This document shows, piece after piece, positions 1 through 64,000 of a stretch of 64,000 bases of DNA. Position numbers and translations under genes: made by a program. The notes beneath the pieces were generated by a model, which was not told the DNA's origin, searched no databases, and saw only the letters and a list, made by a program, of their open reading frames with translations. Every line of letters begins with the position of its first letter. Within the stretch, counting starts at the first letter, position 1. This DNA comes from Christiangramia forsetii KT0803 (GTDB lineage Bacteria; Bacteroidota; Bacteroidia; Flavobacteriales; Flavobacteriaceae): assembly GCF_000060345.1 (NCBI RefSeq), contig NC_008571.1, positions 744,001 to 808,000 on the forward strand, written 5' to 3'.

Positions 1-477
1 CGGGATATTTTTATTTTCTGTTGCTTTACCGGTCTGGCGTATGCCGATGTTAAAAAACTGAATAGAGGTGATATTAGCGTTGGTGCAGACGGTGAGGAAT
101 GGGTAAAAACAAAACGCTCCAAAACCGATACCAGAAGTAATATCCCGATATTACCCATTGCTAAAACAATCATTGAGAAATATAAAGATAATGAGCTGCT
201 GAAAGAAAAAGATTTGGTGTTACCTGTCCTAAGTAATCAAAAAATGAATGCGTATATCAAAGAGATTGCAAACTTGGCTGGCATTTCCAAGAACCTGACC
301 TTTCATCTTGCTAGACATACCTTTGCAACCACGGTGACCCTTACGAACGGAGTTCCCATAGAATCTGTAAGTAAAATGCTGGGACATACCAACCTTAAGA
401 CGACTCAGCATTATGCCAAGATTTTGGATATGAAAGTGAGTAAGGATATGGCAATTTTACGATCAAAATTTAAATAA
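1..477 (+). CDS. Tyrosine recombinase (integrase), C-terminal part, cut by the left window edge
   Basis: The reading frame is open from base 1 to the stop at 475-477 and covers most of a tyrosine recombinase catalytic domain; the true start lies outside the window. Visible motifs are HLARH (the H-x-x-R box), LGHTN (second histidine) and QHYAKI with the nucleophilic tyrosine, 30-40 residues before the end. The place of the first catalytic arginine reads TGLAYAD, with alanine where classical integrases have arginine. This is usual in the IntDOT-like group of Bacteroidetes conjugative transposons and is not evidence of inactivation. The family cuts and rejoins DNA at att sites. Its position next to a defence cluster suggests it mobilised, or once mobilised, this island. 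Which side carries the element cannot be decided here. Confidence 0.9.
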   Translation, partial: RDIFIFCCFTGLAYADVKKLNRGDISVGADGEEWVKTKRSKTDTRSNIPILPIAKTIIEKYKDNELLKEKDLVLPVLSNQKMNAYIKEIANLAGISKNLTFHLARHTFATTVTLTNGVPIESVSKMLGHTNLKTTQHYAKILDMKVSKDMAILRSKFK

Positions 478-853
478 GCTACTAGAGAGGCATCCCATAG
501 TATTTACCTATACGGTTGTATTTTAGCAGATTATCGTACTGGCCAGAAATTGGCCTGATTTCTTCCTGTTTTATTTTAAGACCCTTCCCAACGAACCTGA
601 TCTTAACCCTCCGCTCAGTGTAGAGAATTTTTCACCGGTGGTACCCGTATTTTTTCCTTCACCAGCGGAACGTTTGTTTTCCCTCAAAAAAATAAAACTT
701 AAAATTCGTAAAAAGGGCTTGGCCGTTTATTTTGTTTTTCTTTTAAGTTTATAAGAAGGTACCAAATTTTGGCCTGGTCTCGGGACGCTGTTGGTCAATT
801 TTTGGTACGCATGCGTACCGAGGGCTGTCCCGGATATGGGACGCTGAACAATC
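478..853. other. Non-coding stretch after the integrase gene
   Basis: No credible gene is seen in these 376 bases. There is a short inverted repeat around 541-558 (GGCCAGAAATTGGCC). Near the right end is a cluster of nested repeats listed separately. The position directly downstream of an integrase makes an att site or a structured termination region possible, but no partner copy is visible in the window. Confidence 0.5.
781..846. repeat. Perfect 16-bp palindrome inside nested repeats
   Basis: GGTACGCATGCGTACC at 804-819 is a perfect palindrome. It is enclosed by CGGGAC (781-786) and GTCCCG (827-832), which are complementary, and by a direct repeat GGGACGCTG (782-790 and 838-846). The cluster ends just before the stop codon of the leftward HEPN-like gene. 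It could be a recombination or protein-binding site, or a cruciform-type terminator. No T-run follows, so a standard terminator is less likely. Confidence 0.5.
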
Positions 854-1723
854 CTAAATGGAAAACTTGCAATGGACTTCCTTTAGATGCCCCAGCTGTA
901 TCTCTCCCAAGTTGACGGCTTCATCGTAGAACCGTTCACAACGGTTAAGGGCCTTGTCCACGTCGGTGGACGAAAAATCGATCTTGCCCTTGAAGCGCAT
1001 GATATGGTGCGCATTGCAGAGCATATAAAATTGGCGCTGTAGCCCGAACGTTGTCCGGGAAAATACCCTTTGGGGCAAATCGGTAAAGAGACCACATAAA
1101 TGGAACAGATAGGACAGGGTATAATGGTTCGGGGAATATTCCCAAAAGATGTTCAAAAGGCCAAGGCATACCTGCTCCATCGCAAAATGCATTATCGCCA
1201 TCTGGGAAACGGCATCGTAGTTGACAGCGATGATGCCGACGGTCGAAAGGAGATACTCCGCCCGTTCCATACGATCTCGCCATGCTTTGCGGAACTGCTC
1301 ATATAGTGTTTCATGGAAGTATAAGCTCATTTTGCCCGATTCGGATACCATGTCGTCCTTCTCGAACATACAAGGTGCCCCGGAAACGATACGGTTCAAA
1401 AAATTGTCCCCTATGTTCAATCTTTTAAGGAGATTGGAAAGGGTATGGAAAATGACGTACACCTTACAACTTCCTTTCAATTTAGCGTTCAGTCCGTCCA
1501 TAAAGTCCTGTAGGTTTCTTGCCGGGGCCTTATGGCCGATGACCAAGAGGGTATAGGTGACCGATTTCCGTGGCACCTCGGATGACGGTGGCAGGTAGAC
1601 CTTCCGTTCGCTCCGCTCGGTCAGGATACCGATAACGTATACCGAATGCAAGGGGACCGCTTTCTTTAGCAGTGCGAGGATTTTATCCCCCTTTGGGAAT
1701 TTTTTGGGTGTCACCGTTTCCAT
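854..1723 (-). CDS. Putative nucleotidyltransferase-HEPN domain protein
   Basis: I do not recognise a named gene, but the 289-residue product has two parts. The N-terminal ~110 residues look like a degraded nucleotidyltransferase fold, with a predicted strand (YTLLVIGH) followed by a helix-rich stretch. The C-terminal ~150 residues have the layout of a HEPN domain: helices rich in A/L/M, a YSPNHYTLSYLF segment like the GYxPxxHxLxxLL of HEPN proteins, and an AHHIMRFKGK segment like the AYxxARY motif. The classical R-x4-6-H nuclease pair is not clear. An upstream GTG would add 18 residues; I chose the ATG at 1723 because the fold begins after it. It is divergent from an XRE regulator. MNT-HEPN proteins occur in toxin-antitoxin and defence settings, so such a role is inference. 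Confidence 0.6.
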   Translation of the reverse strand: METVTPKKFPKGDKILALLKKAVPLHSVYVIGILTERSERKVYLPPSSEVPRKSVTYTLLVIGHKAPARNLQDFMDGLNAKLKGSCKVYVIFHTLSNLLKRLNIGDNFLNRIVSGAPCMFEKDDMVSESGKMSLYFHETLYEQFRKAWRDRMERAEYLLSTVGIIAVNYDAVSQMAIMHFAMEQVCLGLLNIFWEYSPNHYTLSYLFHLCGLFTDLPQRVFSRTTFGLQRQFYMLCNAHHIMRFKGKIDFSSTDVDKALNRCERFYDEAVNLGEIQLGHLKEVHCKFSI

Positions 1724-1849
1724 GATATGCTGTTTTAGATAAATAAACAGCAAAGCTGTCAAGTACCGAACCAGCACCGTTTGTACTTTACCGCATGTTA
1801 ATTGTTTTTTACCCGTTACGGATTGTATGAAAAATCATATATTTGATAT

Positions 1850-2260
1850 ATGGAAAAAGCAGTGAAACCGAACCATATCGGTAGAAAGATTGGACGCATC
1901 AGGGAACTTCGGGGGATGAAGCAGGAAACCTTGGCGGAGGAACTGGGAATCAGTCAACAGGCCGTATCAAAGATAGAGCAGTCCGAGAAGGTCGAGGACG
2001 ATAAATTAAATCAAATTGCAAAAGTGCTCGGAGTCACCAAAGAAGGAATAGAGAGTTTTTCCGATGAAGCCATCTTTAATATTATCGGCAATACTGTTAC
2101 GAATCACGATAACTCTTCCCTACTTTGTTTTCAGCCTAATTTCAATCCCATTGAAAAGTTAGTAGAGGTTTACGAAGAAAATAAAAAACTATACGAACGC
2201 CTATTAAAGGCCGAACAGGAAAAAATTACTTATCTGGAAAAGCTGATGAAAGAAAAATAA
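1850..2260 (+). CDS. XRE/Cro-type helix-turn-helix regulator with C-terminal coiled coil
   Basis: The 136-residue product has a clear HTH_3 domain at about residues 10-65: IGRIRELRGMKQETLAEEL for the first helices, then ISQQAVSKIEQ as recognition helix. The last ~40 residues (VYEENKKLYERLLKAEQEK) are a charged helix likely to form a dimerising coiled coil, a common arrangement in short Bacteroidetes regulators. The start ATG lies inside an inverted repeat CATATA-N5-TATATG (1836-1852), a possible autoregulatory site. A strong terminator follows 20 bases after the stop. The gene is divergent from the HEPN-like gene, so it may repress both. The target is unknown. Confidence 0.85.
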   Translation: MEKAVKPNHIGRKIGRIRELRGMKQETLAEELGISQQAVSKIEQSEKVEDDKLNQIAKVLGVTKEGIESFSDEAIFNIIGNTVTNHDNSSLLCFQPNFNPIEKLVEVYEENKKLYERLLKAEQEKITYLEKLMKEK

Positions 2261-2280
2261 ATTCTAAAATATATATTAAA

Positions 2281-2313
2281 ATGGAGCCGTTACTGAACGG
2301 CTCCATTTTTTTT
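2281..2313 (+). terminator. Rho-independent terminator after the XRE gene
   Basis: An 11-bp perfect stem (ATGGAGCCGTT / AACGGCTCCAT) with loop ACTG is followed by a run of T to 2313. An A-rich stretch upstream would let it work from the other side as well. Confidence 0.9.
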
Positions 2314-2394
2314 GGTCAATTACTTCTTTTCCGGTCGTTCCTGAAATGGACCAATTCTTAGTTTAGTATAGAAACTTCATTTTTCTGTTGCCAC

Positions 2395-2444
2395 TAGGAT
2401 AGTGGTCATACCTGTTTATGGGGCTTCCCAAGCGGACTATCCTA
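2395..2444. repeat. Inverted repeat with 32-nt loop
   Basis: TAGGATAGT (2395-2403) and ACTATCCTA (2436-2444) are perfectly complementary. The function is unknown; it may be a structured RNA or protein site in the non-coding part of the island. Confidence 0.5.
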
Positions 2445-2530
2445 TCATTGTCATTTACCCAAGGTCGAAAGGGAGAACGAAACTAAATTAAATCACTGTT
2501 TATCAGTTATTTACTATGGAATTTAGACAC

Positions 2531-2552
2531 ACAACACCGCAACGCGTGTTGT
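2531..2552. repeat. Compact hairpin
   Basis: ACAACAC and GTGTTGT pair over seven bases, then a bulged C, then two more pairs closing on a three-base loop (AAC). No T-run follows, so it is not a standard terminator. Confidence 0.45.
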
Positions 2553-2930
2553 CCTCTTGCTCTTCAACCTTCATTTCATTTCGGGATTTCGAACTTCTTT
2601 CCTAAATCTAAAAAGCTTGTATACGATAATCCTAATAAATAACTCTTTTTTTAAGAAATATGTTCTCCACTTTTATTGTATTATTAAAAAGTAATTTGAA
2701 ACGTTGCGGATTTTTTTATTCAGATTATAAATACGTTACGTCAAAAAGCTAAGCTAATAATTTAAGATGTCAATTGGGTTCAATTAGTTGACATAATGGC
2801 ATTTACACACATACTTATTATATCTTGAGCGTTTTCCTTTTCTTTTTATATTGAATTCTATGTAACTATATAATTACCGAATTTATTTATGGCAAAATGA
2901 TACAGGTTAGCGTTCAATTCAATCTTAATC

Positions 2931-3066
2931 ACTTACTTCCCATAGCGCCATCGCCGTTACCTTTTCGGTAACCAATAATAAAATTATGACTGAGTAAGAA
3001 CTTATAAAAGTGAAGCCTGCCCTGAGCGTAGTCGAATGGGTGAGCGAACGGTTATGCAGTTCGTCT
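2931..3066. repeat. Decayed repeat block, copy A
   Basis: It starts ACTTACTTCCCATAG, continues with a GCCAT...GTTACCTTTT segment, and further on has ACTTATAAAAGTGAAGC and GGTTATGCAGT. The same elements occur in the same order and similar spacing at 13900-14008. Copy B adjoins a broken ssb gene, so both copies are probably remnants of related mobile elements. Confidence 0.55.
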
Positions 3067-3250
3067 CGGGCAGAATTTTAAACTTTGTGTAGAAAGAGGT
3101 TGTGGTAATCTTTTTGCCAGGCGAACGCTATCGTTTTTTCTGCGATAGGGTTCAAGATGGTGTAGTGAACCTCTCTTCTCGGAATAAAGCCTTTTGCGAA
3201 ATGCAGAGGAATGGGGTGGAACGGTTTGTAATTACTATACTAATTTGGTT

Positions 3251-3285
3251 TTATGAGCCGATTAGGAATTCTATTCGGCTCATAA
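3251..3285 (-). terminator. Hairpin downstream of the restriction-modification gene run
   Basis: TTATGAGCCGA (3251-3261) and TCGGCTCATAA (3275-3285) form an 11-bp perfect stem starting 37 bases beyond the stop of the last leftward gene. There is no T-run on either strand, so its role as a terminator is a guess from position. Confidence 0.45.
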
Positions 3286-3322
3286 TAATATGTTTGATAG
3301 TTTATTTGGCAATAAAAAGTTT

Positions 3323-3937
3323 CTAAATTATTTTCCTCTTACTAATATCAAATCCAAGCTGCCAGAAATACATATCAATAAATTTCATCTGAGTGTATTG
3401 TGGGTATATAGTTTTAAGGTTTTTAAGTTCCTCTTCATTGGACTCAATAAACTTAAAGAGTTCTCTAAGACTTTTTTCTTTTAGGGTAGTAGATTTTAGC
3501 TCTAATTGCTTGACCCCATCGATAAAAAATCGATCATAAGCTGGTAGGCATCCTAACGTTCCTAAAATTATTTTGCTTATAAGGGTGTCTGTCGGGGTAA
3601 TATTGTGTTTTTTATCGTAGTAAATCGATAGCTCCTTAATTAATTCTAATATCTTAGGTAAATTAAATAATGTAATTTCATAATTTTGGTTACATCTCAA
3701 ATGCTTATAGCTATTAAGAATATTTACAGGTTCTAAGTGAACCTTGTAATCATTTTGAAGCAGTTGGCTAGAGCCCCTATACATACCCCAACTTGCTAGG
3801 TAAAAACCTAAATGAAGTGCTAGTGTATCTGTATCTAAATTATCCTTCCCAAAAGCCTCATAACAATGTTGCCAGGAATTATAACGGTGGAATTCTAGAG
3901 AATTTTTTTTGACAAATGATTTTATTGTATCTCTCAA
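3323..3937 (-). CDS. Uncharacterised protein at the end of the type I restriction-modification operon
   Basis: The function is unknown. The 204-residue product is soluble, with no signal peptide or membrane segment. Notable segments are SWQHCYEAF near residues 21-29 and ALHLGFYLASWGMYRGSSQL near 40-60; from memory, proteins with this layout recur beside hsd genes in many bacteria. It lies 13 bases downstream of hsdM in the same orientation and is the last gene before a hairpin, so it is probably co-transcribed. Base composition matches its neighbours. It could be an accessory or control protein of the restriction system or a separate defence factor; the sequence alone cannot decide. Confidence 0.75.
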   Translation of the reverse strand: MRDTIKSFVKKNSLEFHRYNSWQHCYEAFGKDNLDTDTLALHLGFYLASWGMYRGSSQLLQNDYKVHLEPVNILNSYKHLRCNQNYEITLFNLPKILELIKELSIYYDKKHNITPTDTLISKIILGTLGCLPAYDRFFIDGVKQLELKSTTLKEKSLRELFKFIESNEEELKNLKTIYPQYTQMKFIDMYFWQLGFDISKRKII

Positions 3938-3950
3938 GATGAACGTTATC

Positions 3951-5594
3951 CTATATTTCTTTAAGCCCTAGCTCTTTCAAAAATTTGTTGTGTTCTTTTG
4001 TACTTAAGGCTATTCTCTCCTCTATATCCATTAATTCTTTGTGAACCTCTTCAAGGTTTATTTGCTCTTCAGCTTCTGCTGTGCTAACGTATCGCGAGAT
4101 ATTAAGGTTGTAGCCATTATCTTCAATTTCATCCATTGAAACTCTACGGGCATAACGCTCTATTTTTTTTGGTCGTGATTTGTAGGTCTCAATGATATTT
4201 TTAATATCAGATTTACGAAGTTCATTTTGATTTTTTGATTTTTTGTAGTTGCCCTCTGCTGATGCGTTTATGAATAATACATCACTTTCACGTTTGCATT
4301 TCTTTATGACCAAAATACATACTGGAATTCCTGTTGAATAGAATAGGTTAGCAGGCAACCCAATCACGGTATCAACATTTCCATCTTTAAGTAATTTGGT
4401 ACGAATTCGCTCCTCTGCACCACTACGGAATAATACACCGTGTGGTAAGATGATTGCCATTGTTCCATTCTGGCTTAAAAAATGGAAGCCGTGAAGTAAA
4501 AAAGCGAAATCAGCTGCGCTCTTTGGTGCTAAACCATAGCTCTTGAACCTAAAATCTTCTCCTAAAGTTTCGGTAGGCTCCCAACGTAAACTGAAAGGTG
4601 GATTTGCCACAATAGCATCAAACTCTACTTTCTTGGAAGGATTCATTTCATTTAAAATATCCCATTGGTTTTTTAAGGTGTCACCGTGGAATATCTCAAA
4701 CTCGGTATCTTTCATACCGTGTAAGAGCATATTCATACGCGCCAGATTGTAGGTAGTGATATTATTCTCTTGTCCATAAATTTTACCGATTCTTCCACCG
4801 TTGTCTTTAATACGTCTGCGTACATTTAATAATAAACTACCCGATCCACAGGCAAAATCCAGCACATTGTTTAATTTGTCTTTTGGACCGCTTGTATGGT
4901 CTGGTTTTTGAGCATCCAATGTTACAATTTGAGAGAGAACAGAAGAAACTTCTTGCGGTGTATAAAATTCCCCTGCTTTTTTACCAGAACCAGCTGCAAA
5001 CTTGCCAATCAAATATTCGTAAGCATCACCTAACGTATCGATGTCGGTGGAAAATTCGGCTATACCTTCGGCAATTTTTTGAATGATAGTACACAATTTA
5101 TCATTTCTTTCTTTTTCCGATTTTCCTAGCTTTTCCGAATTCAAATTTATTTCAGAAAACAGTCCGTGAAACGTACTCTCAAATGATTCTTCCTCGATAT
5201 GACGAAAACCTTTCTCTATGGTTTTCAGTAAATCAGGATGATGCGTACGCGCTAATTCAGTAATATTGCTCCACAAATACTTGGGTTTGATTACATAATG
5301 TACTTTTCTTTGCATTTGCTTTTCAAACTCAATAATATCCTCTTCATTATCCTCGTACCAAATTTCCAATGGTGGTGGTACTACAAAGTCTGGACGTGTA
5401 TCTTTTGACGAACTTTTTGGATAATCTTTACCAAGTTCTTTTTTTGCCGACTCTTCATAGTTGTGAGATAAGTATCGTAAAAACAGAAAAGAGAGCATAT
5501 AGTCTCGAAAAGCATCTGCATTCATCGCGCCACGTAACTTATTTGCTATACCCCAGAGGGTTTTTCCTAATTTATCTTGTTGTTTCTTACTCAT
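3951..5594 (-). CDS. hsdM: Type I restriction-modification system, DNA methyltransferase subunit
   Basis: HsdM transfers methyl groups from S-adenosylmethionine to adenine N6 in the sequence chosen by HsdS; two copies with one HsdS make the methylase, and HsdR is added for cleavage. The 547-residue product has the HsdM N-terminal helical domain (about 5-150), the SAM-binding motif DFACGSGSLLL near residue 246, and the catalytic NPPF motif near 330 (IVANPPFSLRW). Length is normal for the family. It is separated from hsdS by the ATPase gene at 5600-6679, with only 5 bases between that gene and hsdM. All key residues are present, so the methylase should be active. Confidence 0.96.
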   Translation of the reverse strand: MSKKQQDKLGKTLWGIANKLRGAMNADAFRDYMLSFLFLRYLSHNYEESAKKELGKDYPKSSSKDTRPDFVVPPPLEIWYEDNEEDIIEFEKQMQRKVHYVIKPKYLWSNITELARTHHPDLLKTIEKGFRHIEEESFESTFHGLFSEINLNSEKLGKSEKERNDKLCTIIQKIAEGIAEFSTDIDTLGDAYEYLIGKFAAGSGKKAGEFYTPQEVSSVLSQIVTLDAQKPDHTSGPKDKLNNVLDFACGSGSLLLNVRRRIKDNGGRIGKIYGQENNITTYNLARMNMLLHGMKDTEFEIFHGDTLKNQWDILNEMNPSKKVEFDAIVANPPFSLRWEPTETLGEDFRFKSYGLAPKSAADFAFLLHGFHFLSQNGTMAIILPHGVLFRSGAEERIRTKLLKDGNVDTVIGLPANLFYSTGIPVCILVIKKCKRESDVLFINASAEGNYKKSKNQNELRKSDIKNIIETYKSRPKKIERYARRVSMDEIEDNGYNLNISRYVSTAEAEEQINLEEVHKELMDIEERIALSTKEHNKFLKELGLKEI

Positions 5595-5599
5595 TATAA

Positions 5600-6679
5600 T
5601 TAATATTTAAATCGATATTTTTCAATTATCTTACTGAAAATCTCTTCGAATAGTGGGATATCTTTATCAGACATTAGATTTGACTTCGTTCTATATACAT
5701 CCTGGTGTGAAAGTGAGTTTATTTTATCTGACACCATACTAGCATCTTCCATTCCAATTTGATTTAAAACATATCCTATACGTGGTCTTCCCAGAAACGA
5801 GGCAATATGTTCAAGTAATTGTCTTAAAAGTGCAAAATGATAAACAAAGAGCTCATCATTTATTGCATCTTCTAACGTTTTTAATAGATGCAAATGGAAT
5901 AGAAATACTCCATTTTTTTCATTCAAGCTCAACTCACCAGTATTGATGTCCTTTTGTAATAAATAAGTTTTAGTTTGACTTTCAAATATTTTGGATTTTT
6001 CACCTTTAGTGAACCTATTTGCAAGAATTGAGAATAACCCAATATGGTGTGTAGTAATGATAACTTTCTTGTTTGGAAAAACACCATCAATTAGATTAAT
6101 GATAGATTCAGTTGTTAAATATATATTGTTCTCATCCATACTTGATACTGGGTCATCAATGAATAAATGGGCATCTTGTTCTCCATCACCAGTAAATGTC
6201 TCAACATCAAATAGTGCCAAATAAAAGCACCAAATAAAGATTTTTTCTTGTCCTCTTGAAATTTTAATTGGTATTCCCTTATTCTCATCTTCGTAAAAAG
6301 AAATGGACGCAATGCCTTTCTCCCTATTGCCATCTTCATATAGATTTAATTCAAAAATATAATTTGGATTATATAGTGATAACTTTTCTATCAAAATTGG
6401 GGTATCGAGCAATAGTGAGTGATGCGTATTGAGAGAACTACCCTTTATACCCAGCTTCACATTTTCATTTTGATGCTCTTCATCATTATCCCAAACAAAT
6501 AAATCTTCGCTGTAAGCATTATAATATACTCCAGTATGTCGGCCCCCATTTTGAGCCTTGGTATAATTTTTATACCCGACGGATAACTGCGTTTTACCAG
6601 TAGCGTTAAAAGCATAAATCAAACAAATTTTATGTTCTAATTCGTAAAGCTCTTTAGCTATTTCTTTCGAGTTTTTCAT
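5600..6679 (-). CDS. ABC-type ATPase resembling PrrC/RloC anticodon nucleases, embedded in the hsd operon
   Basis: The 359-residue product has a P-loop at residues 23-30 (AFNATGKT, first glycine replaced by alanine), a degenerate ABC signature (SRGQEK), Walker B with D-loop (LFIDDPVSSMD) and an H-loop (TTHH). The C-terminal ~75 residues carry R286-x3-E290 and, 39 residues after the arginine, a histidine in SLSH. PrrC uses Arg320, Glu324 and His356 to cut tRNA anticodons, so spacing and order agree well. RQLLEH also fits the R-x4-H motif of HEPN nucleases. PrrC is kept silent by a type I restriction complex and released by phage anti-restriction peptides. The gene lies between hsdS (4-base gap) and hsdM (5-base gap). 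Nuclease activity is inference; a plain DNA-repair type ATPase is the alternative. Confidence 0.75.
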   Translation of the reverse strand: MKNSKEIAKELYELEHKICLIYAFNATGKTQLSVGYKNYTKAQNGGRHTGVYYNAYSEDLFVWDNDEEHQNENVKLGIKGSSLNTHHSLLLDTPILIEKLSLYNPNYIFELNLYEDGNREKGIASISFYEDENKGIPIKISRGQEKIFIWCFYLALFDVETFTGDGEQDAHLFIDDPVSSMDENNIYLTTESIINLIDGVFPNKKVIITTHHIGLFSILANRFTKGEKSKIFESQTKTYLLQKDINTGELSLNEKNGVFLFHLHLLKTLEDAINDELFVYHFALLRQLLEHIASFLGRPRIGYVLNQIGMEDASMVSDKINSLSHQDVYRTKSNLMSDKDIPLFEEIFSKIIEKYRFKY

Positions 6680-6683
6680 ACTT

Positions 6684-7916
6684 CTAGTTCACTTTAGGGA
6701 ACAAACCCTGTAATAAGCCCTTTTTATGTTGTTCTATTTGAGCTATTTTGTTTTGTTGAGCAGAAATCAAATCATCCATCGATGTGAGGCAAGTGGCTAT
6801 TTTTTGCTGTTCTTGCATAGATGGTAGAGATATGGTGATTTTTGAAAAATTTTTATAAAACAAATAGCTTCTAATGCCTCCTTCAGTATTTCTGTTAACT
6901 AACTTCAAGAAGTACGGTGTTTCCAAATATTGATTTAAAAATTTGTCATCTACGATATTTTCCGTTTTGAAGCACACATATAAAGAACTAATTAGAATAT
7001 TGTTCAAATTTCCGGAATAGCCTATAGAACCAACGTTAATCCTGGCTGGATTATACGCAAAAGTATTTTTTTCAATTATTTTATATAATGATATGTCATA
7101 GCCTCTTCGTTTACTATTCATATCATCAAATTGTTCAGATTGTGGCAAAAAACCGTCCTTATTATTTATCGAATAAACTGGTAAATTTTTGTTGTCTTTA
7201 TTTTTGTTAGATATAACGTTCGTAATCTTTCCAAGGGTAGTTTTTTCCCACTCCTTATCATTTTTAAACTCTGCAAACCGATAGTTAGGAACGTTTAGCC
7301 CATCCTGCGGAAACAGATTTTGCATCAGACCTCTTTTATGACGTTTTAAGGCTTCCAACTTCTCAATAAATCCGAGAATTAACTCATCAAGCGAGGCTAT
7401 ACAATCTGCAATTTTTTGTTGTTCTTGGGTTTGCGGTTGGGGTATTTTAATTTCTGAAAATTGTTTATAACTTACCATTTTCCCATCTCGAATGCCTTCA
7501 AGATTTTTATTTAGATGGGATATAAACACATCTGTTTTAAAATATTGTTTGTAAAAAAGATTCAGTAAATTTTTTTTCTTCCTTCTCAAAATTATGTATG
7601 CTGGGCTACATATTCCTAAATGATTCGAATATTCTATACCCCCTTGAAATGATCTTAGACTAATAATAAAATCACCTACTTCAACAACTTTATAGCCTTC
7701 AACACTTTTTTTAGATACGGACACGTGATAATTGATTTCCTCTCTTGGAATGGCTCCTTGATCTTGGGTAATAGCTAGGATGGGTAGTTCTGAGTTATGA
7801 TTTTTATTTGAGACTGTTTTGAATAGCTTATTACCATAAAAGTAATCCCATTCCCCATCATCTTCAAATGCAGGAAATCTTAGCTCTGGCACTAATTTAT
7901 TTTTTATCTTATTCAT
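6684..7916 (-). CDS. hsdS: Type I restriction-modification system, specificity subunit
   Basis: HsdS chooses the bipartite DNA target through two target recognition domains held apart by conserved helices. The 410-residue product shows TRD1 (about 5-150), a central conserved helix with QEQQKIADCIASLDELI, TRD2 (about 210-345), and a second copy of the conserved helix, QEQQKIATCLTSMDDLI, near the end. Each ends in a similar phrase (KRGLMQNLFP / KKGLLQGLFP). I chose the ATG at 7916 because it overlaps the hsdR stop in the 8-base sequence ATGAATAA, a typical coupling; an upstream in-frame codon would add eight residues inside hsdR. TRDs are variable, so the recognition sequence cannot be predicted here. 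Confidence 0.94.
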   Translation of the reverse strand: MNKIKNKLVPELRFPAFEDDGEWDYFYGNKLFKTVSNKNHNSELPILAITQDQGAIPREEINYHVSVSKKSVEGYKVVEVGDFIISLRSFQGGIEYSNHLGICSPAYIILRRKKKNLLNLFYKQYFKTDVFISHLNKNLEGIRDGKMVSYKQFSEIKIPQPQTQEQQKIADCIASLDELILGFIEKLEALKRHKRGLMQNLFPQDGLNVPNYRFAEFKNDKEWEKTTLGKITNVISNKNKDNKNLPVYSINNKDGFLPQSEQFDDMNSKRRGYDISLYKIIEKNTFAYNPARINVGSIGYSGNLNNILISSLYVCFKTENIVDDKFLNQYLETPYFLKLVNRNTEGGIRSYLFYKNFSKITISLPSMQEQQKIATCLTSMDDLISAQQNKIAQIEQHKKGLLQGLFPKVN

Positions 7917-10911
7917 AAGGCTGTAGTCCAGAAATTTCACGGCCTTCGGCCTGTTTTTTTAATTGGGGCACAAGGTCTTCCATTAATTGTAATTCCCGCT
8001 TACGGCGTTCTTTCCAGCCCAATTCAAGTGGTTCTAAAAGATCAGTCAGGTGTTCACCATCAAAAATCATTCTTTCCATAATGACTGCAACAAAGGTTTT
8101 AAGATGTTTGGTTTCTAATCCATTTTTACGGGCGATTGTTGCCAATTCTTTTTCGTGTTTTTCAGTTTTAAATGTTTCAAAGTTATTTTTAAGCTCTTCG
8201 ACGGTTTGCCCTACGCTCCAATCAACTTGATTAATAAAATCTGAAAAATCTTCTTCCTCATCCATCAAATTTGAATGTGATTTTAGCAAATTAATAATCT
8301 GTTCCCGGCTCATTTTCTGCTTATTGGGTTTTTGCTGGGTGCTGTCCGCAATCAAACTCATTATATAATCATAGTCTATTATCGCACTACTAAAGAGTAC
8401 AAACTCAAAGTCTAGTTCCTGTATCTCGGATGGTGCATCATCGCCTTGTTTTTGCTGTATCTCACGAAGTTGCTTTGCAGTTTCTATATAGCTGCTCCTA
8501 AACTCCTGTAATTTTTCAGTAGGCAAAATCTCCTCTATAACTTCTTGCTGCTCGTCGTTCAGGTCTGTATACTGGTCTAGCTCGGTCTTAAGCTTTTGTA
8601 CCTTTTTAAAACTCTTCACAAAGGCTATACGCGCCGCATCACCTTTAAGGTTGTAAACTTCTTGAGGTTCATTCACTAAATTATGTTCTTTCATAAACTC
8701 GCCCAATGCCGCCACGGCTTCTTGATATTGTTCTATAACTACAGGTGCAGGTTCTACCATCCAGATTTTTACGGCGCGGTCTTTATCCTCTCCTGAGAAC
8801 AAAGTAATGGCTTGATTTACCGAGTCCTGCTGCGAACGGAAATCCAATATATTCCCATAAGGTTTAGTGTCATTCAAAACCCGATTGGTTCTGGAAAACG
8901 CCTGAATCAGGCCGTGATATTTCAAGTTTTTATCAACATACAGCGTATTGAGATATTTTGAGTCAAAACCTGTGAGCAACATATCTACCACGATGGTAAT
9001 ATCTATTTTTTTGTCTTTTGGAAGAGTCTTGTTGTCATACTTCTGGTCTTTGATGCGTTGTTGTACATCTTGGTAATACAAGTCAAACTCATTGATGGTA
9101 TGGTGTGTTTTAAATTGTTTGTTATAGTCTGCAATTATTTCTTCCAAAGCCCTTTTCTTTTCTTCAGGATTGTGCTTGTTGTCTTCCCGTTCAGTGTCTA
9201 AATCTTCTTGCAGTTGTCTGATGTCGGCAGCATTCTTTTGACTTTGCTGGTTACCATCTTTTGCTATTAATTGTGCGGGTGGCGAAAAGACAGCGGTAAT
9301 TTGGAAAGCGTTGTAATCTGGATCTTCCTCCGCTAGTTGTTTTTGTTTGTTTTTTAACAAACGATAATATGTAATGGCATCGTTTATAGAACTGGTTGCC
9401 AGAACAGCATTAAAGCGACGATTGTTGGTTGCCCTGTCGTGTTTTTTAATGATTGCATCTACGACGGCTTGTTGTGCTAATGCCTCACCAGGTTTCGCTT
9501 GGTGTTTGCCCTCGCCCTTAAAATAGTCAATATGAAAACGTAGTACGTTTTTATCCTCTATGGCGTGTGTGATTGTGTATTTGGGCAATTCATTCTCAAA
9601 TACCGATTTCGTGGTTTTATAGGTTTCAAATTCTCCTTCGCGAATTTTATAAGTGGCATTCTCTTCAAAAATAGGTGTGCCTGTAAATCCAAATAATTGG
9701 GAATTAGGGAAGAAATCCTTAATGGCTCTATGATTTTCACCGAACTGCGACCGGTGGCACTCATCAAAAATGAATATCATCCGCTTATCACTCAAGGGTT
9801 CTAAACGTTCTTTATAATTACGTGTTTGCGTGCCGTCAAGTGCCAAGCCAAGTTTCTGGATTGTAGTAACTATTACTTTATCCGTATAATCATCAGATAA
9901 AAGTCGCCGTACCAGCGTTTCGGTATTCGTATTCTCTTCTACACTGCCTTCTTGAAACTTATTGAACTCTTCTCGGGTTTGCCTATCCAAATCCTTACGA
10001 TCTACCACAAACAAACATTTGTGAATATCGTTATTGCCCTTAAGTAAAGTCGCCGCTTTAAAAGATGTGAGTGTTTTTCCACTTCCCGTAGTGTGCCAAA
10101 TGTAGCCATTACCTCTGTATTGTTCAATGGAATCAACGATAGCCTTAACCGCATAAATTTGATATGGGCGCATTACTAATATTTTTTGCTCACTTTCCAC
10201 GAGCACCATATACTTGCTTATCATTTCGCCCAGAGTACACTTTTCAAGAAACTTCTGTGTAAATGGCTCTATATGTGTTATCTTCTTATTATCAGGGTCG
10301 GCTAATTGATAAATAGGCAAAAATTGCTCATCGGCATTAAAGGCGAAGTGTTTATTCTTGTTATTGGAAAAATAGTAGGTATTTGTTCTGTTGCTTACTA
10401 TAAACAACTGCATAAAACAAAGCAGCGTATTGCCATAGCCGTTTCCTGGCTCATTCTTATAATCAATAATTTGCTGCATTGCTTTTCGCGGCGATATATC
10501 AAGTTTTTTAAGCTCAATTTGCACTAATGGCAAACCGTTCAGCAATAGAATCACATCATATCTTTGGTTACTGTTCTCGGTGTTGATTTTTAATTGACTT
10601 ATGACTTCAAAATCATTTTTACACCAATCCTTGAGATTAACAAGCATATAATGAAGAGGCGTTCCGTCCTCTCGCTGGAAATATTGACGCTCACGTAATT
10701 TTTTGGAAGCGAGAAAAACATCAGGTGTGATGATTTCTTCTCTTAAGCGTATAAATTCGTTATCTGACAATCGCACTCGATTAAGAGCCTCAAACTTTTC
10801 TCTGAAATTAAGCTCTAGCGTTTTTCTATCAATTATACCAGAACGGTACGTATATTTTTGCGCTACCAGTTGGTTGATGAATTGTTGTTCTATTTGGTTT
10901 TCTTTGGCCAT
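7909..10911 (-). CDS. hsdR: Type I restriction-modification system, restriction and translocase subunit
   Basis: HsdR translocates DNA with ATP and cuts it far from the HsdS target. The 1000-residue protein has an N-terminal PD-(D/E)xK nuclease domain with the D...IELKK part near residues 115-135, the P-loop HTTGSGKT near 273, the DECH box (IFDECHRSQ) near 385, the GFTGTP motif shortly after, and a second RecA-like domain with DMLLTGFDSKYLN and QAFSRTNR. The C-terminal helical region binds the methylase core. Length and motif order are normal. It is first of the hsd genes in transcription order and is preceded, 40 bases upstream, by the AbiEii-type gene. Confidence 0.96.
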   Translation of the reverse strand: MAKENQIEQQFINQLVAQKYTYRSGIIDRKTLELNFREKFEALNRVRLSDNEFIRLREEIITPDVFLASKKLRERQYFQREDGTPLHYMLVNLKDWCKNDFEVISQLKINTENSNQRYDVILLLNGLPLVQIELKKLDISPRKAMQQIIDYKNEPGNGYGNTLLCFMQLFIVSNRTNTYYFSNNKNKHFAFNADEQFLPIYQLADPDNKKITHIEPFTQKFLEKCTLGEMISKYMVLVESEQKILVMRPYQIYAVKAIVDSIEQYRGNGYIWHTTGSGKTLTSFKAATLLKGNNDIHKCLFVVDRKDLDRQTREEFNKFQEGSVEENTNTETLVRRLLSDDYTDKVIVTTIQKLGLALDGTQTRNYKERLEPLSDKRMIFIFDECHRSQFGENHRAIKDFFPNSQLFGFTGTPIFEENATYKIREGEFETYKTTKSVFENELPKYTITHAIEDKNVLRFHIDYFKGEGKHQAKPGEALAQQAVVDAIIKKHDRATNNRRFNAVLATSSINDAITYYRLLKNKQKQLAEEDPDYNAFQITAVFSPPAQLIAKDGNQQSQKNAADIRQLQEDLDTEREDNKHNPEEKKRALEEIIADYNKQFKTHHTINEFDLYYQDVQQRIKDQKYDNKTLPKDKKIDITIVVDMLLTGFDSKYLNTLYVDKNLKYHGLIQAFSRTNRVLNDTKPYGNILDFRSQQDSVNQAITLFSGEDKDRAVKIWMVEPAPVVIEQYQEAVAALGEFMKEHNLVNEPQEVYNLKGDAARIAFVKSFKKVQKLKTELDQYTDLNDEQQEVIEEILPTEKLQEFRSSYIETAKQLREIQQKQGDDAPSEIQELDFEFVLFSSAIIDYDYIMSLIADSTQQKPNKQKMSREQIINLLKSHSNLMDEEEDFSDFINQVDWSVGQTVEELKNNFETFKTEKHEKELATIARKNGLETKHLKTFVAVIMERMIFDGEHLTDLLEPLELGWKERRKRELQLMEDLVPQLKKQAEGREISGLQPYE

Positions 10912-10951
10912 TCAATTTTTCACTTTAAGTGAATATGATATTTTTATTTTG

Positions 10952-11743
10952 TTATAGTTTCTCAAGAATTACAGTTTTCAGCCATTGAAACGCTTCTTCT
11001 TGGTCATATTTAATTTCCGGTCGTAATAAGGCTTCCATATCTCCTGTAAAATTGGGATCTTGTTCTTTTTCTTCAATATTCATTAAAAACTCTTTTTGAC
11101 CTGGCGGTCTATTTCCTGTTGAAAATGTTGTGTACTCCTTAAAACATTTAATGATCTGGTCTATGTCCAATTCTATATGCAATCTGGAATAATCCAAGTC
11201 GAATAAATCCCTTCCCTTGCTACGCTGGTATAAGGCTCTTAATTTGGTTCCCAGTAATTCATTGATATTATAAGTTCGGATATTGGCTTTCCCTGTAAAC
11301 CAATCGTTTTTTACTTCAAAAGGAATTTCTACCCAAGGCAATACGTTAAAATGCTCTTTACAGTTGATTTCCAATTTTAAGCGCAATCTAATTCCTTCAT
11401 ATTCAGAAGTGAAACGATATAGTGCTTTTGCTCCGTGTCCTTTAACTTGTGTTTTTCTTGGTTCTTCAAAAAATGTGATTACTTCATTTAGACGTTGCAT
11501 TATTGGTTTTATAGGACCTGGTTTTATTTGGACCAAATCTATATCTTCAGAATATCTCGGTGCTGGATTCAAATACAATTTGTGAAGGGCGGTACCGCCT
11601 CTAAAGGCTAAGTTTTCATTTAAGAATTCATCTGAGAAAATTTCTACCAATGCTCGACTAATGACAAGGTCTTGTTCTACTTGATAAAACTGTTTCCAAG
11701 GTGCTTGTTCTTGCCATTTCGCTATGTAGGGCTTGGGTATCAT
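10952..11743 (-). CDS. AbiEii/AbiGii-type nucleotidyltransferase toxin
   Basis: AbiEii toxins are nucleotidyltransferases that stop growth, for example during phage infection, and are paired with AbiEi antitoxins. The 263-residue product has the family signature GGTALHKLYL near residue 48 and the metal-binding SEDIDLV (D-x-D) near 66. A longer reading frame starts at 11782, but the ATG at 11743 overlaps the antitoxin stop as ATGA and is preferred. Antitoxin-first order with a 4-base overlap is the classical arrangement. The stop is 40 bases before hsdR in the same direction, so the toxin pair and the restriction genes may share a transcript. The family call is strong; the precise substrate is unknown. 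Confidence 0.9.
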   Translation of the reverse strand: MIPKPYIAKWQEQAPWKQFYQVEQDLVISRALVEIFSDEFLNENLAFRGGTALHKLYLNPAPRYSEDIDLVQIKPGPIKPIMQRLNEVITFFEEPRKTQVKGHGAKALYRFTSEYEGIRLRLKLEINCKEHFNVLPWVEIPFEVKNDWFTGKANIRTYNINELLGTKLRALYQRSKGRDLFDLDYSRLHIELDIDQIIKCFKEYTTFSTGNRPPGQKEFLMNIEEKEQDPNFTGDMEALLRPEIKYDQEEAFQWLKTVILEKL

Positions 11744-12531
11744 AAATCGCTCTCTATTTTTATATTCACATCCACTTTCCAATTATTATGAATGGCTCCA
11801 GGTCTCTCTTTTGATTTTGGACTCAATAACACTGGATAGTATTTTGATGTCTTTAAGTACTCTTTTATGGGTTCGTACAAATTCGATTCAACTTGTAGTT
11901 CGTCTTCTAGCAAAAAGCCCAAACGTTGTAAGGTGCTTTTGTGAGGATACCAACTAAGTAAATCTTCTATATCTTGAACGTTTATTTCTTCTGACAGTTC
12001 TTCGAGAATAGCTAACATTCTATTGATACCACCCAACTTGGTTTGATGATGGATTAAATCTACAGTTGTTAGCGCTGGACTTGAAATTTTAAAAATACCT
12101 GCATCCGATTTTTTCTCTAAAATGTTTTTTGTTGGCCATTTTGAAGTTGTAAAAAAATGAATATCTATCGATGATTTTTTAATATCAGGGAATGACTTAT
12201 CTGTCATTACATATTCCCGTTGCACTTGTTGATGTCCTGCGCCGTGAAACTTTGCAGCAGAATAAAAGCCTAAGTAATAATTACTATCCAAATAGTCAAA
12301 AAGCTTATGTGCAAATAACTGCACAGGTAGCTGTTCTTGTTTGGAATATCTTGGTGGAATGATTAAATAAAACCCTTTTCTTAAGTTTACAATTTCCTTT
12401 TTGGCTACCAAACGTGAAAGCTCTCGCTTTAAAGCAGTATCAGTTTTATGACACTTTTTTACAAGTTCATCCCAAGAAAACGAGTATTCCTCAAAGGATT
12501 GTAGTTGCTTTATATAGTCTGAAATATCCAC
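11740..12531 (-). CDS. AbiEi-type antitoxin with N-terminal winged helix
   Basis: The 263-residue product begins with a winged-helix domain (about 1-70: FSWDELVKKCHKTDTALKRE, then LVAKKEIVNLRKGFYLI) followed by the AbiEi C-terminal region (LGFYSAAKFHGAGHQQ). AbiEi proteins neutralise AbiEii indirectly (type IV toxin-antitoxin) and repress their own promoter by binding inverted repeats. An imperfect inverted repeat lies just upstream (12548-12579). It is the first gene of the leftward run that continues through AbiEii and the hsd genes. Confidence 0.88.
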   Translation of the reverse strand: MDISDYIKQLQSFEEYSFSWDELVKKCHKTDTALKRELSRLVAKKEIVNLRKGFYLIIPPRYSKQEQLPVQLFAHKLFDYLDSNYYLGFYSAAKFHGAGHQQVQREYVMTDKSFPDIKKSSIDIHFFTTSKWPTKNILEKKSDAGIFKISSPALTTVDLIHHQTKLGGINRMLAILEELSEEINVQDIEDLLSWYPHKSTLQRLGFLLEDELQVESNLYEPIKEYLKTSKYYPVLLSPKSKERPGAIHNNWKVDVNIKIESDL

Positions 12532-12547
12532 TTAAAAGTAAATTTTC

Positions 12548-12579
12548 GAGAAAGATACCATTTTACGGTAATTATCTCG
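12548..12579. promoter_or_regulatory. Candidate antitoxin operator
   Basis: Outer arms CGAGA (12548-12552) and TCTCG (12575-12579) and inner arms TACC (12556-12559) and GGTA (12567-12570) share nearly the same centre. On the minus strand the sequence TATCTTTC, seven of eight matches to the Bacteroidetes -7 box, lies inside it. This fits autorepression of the abiEi-like gene, but also lies close to the divergent phosphatase promoter. Confidence 0.4.
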
Positions 12580-12600
12580 TTATTCTACTATAAAAATTTT

Positions 12601-12608
12601 TAATTTTG
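12601..12608 (+). promoter_or_regulatory. Bacteroidetes -7 box for the phosphatase-like gene
   Basis: TAATTTTG matches TAnnTTTG exactly and lies 40 bases before the chosen ATG at 12648. It overlaps an upstream TTG that could otherwise be taken as the start, which supports the later ATG. No good -33 element is seen. Confidence 0.5.
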
Positions 12609-12647
12609 CCAAAGCATTGCCATAAGGACTATAAGTATCAATTTTAT

Positions 12648-12974
12648 ATGAAAACGCTGTTCATCTGCTCCGCAAACAAACAACGCTCAAAAACGGCCGA
12701 AGACTATTTTGCTGAAAAGCATCCTGAATACAACTTTAAAAGTGCAGGCACCAATATCAAAATTTGTAGAAAAGAAGGAACAACTGAGCTGACTGAAGAT
12801 TTGTTAGAATGGGCAGACAAAGTCTATGTGATGGAAAAGAAACATTTAGACCAAATTAAGAAGCATACAGGCTCAAAATATTACTCGAAAATTGAAGTCT
12901 TGAATATTCGAGACATTTACAAATATTACGATGCTGATTTAATCACGATTTTGGAAGAGAAGGTATCTTTCTAA
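12648..12974 (+). CDS. Low-molecular-weight phosphotyrosine phosphatase-like protein
   Basis: The 108-residue product begins MKTLFICSANKQRSKTAEDY. Cys7-x5-Arg13-Ser14 is the phosphate-binding loop of low-molecular-weight phosphatases, directly after the first strand as in that family. NIRDIYKYYD near residue 85-95 resembles the general-acid aspartate loop. It is shorter than the usual 145-160 residues and belongs to a compact subgroup seen in Bacteroidetes. The gene is alone, divergent from the toxin-antitoxin and restriction run. It may dephosphorylate proteins, but a partner kinase is not visible. A start 42 bases upstream is possible but would lie in the -7 box. Confidence 0.75.
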   Translation: MKTLFICSANKQRSKTAEDYFAEKHPEYNFKSAGTNIKICRKEGTTELTEDLLEWADKVYVMEKKHLDQIKKHTGSKYYSKIEVLNIRDIYKYYDADLITILEEKVSF

Positions 12975-12981
12975 AATTACC

Positions 12982-13008
12982 TTTATAGTGGTAAAAATAC
13001 CCTATAAA
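12982..13008. repeat. Imperfect inverted repeat after the phosphatase gene
   Basis: TTTATAGTGGTA and TACCCTATAAA pair around AAAA with one bulged base. There is no T-run, so protein binding or weak termination are both possible. Confidence 0.4.
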
Positions 13009-13297
13009 CCATTAAAATTACTATTATAGTGGTCTTTTGCTTACTCTCGACTTAATATAGTTGAATGGCTCACCTTTAGCAAACTTTCGAGAAAAACACT
13101 AAAAATTGGTACTTTACTCAAAAGTTTACTATAATCTGATCTAAAATAATTTAATTTGAACTCATTTATGCAGACTTATATACTGGGCTCGCATAAATAT
13201 CCCAAAACTCACAAACTTTTGTTAAAAAGGGGCTAATTCGGGGTCAGTAAATTTTAAGGGACGTTTGAAGCCCTGTAAATGCTATAAAAATGAGAAT

Positions 13298-13318
13298 TTG
13301 GATAGTTCCTCTTTCTCC
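13298..13318. repeat. 21-nt repeat, copy 1
   Basis: It begins TTGGATAG and ends TTTCTCC. A copy with 19 of 21 identical bases lies at 40365-40385. Both copies are followed by near-identical terminators, so the whole module has been duplicated or recruited twice. Confidence 0.55.
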
Positions 13319-13342
13319 GCTGGGAATTGATCAAATTCCACT

Positions 13343-13378
13343 AAAAGCCCGTAAATATTATGTTTGCGGGCTTTTTTT
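13343..13378 (+). terminator. Rho-independent terminator
   Basis: AAAAGCCCGTAAAT and GTTTGCGGGCTTTT pair over 14 positions (two G-T pairs) around ATTAT, followed by T to 13378. A near copy is at 40387-40423. Confidence 0.8.
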
Positions 13379-13485
13379 ATGGATCAAGCCTAATTGTTGT
13401 GTTTATGCAAAAATATTGGTTAGTCTATAGAGTAAGAATTCTACATTTCTAACTCCTCTAAATTGGGACCTAAAGGCTATTATCT

Positions 13486-13817
13486 TTATATTGAAAGATT
13501 CTGGTGAAGCATTTTTGAGGTTGATCCATCTGTTCTACCCGGTAGCAGAATTTTATTGGCTACAACTTCGGTAACATAGCGTTTTTCACCTTCCTTGGTT
13601 TCATAAGATCTGGAAGTCAGAAGATTTCCGCAGTTTTTCCCCAGGAAACAATAGCATGTCATTGGGTGTTCTGTACTTTTTCGCCTTTTAAATCTTTATA
13701 GAATTCATTGGTAGCAATGGAGAAACTAGCTGCTTTTTTGCCACTTTCAAGGTTCTTGATTTTAGGATTGTTTCCCACGTGTCCGATTAACTGTAATTTG
13801 TTTCTAAGTGTACTCAT
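13486..13817 (-). pseudogene. ssb: Broken single-stranded DNA-binding protein gene
   Basis: From the ATG at 13815-13817 the minus strand reads like a Bacteroidetes SSB: MSTLRNKLQLIGHVG, then NLESGKKAASFSIATNE, then KVQNTQ. A TGA at 13661-13663 then stands where SSB has tryptophan (NTQ-stop-HAIVSWGKTAEI). After that the frame changes and about 14 codons are missing. The second frame continues LTSRSYETKEGEKRY and VTEVVANKILLPG to a TAA at 13486-13488. A nonsense change plus a frameshifting deletion make a working protein very unlikely. Extra ssb copies are common on Bacteroidetes mobile elements, so this is probably a relic of one. Confidence 0.85.
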
Positions 13818-14328
13818 GATTGAAAAAAAAATAAATGAATTATTTATTTTCCGCTTCAGTTTTATGGATTTGATACGATTTCATGATTTCTATTTTAAAA
13901 CTTACTTCCCGTAGAGCCATTACAGTTACCTTTTTTGATGCTTATATAATTTCGGGAAATAGAATTAGGGTAGACTTATAAAAAGGAGGCACGACTGGCT
14001 TATGCAGTCTGGACTAACTTCTAATTCATGGTATTTTGCATTACAAAAAAGGGAATTACAGTGATGGTCGGGAGAAATGTTTAAATAACCGTGGGAAGGA
14101 TAAATGGAATTTGTAGCGGAAGAGATTATATTTATCGTAAACGATAACGAACTGAATAGAATTGAAGACGGAGGTAGAGTAGTAGTATTTTATTCCTGAT
14201 GAATTAGGAGGTATTAAAAATAAAGATATTTTTAATTAAGGTTCGAATTTTCTGGCCTTTATCTTTTATTATATAGAAATTTCACATGACATGATTAGCA
14301 ATTGAATTCTGGAAAAGAGAAAAAAGGC
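13818..14328. other. Non-coding region with decayed element sequence
   Basis: No convincing gene is seen. A 31-codon rightward frame at 14104-14199 (MEFVAEEIIF...) may be a gene remnant. The repeat block at 13900-14008 matches 2931-3066. The region separates the island from the arabinan locus. Confidence 0.5.
13900..14008. repeat. Decayed repeat block, copy B
   Basis: It starts ACTTACTTCCCGTAG, then GCCAT...GTTACCTTTT, then ACTTATAAAAAGGAGGC and GCTTATGCAGT, in the same order as copy A. It lies directly upstream of the broken ssb gene as read on the minus strand. Confidence 0.55.
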
Positions 14329-15018
14329 TTAAAGTCGAAATGAAAATCCTTCAGCCTTTTTTGTTTTATATTTATTTTCATCAAACATGTATAGAAAAGA
14401 ACCTTTTCTAGAAGAATTCATATCCTTTTCATCCAATTTTATCAGAATGTCCATGACATTAATTTTATTGATGAAATTTCTTTTATCAAGTTTTTCGTTC
14501 AGAATTGATTCGTAAAGTTTTTGTAATTGCTTCATGGTAAATTTTGGGGGTAATAATTCAAACCCCAAAGGTTCCTTTGAAGTTTTATATCGTAGCCTGC
14601 TAATAGCGTGTTTAACCATAATATCATGGTCAAAGATCAGATTAGGGGCTTCAGATATACTAAACCATTGCGCTGAAAATTGTTCCGTTAGCTCTTCATT
14701 GTGATCTTCAATATTTATTAAAGCGTAATAAGCTACAGATATAGTTCTTTCCGCTGGATCCCGATCTACCTTGCTATAACTATGGAGCTGCTCTAAAAAG
14801 ACATTATTAATTCCCGTCAATGTTTTTAGAATTCTGTCTGCGGCCTGATCTAAATTTTCATGTTTCTTAAGGAATCCGCCCATTAATGACCATTTTCCTT
14901 TTTCTGGTGCAAAATCTCTTTTTATAAGAAGAATTTTTAATTCTTCCTTGTCAAACCCAAAAATTATACAGTCAACGGCAAGTAGAGCTTTATCTTCTGA
15001 AGAATAATTATTAATCAT
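14329..15018 (-). CDS. araR: NUDIX-fold transcriptional regulator of arabinose genes (AraR-like)
   Basis: The 229-residue product has an N-terminal NUDIX fold (about 8-145) and a C-terminal winged helix (about 150-229, with PPKFTMKQLQKLYESIL leading into it). Segments of the NUDIX box are recognisable (GKWSLMGGFLKKHENLDQAA), but the catalytic REUxEExG part reads RILKTLTG, so hydrolase activity is not expected. This matches the NrtR/AraR group; AraR of Bacteroides thetaiotaomicron represses arabinose genes and is released by L-arabinose. The gene is divergent from susC. A 23-bp inverted repeat sits 38 bases before its start, and the same repeat lies before susC and araB. A -7 box (minus strand of 15023-15030) is close to the start codon, suggesting a very short leader. 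Confidence 0.88.
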   Translation of the reverse strand: MINNYSSEDKALLAVDCIIFGFDKEELKILLIKRDFAPEKGKWSLMGGFLKKHENLDQAADRILKTLTGINNVFLEQLHSYSKVDRDPAERTISVAYYALINIEDHNEELTEQFSAQWFSISEAPNLIFDHDIMVKHAISRLRYKTSKEPLGFELLPPKFTMKQLQKLYESILNEKLDKRNFINKINVMDILIKLDEKDMNSSRKGSFLYMFDENKYKTKKAEGFSFRL

Positions 15019-15055
15019 TTAGCAAATATAAAATTTTAGGCTTAAATCAACGCAG

Positions 15056-15078
15056 ATAAGTGTTGTAAGAACATTTAT
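15056..15078. promoter_or_regulatory. Proposed AraR operator 1 (araR promoter)
   Basis: ATAAGTGTT-GTAAG-AACATTTAT is an inverted repeat with one mismatch. It agrees with the copies at 15173-15195 and 28943-28965 and lies upstream of araR, suggesting autoregulation. Confidence 0.7.
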
Positions 15079-15142
15079 AACTTAATTAATTGGAATCTTT
15101 TATTTATCAGAGGCTTAAAGTTAAATAAATGTAAAATAATTC

Positions 15143-15173
15143 TTGTTTTTTTATAAAATGTTTAATTAATTTG
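15143..15173 (+). promoter_or_regulatory. Probable promoter of the susC operon
   Basis: A TTG at 15143-15145 can serve as -33 element. TTAATTTG at 15166-15173 matches seven of eight bases of TAnnTTTG, with 20 bases between them. Transcription would begin near 15180, inside operator 2. Confidence 0.5.
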
Positions 15174-15195
15174 GAAGTGTAAATAAAACACTTAT
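15173..15195. promoter_or_regulatory. Proposed AraR operator 2 (susC promoter)
   Basis: GGAAGTGTA-AATAA-AACACTTAT has the same layout as operators 1 and 3. It overlaps the predicted transcription start of susC, an ideal place for repression. Confidence 0.7.
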
Positions 15196-15214
15196 CTAAT
15201 TGAATTGTGAAATT

Positions 15215-18200
15215 ATGAGAACAAAAACACTAAAGCGAAACCGATTTCGCTACTTATGCTTTCTAATAGCATTTATTGGTTTTTCAAGTTTTGCCCAAAA
15301 TACCGTGACCGGTGTGGTAAAATCATCGGGAGATGAACTTCCACTTATGGGGGTTAATGTCATAGAAGAAGGTACCACCAATGGGGTGGTCACCAATATG
15401 AATGGAGAATATTCAATTGATGTTGCTCAAGATGCCGTACTCCTTTTTTCTTATTTAGGATTTGAAGAACAGGAAATTGAGATTAACGGTCGCAGTACCG
15501 TTGATATTACAATGGTAAATAATCTCGAAACATTAGATGACGTAGTTGTTGTAGGGTATGGTACACAACGTAAATCTGATCTTACGGGCGCGGTTAGCGT
15601 TCTCGATGCCGATGAGGTTCAAAAGGTTTCTAATAGTGATGTTTCTCAACTTTTGCAGGGTAGAACTGCCGGAGTTACTGTAACTGCTGACGGGCAACCT
15701 GGAGCTGGTGCAAATGTAAGAATTAGAGGAGTGTCTACATTCGGTGATAGCCAACCTCTATATATCGTTGATGGTGTACCGGTAGGAACTTCAATTAGGG
15801 ATTTTAACCCCAACGATATTGAGACCATTCAGGTTCTTAAAGATGCTTCTGCGGGTGCTATTTATGGATCCAGGGCGGCAAATGGGGTAGTGATAATTAC
15901 TACTAAACAAGGTACAAAGAACACTCCTTTACAGATCCAGTATAGTGGATATTACGGTATAGACGAGGTAGCACAAAGAATTCCTGTATTAGGTAGGGAA
16001 GATTATCAAATGATTTCAAATGAAAAGAGGATGAATGCGGGGCAGCCTTTAATACCTGGCAATGATCCAAGTTCAGATCTTTATGTTGATAATATTGATA
16101 CAGACTGGCAATCTGTTGGGCTTAAAAGTGGAAGCCGACAGAATCATAATATTGGCCTTTCAGGAGGAGGAGAGAATATCACTTATAATGCTTCTCTTGA
16201 TTACTTTAAGAATGAAGGAGTTTTCGTAGGTAACGGGCCGGATTATGAAAGATATTCAGGAAGAATTAATACAGTAATGGAGAAAGGCAGATTTAAAATA
16301 TCTCCTTCTTTATATTATACTCATAGTTTCGAGAATTCTTTGACTTTTAGAGGTGATGTTTTAACTGGAGGTCGTCCTCCACTTATTAATGACCTTGTAA
16401 ATGCTATTCCTACTTTGGGAGTTTATGATCCCGAAAATGAAGGTGGTTATGCAGGAACTTCATCGGAAATTCATCAGGAAATTGTTTTAAACGTACCGGG
16501 GATTAATAGTCTGTTCACAAACAACGTGGAGGTCGACAGGATTTTTGCGATAATAAACCCAGAGTTTAAAATTATTGATAATGAGGATCATCAATTAACA
16601 TATAAGCTGAATACCAGTTATGATAAAACCCACGTGAGAAGTTTTTCTTTCGTACCAGAATTCGAAATGGGCTATTTCTTTGGATCTGGAAAGTCTCTTT
16701 TAGATGACAATTCGGCTATTTACACTGTAGGACTTGTAGAGAATACATTAAACTATAACACCAGTTTGGGACAACATACTTTCGATATTGTTTTGGGACA
16801 AACCTTTCAGAAGAATACAACAGTTTTAAGGAGTGCTCATTCTGAAGATTTACCAAAACCGTATTATCCAGTTCTTTCAAATGGAGTTAATCAAACAGTA
16901 GGAGGACAGGAGATTGAAAGTTCCCTGGCATCTTATTTTGGAAGACTGAATTATAATTTTGATGATAGATATCTGTTAACAGCGACAGTAAGAAGGGACG
17001 GATCTTCCAGGTTTAAGGAAGAAAACAGATGGGGAACATTTCCATCTTTAGCTCTTGGATGGAGAATTAATAATGAAGAATTTTTCAATGTTTCAGAAGA
17101 TGTTGTAAGTAACTTAAAGCTTAGAGCAAGTTATGGAGAGCTCGGAAATCAAAATATTGGCGATTATCTTTATCAAGCCGTAATTAACAGGAACATACCA
17201 TACAACTTCAATTTAGATAGGGTGCTCGGAGGTCTTCAAACCAGTGTGGTTTCAGAAGATATAGTTTGGGAAACTACAACCTCTCTTGATATTGGTTTAG
17301 ATGCCACGCTTTTTAGTCGAAAAATCGATGTTACTCTTGATTATTACGAAAGAGAAACTGTAGATATTCTAGTTGGAGTACCAATTCCCTGGTCTACCGG
17401 TTCAGTTAATGTAAATCCGTTGGTAAATGCCGGAAGTATTCGAAATTCAGGTTTTGAAGCTGAGGTAACTTATCATCATAATAATAGTGAAGATTTTAAC
17501 TTCGATTTATCTGCAAACGTAAGTACTATAAATAATGAAGTATTGGCTCTTGGTGGTAATCAGGAACCTATATCCGGGGCAGGTTCAAGAACTCAGGTAG
17601 GAAGAGAAGTCGGTGAGCATTTCGGCTTTGTATACGACGGTATTTTTCAAACGCAGGCTGAAATTGATGAACATGCCTTTCAACCTGGTGCTGCACCTGG
17701 AGATGTAAGGTTTAGAGATTTAAGTGGAGATGGTGAAATCAATGCTGATGATCGAACCTTTTTAGGAAGTGCTCTTCCAAGCGTAACTTATGGTTTAAAT
17801 TTTACTGCAAACTACAAAAGATTTGATTTTACACTCTTTACTTCGGGAGCAGCAGGTTATTACATAAACAGTAGGTTATATCGTTCTCTAATGCTTTCAA
17901 CTGGATATATAAATGCCCATGAAGATATATTAAATAGGTGGACCCCAGAAAATACTGATACAGATATTCCTCGTGTTGTAGCAGACGATCCAAATGGAAA
18001 TGCAAGGGATTCGAACAGGCCAGGTTGGCTACAAAAAGGGGATTATCTTAGAATTAACACAATTTCTCTTGGGTATTCTTTGCCAGAAGATCTTTTTGGT
18101 AACTCTTTAAATTCATTGCGTGTTTATGGAACTGTGCAAAACCTACATACGTTCCAATACTATAAAGGTTATAATCCTGATTTTAACTCAGGAATCTTAG

Positions 18201-18271
18201 AGCCAGGTTTTGATAACGGAACTTACCCCAGACCCAGAACATTTATGTTAGGTGTTGATGTATCATTTTAA
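15215..18271 (+). CDS. susC: SusC-type TonB-dependent outer membrane transporter
   Basis: SusC proteins form the outer membrane barrel through which a SusD lipoprotein delivers oligosaccharides, powered by TonB. The 1018-residue product has a signal peptide ending near FSSFAQ, a carboxypeptidase-regulatory-like domain (about 28-105, VTGVVKSSGDELPLMGVNV), a plug domain beginning DDVVVVGYGTQRKSDLTGAV, then the barrel with an aromatic C-terminus (GVDVSF). A TTG 15 bases upstream is in frame; the ATG at 15215 starts a better signal peptide. Its neighbours, GH51, GH43 and GH127-type enzymes, point to arabino-oligosaccharides from arabinan or arabinogalactan. It is the first gene of the operon and probably under AraR. 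Confidence 0.95.
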   Translation: MRTKTLKRNRFRYLCFLIAFIGFSSFAQNTVTGVVKSSGDELPLMGVNVIEEGTTNGVVTNMNGEYSIDVAQDAVLLFSYLGFEEQEIEINGRSTVDITMVNNLETLDDVVVVGYGTQRKSDLTGAVSVLDADEVQKVSNSDVSQLLQGRTAGVTVTADGQPGAGANVRIRGVSTFGDSQPLYIVDGVPVGTSIRDFNPNDIETIQVLKDASAGAIYGSRAANGVVIITTKQGTKNTPLQIQYSGYYGIDEVAQRIPVLGREDYQMISNEKRMNAGQPLIPGNDPSSDLYVDNIDTDWQSVGLKSGSRQNHNIGLSGGGENITYNASLDYFKNEGVFVGNGPDYERYSGRINTVMEKGRFKISPSLYYTHSFENSLTFRGDVLTGGRPPLINDLVNAIPTLGVYDPENEGGYAGTSSEIHQEIVLNVPGINSLFTNNVEVDRIFAIINPEFKIIDNEDHQLTYKLNTSYDKTHVRSFSFVPEFEMGYFFGSGKSLLDDNSAIYTVGLVENTLNYNTSLGQHTFDIVLGQTFQKNTTVLRSAHSEDLPKPYYPVLSNGVNQTVGGQEIESSLASYFGRLNYNFDDRYLLTATVRRDGSSRFKEENRWGTFPSLALGWRINNEEFFNVSEDVVSNLKLRASYGELGNQNIGDYLYQAVINRNIPYNFNLDRVLGGLQTSVVSEDIVWETTTSLDIGLDATLFSRKIDVTLDYYERETVDILVGVPIPWSTGSVNVNPLVNAGSIRNSGFEAEVTYHHNNSEDFNFDLSANVSTINNEVLALGGNQEPISGAGSRTQVGREVGEHFGFVYDGIFQTQAEIDEHAFQPGAAPGDVRFRDLSGDGEINADDRTFLGSALPSVTYGLNFTANYKRFDFTLFTSGAAGYYINSRLYRSLMLSTGYINAHEDILNRWTPENTDTDIPRVVADDPNGNARDSNRPGWLQKGDYLRINTISLGYSLPEDLFGNSLNSLRVYGTVQNLHTFQYYKGYNPDFNSGILEPGFDNGTYPRPRTFMLGVDVSF

Positions 18272-18283
18272 AAAACAAATATT

Positions 18284-19852
18284 ATGAAAATAAAGAAATA
18301 TTTACTTTTCTCTGTTGGCTTGCTAATACTTGCAGGCTGTGAAGATGAGCTGGATTTAACAAATCCCAACAGTATGACAGCTGTAGAATACTGGTCTAAT
18401 GAAGAACAAGCGGTAGCGGGTGTAAATGCCGCTTATACTCCTCTTATAAATGATGGTTATTACATGAGGATGACCCCTGCGTTAACAGATGGCAGGGCTG
18501 ATGATTTTAGAGGAGATTCTCCATGGCCAGATCTTATGCAGATATCTAATTTCACAATTCTCCCAACTTCAGGTCCAATAAGATGGATGTGGGAAGCATA
18601 TTATCAGCAAGTTTTTAGAACTAATCAGGTGTTAAAGAATGTACCGGATATTGAAATGGACGAAGATCTTAAACAACGTGTATTAGGTCAGGCACATTTT
18701 TTAAGAGGTTTAGCTTATTTCCATCTTGCTATCAACTATCAAAAGGTTCCTGTGATTCTTACCCCAGCACAGGGTGCAGAAGATTATTATCAACCTACTG
18801 CTACGGAAGAAGTATTGTGGGCGCAAATTGTTTCAGATTTTACCCAAGCTCAGGAATTGTTGCCTATAGATTATCAAGCAGTATCAGGACCAGATCGAGG
18901 TCAGGTTGGTAGAGCTACAAAAGGTGCTGCAACAGGATTTCTAGGTAAAGCATATCTCTACAGACAAGAGTGGAGCTCAGCTGCTGAAGAATTTAGAAAA
19001 TTGATTGAAGGGCCGGAAGTAAATGTTTATTCGCTAATGGAAAATTATGCAGATAACTTTAGTCCTTTTTCTGAAAACAATGCAGAATCTCTTTTTGAAG
19101 TTCAATTTGCTACCCCAGACCAGGTGGGTGGATCGGTGAAAAACTATGGAGGAGAACCTCAAAATGCCTGGATGCAGGTTTCTTCTGTAGGGCATACTTA
19201 TGCTCAGGATGGTTTTGGTTACTCCGATTTTTTACCAACACGTTGGATATATAATGAATATAAAGAGGAGGAGACAGAGAATGATAATGTAGATCCAAGA
19301 CTATTGATTTCTATTGCTTCTTTTGAGCCTGAAGCAAATTCTACTACAGTTTATGGCGGGGTAGAATGGCCGCACGCAGAGGAGGCTATCTATCCACGTA
19401 AATATACTCATGATGGATATGGGTTTGAAAGTGAAAGCCAGGGGGGTAATGAACTTTCAGAAATTAATTATCGACTTATGAGATATTCTGATGTTCTACT
19501 AATGTATGCTGAAGCTTTAAATGAAACGGGACAGACCCAGGAAGCCTATCAGTATATTAACCAGGTAAGAAACAGAGCCAATTTACCGGATTTGGAAGAA
19601 ACTAAACCAAATTTATCTCAAGAGGAAATGAGAGATCAACTAGCACACGAGCGTGCTTTAGAATTGTCGATAGAGAGTATAAGATGGCATGATATCAGAA
19701 GATGGGGTTGGTTATATGAAGACGAGAAACTTGCATTACTTAGAGAGCGAGACAGTGAGTTTGAAAGCTGGAGACCGGGCAAGGAATATTTTCCTATCCC
19801 ACAATCAGAATTGGATGTAAATCCTAATGCAGAACCAAACTCAGCAAATTAG
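18284..19852 (+). CDS. susD: SusD-like surface glycan-binding lipoprotein
   Basis: SusD proteins sit on SusC like a lid and bind the glycan at the cell surface. The 522-residue product has a lipoprotein signal with lipobox LILAGC; the residues after the cysteine (EDELD) are acidic, as in surface-exposed lipoproteins of this phylum. TPR-like helices follow (HFLRGLAYFHLAINYQKVPV), and the C-terminal family motifs are present (NYRLMRYSDVLLMYAEALNE, then HERALELSIESIRWHDIRRWG). It starts 12 bases after susC. A strong hairpin follows it. Confidence 0.95.
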   Translation: MKIKKYLLFSVGLLILAGCEDELDLTNPNSMTAVEYWSNEEQAVAGVNAAYTPLINDGYYMRMTPALTDGRADDFRGDSPWPDLMQISNFTILPTSGPIRWMWEAYYQQVFRTNQVLKNVPDIEMDEDLKQRVLGQAHFLRGLAYFHLAINYQKVPVILTPAQGAEDYYQPTATEEVLWAQIVSDFTQAQELLPIDYQAVSGPDRGQVGRATKGAATGFLGKAYLYRQEWSSAAEEFRKLIEGPEVNVYSLMENYADNFSPFSENNAESLFEVQFATPDQVGGSVKNYGGEPQNAWMQVSSVGHTYAQDGFGYSDFLPTRWIYNEYKEEETENDNVDPRLLISIASFEPEANSTTVYGGVEWPHAEEAIYPRKYTHDGYGFESESQGGNELSEINYRLMRYSDVLLMYAEALNETGQTQEAYQYINQVRNRANLPDLEETKPNLSQEEMRDQLAHERALELSIESIRWHDIRRWGWLYEDEKLALLRERDSEFESWRPGKEYFPIPQSELDVNPNAEPNSAN

Positions 19853-19864
19853 TTGATTTAGCCT

Positions 19865-19901
19865 TTATGTCCTCCGGAAACCTTCTGGGGGACATAATTT
19901 T
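19865..19901 (+). terminator. Hairpin between susD and the enzyme genes
   Basis: Positions 19865-19879 and 19883-19897 pair over 15 positions (two G-T pairs) around ACC, followed by TTTT. It can act as a terminator or as a partial terminator or mRNA stabiliser, leaving susCD message in excess over the enzyme genes that follow 21 bases later. Confidence 0.7.
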
Positions 19902-19921
19902 CATTAAAAGATACCAATAAA

Positions 19922-21472
19922 ATGAAACAGCACTTAAACAGCTATATAATAATAGCATTTATAATGATCCTGTCTTCGGTTAAAGCTCAGGAAAAAAGTA
20001 CCATAACACTTGAAAATACTGATGATGCTCCTACAATCAGTCGACATATTTACGGGCATTTTGCAGAGCATCTTGGCCGTTCGATTTATGATGGTATTTA
20101 TGTAGGACCTGATAGTTCAATTCCTAATACCGATGGAGTTCGTAACGATATAATCCAGGCATTAAGAGATATTCAAATCCCAAATTTGAGATGGCCTGGA
20201 GGATGTTTCGCTGATACCTATCACTGGATGGATGGCATTGGGCCACAAGAAGACAGGCCAAGTATAGTAAATACGTGGTGGGGCGGCGTTACAGAGGATA
20301 ATAGCTTTGGAACCCATAATTTCCTTAATCTGTGTGAAGAACTGGGAGCGGAACCATATCTGGCAGGAAATGTTGGAAGTGGAGAAGTTAAAGAACTGGC
20401 AGATTGGGTGCAATATGTAAACCATGACGGAGTAAGCCCAATGGCAAAACTCCGTAGAGAAAATGGAAGAGAAAAACCCTGGAATGTAAAATACTGGGGC
20501 GTAGGAAATGAAATGTGGGGTTGTGGAGGAAATATGACGCCGGAATTCTATGCAAACCTGTACCGACAGTATGCGACGTTTATGGGCGACTGGAGTAACT
20601 CTGGTGGTCTTTACAGGATTGCTTCAGGTGCCAGTGAGGATGATTATCACTGGACAGAAGTCTTAATGCGGGATATACCCAAAAACCTTATTGAAGGCGT
20701 TGCCTTGCATTCTTATTCTGTAATTGAATGGAATGACAAAGGCCCCGCAGTAGAATTCACAGAAGACCAGTATTTCAAGACTATGAAAAAAGCACTTCGT
20801 ATGGAAGAGCTTATCATTAAACATCTTGAGATCATGGATAAGTATGATCCCAATCATGAAATAGATCTTATTGTAGATGAATGGGGTGGATGGTATAATG
20901 TAGAAGAGGGGACAAACCCTGGGTTTCTATACCAGCAAAATACCATGCGTGATGCGATGATCGCGGGAGCTACATTGAATATATTCAACAATCATAGTGA
21001 CCGGGTGAAAATGGCAAACCTTGCGCAAACGGTAAATGTTCTTCAGGCAGTAGCTTTAACCAAGGATGAACAAATGTTACTTACGCCTACCTATCATGTT
21101 ATGAAAATGTACACCGTACATCATGATGCTACCTTGATCCCGGTAAAACTTAGCGGATTAGATTATACCTATAATGGGGAATCCTTACCGGCAATTTCGG
21201 TTTCAGCGTCCAAAAGCGAGAAGGATAAAATGAATATTTCTCTTGTAAATATTGATTCAAAAAAGAGAAATACTGTTGAAATTGATTTAGGGGCTTTAAA
21301 AGCTGGGAAAATGAAAGGAGAAATTTTAAAGAGTGGTAAACTCCAGGATCACAATACTTTTGAAAATCCCGATATCATAACTCCGGAGGAATTCACTGAC
21401 TTTGATAGCAGAAATGGTAAAATTGATGTTACTCTTCCTCCATTTTCAGTAGTGGTGTTGAAAGAAATCTAA
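19922..21472 (+). CDS. GH51 alpha-L-arabinofuranosidase
   Basis: GH51 enzymes remove alpha-L-arabinofuranosyl residues from arabinan side chains and arabino-oligosaccharides with retention. The 516-residue product has a signal peptide (cleavage after SSVKA) and is probably periplasmic. The acid/base is Glu197 in GNEMWGCGG and the nucleophile Glu320 in VDEWGGW, each in its family context; RWPGGCFADTYHWMDG near residue 95 is also typical. The C-terminal beta domain ends LPPFSVVVLKEI. Length is normal. It is first after the susD hairpin, with a 6-base gap to the next GH43 gene. Confidence 0.94.
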   Translation: MKQHLNSYIIIAFIMILSSVKAQEKSTITLENTDDAPTISRHIYGHFAEHLGRSIYDGIYVGPDSSIPNTDGVRNDIIQALRDIQIPNLRWPGGCFADTYHWMDGIGPQEDRPSIVNTWWGGVTEDNSFGTHNFLNLCEELGAEPYLAGNVGSGEVKELADWVQYVNHDGVSPMAKLRRENGREKPWNVKYWGVGNEMWGCGGNMTPEFYANLYRQYATFMGDWSNSGGLYRIASGASEDDYHWTEVLMRDIPKNLIEGVALHSYSVIEWNDKGPAVEFTEDQYFKTMKKALRMEELIIKHLEIMDKYDPNHEIDLIVDEWGGWYNVEEGTNPGFLYQQNTMRDAMIAGATLNIFNNHSDRVKMANLAQTVNVLQAVALTKDEQMLLTPTYHVMKMYTVHHDATLIPVKLSGLDYTYNGESLPAISVSASKSEKDKMNISLVNIDSKKRNTVEIDLGALKAGKMKGEILKSGKLQDHNTFENPDIITPEEFTDFDSRNGKIDVTLPPFSVVVLKEI

Positions 21473-21478
21473 TATAAT

Positions 21479-23104
21479 ATGAAAAAGCTTAGACTATTAT
21501 ACAAGGGAATATTGGGAAGTATGATATATACTTTACTTCTTACGGGAACTGCTTGTAGTAAGGATGAACCTGTTAGTGAGGAAGAGCAGGAAGTAATTGA
21601 AGAAGAAAAAGAAGAACCTGAAACAAATTCTTTTGTAGGTCCTACATACAAGGATGATTACACTTCTATAGCTTCATGGAGTGAAAGATCACAGTGGAAT
21701 CTGGCCAATGTACACGATCCTACCGTGGTTAAAGACGGAGAGTATTATTATATGTATCAAACAGATGCGTCTTATGGAAATGCACATGAAGGTCACGGGC
21801 ATTATCCGTATCGCAGATCTAAAGATCTTATAAACTGGGAATTTAAAGGAGCTGTATTTCCTGAGGCCCCATCCTGGATCAAGGATTCCTTAAATAGCAT
21901 GAGAGCTGATATGGATCCTTCATTGCCACCTATAGAAAATCCGAATTATGGATTTTGGGCACCTCATGTAACCAAAGTAGATGATAAGTTTAGATTGTAT
22001 TATAGTGTAGTAGTAACAAATCCTATCATCGGCAACGACCCTAATTCTTCCTGGACAGAACGTGCTTTTATCGGCTTAGCTGAATCTAATGACCTTTCTT
22101 CCGGAAATTGGGAAGATAAAGGAATGGTAATAAGCTCCATTGCCGATGGTGAAGAAACTTACCTTAGAGACAATGGAAACGATTGGAGTGGTTATTTTAA
22201 ATTCAACGCTATAGATCCTTCTTTTGTGGTTACTCCAGAGGGAGAGCAATGGTTAATTTATGGCTCCTGGCATTCAGGGATTTCTGCTGTACAGGTAGAT
22301 CCTTCTACTGGGAAGCCATCTAAATTAGAAGCGCTGGAAGATTATGGGGTACGTATAGCAGGTAGAGGAAATGTTGGTAGTAATCGCTGGCAGGGACTTG
22401 AAGCTCCGGAAATAATTTATAATCAAGAAACAGGTTTTTACTATCTATTTCAGGCATATGATGAACTTTCTGTTGCATACAATACCCGAGTGGTACGTTC
22501 TCAAAACATTACAGGTCCATATTATGGTATTGATGGTGGAAATGTTACTGAAGGAGCTGAAGCTTATCCTATACTTACACATCCATATAAATTTGATGGT
22601 CATACAGGTTGGGTAGGTATTTCTCATCCTTCCGTTTTTCAAAATCCTGATACAGGAAAATGGTTCTATTCTTCCCAGGGGAGGCTTCCTGAAAACGTAG
22701 CGGGTATAAATGTCTCCAATGCAGTAATGATGGGACAAATTAGAGAGATTTACTGGACTCAGGATGGTTGGCCACTTGTTGCTCCAGAACGTTATGCTGG
22801 AGTACCTGATACTGAAATTACTAAAGCTGAAATTGTTGGGACCTGGGAAGGGATTACGCTGGAATATCAATATCGCAGCATGCAAACATCTTATGATGTT
22901 ATCTTCAGGGCAGACAACAGTTTGGGTGGAGGTCTTGATGGTACCTGGTCTTTGGATGCAGATTCCGGAATATTAACTATAAACGGGAATGATTTTATTG
23001 TGGATACTGCCTGGGATTGGGAAGCATCTCCACGTGAGGAAACTTTAACCTATGCAGGAATTGCTTCTTCCGGAGCATCTATCTGGGGTAAAAAAGTAGA
23101 CTAG
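21479..23104 (+). CDS. GH43 endo-arabinanase lipoprotein with C-terminal beta domain
   Basis: The enzyme should cut alpha-1,5-arabinan backbones internally, with inversion. The 541-residue product has a lipoprotein signal (LTGTAC) followed by SKDEP and a Glu-rich linker, as in surface lipoproteins. The five-blade propeller carries Asp80 (VHDPTVV), Asp246 (AIDPSFV) and Glu308 (EAPEIIY) as base, modulator and acid. The last ~95 residues (EIVGTWEGITLEY onwards) form the extra beta domain found in endo-arabinanases of the AbnB/Abn2 type. Surface location next to SusCD fits a first cut outside the cell. Gaps are 6 bases before and 3 after. Confidence 0.9.
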   Translation: MKKLRLLYKGILGSMIYTLLLTGTACSKDEPVSEEEQEVIEEEKEEPETNSFVGPTYKDDYTSIASWSERSQWNLANVHDPTVVKDGEYYYMYQTDASYGNAHEGHGHYPYRRSKDLINWEFKGAVFPEAPSWIKDSLNSMRADMDPSLPPIENPNYGFWAPHVTKVDDKFRLYYSVVVTNPIIGNDPNSSWTERAFIGLAESNDLSSGNWEDKGMVISSIADGEETYLRDNGNDWSGYFKFNAIDPSFVVTPEGEQWLIYGSWHSGISAVQVDPSTGKPSKLEALEDYGVRIAGRGNVGSNRWQGLEAPEIIYNQETGFYYLFQAYDELSVAYNTRVVRSQNITGPYYGIDGGNVTEGAEAYPILTHPYKFDGHTGWVGISHPSVFQNPDTGKWFYSSQGRLPENVAGINVSNAVMMGQIREIYWTQDGWPLVAPERYAGVPDTEITKAEIVGTWEGITLEYQYRSMQTSYDVIFRADNSLGGGLDGTWSLDADSGILTINGNDFIVDTAWDWEASPREETLTYAGIASSGASIWGKKVD

Positions 23105-23107
23105 AAA

Positions 23108-25498
23108 ATGAGTATGGGAACTGCAATTTTCAGGAATAATCTTTCAGCAGCTTTATTGCTTATGCTTTCTATGATCCCTATTTGGGGATCTGCTCAGCAA
23201 GCAAAGCTGAAATTATTTCCACATGAAGATGTGCAGTTGCTGGATAGTCCATTTAGGGACGCCATGCTGGTGGATCTTGAATATATTCTGAAATTGGATC
23301 CAGATCGTTTACTCGCGCCTTTCCTCAAGGAAGCCGGTTTAGAAACTAAAGTGGAAAGTTATCCCAATTGGGAAAACACCGGGCTGGACGGGCATATTGG
23401 AGGGCATTACCTTACAGCGCTTTCCCTAATGTATGCTGCCACCGGAAATCAAGAGGTGCTGGAAAGGCTAAATTACATGCTGGATGAACTACAAAAAGTT
23501 CAGCAGGCTAATGTAGGATATATCGGTGGGGTACCGGATAGTAAAGAGCTTTGGCAACAGATTTCTGAAGGAAATATAAACGCGGGAAGCTTTAGTCTGA
23601 ATGATCGCTGGGTTCCACTTTACAATATTCATAAAACCTATGCGGGACTTAGAGATGCTTATCAGATCGCCGGAATCGAAAGAGCTAAAACTATGCTAAT
23701 CGATCTTAGCGATTGGATGCTTGAGGTTACTTCAGATCTTTCCGAAGAACAGATACAGGAATTACTAATTTCTGAATATGGTGGCCTCAACGAGACCTTT
23801 GCAGATGTGTATGAAATTACCGGCGAAAAAAAATACCTTGATTTGGCCTATGCATTCTCACAGAAAGAACTTCTAAAGCCTTTAGAAGATGATCAGGATG
23901 TTCTTACCGGCATGCACGCTAATACACAAATTCCAAAGGTGATCGGTTTTCAGACAATAGCGGCCTTAAATGATAACAGGGAATATCGCGATGCAGCTAG
24001 TTTTTTTTGGGACAACGTGGTTAATGAGAGAAGTGTTGCCATTGGAGGAAATAGCGTTAGGGAACATTTTCATCCAAAAGATGATTTTTCAACGATGATG
24101 AGTAGTGTACAGGGACCTGAAACCTGCAATACCTATAATATGCTGAAGCTCAGTGAAAAATTATTCCTTACGGAAGCTAATGAAAAATATGTGGATTATT
24201 ACGAGCAGGCGCTTTATAATCATATTCTTTCTTCCCAGCATCCTGAAAAAGGCGGTTTTGTCTATTTCACACCCATGCGACCCGGTCACTACCGTGTGTA
24301 TTCGCAGCCGGAAACAAGTTTTTGGTGTTGTGTTGGTTCTGGCTTGGAAAATCACGGGAAGTATAATGAGTTTATTTACGCTCATACTGAAAATGAACTT
24401 TATGTAAATCTCTTTATTCCTTCCATCTTAAACTGGGAAGAGAAAGGTCTTAAGCTTACCCAGAAAACGGAGTTTCCAAACGAGGAGACTTCTAAAATAT
24501 CTATAAATCTTAAAGAAGTCGAAGAATTTACATTGATGCTTAGGTATCCAACCTGGGCTAAAGGATTTAATATTTTGGTGAATCAGGAAAAAGTTGAACT
24601 CAACAACGAACCAGGTTCCTATGTCTCGATCAAAAGAGAATGGACTGATGGTGATGAAATTGAGCTTCAAATTCCTATGAATATCAGTAGTGTAGGTCTG
24701 CCAGATGGATCTAACAATTTTGCCCTTAAATATGGTCCGTTGGTGCTTGGAGCTAAAACCGGAAATGAATATATGGAAGGTCTATTTGCAGATGCCAGCC
24801 GGGGAGGCCATATAGCAGCTGGAAAGAAAATTCCTTTGTCTGAGACACCAATTTTCTTAGCAGATACTAAGAATGCTGATCTGGTAAATTACATTTCTAA
24901 AGAAGAGGGTGAATTAAAGTTTAAAACGAAGGATATTCTGTATCCTGAAAAATTTACATCTCTGACCTTTGAACCTTTTTACCAGATCCATGATTCCCGA
25001 TATGTTATTTATTTACCTCTGGAAACGCCGGAGAGTTTGAAGCAACTTCAGCAGGAAAGGCAGAAAAATGAACTGGAAGAACAAAAAATTGCCGCCCTTA
25101 CCATAGACCAGGTCGCTCCGGGTGAACAACAACCAGAATCTGATCATTTTATAAAAACAGAAAATTCAAATAGCGGCATCAACGGGGAAAAACATTGGCG
25201 CGATGCTTCGGGTTGGTTTAGTTACGTGCTGAAAGACGAAAATAATGAAGCGGGAAAAGTCCGTATAACTTATTACGGAAACGATAAAGACAGAAATTTC
25301 AATATCCTAATAGACGATATTCTTATTGGGGAAGAAAAGCTGAAAGGGGAAAAAGGAGATACATACTTTACAAGAGATTATATCCTTCCGAAGAAATTAA
25401 TAGAAAAAAAGAACAATGAATTCACTATCAAATTCCAGGCTAAGGAAAATTCCCGGACTGCCGGAATTTATGAAGTGAGATTAATGAAAATTAAATAA
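23108..25498 (+). CDS. GH127/GH146-type beta-L-arabinofuranosidase
   Basis: The family removes beta-L-arabinofuranose by a zinc-thiolate mechanism. The 796-residue product has a signal peptide ending near GSAQQ, then the (alpha/alpha)6 domain (LLDSPFRDAM, GLDGHIGGHYLTALS). Family key residues are visible: Glu319 (REHF), Glu338 and Cys340 (PETCN), and Cys407/Cys408 (FWCCVGSG). In Bifidobacterium HypBA1 the corresponding set is Glu322, Glu338, Cys340 and Cys417/418. Two beta domains follow, the last (HWRDASGWFSY onwards) like the DUF6805 domain of GH146. The ENHGKYNEFIY phrase favours GH146, the Bacteroidetes arabinan enzyme. Its stop overlaps the next start in TAATG. Confidence 0.88.
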   Translation: MSMGTAIFRNNLSAALLLMLSMIPIWGSAQQAKLKLFPHEDVQLLDSPFRDAMLVDLEYILKLDPDRLLAPFLKEAGLETKVESYPNWENTGLDGHIGGHYLTALSLMYAATGNQEVLERLNYMLDELQKVQQANVGYIGGVPDSKELWQQISEGNINAGSFSLNDRWVPLYNIHKTYAGLRDAYQIAGIERAKTMLIDLSDWMLEVTSDLSEEQIQELLISEYGGLNETFADVYEITGEKKYLDLAYAFSQKELLKPLEDDQDVLTGMHANTQIPKVIGFQTIAALNDNREYRDAASFFWDNVVNERSVAIGGNSVREHFHPKDDFSTMMSSVQGPETCNTYNMLKLSEKLFLTEANEKYVDYYEQALYNHILSSQHPEKGGFVYFTPMRPGHYRVYSQPETSFWCCVGSGLENHGKYNEFIYAHTENELYVNLFIPSILNWEEKGLKLTQKTEFPNEETSKISINLKEVEEFTLMLRYPTWAKGFNILVNQEKVELNNEPGSYVSIKREWTDGDEIELQIPMNISSVGLPDGSNNFALKYGPLVLGAKTGNEYMEGLFADASRGGHIAAGKKIPLSETPIFLADTKNADLVNYISKEEGELKFKTKDILYPEKFTSLTFEPFYQIHDSRYVIYLPLETPESLKQLQQERQKNELEEQKIAALTIDQVAPGEQQPESDHFIKTENSNSGINGEKHWRDASGWFSYVLKDENNEAGKVRITYYGNDKDRNFNILIDDILIGEEKLKGEKGDTYFTRDYILPKKLIEKKNNEFTIKFQAKENSRTAGIYEVRLMKIK

Positions 25499-26460
25499 TG
25501 AAAAAGACACTCCTATATGGCATAATTGCGCTTCTTGGTTACAATGGTTTTGGCCAGGGCGAGAAGTTTAATAACCCGATAATCACCGATAAATTTACTG
25601 CAGATCCTGCAGCACTTGTTCACAATGACTCTGTTTATTTATATACCGGGCATGATGAGGCGCCTAATGATCTTCATTTTTATAAAATGAACGACTGGCT
25701 GGTATATTCTTCTGCAGATATGGTGAACTGGAAAGAACATCCGGTGCCTTTGAAAGTTTCAGATTTTAAGTGGGCGATCGCAGATGCCTGGGCAGCTCAG
25801 GTAATCGAGAGAGACGGGAAATTTTACTGGTATGTTTCCGTGGAACACAATGAGGAACATCCGGGAAAAGCAATAGGGGTTGCAGTAGCTGATAGTCCTG
25901 TTGGCCCGTTTAAGGATGCACTGGGAGAAGCACTTATCACCAATGATATGACCACGGAATATACCGATATTCGTTGGGACGATATTGATCCTACGGTTTG
26001 GATCGAGGAGAATGGCCAGGCTTATCTTTATTGGGGGAATACAGCTCTTTACTGGGCCAAATTGAAGGATAACATGATCGAGCTGGACGGACCTATAAAT
26101 ACGATGGATTTACCCAATTTCACAGAAGCTCCATGGCTACACAAAAAAGGGGATTGGTATTATCTAACCTATGCTTATGGATTTCCCGAAAAAACTGCTT
26201 ACGCCATGAGCAAATCTATTGGAGGGCCCTGGGAATATAAAGGTATTCTGAATGAAATAGCAGGAAATTCGAATACAAATCACCAGGCAATAATAGACTT
26301 TAAAGGCACTCCATATTTCATTTATCATACCGGTGGTATTTCGCCTAATGGGGGGAGCTTTAGAAGGTCTGTGAGTATAGACAGGCTATATTATAATCCT
26401 GATGGTACTTTGAAAAAAGTACAAATGACTTCAAAAGGAATTACAAAACTAGAGGACTGA
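25498..26460 (+). CDS. GH43 arabinosidase, compact propeller
   Basis: The 320-residue product has a signal peptide (to about GFGQG) and only the five-blade propeller. The catalytic set is Asp36 (TADPAAL), Asp164 (DIDPTVW) and Glu210 (TEAPWLH). The sequence is clearly different from its two endo-arabinanase neighbours; I read it as an exo-acting alpha-L-arabinofuranosidase or related periplasmic enzyme, though the subfamily is uncertain. The start shares one base with the upstream stop (TAATG) and its own stop shares one base with the next start (TGATG), so the three enzymes are translationally coupled. Confidence 0.85.
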   Translation: MKKTLLYGIIALLGYNGFGQGEKFNNPIITDKFTADPAALVHNDSVYLYTGHDEAPNDLHFYKMNDWLVYSSADMVNWKEHPVPLKVSDFKWAIADAWAAQVIERDGKFYWYVSVEHNEEHPGKAIGVAVADSPVGPFKDALGEALITNDMTTEYTDIRWDDIDPTVWIEENGQAYLYWGNTALYWAKLKDNMIELDGPINTMDLPNFTEAPWLHKKGDWYYLTYAYGFPEKTAYAMSKSIGGPWEYKGILNEIAGNSNTNHQAIIDFKGTPYFIYHTGGISPNGGSFRRSVSIDRLYYNPDGTLKKVQMTSKGITKLED

Positions 26461-27458
26461 TGAAAAATTTTAAACTAAAATTAATTTTTTTGACAGTTAT
26501 CATAATGATTAGTGCTGTAAACCTTTACGCTCAGGATACTTACAATATTCGGGTGCATGATCCGGTGGTCGCGAAAGAAGGAAATACCTATTACCTTTTT
26601 AATACCGGAAAAGGCATTGGAGTATATACTTCTAAAGATCTTGAAAATTGGGAACGCGCTGAGGCCGTTTTTAATGAAAAACCGGAATGGACAGATTCAG
26701 TAGTGCCAGATTTTGGTAATCATATCTGGGCACCGGATATTATCAAAAAAGAAGATACCTGGTATTTGTATTATTCAGTTTCTGCTTTTGCTAAAAATAC
26801 TTCTGCCATTGGAGTGGTTACTAATAAAACCCTGGATCCTGAAAACGATAATTATAAGTGGGTAGATCATGGAATTGTTGTTCAGTCAGTGCCAGACAGG
26901 GATATGTGGAATGCTATTGATCCTAATATTATTTATGATGATAATGGAACGCCATGGATGTCTTTTGGATCGTTCTGGAATGGTTTGAAAATGGTAAAAC
27001 TGGCGGAAAACCTTACTGAAATAGCTAAACCAGAAGAATGGAGAAGCATTGCCAGAAGGGAACGTTCATTTGAATTGGATAATAAAGATCCGGGAGATGC
27101 AGCTCTTGAAGCACCTTTTATATTCAAAAAAGACGACTGGTATTACCAGTTCCTATCCTGGGATCTTTGTTGCCGGGGAGAGAAAAGTACTTATAAAGTG
27201 GTGGTGGGAAGATCAAAGAATGCCACCGGGCCTTATGTAGATAAGTCAGGAAAACCTCTTAATGAAGGAGGAGGCACCCTGGTGCTTAAGGGCAATGAGA
27301 ACTGGTATGGAGCAGGGCATAATAGCGTGTACACTTTTGAAGGGAAAGATTATATGTTTTTCCATGCGTACGATGCCAGCGATGAAGGTGCTCCAAAACT
27401 TGGAATTAAAGAAATAGAATGGGTAAATGGCTGGCCAACCGTAGAACCAATGAAATAA
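26460..27458 (+). CDS. GH43 arabinan endo-1,5-alpha-L-arabinosidase
   Basis: The 332-residue product has a signal peptide (to NLYAQ) and the endo-arabinanase propeller: Asp34 (VHDPVVA), Asp154 (AIDPNII) and Glu217 (EAPFIFK), with HIWAPDI and FLSWDLCCRG, which are typical of the group. No lipobox is seen, so it is probably periplasmic and completes cleavage of imported oligosaccharides, while the lipoprotein paralog works outside. The protein ends VNGWPTVEPMK. A similar ending is found, decayed, 100 bases downstream. Confidence 0.9.
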   Translation: MKNFKLKLIFLTVIIMISAVNLYAQDTYNIRVHDPVVAKEGNTYYLFNTGKGIGVYTSKDLENWERAEAVFNEKPEWTDSVVPDFGNHIWAPDIIKKEDTWYLYYSVSAFAKNTSAIGVVTNKTLDPENDNYKWVDHGIVVQSVPDRDMWNAIDPNIIYDDNGTPWMSFGSFWNGLKMVKLAENLTEIAKPEEWRSIARRERSFELDNKDPGDAALEAPFIFKKDDWYYQFLSWDLCCRGEKSTYKVVVGRSKNATGPYVDKSGKPLNEGGGTLVLKGNENWYGAGHNSVYTFEGKDYMFFHAYDASDEGAPKLGIKEIEWVNGWPTVEPMK

Positions 27459-27519
27459 ATTTTTAAAGCAAGAAGAAAATGGAGGCTTCCTGTTAAAAAA
27501 TGGCATTGGTGACTTGCCT

Positions 27520-27588
27520 GATAATGATGAGGTAGATGTGCTGTTATCCTGGGGTATTGGATGGCTAATTGTGGCTCCTTTGAAATAA
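27520..27588 (+). pseudogene. Remnant of a GH43 gene 3' end
   Basis: The frame ending at 27586-27588 reads LLSWGIGWLIVAPLK-stop, close to the usual GH43 ending (GWPxVxPxK) of the intact gene 100 bases upstream. The preceding bases show no intact propeller sequence. It looks like the last piece of a lost GH43 copy; the start coordinate is approximate. Confidence 0.5.
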
Positions 27589-27616
27589 TAAATAATTAAA
27601 AACAAACAAACTCACG

Positions 27617-28720
27617 ATGAAAGCAAAAAGATTAATAAAACTGGTACTTGTGGTTTTTTCTTTACTGGCAGTGGCTAATTCTTCGCAACTAAATGCGCAA
27701 GAGGATGCGTCTAAGGTTAAAGATGCCACAAAGTCAAATGAACCCATTGTGCTACAACGCGCAGATCCTTTTATCTACAAGCATACAGACGGTTACTATT
27801 ATTTTACTGGTTCTGTTCCAACATACGATGCTATTGAAATAAGACGGGCAAAGACCATTGAGGGGTTGCAAAATGCAGAGCCCGTTAAAGTTTGGGAAAA
27901 GCACGAAAGCGGACCGATGAGTCGTCACATCTGGGCACCTGAAATTCATTATTTAGACGGAAAGTGGTATGTATATTTTGCCGCTAGTGAAGAGGACGAT
28001 ATATGGAAGTTGAGACCTTATGTGTTGGAGCTTAAAGGTAAAGATCCATTAAAGGATGAGTGGGTGGAGCTTGGAATGATGCAGGCAGCAGACAATGATC
28101 CCAGAAGCTTTACCGATTTTTCTTTAGACGGAACTGTCTTTGAGCATAATGGCGAACGCTATTTCTGTTGGGCGGAAAAAACTGGGGGACAATTCGCGTC
28201 TTCTAATCTGTATTTAGCTGAAATGGAGTCGCCTATAAAGCTAAAAACAGTTCAGTTTATGCTAACCACGCCAGATTACGATTGGGAACGTACTGTTTTT
28301 TGGGTAAATGAAGGACCGGCGGTGATTAAAAACCAGGGCAAAATTTATATAACGTTTTCAGCAAGTGCCACCGGTGCTTCTTATAGTATGGGTATGATGG
28401 AAGCCGACGAAGATGCTGATTTATTGGATAGAAATTCCTGGACAAAGTCAAGATATCCAGTCTTAAAAACTAATGAAGAAAAAAATATTTATGGTCCGGG
28501 ACATAATTCCTTTACCGTCGATGAAAATGGTGATCCATTAATGATTTATCACGCGAGAGATTACGAAAAGGCAGTTGGAGATCCAAAAATGATACCTGCT
28601 ACAGATAAAAGACCGTTAGAAGAAATTAAGGCAGATCCTTTATACGATCCTAATCGTCATGCAAGAATGATGGAAGTAAAATTTGATGATAATGGAAGAC
28701 CGGTTTTTGAACTTTATTAA
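27617..28720 (+). CDS. GH43 exo-alpha-L-arabinofuranosidase (subfamily 26-like)
   Basis: The 367-residue product has a signal peptide (to QLNAQ) and a propeller with Asp50 (QRADPFIY), Asp171 (SLDGTVF) and Glu232 (NEGPAVI) as likely catalytic set. The phrases YYYFTGSVPTYDAIEIRRA and RHIWAPEIHYLDGKWYVYFA resemble exo-1,5-alpha-L-arabinofuranosidases of GH43_26; that subfamily call is from memory of the motif. It would release arabinose from linear arabino-oligosaccharides. It lies 158 bases after the previous enzyme, between two decayed glycosidase ends, so it may have been inserted or rearranged into the cluster. Confidence 0.87.
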   Translation: MKAKRLIKLVLVVFSLLAVANSSQLNAQEDASKVKDATKSNEPIVLQRADPFIYKHTDGYYYFTGSVPTYDAIEIRRAKTIEGLQNAEPVKVWEKHESGPMSRHIWAPEIHYLDGKWYVYFAASEEDDIWKLRPYVLELKGKDPLKDEWVELGMMQAADNDPRSFTDFSLDGTVFEHNGERYFCWAEKTGGQFASSNLYLAEMESPIKLKTVQFMLTTPDYDWERTVFWVNEGPAVIKNQGKIYITFSASATGASYSMGMMEADEDADLLDRNSWTKSRYPVLKTNEEKNIYGPGHNSFTVDENGDPLMIYHARDYEKAVGDPKMIPATDKRPLEEIKADPLYDPNRHARMMEVKFDDNGRPVFELY

Positions 28721-28739
28721 AAAGATAAATCTGTTAATG

Positions 28740-28946
28740 AAATTAATAGGGAAGAAGAAATTAAAGAATTCTGCTGAATCTGAAGAGATATTGCTGAATA
28801 TCAATTTGCATGATAAATGTTCTTTTGAGTGTTCAAATAATATTGTGCCTTCAGAAGAAAATATTCAGGCGAAATCAGGAAAAGTTGAGGCTTCACTGGA
28901 ACCTTATTCATTAAATGTGATGAAATTAAAGATAATTTATATATAA
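28740..28946 (+). pseudogene. Remnant of a GH51 arabinofuranosidase C-terminus
   Basis: The open frame reads NINLHDKCSFECSNNIVPSE, then KSGKVEASLEPYSLNVMKLK. This resembles the end of GH51 enzymes, where a ...NPxxIxPxE...LPPYSVxVLxLK pattern closes the beta domain. The intact GH51 gene 7 kb upstream ends LPPFSVVVLKEI. No catalytic domain precedes the fragment; upstream lies the GH43 gene. The frame has no start suited to a real protein. I call it a decayed second GH51 gene. Confidence 0.6.
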
Positions 28947-28965
28947 GTGTTTTTTATACACTTAT
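28943..28965. promoter_or_regulatory. Proposed AraR operator 3 (araB promoter)
   Basis: ATAAGTGTT-TTTTA-TACACTTAT is the best copy of the repeat, with eight of nine complementary positions. It covers the -33 region of the araB promoter whose -7 box is at 28973-28980, so binding should block transcription of the intracellular arabinose genes. Confidence 0.75.
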
Positions 28966-28972
28966 AAAATGA

Positions 28973-28980
28973 TATATTTG
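28973..28980 (+). promoter_or_regulatory. -7 box of the araB operon
   Basis: TATATTTG matches the Bacteroidetes TAnnTTTG consensus exactly. It lies 17 bases before the araB ATG, giving a short leader. Confidence 0.6.
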
Positions 28981-28997
28981 AAATCAAAGATTTTGAA

Positions 28998-30695
28998 ATG
29001 AGTAATTATGTAATTGGTTTGGATTATGGGTCCGATTCGGTACGTGCCGTTCTGGTAAATATAGATTCTGGAAAAGAAGAAGCTTCTTCAACTCATTTAT
29101 ACAAAAGATGGAAAGAAGATAAATATTGTGAGCCTTCTATAAATCAGTTTAGACAGCATCCTCTGGATCATATTGAAGGTCTGGAGAAAACGATAAAATC
29201 TGTTCTTCAAAAAACAGGAGTAGAGGGCAATTCAGTCAAAGCGATCTGTATAGATACGACCGGTTCTTCTCCGGTACCGGTAAATAAAGATGGTAAAGCC
29301 CTTGCTTTGACCGAAGGCTTTGAAGAGAATCCAAACGCCATGATGGTGTTATGGAAAGATCATACCTCCATCAATGAAGCGAACGAGATCAACCATCTTG
29401 CCCGAAGCTGGGAAGGAGAGGATTACACGAAATATGAAGGAGGTATCTATTCTTCTGAATGGTTCTGGGCCAAGATCCTGCACATTGCCAGGGAGGACGA
29501 AAAAGTAAAGAATGCCGCCTGGTCATGGATGGAGCACTGTGATCTAATGACCTATATTCTAATTGGTGGCAGTGATCTTGAAAGTTTTAAGAGAAGCCGT
29601 TGTGCCGCCGGTCACAAAGCAATGTGGCACGAGAGCTGGGGTGGATTGCCTTCCAAAGATTTTTTATCGCAGCTGGATCCTTATCTCGCTGAGTTAAAAG
29701 ATCGCTTATACGAAAAGACATATACCTCAGATGAGGTTGCCGGAAATTTAAGTAAAGAATGGGCCGGAAAATTAGGTCTTTCTACAGAATGTATAATCTC
29801 AGTTGGAACCTTTGATGCACATGCCGGAGCTGTTGGAGCAAAAATAGACGAACATTCTTTAGTTCGTGTAATGGGTACTTCTACCTGCGACATTATGGTT
29901 GCTCGAAATGAAGAAATCGGAAAAAATACCGTAAAAGGAATCTGCGGACAGGTTGATGGTTCTGTGATTCCGGGAATGATCGGTCTTGAAGCAGGTCAGT
30001 CTGCATTTGGCGACGTTCTGGCCTGGTTTAAAGATGTACTTAGCTGGCCACTTGAAAATCTTGTTTACGATTCAGAAATACTTGCAGAAGAGCAGAAGAA
30101 GAAATTGAGAGAAGAAGTAGAAGATAATTTCATTCCAAAATTAACTGCTCAGGCTGAAAAACTGGATCTTTCAGAAAGTATGCCTATTGCGCTCGATTGG
30201 GTCAACGGGCGTAGAACTCCAGATGCAAATCAGGAATTAAAAAGTGCTATTACAAACCTTTCACTGGGAACTAAAGCACCACATATTTTCAATGCCCTGG
30301 TGAATTCGATCTGTTTTGGCTCTAAAATGATCGTAGATCGTTTTGAGTCTGAAGGAGTGAAAATTAATAATGTGATCGGGATTGGCGGCGTAGCGAGAAA
30401 ATCGGCCTTCATTATGCAAACACTGGCCAATACATTGGATATGCCTATCAAGGTAGCATCTTCAGATGAAGCTCCTGCCCTTGGTGCGGCGATCTATGCA
30501 GCAGTAGCCGCGGGATTGTATCCCAATACCATTGAAGCCAGTAAAAAACTGGGAAGTCCGTTCGAAGCTGAATATCACCCTCAACCGGAGAAAGTTAAAG
30601 AGCTTAAAAAGTACATGGCCGAGTACAGAGAACTAGCCGATTTTGTAGAGAATAAAATCACCCAAAAAAATAAGCAAAATGAGTTCGCAGTATAA
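28998..30695 (+). CDS. araB: L-ribulokinase
   Basis: AraB phosphorylates L-ribulose with ATP to L-ribulose-5-phosphate in the cytoplasm. The 565-residue FGGY-type kinase has the N-terminal phosphate loop (IGLDYGSDSVRAVLV), the substrate region (CIDTTGSSPVPV), and the C-terminal nucleotide-binding part (VIGIGGVARKSAFIMQTLAN then SSDEAPALGAAIYAAVAAG). Length is normal for AraB. It begins the intracellular arabinose operon 33 bases after operator 3 and overlaps araD by 17 bases. Confidence 0.96.
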   Translation: MSNYVIGLDYGSDSVRAVLVNIDSGKEEASSTHLYKRWKEDKYCEPSINQFRQHPLDHIEGLEKTIKSVLQKTGVEGNSVKAICIDTTGSSPVPVNKDGKALALTEGFEENPNAMMVLWKDHTSINEANEINHLARSWEGEDYTKYEGGIYSSEWFWAKILHIAREDEKVKNAAWSWMEHCDLMTYILIGGSDLESFKRSRCAAGHKAMWHESWGGLPSKDFLSQLDPYLAELKDRLYEKTYTSDEVAGNLSKEWAGKLGLSTECIISVGTFDAHAGAVGAKIDEHSLVRVMGTSTCDIMVARNEEIGKNTVKGICGQVDGSVIPGMIGLEAGQSAFGDVLAWFKDVLSWPLENLVYDSEILAEEQKKKLREEVEDNFIPKLTAQAEKLDLSESMPIALDWVNGRRTPDANQELKSAITNLSLGTKAPHIFNALVNSICFGSKMIVDRFESEGVKINNVIGIGGVARKSAFIMQTLANTLDMPIKVASSDEAPALGAAIYAAVAAGLYPNTIEASKKLGSPFEAEYHPQPEKVKELKKYMAEYRELADFVENKITQKNKQNEFAV

Positions 30696-31383
30696 AGATT
30701 TGAAAAAGGAATGTTACGACGCCAATATGCAACTTAATGCATTAGGTTTGGTGATCTATACCTTCGGAAATGTAAGCGCGGTAGATCGTGAAAAAGAGGT
30801 TTTTGCTATCAAACCAAGCGGAGTTCCATACAAAGACTTAAAACCTGAAGATATTGTAATTCTCGATTTTGATAATAATGTGATTGAAGGTGAGATGAGA
30901 CCTTCTTCAGATACTAAAACCCATGCTTATCTCTATAAGAATTGGAAAAATATTGGTGGGATAGCGCATACGCATGCCACTTATTCTGTAGCCTGGGCAC
31001 AAAGCCAGAAAGACATTCCAATTTTCGGGACTACACATGCAGATCATCTTACCGAGGATATCCCCTGTGCGGCTCCGATGAGGGACGATTTAATCGAAGG
31101 AAATTACGAGCATAATACTGGAATTCAAATATTGGATTGCTTTGAGAAAAAGGGAATTTCATACGAAGAAGTACCAATGGTATTGATCGGGAACCACGGT
31201 CCCTTTACCTGGGGTAAAGATGCTGCCAAAGCAGTATACCATAGCAAAGTGCTGGAAGCGGTGGCCGAAATGGCTTATCTCACCCTTCAGATAAATCCTG
31301 AAGCTCCAAGATTAAAAGATTCATTAATAAAGAAACATTATGAGCGTAAGCATGGCAAAGATGCCTATTACGGTCAGAATTAA
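30679..31383 (+). CDS. araD: L-ribulose-5-phosphate 4-epimerase
   Basis: AraD converts L-ribulose-5-phosphate to D-xylulose-5-phosphate by retro-aldol/aldol chemistry at a zinc ion. The 234-residue class II aldolase-fold protein has the zinc histidines in HTHAT (about residue 95) and the later GNHGPFTWG segment, with the conserved IKPSGVPYKDL near residue 37. Length is as in E. coli AraD. The start lies inside the end of araB, suggesting coupling. Confidence 0.96.
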   Translation: MSSQYKDLKKECYDANMQLNALGLVIYTFGNVSAVDREKEVFAIKPSGVPYKDLKPEDIVILDFDNNVIEGEMRPSSDTKTHAYLYKNWKNIGGIAHTHATYSVAWAQSQKDIPIFGTTHADHLTEDIPCAAPMRDDLIEGNYEHNTGIQILDCFEKKGISYEEVPMVLIGNHGPFTWGKDAAKAVYHSKVLEAVAEMAYLTLQINPEAPRLKDSLIKKHYERKHGKDAYYGQN

Positions 31384-31404
31384 TCAATTATAATTTAGAT
31401 TGAA

Positions 31405-32913
31405 ATGACAAATTTTGAAAATAAAGAGGTTTGGTTTATAACCGGAAGTCAGCATCTCTACGGAGAGGAAACTTTGAGACAGGTTGCCAATAATTCAAAA
31501 GAGATCGTAGAAGGGCTTAACGGTTCTGACAATGTTCCGGTTAAACTTATCCATCAAGACACGGTAAAATCATCAGATGAGATCACTAAGGTGATGCTGG
31601 ATGCTAACAATAGTAGCTCCTGTATTGGAGTGATTTTATGGATGCATACTTTTTCCCCTGCGAAAATGTGGATCAAAGGGCTGAGTATCATTAAAAAACC
31701 TATTTGTCATTTTCATACACAATTTAACGCTGAGATCCCATGGAGTAAGATCGATATGGATTTTATGAATCTGAATCAGTCTGCGCACGGAGACAGGGAG
31801 TTTGGTTTTATAATGTCCAGAATGCGTAAAAAACGCAAGGTGATCGTTGGTCATTGGAAAACTGAAGTTACTCAGAAAAAAGTAGGTAACTGGCAACGTG
31901 TCGCTCTGGGTTGGGATGAACTACAGCATATAAAGGTTGCCCGTATTGGTGATAATATGCGCCAGGTTGCGGTAACCGAAGGTGATAAAGTAGCTGCCCA
32001 GATAAAATTCGGGGTTGAGGTAAATGCTTATGATTCTTCAGATGTCACCCAGCATATCGATAAAGTTTCAGATGATGAGGTAAACTCGCTTTTAAAAAAG
32101 TATGAAAAGGATTATGATCTTACCGATGCTTTAAAAGATGGTGGAGATCAAAGACAATCTTTGGTTGATGCGGCAAAGATAGAACTTGGCCTGCGAGCTT
32201 TTCTGGAAGAAGGTGGATTTATGGCATTTACAGACACTTTTGAAAATTTGGGCGCTCTTAAACAATTACCGGGTCTGGCTGTACAAAGATTAATGGCAGA
32301 TGGTTATGGTTTTGGTGCTGAAGGTGACTGGAAAACCGCAGCTTTACTAAGAGCTATGAAGGTAATGGCACAGGGCATGGAAGGTGGAACTTCTTTCATG
32401 GAAGATTATACCAATCATTTTACAGAAGGAAAAGATTACGTATTAGGTTCACACATGCTGGAGATCTGCCCATCAATTGCAGATTCAAAACCAACCTGTG
32501 AAGTACATCCACTTGGAATTGGAGGAAAGGAAGATCCGGTGAGACTGGTTTTTAATTCTCCAAAAGGTAAAGCTTTAAATGCTTCTTTGGTAGATATGGG
32601 AACTCGTTTCAGGTTGATCGTTAATGAAGTGGAAGCGGTAGAACCGGAGGCAGATCTTCCAAATTTACCGGTTGCCCGTGTACTATGGGATCCAAAACCG
32701 GATATGGATACAGCGGTAACCGCATGGATCCTTGCCGGTGGAGCCCATCACACTGTATATACGCAAGCTTTATCAACAGAGTTCCTGGAAGATTTTGCAG
32801 ATATAGCCGGTATTGAATTGCTGGTGATTGATGATAATACATCGGTTCGTCAGTTCAAGGATACCCTAAATGCCAATGAAGCTTATTACCATTTGTTCCA
32901 GCACGGAATGTAA
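31405..32913 (+). CDS. araA: L-arabinose isomerase
   Basis: AraA interconverts L-arabinose and L-ribulose, using a divalent metal such as manganese. The 502-residue product matches the family from end to end: [11 protein letters not shown] at the N-terminus, [28 protein letters not shown] with the catalytic glutamate region, and [19 protein letters not shown] near 370. No signal peptide, so cytoplasmic. The gene order araB-araD-araA differs from E. coli araBAD. It starts 21 bases after araD. Confidence 0.97.
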
Positions 32914-32931
32914 AACCATAAATCTTTAATT

Positions 32932-34140
32932 ATGAAAAAACTCTATAAACCGCTTCGATTTTTTTGTCTGGCTTTTGCACTGATCTTAATTCAATGTAAG
33001 GATGCCAATAAAGGAAGTGATTCTGAAAACCTTTCCGCATCTGAACAGCAGGAAGTAGATAAAGATGAAACAAAAATGAATATCGAGCAAAGCAATTTTG
33101 GTGAAACTGCTGATGGTAAATCGGTAGAACACTATACGATCTCAAACGCTTCAGGACTTGAAATGAGTGTCATCAGCTATGGAGGGATCATAACTTCTCT
33201 AAAGGTTCCCAATAAAAATGGCGATTACGAAAATGTTGTGCTGGGGTTTGATAATATTAAGGATTATGAGGATGGTAGTCCATATTTTGGTGCGATCATA
33301 GGTCGTTATGGCAACCGAATAGCAGGCGGAAAATTCACCCTGGATGGTAAGGAATATAATCTTGATACCAATGACGGACCAAATAGTTTGCATGGAGGAG
33401 AGAAAGGATTTGATAAAGTGGTTTGGGATGTTGCATCCAGCACTGAAGGGAATACCGCAACCTTGGAGCTCAGCTATACAAGTAAGGATGGTGAAGGTGG
33501 ATTTCCTGGTAATTTAAAAACGACGGTGACCTATACATTGAATTCAGATAACGAATTAGATATTAAATACGAAGCTACTACCGATAAAAAGACGATTGTA
33601 AACCTAACACAACATTCATATTTTAATCTTTCCGGGGATTTTAGTAAAAAGATACTGGATCATGTAGTAGAGATCAATGCAGATGAATTCCTGCCAGTAG
33701 ATAAAACATTAATTCCTACCGGTGAATTAAAGCCTGTGAAAGGAACTCCTTTTGATTTTTCTGAACCAACTACCATTGCAAAAGGACTGGAGTTGGAAGG
33801 TTCTAATGAGCAACTGGACAGAGGACCGGGATTTGATCATTGCTGGGTTTTGAACGGGCAGGATAGCGGTAAACGTTTCGCAGCCTCTGCTTATGAGCCT
33901 GATAGCGGTAGATTTATGGAAGTTTATACCAATGAGCCGGCACTTCAGTTCTATATCGGGAATTTCCTGGATGGAAGTCTTCCTGCATCGGGCGGAGGGA
34001 CCTATGAAAAACGTACTGGATTCTGTATGGAAACACAACATTATCCGGATTCACCAAATCAGGAAAATTTCTCTTCGACAGTACTAGAACCGGAAGAGAA
34101 ATATACTTCAGAAACTTCTTATAAATTTTCAGTAAAATAA
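32932..34140 (+). CDS. galM: Aldose 1-epimerase lipoprotein
   Basis: The enzyme interconverts alpha and beta anomers of free sugars, here probably arabinose released by the glycosidases. The 402-residue product has a lipoprotein signal (LILIQC) and a charged linker, then the epimerase domain with GRYGNRIAGGKF, NSLHGGEKGFDKVVW and LTQHSYFNLSG, which carries a catalytic histidine. The glutamate base is expected in ...FCMETQHYPDSPN. Being exported, it acts in the periplasm or outer membrane rather than the cytoplasm. The gap to the transporter gene is a single base. Confidence 0.94.
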   Translation: MKKLYKPLRFFCLAFALILIQCKDANKGSDSENLSASEQQEVDKDETKMNIEQSNFGETADGKSVEHYTISNASGLEMSVISYGGIITSLKVPNKNGDYENVVLGFDNIKDYEDGSPYFGAIIGRYGNRIAGGKFTLDGKEYNLDTNDGPNSLHGGEKGFDKVVWDVASSTEGNTATLELSYTSKDGEGGFPGNLKTTVTYTLNSDNELDIKYEATTDKKTIVNLTQHSYFNLSGDFSKKILDHVVEINADEFLPVDKTLIPTGELKPVKGTPFDFSEPTTIAKGLELEGSNEQLDRGPGFDHCWVLNGQDSGKRFAASAYEPDSGRFMEVYTNEPALQFYIGNFLDGSLPASGGGTYEKRTGFCMETQHYPDSPNQENFSSTVLEPEEKYTSETSYKFSVK

Positions 34141-34141
34141 T

Positions 34142-35761
34142 ATGCAAACATTAGATACTTTCGACTGGATTGCTATATCCATTTACTTTGCCATACTAGC
34201 CGGAATCGCCATTTGGGTGATCAGAAAAAAGAATTCTAATACAGAAGACTATTTTCTAGCAGGTAGAAATGTGGGCTGGTTTGTAGTAGGAGCTTCGATC
34301 TTCGCTTCCAATATTGGATCTGAACATGTGGTTGGACTTGCCGGAGCCGGAGCCGGGGATAAATTACCGATGCTTATTTATGAAATTCAAGCGTGGGTTG
34401 TCTTGATCTTGGGTTGGGTTTTCCTTCCATTCTATGCCCGTGCCGGGGTTTTTACAATGCCGGAATTTCTTGAAAAACGCTTTGATGCAAGATCAAGATG
34501 GGTACTTTCCATATTTTCTATTGCGGCCTATGTACTCACAAAAATCTCCGTAACAATATATGCCGGAGGTATTGTAGTATCAGCGCTTCTAGGAATTGAC
34601 TTCTGGACCGGTGCTTTAGGAACTGTGATTTTAACTGGAATATATACCGTACTAGGAGGAATGCGTGCAGTAGTTTATACTGAAACACTTCAGGCAATTA
34701 TCCTGGTTATTGGTGCGGCAGCTTTGACTTTTATCGGCCTTGATGAAGTAGGAGGTTGGGCAAGTATGACGGAAACCGTTGGTCCTGAATATCTTGATAT
34801 GTGGAGACCAATGAGTGATCCCAACTTTCCATGGGCTCCGTTATTAATTGCAAGTACGATTACCGGTATCTGGTACTGGTGTACAGATCAATATATCGTT
34901 CAAAGAGCACTTACCGCAAGGAATATAAAAGAAGGACGTAGAGGTACTATCTTTGGAGCATTATTGAAATTATTACCTGTATTTTTATTCTTAATTCCTG
35001 GTATTATCGCGTTGACTCTTAAAATGAGAGGAGAACTACATTGGGACTCTCCAGATGAGGCATTCCCTGTATTGATGAGTAATTTACTTCCTTCAGGTTT
35101 ACGCGGACTTGTTGCAGCAGGATTGCTGGCAGCCTTAATGAGTTCATTAGCATCTGTATTTAATTCCTGCTCAACCTTATTTACTGTTGATATTTATAAA
35201 AAACTGAGACCGAATACACCGGAGAAAAAACTGGTGCAAACTGGTCAAATCGCAACCGTATTTATTGTACTTATTGGTATCGCCTGGATTCCTATTATGG
35301 CCAATATTTCAGGAGTGTTGTACGAATACCTGCAAAGTGTTCAGTCTTATATCGCACCTCCAATAACAGCTGTATTTCTTTTAGGGATTTTCTCAAAAAG
35401 GATCAATGCAAAAGGAGCATTCGTTACACTAGTAACAGGATTGGTAGTCGCAGCACTAAGAATTTTCATGGAATTGATCAAAGATTCTTTAGACCCGAAT
35501 GGAATTCTGTTTGCATTTGGAGATATGAACTTCCTGTATTTTGCATCCTGGTTCTTCCTTTTCTGTGTAATCCTTATAGTAGCAGTAAGCTTCTTATCTA
35601 AGGCACCTGCGTATGATAAAGTTGAGAATATGACCTACCAGACCATAACTGAAGAAGAAAAGAAAAATAATAAAGTAAGCTACAATTGGGTTGATATTGC
35701 GGTATCTATCGTAATTGTAATTATTGTAGCTGGAGTAATGATATTTTTTAACGGAGAATAA
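34142..35761 (+). CDS. Sodium/solute symporter, probable arabinose importer
   Basis: The 539-residue protein is an SSS-family symporter with about 14 membrane segments. Family marks are [20 protein letters not shown] followed by [13 protein letters not shown] near residue 55, and [16 protein letters not shown] near residue 250, as in the bacterial SGLT-type sugar transporters. It should import L-arabinose across the inner membrane with sodium. Position between galM and transaldolase in one tight operon supports arabinose; the substrate is inferred from context. Confidence 0.93.
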
Positions 35762-35763
35762 TT

Positions 35764-36420
35764 ATGAAATTTTTTATAGACACAGCAAATCTTGATCAGA
35801 TTCAGGAAGCCCAGGACCTTGGAGTTCTAGATGGAGTAACAACAAACCCATCTTTAATGGCTAAAGAAGGTATTACCGGAAAGGAAAACATTCTGGATCA
35901 TTATAAAAAGATTTGCGAGATTGTAGAAGGAGATGTTTCTGCTGAAGTGGTAGCCACAGATTTTGATCAGATCGTTAAAGAAGGAGAGGAGCTCGCCAGC
36001 TTACATAAACAGATCGTAGTGAAAGTTCCTATGATCAAAGATGGTATTAAAGCCATTAAATATTTTTCAGATAATAATATTCGTACGAACTGTACTTTGG
36101 TTTTTTCTGCGGGACAGGCATTATTAGCTGCGAAAGCAGGGGCTTCTTATGTTTCTCCATTCCTGGGAAGATTAGACGATATTTCTACAGATGGGCTTCA
36201 GCTTATTGCTGATATCAGATTGATCTATGATAATTATAATTTCTCAACAGAGATCCTGGCAGCCTCTATCAGGCATACCATGCACGTAGTGAATTGTGCT
36301 AAACTGGGGGCAAATGTGATGACGGGGCCGTTATCTTCAATTGATGGCCTTTTAAAACATCCTCTAACCGATAGCGGACTGGAGAAATTCCTTGAGGATG
36401 CGAAATCGTTCAATCTATAA
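35764..36420 (+). CDS. tal: Transaldolase of the small (TalC/FSA) type
   Basis: The 218-residue protein is the short transaldolase form. It begins [16 protein letters not shown], with [13 protein letters not shown] near residue 25; the Schiff-base lysine lies in IVVKVPM near residue 85. It moves a dihydroxyacetone unit in the non-oxidative pentose phosphate pathway, here disposing of xylulose-5-phosphate carbon from arabinose. Fructose-6-phosphate aldolase activity is the alternative for this fold. The gap to the transporter is two bases and to transketolase three. Confidence 0.93.
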
Positions 36421-36423
36421 GTT

Positions 36424-37266
36424 ATGGAAGTAAAAGAATTACAGGATTTTGCTACTCAGGTAAGACGGGATATTTTACGAATGGTACATAAGGTAAATTC
36501 CGGTCATCCTGGAGGTTCTCTTGGATGTACCGAATTTTTTACGGCTTTGTATCAGGAAATCATGGAACATGATGTTGATTTTAATATGGACGGAAAAGAT
36601 GAAGATGTTTTCTTTCTTTCAAACGGTCATATTTCACCTATATTTTATAGTGTTCTTGCCCGAAGCGGATATTTTCCGGTAGAAGAATTAAGTACATTCA
36701 GGCTTATTGATTCCCGTTTACAGGGACATCCTACTACTCATGAAGGTCTGCCGGGAATACGAATTGCTTCAGGTTCACTGGGACAGGGAATGAGCGTGGC
36801 GCTAGGTGTTGCCCAGGCCAAAAAGCTGAATAAGGATTCACATTTAGTCTATTCACTTCATGGTGATGGAGAATTGCAGGAAGGTCAGAACTGGGAAGCC
36901 ATCATGTATGCTGCCGGTAACGGCGTGGATAATATTATTTCTACAGTAGATCTTAATGGACAGCAAATAGATGGCAGCACGGATAAAGTTTTACCTATGG
37001 GGAATTTAAGAGCAAAATTTGAAGCTTTTGGCTGGGATGTAATGGAGATTAAAAATGGAAATGATCTTCAGCAAGTAATAGATGGATTAAAGGAAGCGAA
37101 AAACAGAACCGGAAAAGGAAAACCGGTATGTATTTTAATGCATACCGTTATGGGACATGGAGTAGATTTTATGATGCATACGCATGCATGGCACGGTAAA
37201 GCTCCCAATGATGAACAACTGGAAAAAGCATTATCTCAAAATCCCGAAACACTCGGTGACTATTAA
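36424..37266 (+). CDS. Transketolase, N-terminal (thiamine diphosphate) subunit
   Basis: Split transketolases carry the two halves as separate chains. This 280-residue half has the substrate and cofactor segments HPGGSLGCTEFFTALY and SLHGDGELQEGQNWEA, the GDG thiamine diphosphate motif, with NGQQIDG nearby. The C-terminal half follows after six bases. Together they interconvert xylulose-5-phosphate and other sugar phosphates. Presence in the arabinose operon suggests a dedicated inducible copy. Confidence 0.94.
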   Translation: MEVKELQDFATQVRRDILRMVHKVNSGHPGGSLGCTEFFTALYQEIMEHDVDFNMDGKDEDVFFLSNGHISPIFYSVLARSGYFPVEELSTFRLIDSRLQGHPTTHEGLPGIRIASGSLGQGMSVALGVAQAKKLNKDSHLVYSLHGDGELQEGQNWEAIMYAAGNGVDNIISTVDLNGQQIDGSTDKVLPMGNLRAKFEAFGWDVMEIKNGNDLQQVIDGLKEAKNRTGKGKPVCILMHTVMGHGVDFMMHTHAWHGKAPNDEQLEKALSQNPETLGDY

Positions 37267-37272
37267 AATTGT

Positions 37273-38229
37273 ATGATGGAAAAATATACAGATTCAGGAA
37301 AAAAAGATACCCGCTCGGGATTTGGTGATGGCCTAACCGAACTTGGTAGAAATAATCCAAATGTAGTGGCACTTTGCGCAGATCTAATAGGGTCTTTAAA
37401 AATGCAGGATTTTATTGATGAAAACCCGGAAAGGTTCTTCCAGGTTGGAATAGCAGAGGCAAATATGATGGGAATGGCTGCCGGCCTCACCATTGGAGGA
37501 AAGATTCCGTTTGCGGGAACCTTTGCCAATTTTGCTACCGGAAGGGTGTACGATCAAATAAGACAAAGTATTGCTTATTCAGGAAAGAACGTAAAGATTT
37601 GTGCTTCCCACTCTGGAGTTACTTTGGGAGAAGATGGAGCAACGCACCAAATCCTGGAAGATCTGGGACTTATGAAAATGTTACCGGGAATGACGGTAAT
37701 CTGCACCTGCGATTATAACCAGACGAAAGCTGCTACTATCGCTGTTGCTGAACATGACGGACCGGTTTACCTAAGATTTGGAAGACCCAAAGTTGCTAAT
37801 TTTACTGCGGAAGATCAAAAGTTTGAGATTGGAAAGGCAGTTAAATTATATGAGGGAATAGATGTAACCATCATTGCTACCGGTCATTTGGTTTGGGAAG
37901 CTATTCAGGCTGCAGAAGAATTAGCTGAAAAAGGAATCAATGCAGAGGTGCTTAATATTCATACGATAAAACCTTTAGATGAGGAAGCAATTCTGAAATC
38001 GGCTAAAAAGACAGGCTGTGTAGTTACTGCTGAAGAACATAATTTTCTTGGAGGTCTTGGTGAAAGTGTTTCCAGAACTCTGTCTCAGCATCTGCCTACT
38101 CCTCAGGAATTCGTCGCTACCCAGGATACTTTCGGGGAAAGCGGTACTCCGGAGCAATTGATGGATAAGTATGGCCTGAATTCTGAGGCCATTATCAAAG
38201 CCTGTGAAAAAGTAATGAGACGCAAGTAA
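37273..38229 (+). CDS. Transketolase, C-terminal (pyrimidine-binding) subunit
   Basis: The 318-residue product has the transketolase pyrimidine-binding domain (FFQVGIAEANMMGMAAGLTIGG, with the catalytic glutamate in IAEANM; ASHSGVTLGEDGATHQILED) and the C-terminal domain (TAEEHNFLGGLGESVS). Two ATG codons stand side by side at 37273; either may be used. It is the partner of the preceding gene. Confidence 0.94.
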   Translation: MMEKYTDSGKKDTRSGFGDGLTELGRNNPNVVALCADLIGSLKMQDFIDENPERFFQVGIAEANMMGMAAGLTIGGKIPFAGTFANFATGRVYDQIRQSIAYSGKNVKICASHSGVTLGEDGATHQILEDLGLMKMLPGMTVICTCDYNQTKAATIAVAEHDGPVYLRFGRPKVANFTAEDQKFEIGKAVKLYEGIDVTIIATGHLVWEAIQAAEELAEKGINAEVLNIHTIKPLDEEAILKSAKKTGCVVTAEEHNFLGGLGESVSRTLSQHLPTPQEFVATQDTFGESGTPEQLMDKYGLNSEAIIKACEKVMRRK

Positions 38230-38270
38230 AATAAACACAGCGTCTATCATCTCTTAATAAATCTGAAATT

Positions 38271-40232
38271 ATGCGAATAAATCAAATTCAATTTTTGTTG
38301 ATCTTATCTAGTTTGCTTTTATCGGTAAACCTGTTTGCGCAAACGCTAAGTTCTGCTAAAAGTCCGGACGCTAACCTGGAGGTTATATTAAAATTGAATG
38401 AAAATGGAAGTCCTTTGTATCAAATTCAGCTTGGAGATAAGGTTTTTCTCGAAGAATCACCATTAGGTATGAAGACCTCGATTGGTGATTTTTCTGAAAA
38501 TTTGAATTTTATTTCCAGTGAGGTCGATGCTGTTTCAGAAACTTACCAGATGGATAGGGCTAAAATTAGCCAGATCGATTATAAGGCTAATGAACTAATA
38601 AGCACTTTTACCAATCAGAATAGGGATACGCTAAAAGTGATCTTCAGCATTAGCGATAATGATGTTGCTTTTTCCTATAGAGTTATTGGAGGTAATCAGC
38701 AGACTAAGATCCGGATCCATGAAGAAACTACAGGATTTAATCTTCCTGATGATGCAACAACCTATATTTCTCCGCAATCCATACCAATGATAGGTTGGGA
38801 AAATACCAAACCAAGCTATGAAGAGGAATATACCTTGAACGAGGCTATGGAAAAACCTTCTCAATACGGAGTTGGCTATACTTTTCCAGCTTTATTCAGA
38901 TTAGGAGAACAGGGGTGGTTATTACTATCTGAGACTGGAGTCCATGGACAATATGTAGGTTCGAGATTAGGTGAAGGTTCCACAGAAGGATTGTACAGTT
39001 TAGAATTTCCTCAGGAAGGAGAGAATAATGGAATAGGAGATACATTCCCATCCATGGCCCTACCGGCTCAAACTCCATGGCGCACGATCACTATAGGAAA
39101 AACCTTGAAACCGATCGTGGAATCTACAGTGATGTTCGATGTAGTGAAGCCGCTCTATAATGCTTCAGAAGAATATAAAATGGGGAAAGCATCCTGGAGC
39201 TGGATCGTATGGCAGGATGATAGTATGAATTATGATGACCAGGTTAAATTTATCGATCTCGCTGCAGATCTTGAATTTGAATATATTCTTATAGATGCCA
39301 ATTGGGATAGGAATATCGGTTACGAAAGAATGGAAGAGCTGATTAATTATGCCGATTCTAAAAATGTAAAGACACTTTTGTGGTATAATTCCAACGGATA
39401 CTGGAATAATGCGCCGCAGACCCCGCAGGATAAAATGCATATTTCAGCTGAAAGGAAAAAGGAGATGAAGTGGATGCAGGATCTCGGGGTAAAAGGAATA
39501 AAAGTTGACTTTTTTGGAGGGGATAAGCAGCCAACGATGCAGCTTTATGAAGATATTCTGACGGATGCCAATGAATATGGTCTTGGAGTAACATTTCACG
39601 GCTGTACCCTGTCTAGAGGATGGCAGCGTATGTTTCCGAATTTCGTCTCCTCAGAAGCAGTCCTGGCCTCAGAAAATTTGATATTCAGACAGGAAGCGCT
39701 GGATAAGCATGCTTTGAATGCTACGCTCTTACCTTTTACCAGAAATGCTGTGGGTGCCATGGATTTTGCCCCTGTTTTTCTGAACGACCGCTTATCCCAG
39801 GATCAGGAAAACGGAACGATTCGATCTACAACAGACGCTTTTGAATTGGCGACTTCCGTGTTGTATTTTTCACCTATTCAGCATTTCGGACTTACTCCAA
39901 ATAATCTCGAAGAGCAACCTGAGTTTGTGTTAGACTTTCTGAAAAATGTTCCCACGACATGGGATGAAACGTTATTTATTTCTGGTACTCCTGAAAAGGA
40001 GGTTGTGTTGGCTCGAAGAAAAGATGAAAAATGGTACATCTCAGCCGTCAATGGCGAAAAGAAAGCTAAAAAACTTGAAATTGAACTTCCCATGCTAACG
40101 GGGCAAAAGGTTCAGATGATATTCGATAAGAAAGATGGTTCAGCCGGAAATAGTGAAATTAAAATAAATGAAAATGGATTAGTGACTCTTGAACTTTTGC
40201 CAGAGGGTGGGGCTGTTTTGATAAATAACTAA
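38271..40232 (+). CDS. GH97 glycoside hydrolase, retaining type
   Basis: The 653-residue protein has a signal peptide (to NLFAQ), an N-terminal beta-sandwich, a catalytic barrel from about residue 290, and a C-terminal beta domain. Asp413 in GIKVDFFGGDKQ fits the nucleophile of retaining GH97 alpha-galactosidases (Asp415 in the Bacteroides enzyme); SSEAVLASE near 465 supplies acid/base candidates. A Bacteroides GH97 has been described as a beta-L-arabinopyranosidase/alpha-galactosidase. Because it ends an arabinose operon, beta-L-arabinopyranoside cleavage is a good guess, but alpha-galactosidase is equally possible. A terminator module follows 150 bases later. Confidence 0.88.
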   Translation: MRINQIQFLLILSSLLLSVNLFAQTLSSAKSPDANLEVILKLNENGSPLYQIQLGDKVFLEESPLGMKTSIGDFSENLNFISSEVDAVSETYQMDRAKISQIDYKANELISTFTNQNRDTLKVIFSISDNDVAFSYRVIGGNQQTKIRIHEETTGFNLPDDATTYISPQSIPMIGWENTKPSYEEEYTLNEAMEKPSQYGVGYTFPALFRLGEQGWLLLSETGVHGQYVGSRLGEGSTEGLYSLEFPQEGENNGIGDTFPSMALPAQTPWRTITIGKTLKPIVESTVMFDVVKPLYNASEEYKMGKASWSWIVWQDDSMNYDDQVKFIDLAADLEFEYILIDANWDRNIGYERMEELINYADSKNVKTLLWYNSNGYWNNAPQTPQDKMHISAERKKEMKWMQDLGVKGIKVDFFGGDKQPTMQLYEDILTDANEYGLGVTFHGCTLSRGWQRMFPNFVSSEAVLASENLIFRQEALDKHALNATLLPFTRNAVGAMDFAPVFLNDRLSQDQENGTIRSTTDAFELATSVLYFSPIQHFGLTPNNLEEQPEFVLDFLKNVPTTWDETLFISGTPEKEVVLARRKDEKWYISAVNGEKKAKKLEIELPMLTGQKVQMIFDKKDGSAGNSEIKINENGLVTLELLPEGGAVLINN

Positions 40233-40364
40233 TATGAAAAACTCCATTAAATTTCCTAATATATTTTTAAATCTTTAGGATTGGTAAAAAACAGATAATA
40301 TAAGGTTTGGCCAAAGAAGCTAAATCCGGTAGGTATATTAAAAAAAGCTTATGAAAAGTAAAAG

Positions 40365-40385
40365 TTGGATAGCTCCTCCTTCTCC
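40365..40385. repeat. 21-nt repeat, copy 2
   Basis: It begins TTGGATAG and ends CTTCTCC, with 19 of 21 bases as at 13298-13318. It is followed directly by the terminator hairpin. Confidence 0.55.
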
Positions 40386-40386
40386 T

Positions 40387-40423
40387 AAAAAAGCCCGTAA
40401 ACATTATGTTTACGGGCTTTTTT
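40387..40423 (+). terminator. Strong bidirectional-type terminator
   Basis: AAAAAAGCCCGTAAAC and GTTTACGGGCTTTTTT form a perfect 16-bp stem around ATTAT. The A and T runs at both ends allow function from either side. It closely resembles 13343-13378. Confidence 0.9.
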
Positions 40424-40580
40424 GATTTTATTTATTATAAAATAATAACTGCCGAACTCGAATAAATGAGGAGATACTCAGTGAGTAAGTTATAGTCCCT
40501 AATTGTACTCGGAATTAGCTCTAGTTATTTTCAAGTTAAAATAATAGAGGAATATGATCTTTTAGGAAATCTATAGCGTC

Positions 40581-41438
40581 TTAAGGCCATCTAACTTGAT
40601 AAGGATATCTTTCATATATAGCATTATCTTCATTAATAGAATATCCTTTATCTGCATTCTCTTTGGCATCTTTATATATACTTTGCCCTTCGTTTGGTTT
40701 CCCAAGCTTATAAAGAATTTTAGCCTTGTAATATTGAACATCCGAAAATTGGGGGTAGATCTCCAGTGCCTTATCAAATAATTCTAAAGCTTCCTCATAT
40801 TTTTTCTGTTCATACTTGCTAATTCCATAATAAAAAAGATCTAAGTGGTGTAACCAGCCTTCTTTGTTTTCCTGTATGGTTTTATGATAATCTTTTTCAA
40901 AAATTCCCTCTGCTTTCTCAAATTCATTAAGCTGCAAATAACTCAAGGCAATGTAAAAATTGTAAGAATGATCCATAACAAATCCATAGCCATATTGATC
41001 CTGATAATTTCTAAAATCTACAATTGCATCTTTGTATTGTTTTGAAAATATACATTTTATAAATGCCCTGTAATCCTGCCATCTTTTCGGATTGTACTTT
41101 ACGGCTTTATCAATAAAAGGCATCCCGAGCTCATATTTACTTTGTTTAAACAGTGGCATCGCTTTTTGTTGCCAGAAATAGGCTACGGTGGAATCTTTTT
41201 TTAAACCTTTATCAATTTCTTTTTGCCACTCTTGCGAATAAGTATCATGCGCCCAGGCTCCATTTTTAAGATGAACTTCAATGAGCGAATCTTGCTGTTT
41301 CTGAGTGAATTTTGAAACTTCATTTTCTTCTGAAGTTTTTAGATTTTTCTTGTGATTACAACCAATTAAAACTGAAATAAAAAGTAAAGTCAGAAGGTGT
41401 TTTTTTAAGTATTTCAAAGCTTGATTTAAATTTTGCAT
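40581..41438 (-). CDS. TPR-repeat lipoprotein of unknown function
   Basis: The 285-residue product has a lipoprotein signal (FISVLIGC) and tetratricopeptide-like helices. The clearest are ALSYLQLNEFEKAEGIFEKD and YGISKYEQKKYEEALELFDKA with YPQFSDVQYYKAKILYKLGK after it. Such proteins usually mediate protein contacts at the periplasmic face of a membrane. It is followed on the left by the terminator module; the gene to the right runs in the same direction after 72 bases. No specific pathway can be assigned. Confidence 0.8.
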   Translation of the reverse strand: MQNLNQALKYLKKHLLTLLFISVLIGCNHKKNLKTSEENEVSKFTQKQQDSLIEVHLKNGAWAHDTYSQEWQKEIDKGLKKDSTVAYFWQQKAMPLFKQSKYELGMPFIDKAVKYNPKRWQDYRAFIKCIFSKQYKDAIVDFRNYQDQYGYGFVMDHSYNFYIALSYLQLNEFEKAEGIFEKDYHKTIQENKEGWLHHLDLFYYGISKYEQKKYEEALELFDKALEIYPQFSDVQYYKAKILYKLGKPNEGQSIYKDAKENADKGYSINEDNAIYERYPYQVRWP

Positions 41439-41510
41439 AGCGACCTCGGGTTATAGAATTATTGGAAAAAGGAAGACTTATTTGTAGGCTTTGACCAAAT
41501 TTTGTTAGAT

Positions 41511-42137
41511 CTAATTTGAAATATAATAGTTTACTTCCAGAAATTTCACAGCTTCACTGTTTTCATCTTTTTCTGACTTAAGCTCCTTTAGTAATCCAGC
41601 AATAATTATCTTTTCGCTTGGTAGTTTTTCTGAACCCCTTGAATGTGCGATTATGAAGGTTTCCGAAGTTTTCTCGTCCCGCAATTCATAAACATCATAA
41701 TTATCTATCATTGGGATCATTATAAAAGACATTACTTTTCCTGCCATTATCGGTACCATTATAAATCCATTGAAATCAGATTTATTGTCTATTAATTTTG
41801 GAACTCCGGTTAATATAGCGTTTGAAGCAATTACTCCATTTTCATTCGCTTTAGATGGCAATAAATTTTGTGGCTTATATTTTAGATATGTTTGTTTTAA
41901 TTCTTCATCTAATTTTGAAAGTATTTCCTGTTTTTCTTCATCTTTCAATGAGATCATAGACATTTCTAGAAAAAGGATGACTTTTTGCTTGTCATTAAAT
42001 ACACCACCAATTTTCCCTAATTCAGACTGAGTTATTATACCATCATTTGATTTTGCTAAGATGTTATAGAATCTACCACCATTATCAAGAGAGGATAGCG
42101 CTTCGTTAATTTCTTTATACGGATTTATTCTTTTCAT
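41511..42137 (-). CDS. Hypothetical protein
   Basis: I do not recognise this 208-residue protein. It has no signal peptide or clear membrane segment. The middle is rich in methionine and isoleucine (FIMVPIMAGKVMSFIMIPMI) and looks like buried strands; the ends are charged helices. The layout loosely recalls SseB-like or enhanced-serine-sensitivity domains, but I do not assign it. It is in the same direction as the TPR lipoprotein downstream. Confidence 0.65.
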   Translation of the reverse strand: MKRINPYKEINEALSSLDNGGRFYNILAKSNDGIITQSELGKIGGVFNDKQKVILFLEMSMISLKDEEKQEILSKLDEELKQTYLKYKPQNLLPSKANENGVIASNAILTGVPKLIDNKSDFNGFIMVPIMAGKVMSFIMIPMIDNYDVYELRDEKTSETFIIAHSRGSEKLPSEKIIIAGLLKELKSEKDENSEAVKFLEVNYYISN

Positions 42138-42444
42138 GAGAAGTATGGTTATCTTATTCTGATCTTGTTAAAAAGGTTTATAGTAAAATTTTTCAAAGCA
42201 TATGGATAGATTGACAATCAAATCTCATGCGGTGAATTAGTTTTATATAGGTTGTTTCACGTTCAAACATTTATTAGATCATTGAATGTCAGGTTGAGCG
42301 AAGTCGAAACTTAAAATCACTTGCCCAATAGTTCTCGACTGCACTCGAACTTATAAAAGGGCTAAGTGAAGATAACTTTAAAATTATATGCACTTCACTA
42401 AGAACCTCTACAGTTTTATTGTATAGCGATGTAGTATTAAAAGG
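42138..42444. other. Intergenic region with dispersed repeat halves
   Basis: No gene is seen. It contains TCAGGTTGAGCGAAGTCGAA near 42289-42308 and TCTCGACTGCACTCGAAC near 42333-42350, complementary versions of the TTCGACTGCGCTCA-type repeat. Similar pieces are near 3015 and 43915. Confidence 0.6.
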
Positions 42445-43857
42445 TTAAACATCACCCTTGTAATAATCCAACACTTTTATCCTTATTAAATACTCGTATT
42501 TGGCATTAGCCAGATTTATTCTGGCCCGGTCTAAATTGTTTTTACTTATAATATATTCCACAATATTTGAGACTCCATTTGTAAACCTGATCTCGTTTAC
42601 TTCGTAAGATTGCTCATAGGCTTCTACCTGATCCTGGAGGATAAAATAGTTTTCATAAGCGGCTTCCATATCACTATGGGCTCTTTTGATGGCCTGCAAA
42701 AATTGAGTTTTTGTATTTTCCAGTTCCAGTTCAGCATCTTCCAGTTCAATCTTTTTAAGCTGAACATTCCTCTTTGCCCTGAAACCATTAAAAATAGGAA
42801 TATCCACTGCAACCCCTATGACTGAATTAAGATTATTCTCAAACTGATCTGAATACGATATTTTTTCCTCTCCAAACTGACTTTGATTCGTTCTTACCGG
42901 GTAGGTCACTTCATCTACAGTAATAAATTGTCCGGTTTCTACAATTTGGGTGCCTGTTTCATTGAATAACCTGGCAACACTGGAATAGTTAGTATTTAAT
43001 TGGGCAAATAAAGAAATATTTGGGGCAAAAAGAGAACGGGATACTGCTATATCTTCTTCTGCAGCCTGTATTCTTAAACGCCTGGCTTTAAAGGTAGCAA
43101 GATTCTCGAGGGAGGCTTCGTAAGTTTCCTCCGCAGATAAACGATATTTTTCTAGTTCTGGGGAAACTTGAAATTCCTCTATATTTATTTCAGAATCTAA
43201 ATTGAGGAGTTGAGCCAGTTCAAGTTTAGATTGATAGAGGTTGTTTTTGGCATCCACGACGCTAGATTGGTCATTATTAACCTGTCCTTTTATATCGGTA
43301 TAGTCTGCCGGATTTCCCTGTCCTTCTTCATTCAAGGTTTCTAGTCTATCGGTTTGCTGCCTGGTACTTTCCAATCTGAATTTAGCCAATTCCATAAGAT
43401 CCTGATTATTAAGAACTTGAAAATATGCTAATGTAACATCAAGGATTAGCTGCTGGCGCTCAGCCTCAGCTTGAGCTTCCGAAGCTTTCATATTAAACCG
43501 GTCTCTTTGAATGGAATTTCTAAGTTCGAAGCCGTTGAATATTTGTGTATCCAAATTAAGACCAGCATTGCTGAAATTCAATTTTTGATCTATAAAATCA
43601 TTTGTAAACGGATCAATACTCCGGCCATTGTTAACTCCATAATTAAATCTGCCATTTAGACTAGGAAGAACTTCAGAACGCGTTCCTTTAAAAGTAAGTG
43701 CGGCGGTTTCTGCCTGTAATTGCGATCTTTTTAAGTTTATGTTGTTTTTTAATGCGATCTCGATACTTTCTTCTAGCGATAATTTTTCCGAAGAAATTTT
43801 CTGGGAAAAGAGTTGCAGGGAAAAGAAGAATGATGTGATGATGATGAATGTTTTCAA
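42445..43857 (-). CDS. TolC-family outer membrane efflux protein
   Basis: The 470-residue product has a signal peptide (to LFSQK) and the two-fold repeated helical hairpin architecture of outer membrane efflux channels. It shows long coiled helices rich in A, E, Q and L (SEAQAEAERQQLILDVTLAYF; ALEEDI-type repeats) and an ending YEYLIRIKVLDYYKGD. It should be the outer exit duct for the ABC transporter genes upstream in the same direction. It is the last gene of the long leftward run, 116 bases after the ATPase, with a hairpin between them. Confidence 0.92.
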   Translation of the reverse strand: MKTFIIITSFFFSLQLFSQKISSEKLSLEESIEIALKNNINLKRSQLQAETAALTFKGTRSEVLPSLNGRFNYGVNNGRSIDPFTNDFIDQKLNFSNAGLNLDTQIFNGFELRNSIQRDRFNMKASEAQAEAERQQLILDVTLAYFQVLNNQDLMELAKFRLESTRQQTDRLETLNEEGQGNPADYTDIKGQVNNDQSSVVDAKNNLYQSKLELAQLLNLDSEINIEEFQVSPELEKYRLSAEETYEASLENLATFKARRLRIQAAEEDIAVSRSLFAPNISLFAQLNTNYSSVARLFNETGTQIVETGQFITVDEVTYPVRTNQSQFGEEKISYSDQFENNLNSVIGVAVDIPIFNGFRAKRNVQLKKIELEDAELELENTKTQFLQAIKRAHSDMEAAYENYFILQDQVEAYEQSYEVNEIRFTNGVSNIVEYIISKNNLDRARINLANAKYEYLIRIKVLDYYKGDV

Positions 43858-43919
43858 AATTTAAATTTTTAATGAATGTCTTTTTAAGATTTTTAGGAGC
43901 ACTATTTGCCTATCCTTCG

Positions 43920-43958
43920 ACTGCGCTCAGGATGACAAAGCAAAGTTGTGAGCGCAGT
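43920..43958. repeat. Hairpin with dispersed repeat between ATPase and TolC genes
   Basis: ACTGCGCTCA (43920-43929) and TGAGCGCAGT (43949-43958) pair perfectly over 10 bases. The left arm is part of a TTCGACTGCGCTCAGGATGA element of the kind scattered in Flavobacteriaceae genomes. It may reduce read-through into the channel gene. Confidence 0.6.
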
Positions 43959-43973
43959 TAGAAAAATATATTT

Positions 43974-44639
43974 TTATGATTTTTCAACGCTTCCGTCCAG
44001 AAGGTTGATGATTCGTGAGCCATAAGCGGCATTACTTTCTGAATGTGAAGCCTGGATAATAGTAACCCCTTCCTGATTCAATTTTTTAAAAAGCTGCATG
44101 ATCTCATCGCTTTGCTTAGAATTAAGGTTTCCGGTAGGCTCATCGGCAAGGATAAGTTTAGGTTTGATGATCAAAGCTCGTGCAATACCAACTAATTGTT
44201 GCTGACCGCCACTTAGCTGATGCGGAAAAAGATCTTTCTTTCCTACAATATTGAAACGGTCCAGAATATCAGCCACCAAAGCCTTTCTTTCTGAACTTTT
44301 GACTTTTTTGTAAAGTAGGGGAGTTTCAATATTTTCATAAACCGTCAAATCATCCAGCAGGTGATAAGCCTGGAAAATAAAACCGATGTTTTGGTTGAAA
44401 ATTTCGGTTCGTTTTTTCGATTTCAGCTCGTGGATAGGCTGGTCTTCAAAAAAATATTCACCTTCATTAAATTCATCTAACATGGCAATGACATTTAGCA
44501 GAGTAGATTTACCAGAACCCGAAGGCCCCATTATGGATAGAAACTCTCCTTCTTCAACGTTTAGACTTAGGTCATTCAGTAGAAAAATTCTCTTTCCACC
44601 TGATTTTACCCATTTATAGATATGATTTAGTTTAAGCAT
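43974..44639 (-). CDS. ABC transporter ATP-binding protein (MacB/LolD type), first copy
   Basis: The 221-residue ATPase has Walker A GPSGSGKST near residue 39, the Q-loop FIFQAYHLLDDLTV, signature LSGGQQQ, Walker B LILADEPTGNLN and the switch histidine in QASHS. Compared with the second ATPase (57613-58302), the signature is followed by LVGIARA rather than RVAVARA. It should power one or more of the adjacent FtsX-type permeases. It lies 80 bases downstream of the 44720-47104 permease gene. Confidence 0.94.
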   Translation of the reverse strand: MLKLNHIYKWVKSGGKRIFLLNDLSLNVEEGEFLSIMGPSGSGKSTLLNVIAMLDEFNEGEYFFEDQPIHELKSKKRTEIFNQNIGFIFQAYHLLDDLTVYENIETPLLYKKVKSSERKALVADILDRFNIVGKKDLFPHQLSGGQQQLVGIARALIIKPKLILADEPTGNLNSKQSDEIMQLFKKLNQEGVTIIQASHSESNAAYGSRIINLLDGSVEKS

Positions 44640-44719
44640 GTTTTAATTTTTATTTATGTCGGTCTGAACTTGTTTCAGCTTTTTTTTAATATTATTTATT
44701 TCCCTTTCTAAAGAGTACA

Positions 44720-47104
44720 CTAATCGTTTCTTAAGGAATTTATAGGATTTGAAACAGCCGCTTTAATCGCCTGGAAACTTACGGTAACAAAAGCGATGAA
44801 TATGGCAATTATCCCTGCAAAGACAAATATCTGCCAGTCTATTGCTATGCGATAAGCAAATTCCTGAAGCCATTTTTCTGTCATCCAATACGCAAGTGGA
44901 AAGGCAAATACCAGGGCTGCCAAAACTAGTTTAATGAAGTCTTTGGATAGCAATCTGGTAATGCTCGCAATACTTGCGCCCAGAACTTTTCGAACGCCAA
45001 TCTCTTTGGTTCGTTGTTCTGCCATAAATGCCGCAAGTCCGAACAAACCAAGGCAGGCTACAAAAATTGCCAGTCCGGCAAAAATCAGAGCGATCTCGGC
45101 AGTTCTACGTTCCGAAGCATACATTTGCTCTACATTTTTATCTAAAAAGGAATAATCGAATGCAGATGAAGGCACAATTTCATTAAAGGTATTTTCGAAT
45201 TTAGCTAGCGAGGTAGCCATGTTAGCGCTATTAAACCGAATAAGTAAATAGCGTAGCGGTTCCCTGCCATTGTTAAAGGCATAAGCGCCAATGGGCGAAT
45301 GCAGGGAGGAAAAATTGAAATTGTCTACCACACCCACCACGTAAGCATTCGTTCCTAATTGCATGCTAACATTTTTTCCAATCGCTTCCTGTGGACTAAT
45401 ACCAAGGTAGTCTACGGCTTTTTTGTTTAGAACCACATCTACAATACTATCTCCTTCCTGTTTGTTTTTAGGAAGTCCGTTTCCGGCAAGGAACTTTAGT
45501 TGCAGCACATCACTAATCCCGTCTCCGCTTCTATTGGTTTGAATGTTAATACTCTCTTCAGAATTTATATTCTTATATAGAGAACGACCACTTACACTCA
45601 ATCCCGGATAACCCTGTGCCATCGTCGCACTGGAAACTTCGGGAAGTTGTCTAAAGCGCTTTATCAGGGATTCTTTATCACTATCTTTCTTTACTGCCGA
45701 GGTAGAAACAGCCAGTATATTTTCCGGATTATATCCCAGATCTTTATTCTGAATGAAATGAAGCTGATTATAAATTACCAGCACACTAATGATCAAAATA
45801 ACCGATGCTGAAAATTGAACGATCACCAATCCTTTTCTTAGCACTGTAGAAAAACTTCCGTTTTCTTTGGAAGATTTCATGACTTCCATTGGAGAAAATT
45901 TAGATAAATATAATGCAGGGAATGAGCCGGCAACAAGTGTCGTAACCAGCCAGATAATAAAAATTGCTACAATAAATGGAAGCGAGGTAAGCGCACTATA
46001 ACTCAATACGGTTCCCGTAACAGATTCGAAGAGAGGAATCGAAATAAGACTTAAAATAATAGCCAGTACGATTGCTATCAGGGTTACAAATCCCGTTTCA
46101 ATAAAAAACCTGAAGATCAATACCTTTCCTGAAGCTCCAAGTGTTTTGTTAATGCCAACATCTTTGGTGCTTTTCTGTGATCGTGCCGTAGCCAGATTCA
46201 TATAATTAATACAGGCGATCAATAAAATTAAAATAGCCAGCAGGCTGAAGTTTCGAACTTCATCGATGCTTCCTATTTTTGAGGAATTCCCTTTTTCAAT
46301 TTTCGTAGAATACAGATGTATTTTTTCCAGTGGTTGTAGACTTAAGGTGTACCATTGATATTCCTTTTCAACTTTTTTGTCTAGCAGAATGGAAATTTTC
46401 TTTTCAACATTTGCCATTTTTGAACCTTTATTCAGTAGAAAAAAGGTTTCAAAACTTGCGTTGCTCCAGGATGGATTTTCATAAAATCCCACAGAGCTGA
46501 ACGATGCGATCAACTCGCCCTCAAAACTGGAATTTATAGGAAAGTCTTTATATACACCGGTAACTTCCATTGCCATATCATTATCTACTTTCAATATTTT
46601 GCCTAAAGCATTGCGGGTTCCAAAATATTTTTTCGCGGTAGTTTCTGATAAAGTAATGGTATTTGGGCGTACTAATGCGGTGGCGGGATTTCCGGAAATA
46701 AATTCAATTTGAAATATATCAAAGAAAGTAGCATCCGCATAATACATTTTTGGCTCTACATACTGCTCATTTTCGGCTTCAATAAAGGCAGTACTGCCAA
46801 AGTTATGATCCCAGAGCCTGGCTGAATTTTCTATTTCCGGGATCTCTGTTTTTGCATTCGGGCTCAAAGCCGCAGGAACGGTAGACCATATCTCCTTATT
46901 CGATTTTTCCGTCGTGTTCAGCAAAGCCCGATAAATACGATCTTTATTCGCATACATTTTATCGAAACTACGCTCCTGCATCACAAATAGAAAAAGCAGG
47001 ATCGTAATAGTAAGACCAATAGATAGTCCCAGAATATTGATGAATGAGAATGTTTTATCTGACTTTATTTTTCGCCAGGATATTTTGATGAAATTTTTAA
47101 ACAT
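44720..47104 (-). CDS. MacB/FtsX-type ABC permease (paralog 1)
   Basis: The 794-residue protein has a first membrane helix near residue 20, a periplasmic MacB-like domain, three FtsX helices at about 290-400, then the same plan again with C-terminal helices. The repeated FtsX phrase is KDVGINKTLGASGKVLIFRF in the first half and KEIGVRKVLGASIASITRLL in the second, showing internal duplication. It ends NPINSLRND, as its paralogs end NPVKSLRTE. It begins MFKNFIKISWRKIKSDKTFS, the family N-terminus. Substrates of such permeases include lipoproteins and peptides; the real cargo is unknown. Confidence 0.92.
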   Translation of the reverse strand: MFKNFIKISWRKIKSDKTFSFINILGLSIGLTITILLFLFVMQERSFDKMYANKDRIYRALLNTTEKSNKEIWSTVPAALSPNAKTEIPEIENSARLWDHNFGSTAFIEAENEQYVEPKMYYADATFFDIFQIEFISGNPATALVRPNTITLSETTAKKYFGTRNALGKILKVDNDMAMEVTGVYKDFPINSSFEGELIASFSSVGFYENPSWSNASFETFFLLNKGSKMANVEKKISILLDKKVEKEYQWYTLSLQPLEKIHLYSTKIEKGNSSKIGSIDEVRNFSLLAILILLIACINYMNLATARSQKSTKDVGINKTLGASGKVLIFRFFIETGFVTLIAIVLAIILSLISIPLFESVTGTVLSYSALTSLPFIVAIFIIWLVTTLVAGSFPALYLSKFSPMEVMKSSKENGSFSTVLRKGLVIVQFSASVILIISVLVIYNQLHFIQNKDLGYNPENILAVSTSAVKKDSDKESLIKRFRQLPEVSSATMAQGYPGLSVSGRSLYKNINSEESINIQTNRSGDGISDVLQLKFLAGNGLPKNKQEGDSIVDVVLNKKAVDYLGISPQEAIGKNVSMQLGTNAYVVGVVDNFNFSSLHSPIGAYAFNNGREPLRYLLIRFNSANMATSLAKFENTFNEIVPSSAFDYSFLDKNVEQMYASERRTAEIALIFAGLAIFVACLGLFGLAAFMAEQRTKEIGVRKVLGASIASITRLLSKDFIKLVLAALVFAFPLAYWMTEKWLQEFAYRIAIDWQIFVFAGIIAIFIAFVTVSFQAIKAAVSNPINSLRND

Positions 47105-47124
47105 GAATGAATGATTTTCAGGTT

Positions 47125-47889
47125 TTAATCTATTTTTTGAATGACAGTTTCTCCTATTTTGAGTCCGTTGTTGACTTTTGCGTTTCCTTTATACTGAATT
47201 CTGGCTTCCCCAAATGCCGAGACTTTTAGTTTTTCTGAAACATTTACCACAATATGATTGTTGCCATAAGCGGCAATTTTAGTTTCAGCAGATTGAAGAT
47301 CTACTGCACTCACCTCACTTTTCCCATAGCAGCGATAACGCTGAAAATCTACATTTCCATCTTTGATTTCCAAATAGCTTTCGCCATACATGGCTACCTT
47401 AAAATCTTCCGCAGTAATACTTTCAAGATAAACTTTTGCAGAACCATAAATATCCAGATCAAAATCTTCAGTTTGTATCGCATCTGCAAAATTGATCATC
47501 TCTTCACTCCGAATTTCTACCTCTTCCAGATTTCTATAATAAACGGTAATAGTTGCTTCGGTTCCATTGTAAATTGAACGATCCTGTTCAATTCCGTTGA
47601 TCATAACCTCTTCTTCCTTTGCAACCACTTTTGCATCGTCCAGGTAAATATGGAGTGTTTTTTTATCAACTTCTATATTGATCTTCTCAGTTTCGACGCT
47701 CGATTTTTCGATCACCACAGATTCCTGATCTGATTGTTTAAAAACTACCTCGATATACGGGCTGACGATTACTTCCTTAAACGGAGATACTTCAATAGTT
47801 TTAGATTGCGCATTAGAAAAACTAAAGTTCAGGACGCTTATGATCAAAGTGATTAGCATTTTGTTTTGAGTTAGAATTGATTTTTTCAT
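47125..47889 (-). CDS. Exported DUF2807-type (head GIN domain) protein inside the permease cluster
   Basis: The 254-residue product has a signal peptide (to FSNAQ) and the beta-helix-like DUF2807 arrangement: repeated short strands such as LDIYGSAKVYLESI, VAMYGESYLEIK, IAAYGNNHIVVNV and VSAFGEARIQYKG, at about 20-residue spacing. The fold is found in putative adhesins and periplasmic proteins of Bacteroidetes. Its place between two permease genes (20 bases after its stop, 10 before its start) suggests it belongs to the transport system, perhaps as cargo or sensor. That is inference. Confidence 0.85.
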   Translation of the reverse strand: MKKSILTQNKMLITLIISVLNFSFSNAQSKTIEVSPFKEVIVSPYIEVVFKQSDQESVVIEKSSVETEKINIEVDKKTLHIYLDDAKVVAKEEEVMINGIEQDRSIYNGTEATITVYYRNLEEVEIRSEEMINFADAIQTEDFDLDIYGSAKVYLESITAEDFKVAMYGESYLEIKDGNVDFQRYRCYGKSEVSAVDLQSAETKIAAYGNNHIVVNVSEKLKVSAFGEARIQYKGNAKVNNGLKIGETVIQKID

Positions 47890-47899
47890 AAATATTGTT

Positions 47900-50311
47900 T
47901 TATTCTGTTTTTAAACTTTTTATGGGGTTTACACTGGCAGCTTTATAGCTTTTTATGCCAATGGTCAAAAAGGCAATTCCCATGGTTACAACTGCAGCCA
48001 TGAGGTAAAGCCACCAGTGAATACTGGTGCGATATGCAAAATCCTGTAACCATTTATTCATTAAAAAATAACTAAGCGGGAAGGCGATTAAAAATGACAG
48101 TCCTACAAGCTTTAAAAAATCTTTCGAAAGAAGCGTAACAATCTGTGTTGCAGAAGAACCAAGCACTTTTCTAATCCCAATTTCTTTAAAACGTTGTTCT
48201 GCAGTAAAGGTCACCAGTCCAAATAGTCCAAGACAGGCAACAATAATTGTTAGTAAAGCGAAAAGGCTAAGAATAGTTCCCATTTTTCGTTCTTTCAAAT
48301 AGGTATGATTGTAGGCATCGTCCAAAATACTGTAGTTAAAGCCTTCTTTTACATTGTAGTTATTCCAATTATCATTGAGATTTTCAATAAGGACGGACAT
48401 ATCGGCAACTTTTGAACGGATGATAATACCGCCGTAGGGATTATACTTTAAAATAAGTGGCTCGATTTCCTGATGCAAAGATTTAAAATTGAAGTTTTTA
48501 ATAACCCCTATAACCGTCATTGTTTTTAGTCCGTCATGAGTATCACGCTGAAAAGTATTTCCAATTGGATCTTTGTCAAAACCGAGAATTTCGATAGCTT
48601 TTTGGTTGAGGATCACTTTATCGGATTCCGCTCCAAAATCCTTAGAAAAATTTCTTCCTTCCAGTAACTCCATACCCATGGTGGGAATATAGTTTTCATC
48701 AATATTGTAAAATGACATTCTACGCTGAAATTCGTTGTTTTTAAAGATCCCCCCAACTTCATTATCGCTTTCCCCTGCAGGAACAAATGCTGAATGGGTC
48801 AGGTTTTCCACCAGCGGATTATTTTTAACCTGGTCTATATAGTTATCTTCATTATTGCCCAATAAATAAGAATTTCTAACTACTAAAAGTTGATCTTTCT
48901 CATAGCCTAATGCCTTATCCTGAATAAAATCCATTTGCTCTTTGACTACCAGTGTCGAGAGGATAAGCCCCGCGGAAATCACAAACTGAAAAATTACCAA
49001 TCCGCTTCTAAGTCCTGAATTTTTCCCGCTTCCGGAAAATTTAGATTTTAATGCGTTTAAAGGATTGAAGGAAGAAAGGTAAAATGCCGGATATCCACCG
49101 GCTAGAAATCCAATAAAAAAGATAAGACTGAAAAAAGCCAGTATTATTTCAGGAGAAAGCAAATATTGAAAATTTAGTTCTTTCCCAGCAAGTAGATTGA
49201 AAAAAGGAAGTGAAAGCGAAACCAGTAGTAAAGCCAGAAAAGCAGCAAGAAAAGTAGCGATAAAGGACTCTGCTAAAAACTGGTAAATAAGTTGCTTTTT
49301 ATTAGAACCAAGCACTTTTCTAATGCCAACTTCCTTTGCTCTTTTTGTGGCCGAAGCAGTCGCCAGATTCATAAAATTAATACAAGCGATGATTAGCATA
49401 AAAATCGCGATTGCACTAAAAATATAAACATATTTGATATCGCCTCCTTGTTCAAGGATAGTGGCATCAGAAAAATCGGAATATAAATGAATATCTGTTA
49501 GAGGTTGCAGGAAAAGACCAATTTTGTTGTCTTGGGTAAACTCCGTGTAGGTCATTCCCAGCGCGTCCTTTATCTGTGGACCCATATATTTTTCAGAAAT
49601 TGCCGGAAGTTTAGCTTCTACAGTTTCAATTCGTGTATCTTTTTGTAAAACCAGATAGGTGAAAAAATCAGATTCCATCCAACTTGTTTTTTTAGCCTGT
49701 GCGTACCCTAAAGTAGAAACCAAAAGATCAAAATGGAAATGGGAATTCTTTGGCATATCTTCTATGACACCGGTAATTGTAAGGTTTTCATCTCTGTTGG
49801 TTACCTTCAGGGTTTTACCGATAGGATCTATATTTCCAAAAGTGTTTTCAGCAAAAGATTTGGAGATGACTACCGTATTTGGTTTATCCAGGGCTCTATT
49901 TTTAACACCCTGAATAATTGGGAAGCTAAATATTTCAAAAAAGTTTGGGTCTACATAGGCAAGACTGCTTTGTCCGAAATAGGTTCCATTATATTCTATG
50001 CGATTGTTGTGTGATTTTGCAAGTCGGGTAGATTTGGTAACTTCGGGAAGATCGTTTTTAAGTGCCTGAGCCACGGGAGCCATCACCACAGCTTCTTTCA
50101 TTTCTTCCCCGTTTACATTTGCCTTAAAAACAACCCTAACAATTCGTTCTGCTTTTTCGTGGAAACGATCATAACTAAGTTCATCTGTGACAAAGAGCAT
50201 GATCAACAGGCAGGAAGCTATGCCTATCGCCAATCCGGTGATATTAATAGAAAAAATACCTTTGTCTTTAAGGATATTTCTCCAGCCTGTTTTTAGATAG
50301 TTTTTGATCAT
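47900..50311 (-). CDS. MacB/FtsX-type ABC permease (paralog 2)
   Basis: The 803-residue product shares the family plan: N-terminal MIKNYLKTGWRNILKDKG, MacB-like periplasmic region, first FtsX core with KEVGIRKVLGSNKKQLIYQF near residue 330, and a second with KEIGIRKVLGSSATQIVTLL near 720, ending NPIKSLKTE. The second periplasmic region (about 440-680) contains the ILNQKAIEILG and VIGVIKNFNFKSLH phrases repeated across the paralogs. It is followed after 10 bases by the DUF2807-type gene. Confidence 0.92.
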   Translation of the reverse strand: MIKNYLKTGWRNILKDKGIFSINITGLAIGIASCLLIMLFVTDELSYDRFHEKAERIVRVVFKANVNGEEMKEAVVMAPVAQALKNDLPEVTKSTRLAKSHNNRIEYNGTYFGQSSLAYVDPNFFEIFSFPIIQGVKNRALDKPNTVVISKSFAENTFGNIDPIGKTLKVTNRDENLTITGVIEDMPKNSHFHFDLLVSTLGYAQAKKTSWMESDFFTYLVLQKDTRIETVEAKLPAISEKYMGPQIKDALGMTYTEFTQDNKIGLFLQPLTDIHLYSDFSDATILEQGGDIKYVYIFSAIAIFMLIIACINFMNLATASATKRAKEVGIRKVLGSNKKQLIYQFLAESFIATFLAAFLALLLVSLSLPFFNLLAGKELNFQYLLSPEIILAFFSLIFFIGFLAGGYPAFYLSSFNPLNALKSKFSGSGKNSGLRSGLVIFQFVISAGLILSTLVVKEQMDFIQDKALGYEKDQLLVVRNSYLLGNNEDNYIDQVKNNPLVENLTHSAFVPAGESDNEVGGIFKNNEFQRRMSFYNIDENYIPTMGMELLEGRNFSKDFGAESDKVILNQKAIEILGFDKDPIGNTFQRDTHDGLKTMTVIGVIKNFNFKSLHQEIEPLILKYNPYGGIIIRSKVADMSVLIENLNDNWNNYNVKEGFNYSILDDAYNHTYLKERKMGTILSLFALLTIIVACLGLFGLVTFTAEQRFKEIGIRKVLGSSATQIVTLLSKDFLKLVGLSFLIAFPLSYFLMNKWLQDFAYRTSIHWWLYLMAAVVTMGIAFLTIGIKSYKAASVNPIKSLKTE

Positions 50312-50333
50312 GATGAATTTCTTTGATGATGGT

Positions 50334-52709
50334 TTATTCTGTTCTTAAATTTTTCACAGGATTTGCCCTGGCTGCTCTAATGGCCTGGAAACAGACTATA
50401 AATAAAGCGAGTGATACAGCAAATACACCAGATAGAAAAAATACCGGCCATTCAATTTTAGTTTGATAAGCAAAACCCTGAAGCCATTCATTAGCGAGAA
50501 ACCATGCCACAGGCGAGGCAATTAATACTGCTAAAGCAGTTAGTTTTATAAAATCTTTTGAAAGTAAAGTAGTGATCTGGAAAACACTTGCACCTAAAAT
50601 TTTTCTAACCCCAATTTCTTTTACTCTTTGCTGTGCAGAAAAGGTGGCGAGGCCTAAAAGTCCAAGTCCCGCAATGATAATTGTGAGAATGATAAATAAA
50701 CTGAACATTCTTGATAGACGTTCTTCAGATTTGAAAAGAGCGTTGAATTTATCATCCATAAATTGATAATCAAAGGGTGCTTCAGAATCATATTTTTTAT
50801 AACTACCGGCTATATTTGAAATCAGCTCCGGTAAATTGTCCCTATTACTGTATTTAATGTACAAGCACCCTGTTCCTGAAAATTCATTTCGCTTTGATAT
50901 TTTCAGTCCAAGCGCATCTATGGGATTTTCGAGGGATGCATAGTTGAAATCTTTTACCACGCCTACGATTTCTTGCTTACTTCCTGCTAACTCTATAAAT
51001 TCTCCCCTGGGATCCTTGCTAAGGTTGAATTTTCCAATTGCAGTTTCATTTATTACTATTTTCTTGGCTGCCGTTATCAATTTATCATTTGCGGGTTCTA
51101 ATTTCCATTTTACATCCAGGATATTCAGGAAGTTATCATCTACCTGCATTAAAGGCAGGGCTACAGATTCTGTATTCTTTGCAGAAGCATAGAATATATC
51201 GTACCCATCATATATCTGATTATTAGATATAGCTGTATTCCTTACTCCTGGAATTTTTTCAATTTTATTTCTAAAGGCCTGAGAATTATCTCTAATACTT
51301 TTTTGAAGGGGTACCATTAAAATTTCAGAACGATCTAAGCCCGTATTTAATGTCTTTAGATATTCCATTTGTTGTTTAATGATAAATCCACCAATTATTA
51401 AAACGACAGCTATTGTAAACTGAACAGTGGCACAAATTTTTCTAACCATGTTTCCACCAAACTTCTCCTGAGATTTCTTTCTGAAATTTTCAATAGGTTT
51501 AAACGATGTCATTACTAAAGAAGGGTATATGCCAGCTAATAGAATCGTGATCAAATAGATAAAACCCAAAATTGCCAAAAATACTGGATGGAAAAAAAAG
51601 GCTCCGTCTATCTCAATATCCATCAAATTAAAAAATGGTTTTTCAAGAAAATAGCTTAAGATTCCAGCTAGAATAAAAGATAGGCTAACATACAGGGCAG
51701 ATTCCATATAAAATTGTAGCGCGATATGCTTCTTATTGGCACCATTTACCTTCCTCACCCCAACTTCTTTTGCTCTGGAGTCTGCTCTTGCAGTAGTAAG
51801 GCTCATATAATTGATTAATGCAAGCAGTAAAACTAAAATTGCAACTAAAGGAAATACATCCAGATATTTTATTCCGATGTCTTTTCTGGATTTTAAATGT
51901 TTGTCTCCAAAAGCTTCCAGTAAATATTCATCCTTTGATTGTGTATTTGCCTGCTTACTTAAAATTTGTGCGGTTTTACTAACAGCTTTTAAATTTTCGG
52001 CATTATCTAGTTTCAGGAAAGTGGCAAAGGACCCACCCTGAAAAATCTGAGAACTAAAGTTGCGTTCATGCTCCTTCATTTTTTCCATGGTAGCAATGGA
52101 AGTAATTAATCCGCTTTTAATACTAGAATTCGACGGACTATTCTCTACTATTCCGGTTATCTGAAATTGATACGTACTATCTTTTAAAACCTCAAGTTTC
52201 TTTCCTATAGGATCGCTATTTCCAAAGTATTTTTTTGCGATATCTTCGGAAATGACCACACTGAATGGTCTAATTAATACCGTTTCTTTATTTCCCTGAA
52301 GAAGATTAAAAGAAAAGAAATTAAAGAAATTCTGATCGGTATAGAAGAAGTTGGATTCCGAAAAACTTTGCGGTGTTTCCTCTACCGTCTTTACTATAAG
52401 TGGCTTGTATTCGTAATTTATTCTTAGTCCAGCTTCTACCCAAGGAGATTTTTCAACCATAGCTCCAGCAACAACCGGACTAAAATTTTGCATATAAATG
52501 GTTTGATCTCTAAATTTTGTCATGCCTTCTAATTGAAAAATCCTGGTTGAATCTGCATGAAATTTATCATAGCTGTGTTCATGTGAAACGTAGAACATTA
52601 TGAGAATACATGCAGTTAAACCGAGACAAAGACCTCCAATATTAATAATGCTGTAAAGTTTATTTTTCCTTAGGTTTCTTAATGCTATTTTAAAATAATG
52701 TCTAATCAT
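50334..52709 (-). CDS. MacB/FtsX-type ABC permease (paralog 3)
   Basis: The 791-residue product begins MIRHYFKIALRNLRKNKLYS and ends NPVKNLRTE. The FtsX phrases are KEVGVRKVNGANKKHIALQF (first half, with Asn in place of the usual Leu before GA) and KEIGVRKILGASVFQITTLL (second half). Its neighbours in the run lie 22 bases downstream and 2 bases upstream of its ends. The paralogs differ enough in their periplasmic parts to suggest different partners or cargo. Confidence 0.92.
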   Translation of the reverse strand: MIRHYFKIALRNLRKNKLYSIINIGGLCLGLTACILIMFYVSHEHSYDKFHADSTRIFQLEGMTKFRDQTIYMQNFSPVVAGAMVEKSPWVEAGLRINYEYKPLIVKTVEETPQSFSESNFFYTDQNFFNFFSFNLLQGNKETVLIRPFSVVISEDIAKKYFGNSDPIGKKLEVLKDSTYQFQITGIVENSPSNSSIKSGLITSIATMEKMKEHERNFSSQIFQGGSFATFLKLDNAENLKAVSKTAQILSKQANTQSKDEYLLEAFGDKHLKSRKDIGIKYLDVFPLVAILVLLLALINYMSLTTARADSRAKEVGVRKVNGANKKHIALQFYMESALYVSLSFILAGILSYFLEKPFFNLMDIEIDGAFFFHPVFLAILGFIYLITILLAGIYPSLVMTSFKPIENFRKKSQEKFGGNMVRKICATVQFTIAVVLIIGGFIIKQQMEYLKTLNTGLDRSEILMVPLQKSIRDNSQAFRNKIEKIPGVRNTAISNNQIYDGYDIFYASAKNTESVALPLMQVDDNFLNILDVKWKLEPANDKLITAAKKIVINETAIGKFNLSKDPRGEFIELAGSKQEIVGVVKDFNYASLENPIDALGLKISKRNEFSGTGCLYIKYSNRDNLPELISNIAGSYKKYDSEAPFDYQFMDDKFNALFKSEERLSRMFSLFIILTIIIAGLGLLGLATFSAQQRVKEIGVRKILGASVFQITTLLSKDFIKLTALAVLIASPVAWFLANEWLQGFAYQTKIEWPVFFLSGVFAVSLALFIVCFQAIRAARANPVKNLRTE

Positions 52710-52711
52710 AA

Positions 52712-55129
52712 TTATTCTGTTCTTAAGCTTTTAACAGGATTTTGTATAGCAGCACGTATTGTTCTAAAGCTTATGGTTAAAATGGCGATAATAAAGGCAA
52801 GAACTCCGGCACTTATAAAAATCCAGATATTTAAATCCATTCGGTATGGATAGCCTTGCAACCATTTATCACTAAAAAACCAGGCAATAGGTGTCGCAAT
52901 TAAAAAGGCAATTCCAACCAATTTCAGGAAATCTGAAGTGAGCATCACGGTAATTCTGGAAGCACTGGCACCCACCACTTTCCGAATTCCAATTTCTTTT
53001 CTGCGTTGAGAAACTACAAGAAGAGAAATGGCAAAAAGACCAACACAGCTTAAGATGATAGCGATCACCGATCCGCTGGTGATCATTGTGGTCATATTTC
53101 GTTCTCGTTCCAGTGTGCGGTCTATATTTTCATCAAGGAAAGAACCCATAAATTCAGCATTAGGTTCTATTTTATTCCAGGCATTTTTAACATCATTAAA
53201 GGAGTTTGTAAGATTCTGGGGAGCTACACTTACAAAGGCATAACGCAAATTCCAAAGGGGCTTTAGAAATAGCGTCAAAGGTTCAATTTCTTTATCCATC
53301 GACTGAAAATTATAATCTTTCACGATTCCTATTATTGAATAACGAATGCTATCGTCTAGAATAATACTGGAATTCAAAATATCTTTTTCGTTTAATTCTT
53401 TGGCCATGGCTTCATTGATAACAATGGAGAGGCTATCTGAAGGATAAGACTTTTTAAAGCTTCTGCCAGAAAGCAGTTCCAGGCCTACGGTTTCAGGATA
53501 GTCGTGATCCACCATCAATAAATTTGTTTTGACCACTTTTCCCTTATGTTCGAATCCCATAATACTGGTAGTAGTGTTGTGGTCTTTTCCTATTCCCAGA
53601 ATGTTATTAGCAGCAGTGATACTTTTAATTCCTGGTGTATCGTTTAATTCGTTTCTAAGCAATTGCATGGCACGGAAATCATCTTTTTTACCATTTAGCG
53701 GAAAAGAGATCACCTGTTCCTTATTAAATCCAAGGTCTTTATTCTGCATGTATTGAAGCTGATTCCAGAGTACCAGCGTTCCACTAATCAGGAGTATCGC
53801 TATGCTAAATTGAACTACAATCAACGTGTTTCTCACCCGGTTGCCACCATTCAAATTGATTTTTCCTTTTAAAGCTTTTAAAGTACCAAGTTTACTTAAT
53901 AGCATGGCGGGATAACCACCGGCGATAAATGTTATAAATGCAACTGCAGAGATAAAACTGATTATATTCCGGAAACTAATCACATTTTCATAGGAAGCAC
54001 GGGTATTAAAAAGGCTTTGAAAAGGTTCTAACAAAAGATATGCTATTAATAATCCTAAAAACATCGCACCTAGGAAAACCAGGATGCTTTCTCCCCAAAA
54101 TTGAAAGAATAATTGAGTTTTTCTGGCACCAAGGGTTTTACGCATTCCAATTTCACGTAAACGTTGTGAACTTTTGGCGATATTCATATTAATGAAATTG
54201 ATGCTTGCAATGAATAATATAAGGAAAGCGATGCCTAAGATTAGATAAGGATATGTTCTATTGGGAGCAGCTAAACCATTTTCTATTTTTACAAAATTTA
54301 AATCTTTCACAGATAGCAGTCGCTGCTGAATATATTGTCCATTCTCCCCGGGTTGGGCTCCATCCCTTTTTGCATTTATAAATGCATCAGCATAATGCAG
54401 TTTTGAAAAATCCCGGGTAGATTTTTCAAATTGAGTAGGGGAAATCCCTTCTGCCAGTTGCATATAGACTTCATGATTGGAATTATCCCATCGGCCTATA
54501 TTCCTTCCATAGGCATGATGAGACTGACTCTTAAAATTAAGGGCGATATCGAAAGAAATATTGCTTTCCTGGGGGATGTTTTTTATGATAGAAGTTACTG
54601 TAAACGGAACTTCCTGTTCATCAATAAAAATATCGACATTTTTCCCCAGAGCTTCCTCATCGCCAAAAAGTATTCTGGCCGCTTTTTCGGTAAGAGCGAT
54701 TTCAGATTTACCGGAAACCGGATTTTTATCTCCTTTCAAAACCGGAAAAGTGAAAATTGAAAAGAATTCCGGATCAACAAAAGCTGACTGTAAGCGAACT
54801 TGATTTTCGCCAATACTAGCTAGCACGCCACCGCCATTAAAACGAGTGATCTTTTCCACACCGGGAACTTCCTCTTTAAGCGCGTTCGCAAATGGCAATG
54901 GATTAGCAACTCCAGCTTCAGGCCCTTTCGGAGTATATTCTGTATGGTACACCTGGAAGATATTATCTCCATGTTCGTGAAACTTATTAAAAGAGAGTTC
55001 AAAAAGTGAGTAAATGGAAAGCAGGATCGCTGCTCCAAAGGCAACTGAAAGTCCGAAGACATTTAGAAAAGTAAAGGTCTTCTCTTTCCAAAGGCTTCGC
55101 CATGCGATTTTTAGATAATTTCTAAACAT
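52712..55129 (-). CDS. MacB/FtsX-type ABC permease (paralog 4)
   Basis: The frame is open further upstream, but the ATG at 55129 starts the family N-terminus (MFRNYLKIAWRSLWKEKTFT) and lies 2 bases beyond the stop of the upstream gene, so the 805-residue form is preferred. First-half phrase REIGMRKTLGARKTQLFFQF and second-half KEIGIRKVVGASASRITVML show the duplicated FtsX cores. The end is NPVKSLRTE. The extra 40 upstream codons overlap the neighbouring permease gene and are not family-like. Confidence 0.92.
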   Translation of the reverse strand: MFRNYLKIAWRSLWKEKTFTFLNVFGLSVAFGAAILLSIYSLFELSFNKFHEHGDNIFQVYHTEYTPKGPEAGVANPLPFANALKEEVPGVEKITRFNGGGVLASIGENQVRLQSAFVDPEFFSIFTFPVLKGDKNPVSGKSEIALTEKAARILFGDEEALGKNVDIFIDEQEVPFTVTSIIKNIPQESNISFDIALNFKSQSHHAYGRNIGRWDNSNHEVYMQLAEGISPTQFEKSTRDFSKLHYADAFINAKRDGAQPGENGQYIQQRLLSVKDLNFVKIENGLAAPNRTYPYLILGIAFLILFIASINFINMNIAKSSQRLREIGMRKTLGARKTQLFFQFWGESILVFLGAMFLGLLIAYLLLEPFQSLFNTRASYENVISFRNIISFISAVAFITFIAGGYPAMLLSKLGTLKALKGKINLNGGNRVRNTLIVVQFSIAILLISGTLVLWNQLQYMQNKDLGFNKEQVISFPLNGKKDDFRAMQLLRNELNDTPGIKSITAANNILGIGKDHNTTTSIMGFEHKGKVVKTNLLMVDHDYPETVGLELLSGRSFKKSYPSDSLSIVINEAMAKELNEKDILNSSIILDDSIRYSIIGIVKDYNFQSMDKEIEPLTLFLKPLWNLRYAFVSVAPQNLTNSFNDVKNAWNKIEPNAEFMGSFLDENIDRTLERERNMTTMITSGSVIAIILSCVGLFAISLLVVSQRRKEIGIRKVVGASASRITVMLTSDFLKLVGIAFLIATPIAWFFSDKWLQGYPYRMDLNIWIFISAGVLAFIIAILTISFRTIRAAIQNPVKSLRTE

Positions 55130-55131
55130 AA

Positions 55132-57564
55132 TTATTCTGTTCTTAAACTTTTTACTGGATTGGCTAGTGCCGCTTTGATACTTTGATAGCTTACTGTTAT
55201 TATAGCAACGGTTATGACTAATAATGCTGAAAAGACCATTATTTCCCAACCAATCTGTATGCGATATGAAAAATCTTGCAACCAGATATTCATAAAATAC
55301 CAGCCAATTGGCAATGCAATTAAAGTAGCTACGGTTACCAGTTTTAGAAAGTCCGTGGTCAACCCAATAGTAATCTGACCCACACTGGCTCCTAAAACCT
55401 TACGGACTCCTATTTCTTTGGTTCTATTTTGGGCATTAAATGCTGCCAGACCAAAAAGGCCAAGACAGGCGATAAAAATGGATAAGCTTGTAAAAACCAT
55501 AAAGATACTACCCAGACGACGCTCCTCTTTGTAGGAGGCTTCAAATGCGTCATCCATAAAACGATAATTGAAAGGCTGGCCAGGAGCTCTCTTTTCCCAA
55601 ATGCTTTCTATGCTAGCAATAACACTTGCAAAATCATCTGTTTTCAACTTAATGGCCATAGATCCTGTAGATTTGTCCATGAATAGTCCCAGTGCACCTA
55701 CATTTTCTCGCAAGGATTCAAAATGAAAGTCGCTAATAACGCCTATGACATGAAAAAATTCAGGATTTTCACGTTCAACTTCCTGGGTGATTCTTTTACC
55801 AATAGCATCCTTTGCACTAAGACCTAGAGGAACTAGTGCCGATTCATTGATAATGACGGCGGTAGAATCTGCAGCAGATTGATTGTTGAAATCGCGACCG
55901 GCAATCAACTGCAGATTTAGCGTATTCAAATAATCGTCATCTACATCCCATGTCTGCATCTGGATGGCATATTGCTGATCCATGGCAGTTTCCTTAAAAA
56001 AGGTACTGTTAGATCGCACAGATGGAGTAGGCATGAAACTACTCACTGTAGCGCTTTTGACGGCGCTCAAATTTAGAATATCCTGTTTTAAAATATCAAG
56101 CTGCTGTCCAGCGGCATACGTGTCATTGATTACCAAAACCTGTTCTTTGTCAAAACCAAGATCCTTGTTTTGTATAAACTCTAATTGCTGAAAAACCACC
56201 AAGGTTCCAACAATCAGAAATACTGCAACCCCAAACTGAAATATAACGAGCATGCTTCTAATATTCCACTTGCTACCTTTCTTTAGTCCATTCCCCTTAA
56301 GTGTATCCACCGGAATAAATCTGGATATGACAAAGGCTGGATAACTCCCGGAAAAAAGTCCTAGCAGTATCGTGATGAATAAAATCGTAACATAGAACAA
56401 AGGTTCTGTAAAAGGGATACTAATACTCCTGCCAGCCAGATCATTGAAAAAAGGTAATGCAATAAATGCTATTATTATGGCTAGAATCATTGAAGTAAAA
56501 GTAACTAGTCCGGATTCTGTTAGGAATTGCACTATTAACTGAAGCCTATTGGATCCAAGTGTCTTGCGTATTCCTACTTCTTTGGATCTTTTTAGGGAAT
56601 GCGCAGTGGATAGATTCATGAAATTCACGCATGCCAGAAAAATAAGGAAGAGCCCAATGAATGATAGAATATATACGTTTTGGATCGTTCCTTTCGTACC
56701 CATTTCATTTTGATTTTCAGAATAAAGATGAATATCCGTCAATGCTATGGTGTGATACCTGATGTAATTTCCAGATGCAGCAAAAGATTCTTTGGTCATA
56801 CCTGGAAAGGTTTTTTGAGCCCAGGGGAGCACATACTTTTCTAACAACCCATCTAGTTGTAGCTGAAAATTATCGAGACGGGTCTCTGGTGATAGCTTAA
56901 CAAAGGTGTAGTAATTGTGACTACCCCAAATATTTTCCCGAGAGGCTACATTTCCAGCCATTGCCATAAATATGCTGTAATCCTTTAGAAAGGAGTTATC
57001 AGGAAGATCCTCCATTACACCAGTAACTATATAGGTCTCTTCATTATTCACTAAAACACTCTTTCCAACAACATCTACACTACCAAAATGATTTTCTGCA
57101 GCTGTTCTGGTCATAACCAGCGTATTGGTTTCTTTCAACGCCGATTCTTCATCGCCATGAATAAGTTCAAGCCCGAACATGCTGAAAAAGGTAGAATCCA
57201 CATAGGTCGTCGAAAGCTCTTTAATATTGGTGGTTTTATCTCTGCTTCTAAAGAGATTACTCCCTAGACTTCTAAACCGAACAGTATTTTCAACCTCCGG
57301 AAAATCTTTTTCTAAGGTTGCAGCCATTGGTGGTGATGTTTCACCGCTTTTCATCTCTGCACCACCAAATTTAATTTCCATATCTATCCTGTAAATACGG
57401 TCTGCATCTGCGAACATGTTGTCATAATGCAGCTCTTCATAAATGTAGAGCGCAATTAACAAACTACCAGCCATGCCTATGGCAAGCCCTAATGTATTAA
57501 TTAGGGTAAAAAAGGATTGCTTTTTTAGACTTCTAAACGCAATTTTAAAATAATTCCTAAACAT
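55132..57564 (-). CDS. MacB/FtsX-type ABC permease (paralog 5)
   Basis: The 810-residue product begins MFRNYFKIAFRSLKKQSFFT and ends NPVKSLRTE. The FtsX phrases are KEVGIRKTLGSNRLQLIVQF and KEIGVRKVLGASVGQITIGL. It is the first permease after the ATPase gene, so it is the likeliest partner of that ATPase. Between them, 48 bases include the palindrome at 57580-57597. Confidence 0.92.
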   Translation of the reverse strand: MFRNYFKIAFRSLKKQSFFTLINTLGLAIGMAGSLLIALYIYEELHYDNMFADADRIYRIDMEIKFGGAEMKSGETSPPMAATLEKDFPEVENTVRFRSLGSNLFRSRDKTTNIKELSTTYVDSTFFSMFGLELIHGDEESALKETNTLVMTRTAAENHFGSVDVVGKSVLVNNEETYIVTGVMEDLPDNSFLKDYSIFMAMAGNVASRENIWGSHNYYTFVKLSPETRLDNFQLQLDGLLEKYVLPWAQKTFPGMTKESFAASGNYIRYHTIALTDIHLYSENQNEMGTKGTIQNVYILSFIGLFLIFLACVNFMNLSTAHSLKRSKEVGIRKTLGSNRLQLIVQFLTESGLVTFTSMILAIIIAFIALPFFNDLAGRSISIPFTEPLFYVTILFITILLGLFSGSYPAFVISRFIPVDTLKGNGLKKGSKWNIRSMLVIFQFGVAVFLIVGTLVVFQQLEFIQNKDLGFDKEQVLVINDTYAAGQQLDILKQDILNLSAVKSATVSSFMPTPSVRSNSTFFKETAMDQQYAIQMQTWDVDDDYLNTLNLQLIAGRDFNNQSAADSTAVIINESALVPLGLSAKDAIGKRITQEVERENPEFFHVIGVISDFHFESLRENVGALGLFMDKSTGSMAIKLKTDDFASVIASIESIWEKRAPGQPFNYRFMDDAFEASYKEERRLGSIFMVFTSLSIFIACLGLFGLAAFNAQNRTKEIGVRKVLGASVGQITIGLTTDFLKLVTVATLIALPIGWYFMNIWLQDFSYRIQIGWEIMVFSALLVITVAIITVSYQSIKAALANPVKSLRTE

Positions 57565-57579
57565 GACTTTCGTTTTTTG

Positions 57580-57597
57580 TCCCGATAGCTATCGGGA
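57580..57597. repeat. Perfect 18-bp palindrome
   Basis: TCCCGATAGCTATCGGGA is a perfect palindrome between the ATPase stop and the next permease start. The motif CCCGATAGCTATCGGG is, as I recall, frequent in Flavobacteriia genomes. It may form a small hairpin in the mRNA or be a dispersed DNA element. Confidence 0.65.
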
Positions 57598-57612
57598 GAT
57601 GAATGACCCTTC

Positions 57613-58302
57613 TTAACTTTTAAATTCGGCAAGCAGATTCTCTGTCACTTTCTGTCCGTCCAGCATCCTGATGATTCGATGGCTGAATTTTGCGTCGTGT
57701 TCACTGTGGGTAACCATGATGATGGTGGTTCCCGCTTCGTTGAGTTCGGTTAAAAGATCCATAACTTCATTTCCGTTACTGCTATCCAGATTTCCGGTTG
57801 GCTCATCGGCTAATATGAGTTTAGGATTATTAACAACTGCCCGTGCGACTGCGACACGCTGCTGTTGCCCTCCCGATAATTGCTGCGGAAAGTGTTTTCT
57901 TCTATGCATGATCTGCATTTTTTCTAATACTTCATGAACTCGTTCTTTTCTTTCTGCTGGTTTTACCCCGGTATAGATTAATGGTAGCTCTACATTTTCA
58001 AAAACACTAAGTTCATCGATGAGGTTAAAACTCTGAAAAACGAAACCGATATTATGTTTTCTCAATTTTGCTCTCTGGCGTTCATTATAACCTGCAACCT
58101 CGGTTCCGTTAAAGAGGTAACTTCCACCATCAGGATCATCAAGTAACCCCAGGATATTTAGTAAGGTAGATTTTCCGCAGCCCGAAGGCCCCATGATGGC
58201 GGCAAATTCGCCTTCTTTTACTTCAAAAGAAAGTTTGTTAAGCGCGATGGTTTGTACCTCTTCCGTCTTATAATATTTTTCCAGGTTGGTGATTTTTATC
58301 AT
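57613..58302 (-). CDS. ABC transporter ATP-binding protein (MacB/LolD type), second copy
   Basis: The preferred start at 58302 (MIKITNLEKYYKTEEVQTIA) gives 229 residues; a frame extending to 58410 adds 36 residues of non-family sequence. Walker A is GPSGCGKST, the Q-loop FVFQSFNLIDEL, signature LSGGQQQRVAVARA, Walker B LILADEPTGNLDS, and the switch histidine is in VTHSEHD. All are intact. It lies between the membrane fusion protein gene (135-base gap) and the permease array. Confidence 0.94.
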   Translation of the reverse strand: MIKITNLEKYYKTEEVQTIALNKLSFEVKEGEFAAIMGPSGCGKSTLLNILGLLDDPDGGSYLFNGTEVAGYNERQRAKLRKHNIGFVFQSFNLIDELSVFENVELPLIYTGVKPAERKERVHEVLEKMQIMHRRKHFPQQLSGGQQQRVAVARAVVNNPKLILADEPTGNLDSSNGNEVMDLLTELNEAGTTIIMVTHSEHDAKFSHRIIRMLDGQKVTENLLAEFKS

Positions 58303-58437
58303 CTTTTGTAAGTATTTAGTTTTTTCAATTTTGTCACTGCGAGTTTTACTTTTTCGTAAAACGTGGCAGTCTTTATATATTTTAATCCTTCCCAGAGAAG
58401 GTGTCCGCAACAGCGGTCGGAAGGGTCGGGGAGGTGC

Positions 58438-59688
58438 TCAATTCAAAACCAACTCCTCAATATCCCCAAAATTGGAATAGCTTGATGTAATTACTTGCTC
58501 TCCAGGTTTAATTCCTTCTAAGACCTCATAATATTCGGTATTCTGACTTCCTAAACGAATAGGTGTTTTATAGGCAGTTTCACCATCTTCAGAAACTTTA
58601 AATATCCAGTTTCCGCCGGTTTGCTGAAAAAAACCTCCTTTAGAAACTAAGACTGCTTCTTTTTCCTGGCTCAAAGCCAGTTTGATTTGAAGGCTCTGCC
58701 CTCGACGAATATTTTCGGGCACCCCTTCTACAAAATGCATATCTACCTGGAATCGTCCATTAGAAACCTGGGTATACACTTTTTTAATTTCCAATTCATA
58801 TTCCTCACCATTAAAACTAAAAGCGCCACGTTGCCCGTTAAAAATTCTTGATATATAATGTTCATCAATTTCTGCTCTCACCTTATAACCACTGATCACA
58901 TCAATTTGTCCCAAACGTTCCCCTTTCTGCTTGGATTGTCCAATTTCAGCATCCAGTGCGGTAAGCTGCCCATCTACCGGCGCTTTTACCACAAGATCAC
59001 CCACTTTTCTACGCATTAATTCCAATGCTTTCCTGGTACGCTCATAAGATTCACGAGCTTGCTGTGTTTCCTGCTTACTGGAAAGAGAATCCTGTTCCAA
59101 TACTTCTCTTGCCAGCTGATGTTTTTCTTGCTGATAATTATAATTATTCTCAGATTCCATATAATCCTGTCTCCCAACGGCACCTTTCTCGTAAAGCTTT
59201 TTGTTCAGTTCGTATTTACGTCTGGCTTCAATAAGATTATTCTCAACGTCTGTAAAATTGTTCCTTTTATTAATCGTATTCTGTCTCGCAGCATTCTGTG
59301 AAATCTGCATCTGAGTTAGCAGATTATAAACCTGGGTTTCCTGATTTACCAGGCTCAATTCAAGATCTGTATTAGATAATCTTATAATAGGCTCTCCCTT
59401 TTTCATCATGGTACCATCTTCGACAAACTTCTCTTCAACTCGCCCTCCTTCCATCGCATCCAGATAAATAGTTTTTATAGGTAATACCACCCCGTTGACC
59501 GGAATATTCTCCTGAAAATTGCCATTTTTGACCTCACTTATGGTAATCCGTTCTTTTTCAACATTCAACTTGGAGTTCCCGGTAGAGGAAAGGATTACAA
59601 ATAGTATAAGTGCGATAATAAGCACAGAACCGGCGATGATTGCGATTTTTTTAGGAGTAAAGCGTTTCTTTTTAAGAGGTATATCCAT
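58438..59688 (-). CDS. Membrane fusion protein (HlyD/MacA type)
   Basis: The 416-residue product has one N-terminal membrane helix (about 14-36), a biotinyl-lipoyl-like domain (INGVVLPIKTIYLDAMEGG replaced here as VNGVVLPIKTIYLDAMEGG), a long alpha-helical hairpin with coiled-coil character (about 115-225), and the returning lipoyl half (VVKAPVDGQLTALDAEIGQS) with a beta-barrel. It links inner membrane permease to the TolC-like channel. It is the promoter-proximal gene of the leftward operon; 96 bases upstream of its start lies the candidate activator palindrome. Confidence 0.92.
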   Translation of the reverse strand: MDIPLKKKRFTPKKIAIIAGSVLIIALILFVILSSTGNSKLNVEKERITISEVKNGNFQENIPVNGVVLPIKTIYLDAMEGGRVEEKFVEDGTMMKKGEPIIRLSNTDLELSLVNQETQVYNLLTQMQISQNAARQNTINKRNNFTDVENNLIEARRKYELNKKLYEKGAVGRQDYMESENNYNYQQEKHQLAREVLEQDSLSSKQETQQARESYERTRKALELMRRKVGDLVVKAPVDGQLTALDAEIGQSKQKGERLGQIDVISGYKVRAEIDEHYISRIFNGQRGAFSFNGEEYELEIKKVYTQVSNGRFQVDMHFVEGVPENIRRGQSLQIKLALSQEKEAVLVSKGGFFQQTGGNWIFKVSEDGETAYKTPIRLGSQNTEYYEVLEGIKPGEQVITSSYSNFGDIEELVLN

Positions 59689-59783
59689 AAATAATATTGT
59701 TTCCGCTTATAGTACTATCAATATAATGCCGGAAATGCAAATCATTGATATTCAATAATTTAAATATTTTGGTTGATTTAAAA

Positions 59784-59801
59784 GTGTTCGTTTTCGGACA
59801 C
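59784..59801. promoter_or_regulatory. Candidate activator-binding palindrome between export operon and two-component genes
   Basis: GTGTTCG-TTTT-CGGACAC is an inverted repeat with one mismatch. It lies 96 bases before the membrane fusion protein start and 92 bases before the response regulator start, a suitable distance for an enhancer-type site of a sigma-54 activator. I could not find a convincing -24/-12 element. Confidence 0.6.
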
Positions 59802-59892
59802 TAGCTGTTCGCTTGTAATACACTATTATCGTTACAAATATTTCTGCTTTTGAAATTCAGAAGAGGCACTAATAAATTGTAATATTGTGTCT

Positions 59893-61239
59893 ATGCAGCT
59901 CAAAGATGCTAAAATACTGGTTATAGATGACGATGCAGATGTGCTAACTGCGCTACGTTTGCTGCTGAAACCTTTTGTTACTGAAATTACTATAGAAAAG
60001 AATCCCGAGAATTTAAACTCTCTGCTATCCGGGAATAAATTTGACGTTATAATTTTAGACATGAACTTCAACGGACTGGTGAATACCGGGAATGAAGGGA
60101 TTTTCTGGCTGAATAAGGTCAAGGAGACGGCACCTGAAACCGATGTGATTTTAATCACCGCTTATGGTGATATCGATCTGGCAATAAGGTCTTTAAAAGA
60201 AGGAGCTTCTGATTTTATCGTAAAACCGTGGCAGAATCAAAAGGTGATAGAATCGATTAAGGACATGCTCCAGAATCGTAAAAAACAGGGCTCGAAATCT
60301 ATAAAACCCAGTGTAGCAGGAACAAAAATAATAGGGGAGAGTGAAGAGCTTCAGCAGGTTTTTGCTAAAGTGAAAAAGGTATCGCCTACAGATGCCAATA
60401 TCCTTATTCTTGGAGAAAACGGTACTGGGAAAGATTTGATTGCAAAAGCGATCCACGAGAATTCTCAGCGTAAGTCGAAAGCTTTTGTGAAGGTGGATGT
60501 AGGAGCCCTGACTTCTACTTTATTTGAAAGTGAATTATTTGGATATAAGAAAGGCGCTTTTACCGATGCTCGTGAAGATCGTATGGGAAGGTTTGAGGCT
60601 GCGCAGGGCGGCACGCTATTCCTGGATGAAATTGGAAATATCAGTCTAAGACAGCAGGCTCGATTATTAACAGTGCTTCAGAATAGGCATATTACTCCAC
60701 TTGGTTCCAATGAGGTGATTCCAATCGATATTCGGTTGATTTGTGCGACCAATCTTGATATTTCAGAACTTTCAGATGAATCAAAATTCAGAAAAGACCT
60801 TATTTATAGAATAAACACGGTAGATCTTACCATGCCTCCGTTGCGGGTGCGTGGAACCGATATCACCTTATTAACAAAGCATTTTTTGGATTTTTATTCT
60901 GAAAAATATTCCAAAGGCCCATTTAAACTAGATCCCTCTTTTCTTAAAAAGCTCAAAAATCATAGTTTCCCCGGGAATGTTAGAGAATTGCAATTTGTTA
61001 TCGAACGAACGGTAATTATGGCTGATAGCACCTTGCTTAAAGAAACGGACCTTTCTTTTTCAGCAATTGAAAATAACTCAATTTCTACGGAAATTGATGA
61101 TATGCGCCTGGAAACAGTAGAGAAAAACACCATTTTAAAAGTGATCGATAAGAATAAGGGAAATATATCCAAATCTGCCAAAGAACTGGGAATTACGAGG
61201 GCAGCATTATACCGTAGATTAGAGAAATATGATCTTTAA
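59893..61239 (+). CDS. Sigma-54 dependent response regulator (NtrC type)
   Basis: The 448-residue product has a receiver domain (about 1-125) with the acidic pair in VIDDDADV and the phospho-acceptor Asp in VIILDMNF, an AAA+ domain with Walker A GENGTGKD and a GAFT loop reading GAFTDA, and a C-terminal Fis-type HTH (GNISKSAKELGITRAALYRRL). GAFTDA differs from the standard GAFTGA in position five. The ATG at 59893 is preferred to a GTG six bases earlier. It is divergent from the export operon and overlaps the kinase gene by 11 bases, so it probably activates the export genes. Confidence 0.93.
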   Translation: MQLKDAKILVIDDDADVLTALRLLLKPFVTEITIEKNPENLNSLLSGNKFDVIILDMNFNGLVNTGNEGIFWLNKVKETAPETDVILITAYGDIDLAIRSLKEGASDFIVKPWQNQKVIESIKDMLQNRKKQGSKSIKPSVAGTKIIGESEELQQVFAKVKKVSPTDANILILGENGTGKDLIAKAIHENSQRKSKAFVKVDVGALTSTLFESELFGYKKGAFTDAREDRMGRFEAAQGGTLFLDEIGNISLRQQARLLTVLQNRHITPLGSNEVIPIDIRLICATNLDISELSDESKFRKDLIYRINTVDLTMPPLRVRGTDITLLTKHFLDFYSEKYSKGPFKLDPSFLKKLKNHSFPGNVRELQFVIERTVIMADSTLLKETDLSFSAIENNSISTEIDDMRLETVEKNTILKVIDKNKGNISKSAKELGITRAALYRRLEKYDL

Positions 61240-62572
61240 AAGCTATCATGGTGGTATCCTAATCAGGATTTTGATCTTGATGCTAGCCTTAACCGGACTG
61301 GTATTTAGCATCCTCAAAAGCTTTTTTATCGCAGTGGGGATTTTTCTATTTCTTGTTATCATTCTGATCTATGAATTCTTTCGGTTTCTAAGCCGACGAT
61401 TTGAAGTAATGGACGACTTTTTCGAATCGGTTAAATACAGGGATTTTTCTCGTAGATATCTGGAAGAAAATAAATCTAATGATATTAGGCGTCTTTATGC
61501 CGGGTTTAATACTGTGAACCGCACGGTAAGAGAAATGAATTCTGAGAAGGAAACCCAGTATCTTTACCTTCAGAAGATACTGGAACTGGTAGATATTGGG
61601 ATTCTGGCCTATGAAATTGAAAGCGGAAAAGTGCTTTGGGCAAACGAATCTTTTCAAAATACATTAGATTTTTCGTCATTTAAAAACATCAAATTTGTCA
61701 TTAGCAGGAATCCGGAAGTTTATCATTTACTTTTTGACACTACGTATTCAAAACCCACCGCTGTAGATATTAAAGTTCATAAGGAAAATAGCAAGGTCTT
61801 GCTTTCCAACAGTGTTTTTCAGATAGAGAACAAAAGCTTCAAACTCATTGTGCTTCATAATATTGAAGATACCCTGAATAAAACAGAAGCTGATGCCTGG
61901 AAAAAATTGTTGAGCGTAATGACCCATGAAATTATGAATTCCATTGCGCCGATTTCTTCACTCGCCAATACCTTAAAATTTCAGGTGAAAATGCATCAGG
62001 AGAATCCACAAGAAAATCAGCTTGAAATTGAAGATCTTGACGCCGGTCTTTCTAGTATCGAAACAAGGAGTGAAGGCTTGTTGAAATTTGCCAAAACCTA
62101 TCGTAGTCTGAATAAAGTCACTAATTTGAACCTGGAACTGGTACTCTTAAAAGATCTGTTCAGCAATATAAAACACCTCATGCAACCACTTCTCAATGGT
62201 AAAAACGCTGAACTGAGTTTCTATTTACAAAATGAAGAACTGGAAGTTGAAATTGATTCTTACCTGATGGAACAGGTGCTGATAAATCTTATTTTAAATG
62301 CTGTAGAATCTTGCGAAGATAATACACGTGCGAAGGTTCAAATTTCAGCAGAAAAAAAACTGGACGGTAGAATATTTATAAGGGTATCTGATAATGGAAC
62401 AGGTATTCCCGAGGAAATTATGGAAGATATTTTTGTGCCATTTTACACCACAAAAAAGGAGGGAAGCGGGATAGGATTGAGTTTATCTAAGCAAATTATG
62501 ACGCTGCATGGTGGAAAGATTCAGGTTAATAACAACTTAGAAGGAGGCACCATTATAAGCCTGAATTTTTAG
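61229..62572 (+). CDS. Sensor histidine kinase
   Basis: The 447-residue product has two N-terminal membrane helices (about 10-48) with almost no periplasmic loop, a HAMP/PAS-like middle region (about 50-215), the phospho-acceptor histidine in SVMTHEIMNSIAP near 232, the N-box in LINLILNAVES, and the ATP-lid phrases VSDNGTGIPEEI and GSGIGLSLSKQI. The short outer loop suggests it senses a membrane or cytoplasmic signal, such as envelope stress. It is the partner of the regulator whose gene it overlaps. Confidence 0.93.
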   Translation: MIFKSYHGGILIRILILMLALTGLVFSILKSFFIAVGIFLFLVIILIYEFFRFLSRRFEVMDDFFESVKYRDFSRRYLEENKSNDIRRLYAGFNTVNRTVREMNSEKETQYLYLQKILELVDIGILAYEIESGKVLWANESFQNTLDFSSFKNIKFVISRNPEVYHLLFDTTYSKPTAVDIKVHKENSKVLLSNSVFQIENKSFKLIVLHNIEDTLNKTEADAWKKLLSVMTHEIMNSIAPISSLANTLKFQVKMHQENPQENQLEIEDLDAGLSSIETRSEGLLKFAKTYRSLNKVTNLNLELVLLKDLFSNIKHLMQPLLNGKNAELSFYLQNEELEVEIDSYLMEQVLINLILNAVESCEDNTRAKVQISAEKKLDGRIFIRVSDNGTGIPEEIMEDIFVPFYTTKKEGSGIGLSLSKQIMTLHGGKIQVNNNLEGGTIISLNF

Positions 62573-62726
62573 TTTGAATGCTCTTTCTCAATAATGCTAA
62601 AAGGAACTTGTATAGTGTAGATTTTATTTTATTTGTTTCGCAGAGTCCTTGATGTCCTAATTATCAAATCAAGATTTTTGGTATAAACACGATATTTTAA
62701 GATAGCTGAGATCGATAGAAAAAGAC

Positions 62727-63473
62727 TTACTCTTCCCAGTTTTTAAGTCGGTCAAGGTATAAGTAAGATTCTACAAATTTTCTATGTTCAGCACTGGTCA
62801 TTATCTCCACTAAGTTTAATGCTGAGATGTAACTCGCTAAATTTCCATTTGACGACAGGAATTTTCCATCTTTCACGTAGGTCACTAAACTATCGTTTTG
62901 AACTTTCAATTCTGGATACGTCTTTTGAAGTTCTTCTCCACCACCTATCCAGGTCACAATTTTATGACCATCTGCAATCCCAGATTTTCCAATTAATTGC
63001 GCGCCTGCACAATTGCTTACGGTATATTTAGTTTCTTTATTCTTTTCTCTAATAAAATTGATGATATTATCATTATGTACCTGAGCATACATGTCATAGG
63101 CACTTGGAACGAAAAGGGCTTCTAATTCCGGACAATTTTCAAAGGTGTAATCAGGTACAATTTTTATTCCTTCTTCAGTTATTATGGGATTTTCCGTTTC
63201 GGCAATGGTAATCACATTAAAAATTTGTTTTTCATCTTCTGTCGGTTTTGCGAATACATCAGAGGTAGCTATCACTTCACTTTGTAGAACTCCATTATAC
63301 ATTAAAAGACCAATGGTGGGTAATTCTTTTTTGAACGGTTTTAAATGCTTTGTCAGCGTATCAGATTTAATTTCTTTTTCGCGATTATTTTGATTTTCAG
63401 GTTTTGATTTATCTGTTTTACAACCTATTAAGGTTATAAAAACCATAATTATAGTAAAACCTATATTTCTCAT
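62727..63473 (-). CDS. DJ-1/PfpI-family lipoprotein
   Basis: The 248-residue product has a lipoprotein signal (FITLIGC) and, from about residue 50, a DJ-1/PfpI domain. The nucleophile elbow reads SNCAGAQLIGKSGIADG, where the cysteine is the conserved nucleophile, and DVFAKP and VPDYTFENCPELEALFVP match other strands of the fold. The family includes amidases, glyoxalases and AraC-linked sensors; exported members are uncommon. No partner is visible. Confidence 0.82.
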   Translation of the reverse strand: MRNIGFTIIMVFITLIGCKTDKSKPENQNNREKEIKSDTLTKHLKPFKKELPTIGLLMYNGVLQSEVIATSDVFAKPTEDEKQIFNVITIAETENPIITEEGIKIVPDYTFENCPELEALFVPSAYDMYAQVHNDNIINFIREKNKETKYTVSNCAGAQLIGKSGIADGHKIVTWIGGGEELQKTYPELKVQNDSLVTYVKDGKFLSSNGNLASYISALNLVEIMTSAEHRKFVESYLYLDRLKNWEE

Positions 63474-63663
63474 TTTTCCAATTTTTTAATGAATATGAAT
63501 TTTTCAGCTTGCAGGTGACTCTTTATATCAAATATACTTTTTTAATAGAAGGTTTCAGAATAGATCGGGGTTATAGTGGGAGATTTTTGTATAAGGATAA
63601 ATGAAAAAATTTGAAAAATTCTTAGTATCAATTGTATGAAAATGGGTTAGAGGAGCTCATTTA

Positions 63664-64000
63664 TTATTCTGTTCTTCTAATCTGACTATGGATAAATGGT
63701 ATTTTGGGAGCGAAAAAATATCCAACCAAACTTGCAAATAGAATAGGGATGAAATAATCAAAACCAGTAAGTGTGGCAAGTAAAATGGTTGTACTCATAG
63801 GAGTCCTGGTAACACAGGAATTAATAGCAGCCATAGACGCCACAATAGCCAAAGATAAATTGGTTTCAGGAAAAAGATTATTTATAATTAACCCTAAAGT
63901 GGCACCGACGAAAAATAAGGGTATGATAAAGCCACCTCTCCATCCTGATGTTACTGTAACTGCGATTGCCAAAATTTTGAACATTAGAATTGCAAATAGC
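63664..64000 (-). CDS. ClC-type chloride channel or transporter, C-terminal part cut by the right window edge
   Basis: The minus-strand frame is open to base 64000, so the start lies outside. Visible is the membrane core phrase GWRGGFIIPLFFVGATLG, the ClC filter-type GxxGGxxxPxxxxGAxxG, followed by further helices (AIVASMAAINSCVTRTPMST) and a short cytoplasmic tail. CBS domains are absent, as in the short bacterial forms. It exchanges or conducts chloride or related anions such as fluoride. Confidence 0.88.
   Translation of the reverse strand, partial: LFAILMFKILAIAVTVTSGWRGGFIIPLFFVGATLGLIINNLFPETNLSLAIVASMAAINSCVTRTPMSTTILLATLTGFDYFIPILFASLVGYFFAPKIPFIHSQIRRTE

Follow-up and report, generated by a model that had tools for sequence, protein, structure and literature searches.

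A predicted PrrC anticodon nuclease encoded within a type I restriction operon of Christiangramia forsetii KT0803

The window that we analyzed, 64,000 nucleotides of the Christiangramia forsetii KT0803 chromosome (NC_008571.1, positions 744,001 to 808,000), encodes on its minus strand a restriction-modification operon transcribed in the order hsdR-hsdS-prrC-hsdM. HsdR (7909..10911, minus strand, 1000 aa) matches TIGR00348 in NCBIfam (E 2.5e-114) and carries an EcoR124_C domain (PF12008 in Pfam, E 2.7e-60); HsdS (6684..7940, minus strand, 418 aa) has two specificity-domain stretches (PF01420 in Pfam, E 3.2e-19); and HsdM (3951..5594, minus strand, 547 aa; TIGR00497 in NCBIfam, E 1.5e-109) keeps the NPPF motif. 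Between hsdS and hsdM lies prrC (5600..6679, minus strand), an open reading frame of 359 aa with an ATG start and no internal stop, predicted from a PADLOC model, an alignment, and an AlphaFold2 (AF2) model to encode an anticodon nuclease. Gaps of 4 bp (hsdS/prrC) and 5 bp (prrC/hsdM) separate it from its neighbors, and hsdR and hsdS overlap. The initial annotation had placed an ABC-type ATPase gene between hsdS and hsdM, and the Pfam and NCBIfam matches of the hsd neighbors bear this out.

We take the EcoR124_C domain of HsdR as a mark of type IC; judged by its sequence, the operon appears to be type I, EcoR124/IC-like, with all three hsd partners intact-looking. Linkage to a type Ic restriction-modification operon, which is one of the criteria for PrrC, is seen here in an hsdR with EcoR124_C and in the adjacent hsdM and hsdS; EcoR124I is described as type Ic (PMC3014915). 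The genome that carries prrC is a single contig of 3.80 Mb. A second strong N6_Mtase match (263.6 bits; genome C1:2705853-2706860) lies outside the window and perhaps belongs to another type I system, so PrrC may have other type I partners.

Ahead of window position 1, genome C1:742941-744477 (L178:1442-2978), whose end falls at window positions 1-477, holds a gene for tRNA-Ser(UGA) and, behind it, a complete ORF of 412 aa. The ORF looks like a tyrosine recombinase, and the layout ahead of the restriction/AbiE block looks like that of a tRNA-integrated genomic island. Just upstream of hsdR, at 10952-12531, is an AbiEii/AbiEi toxin-antitoxin pair (Pfam E 2.8e-38 and 4.5e-21). A 204-aa ORF (3323-3937) lies downstream of hsdM; searched up to E 1, it matched nothing in Pfam or PADLOC, and relatives were found neither in 129 loci (tblastn) nor in 23 other genomes of the genus, and none were confirmed in viral contigs. 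On these search results we rejected this ORF as a part of the system. The window also contains a polysaccharide utilization locus (15200-40232), in which the six genes checked encode a SusC/SusD-like pair, GH43, GH127, an FGGY kinase, and GH97, and a run of large genes (44720-57564), of which the two checked both encode MacB/FtsX-type ABC permeases.

The 359-aa protein belongs to the PrrC family. Against the PADLOC PrrC model (PDLC02360) it scored 301.7 bits (E 1.8e-90) over residues 2-358 of 359, the runner-up PADLOC family scoring 35.5 bits, and we found no feature that puts it outside the family. Pfam matched AAA_13 (E 8.2e-11, residues 139-351). At 359 aa and without a CxxC motif, the protein falls inside the PrrC size range reported as 341-416 aa without a zinc-hook insert (PMC2610378). 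Membership is supported by the family model together with the residue alignment, a profile-profile comparison (hhalign), the AF2 fold, and synteny, in agreement with the initial annotation, which had proposed a PrrC-like candidate with a type I partner.

In tblastn searches with the window protein, 113 plasmid records matched, 96 of them with one place spanning ≥80% of the query; the best plasmid relative was ~33% identical, and some of the 30 matches listed were annotated as "anticodon nuclease." The phage records searched with the same query gave zero matches, and a viral collection yielded 33 prrC-like loci, one of them a fragment. At E 0.001 the PrrC model matched 10 of 59 whole genomes, the genome of C. 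forsetii included. Strong matches came from only three of those 59: C. forsetii itself, a genome of the same genus (G017), and a genome of the same family (G025), whose PrrC is identical to that of Flavicella sediminum (L003, L086). A scan of a genome collection confirmed at least 574 relatives, of which we kept the best 80 (identity up to 63%) as ranked by likeness to the window protein, and the frequencies reported here are those of this sample.

As a stand-in for E. coli PrrC (EcoPrrC) we used an E. coli plasmid gene annotated as anticodon nuclease (L137, 396 aa), which has D222, D287, R320, E324, and H356 at the PrrC positions given in PMC3014915 and shares 109 of 329 aligned residues with the window protein. 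An alignment of 122 proteins comprised the window protein, L003, L012-L128, and L130-L132, with near-copies kept; it was made without L001 (the window itself) and without L002 and L011, treated as one gene split over two contig ends. The predicted catalytic residues R286 (5822..5824), E290 (5810..5812), and H325 (5705..5707), all encoded on the minus strand, align exactly with R320, E324, and H356 of L137, upholding the resemblance claimed for them at the outset, and each is invariant in 122 of 122 proteins. The distance from E to H is 35 residues in the window protein, 32 in the E. coli protein, and 32-37 across the set. In a 117-row set only 23 of the 359 positions of the window protein do not vary, and the chance that three randomly picked positions are all invariant is 0.0002. 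Because they align with the E. coli triad and are invariant throughout the set, R286, E290, and H325 are not a chance motif.

The ATPase motifs were read from the same alignment. In the Walker A motif AFNATGKT (residues 23-30; 6590..6613, minus strand), N25, G28, K29, and T30 are invariant in 122/122. The first position, Gly in the general motif, is A23; the initial annotation had reported this replacement correctly and had taken it as one mark of a distinct version, but Ala occupies the position in 119 of the 122 proteins and in the E. coli protein (A40). A26 aligns with E. coli G43. Position 26 is split among G (49 proteins), A (40), S (23), R (8), and T (2) (n = 122), and the column is biased by one of two scan patterns, which permitted only G or A there. 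With Ala family-wide at position 23 and present in 40/122 at position 26, the P-loop is no distinguishing mark, and we rejected the view that its Ala marks the enzyme as distinct or dead. The ABC signature-like motif KISRGQ (residues 139-144; 6248..6265, minus strand) has K139 and S141 in 122/122 and G143 in 119/122. Q144 (6248-6250) is peculiar to the window protein, the other 121 aligned proteins having E, and is the residue that departs from the ABC-ATPase motif criteria for PrrC. The Walker B/D-loop core DDP (residues 175-177; 6149..6157, minus strand) is invariant at D175, D176, and P177 in 122/122, as is H211 (6047..6049, minus strand; aligned with E. coli H251 in L137), which we take to be the linchpin His from its place after Walker B. 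A conserved block in alignments A1 and A3, YYNAYSEDLFVWDND (residues 52-66; 6482..6526, minus strand), is presumed to be the 15-residue PrrC box, the choice of residues being ours.

AF2, run with a 73-row alignment, modeled the window protein with a mean pLDDT of 90.4 and a pTM of 0.82. Read from this model, the domain boundaries suggest an ABC-ATPase at about residues 1-250 and a helical nuclease at about residues 258-357. After the ABC head the model is all-helical (261-274, 280-295, 301-307, 313-324, and 341-355); R286 and E290 fall in the second of these helices, and H325 lies just past the fourth, in a less certain stretch (block 321-330, mean pLDDT 70). An AF2 model of L113, a member of the E. 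coli clade, has the same C-terminal helix order (mean pLDDT 82.7). When C-terminal regions of the window protein's clade and the E. coli clade were compared with hhalign, all regions being cut from one joint alignment, the probability was 99.5% and E was 3.4e-23; for a control with N-terminal regions, E was 0.14. The C-terminal domain is homologous to that of E. coli PrrC and is predicted to be all-helical.

A phmmer search of a PDB copy found no solved relatives up to E 10, and hence no PrrC structure by sequence, and a PDB profile search returned only two Rad50-head chains (E 0.0018 and 0.0027). Up to E 10, Foldseek gave 1246 matches in the PDB and 1021 in the viral library; at E 0.001 the counts were 47 and 5, respectively. 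The 50 matches listed per library were ABC/SMC/Rad50/PtuA heads and other nucleotide-binding or unnamed proteins, with TM scores by query of 0.20-0.36, so the C-terminal domain is not identified by fold alone; no HEPN protein was named among them. HEPN domains are all-helical with an R...H active site, and PrrC has been placed in this superfamily (PMC3710099). Given the Foldseek matches listed and the outcome of the sequence search for a PrrC structure, assignment of the C-terminal nuclease domain to this superfamily rests on homology to PrrC, and we treat it as a putative HEPN domain.

The order hsdR-hsdS-prrC-hsdM is the usual one among the relatives of the window protein that we examined. 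We scored only the next gene on each side of prrC in 122 loci (L012-L128, L130-L132, L137, and L138, a set that differs slightly from that of the 122-protein alignment). The gene lies directly behind hsdS in 112 of them, with 94 arranged S-prrC-hsdM, 17 arranged S-prrC-hsdR, and 1 with a second prrC; the remaining 10 comprise 5 truncated at contig ends and 5 with other arrangements (L050, L065, L095, L126, and L132). The initial annotation had called the gene order unusual, a view at odds with the 94 loci and with the same order published for PrrC170 (PMC11555353). Gene order and P-loop are both common among the relatives examined, and the idea of a distinct version based on them does not stand.

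A tree was built from 118 of 124 rows (L101, L103, L109, L114, L122, and L131 were dropped) by a quick method with SH-aLRT support only; it has 40 open forks and includes long rows such as L126 and L095, and its midpoint root serves for drawing only. Order labels are our own: RSCM was also given to rows in which hsdR was not visible (such as L048, L050, L054, and L088), and MSCR to L112, L113, L116, and L118, in which hsdM was not visible. Clade I, 18 M-S-prrC-R rows that include the E. coli protein, forms one side of a branch with an SH-aLRT of 99. Beside it stands clade II, whose 17 rows are for the most part R-S-prrC-M and come from plasmids, E. coli, viral contigs, and a single genome contig. 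The window protein and L017 fall within clade III, an 82-row set (branch support, 100) in which 81 of 82 rows are labeled R-S-prrC-M and which spans Bacteroidota and twelve other phyla as labeled, many of the rows being metagenome assembled.

Some loci show further arrangements. In a Halomonas MAG, hsdS and hsdM are separated by a tandem pair of prrC-like genes (L029:9986-13885). R-S-prrC-M loci of E. coli and Klebsiella (L013:3874-7658, L131, and L177) contain a further pair of genes between hsdR and hsdS; in L131 and L177 this pair is annotated as a TrlF-family ATPase and an RNA-binding-domain protein. In G017, PrrC pieces sit at two contig ends (L002 and L011); hsdM-hsdS precedes one piece and hsdR follows the other. 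Should the two pieces belong together, the genus has the E. coli-type order too.

E. coli PrrC, encoded at the EcoprrI locus (hsdM-hsdS-prrC-hsdR), has the same motifs, triad, and C-terminal domain as the window protein. The two are homologous over most of their length, have type IC-like hsd partners, and are encoded right after hsdS, but they differ in gene order (M-S-C-R versus R-S-C-M), lie on separate sides of the tree, and differ in length (396 versus 359 aa) and in the presumed tRNA-contact loop. PrrC170 from Klebsiella quasipneumoniae, cloned as HsdR, HsdS, PrrC, HsdM, is reported to defend against T1 and T7, to arrest growth when expressed, to target tRNA-Lys, and to be 35% identical to EcoPrrC (PMC11555353). 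Going by this published description, its gene order and its make-up of ABC-ATPase plus nuclease are as in the window. A homologue on a K. quasipneumoniae plasmid (L177), considered separately from any identification with PrrC170, is 31% identical to the window protein. The cited PrrC literature also reports active PrrC proteins of H. influenzae and S. mutans (PMC3014915). Among the matches listed from the open PMC literature, we recognized none that examines the function of a protein from the window protein's branch; the H. influenzae, S. mutans, and PrrC170 proteins may belong to it, so members of this branch may have been tested.

Studies of E. coli PrrC report that peptide 284-294 crosslinks to the anticodon stem-loop, that D287 contacts the modified wobble base, that a stable anticodon stem inhibits the enzyme, and that the adverse effect of hypomodified wobble bases is reversed in a D287N mutant (PMC3014915). 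The contact sequence is also reported to vary within the family, and substrates may vary with it (PMC3014915); because of this variation, Asp287 is not a defining feature of PrrC. The presumed contact loop of the window protein, residues 254-262 (5894..5920, minus strand), aligns with E. coli PrrC 285-295. In the column that MAFFT assigns to D287 (117 rows, L126 being dropped as well), within a loop that varies in length, D is found in 17/18 rows of clade I, 10/17 of clade II, and 4/82 of clade III; clade III has K in 37 and N in 25 of its 82 rows, and the window protein has N256. Gapless anchoring on the invariant H262 places D in only 8/18 of clade I and E254 in the window protein. In the column after D287, clade III has D in 44 and E in 11 of 82 rows, and the window protein has G257. 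The loop changes length, which makes the assignment of the D287 column uncertain, and the apparent departure of the window protein's branch from E. coli in this loop is best treated as a lead rather than as a result.

At least two tRNA-Lys(UUU) genes of identical sequence are present in the host, and their anticodon loop, CUUUUAA, is the same as that of E. coli lysT. For the 5-bp anticodon stem-loop, calculated as unmodified RNA, the energy is -4.7 kcal/mol in the host versus -0.4 kcal/mol in lysT; the comparator is presumably K-12 lysT, taken by its position. The tRNA genes came from an RF00005 search with 44 matches, 30 loci fetched, and ARAGORN run on 24. An E. coli-like pattern, GACTYTTAATC, was rejected as a tRNA-Lys finder after it hit 4 places in the C. 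forsetii genome, none of them a tRNA, and the five matches listed from a similarity search for E. coli tRNA-Lys were all tRNA-Val. Regarding the MnmA and MnmC routes to U34 modification, MnmA is present in the host genome (372 bits), and the MnmC oxidase model found nothing there above its cut-off (best 60 bits versus 174.2), a model that exceeded the cut-off in 2 of 14 control genomes.

RloC likewise joins an ABC-ATPase to a C-terminal nuclease with the R-x3-E...H triad and is described as a protein of 658-897 aa with a zinc-hook coiled coil that is rarely linked to hsd genes (PMC2610378). That the window protein is such a Rad50-like nuclease, acting independently of restriction-modification, is nevertheless extremely improbable: RloC is about twice its length, and the window protein lacks the hook and the CxxC motif, is tightly linked to hsd genes, and has a longest modeled helix of 18 residues, leaving no long coiled-coil helices. 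By comparison, L004 and L005 (~750 aa, from the same taxonomic order), which we took for RloC-like, each carry CPFC. We therefore rejected the RloC half of the initial "PrrC/RloC-like" label. That the window protein is inactive or degenerate and is retained because it does something else in the operon is slightly easier to entertain and still very unlikely. A23 and A26 are off the general Walker A consensus and Q144 sets the window protein apart from its relatives, but the two alanines recur in the family at the frequencies given above, and the remaining motif residues, like the triad, are intact.

A PrrC of altered specificity would also be silenced by Hsd but would cut another tRNA, or would cut tRNA-Lys in a manner suited to a stable stem and to a wobble uridine with a different modification. 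We regard this as unlikely, though well ahead of the two readings just discussed. The scarcity of D at the D287 column in clade III next to its prevalence in clades I and II, the lack of an MnmC oxidase match above the cut-off in a host with MnmA, the more stable host anticodon stem, and the behavior of the D287N mutant all point toward it. However, the loop changes length, and anchoring on H262 leaves clade I itself with D in fewer than half of its rows; the mostly acidic next column of clade III suggests that the acidic contact may merely have shifted; the host tRNA-Lys loop is identical to that of E. coli; and PrrC170, with the same gene order, targets tRNA-Lys. The acidic neighboring column and the chance that branch members have already been tested both lowered our estimate. 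We are equally doubtful of the broader proposition that a large hsd-linked PrrC branch, found in many phyla, uses a rebuilt contact loop to read a differently modified wobble uridine, a stable stem, or another tRNA; if it were true, the tRNA-Lys/mnm5s2U rule of E. coli PrrC would fail for much of the family.

PrrC is characterized by cleavage of tRNA-Lys 5' of the wobble base, by silencing in the Hsd complex, and by unmasking through Stp or dTTP. We consider it highly probable that the window protein is a PrrC anticodon nuclease of the hsdR-hsdS-prrC-hsdM type, silenced by Hsd, triggered by phage, and cutting most likely tRNA-Lys(UUU). The analysis itself establishes family membership, the identity of the triad, a predicted fold, synteny, and partner genes that look intact; silencing, trigger, cleavage, and substrate are what we infer from the E. 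coli and Klebsiella literature. Modeled on E. coli PrrC (PMC3014915), the protein would be kept inactive in a complex with the type IC-like HsdRMS from the same operon until restriction is disabled by a phage product, which for E. coli PrrC is T4 Stp, or by some other perturbation. The ABC-ATPase domain would then change state, with nucleotide hydrolysis, and the C-terminal nuclease would cut a tRNA anticodon loop, most likely that of tRNA-Lys(UUU). Cleavage would stop translation and with it phage growth. Against this explanation we count the stable host stem, D in only 4/82 of clade III at the D287 column, Q144, the second N6_Mtase match with the other type I partners that it may stand for, and the fact that Foldseek named no HEPN protein among the matches listed.

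The operon would contain a second-line phage defense built into a restriction system, ordinary in kind and already known as a system. The present analysis documents a complete-looking PrrC system in a Flavobacteriaceae chromosome. Since the presumed contact loop, the host's tRNA-Lys stem, and the detected wobble-modification genes differ from those of E. coli, the way in which PrrC selects its tRNA could be tested directly in the window protein's branch.
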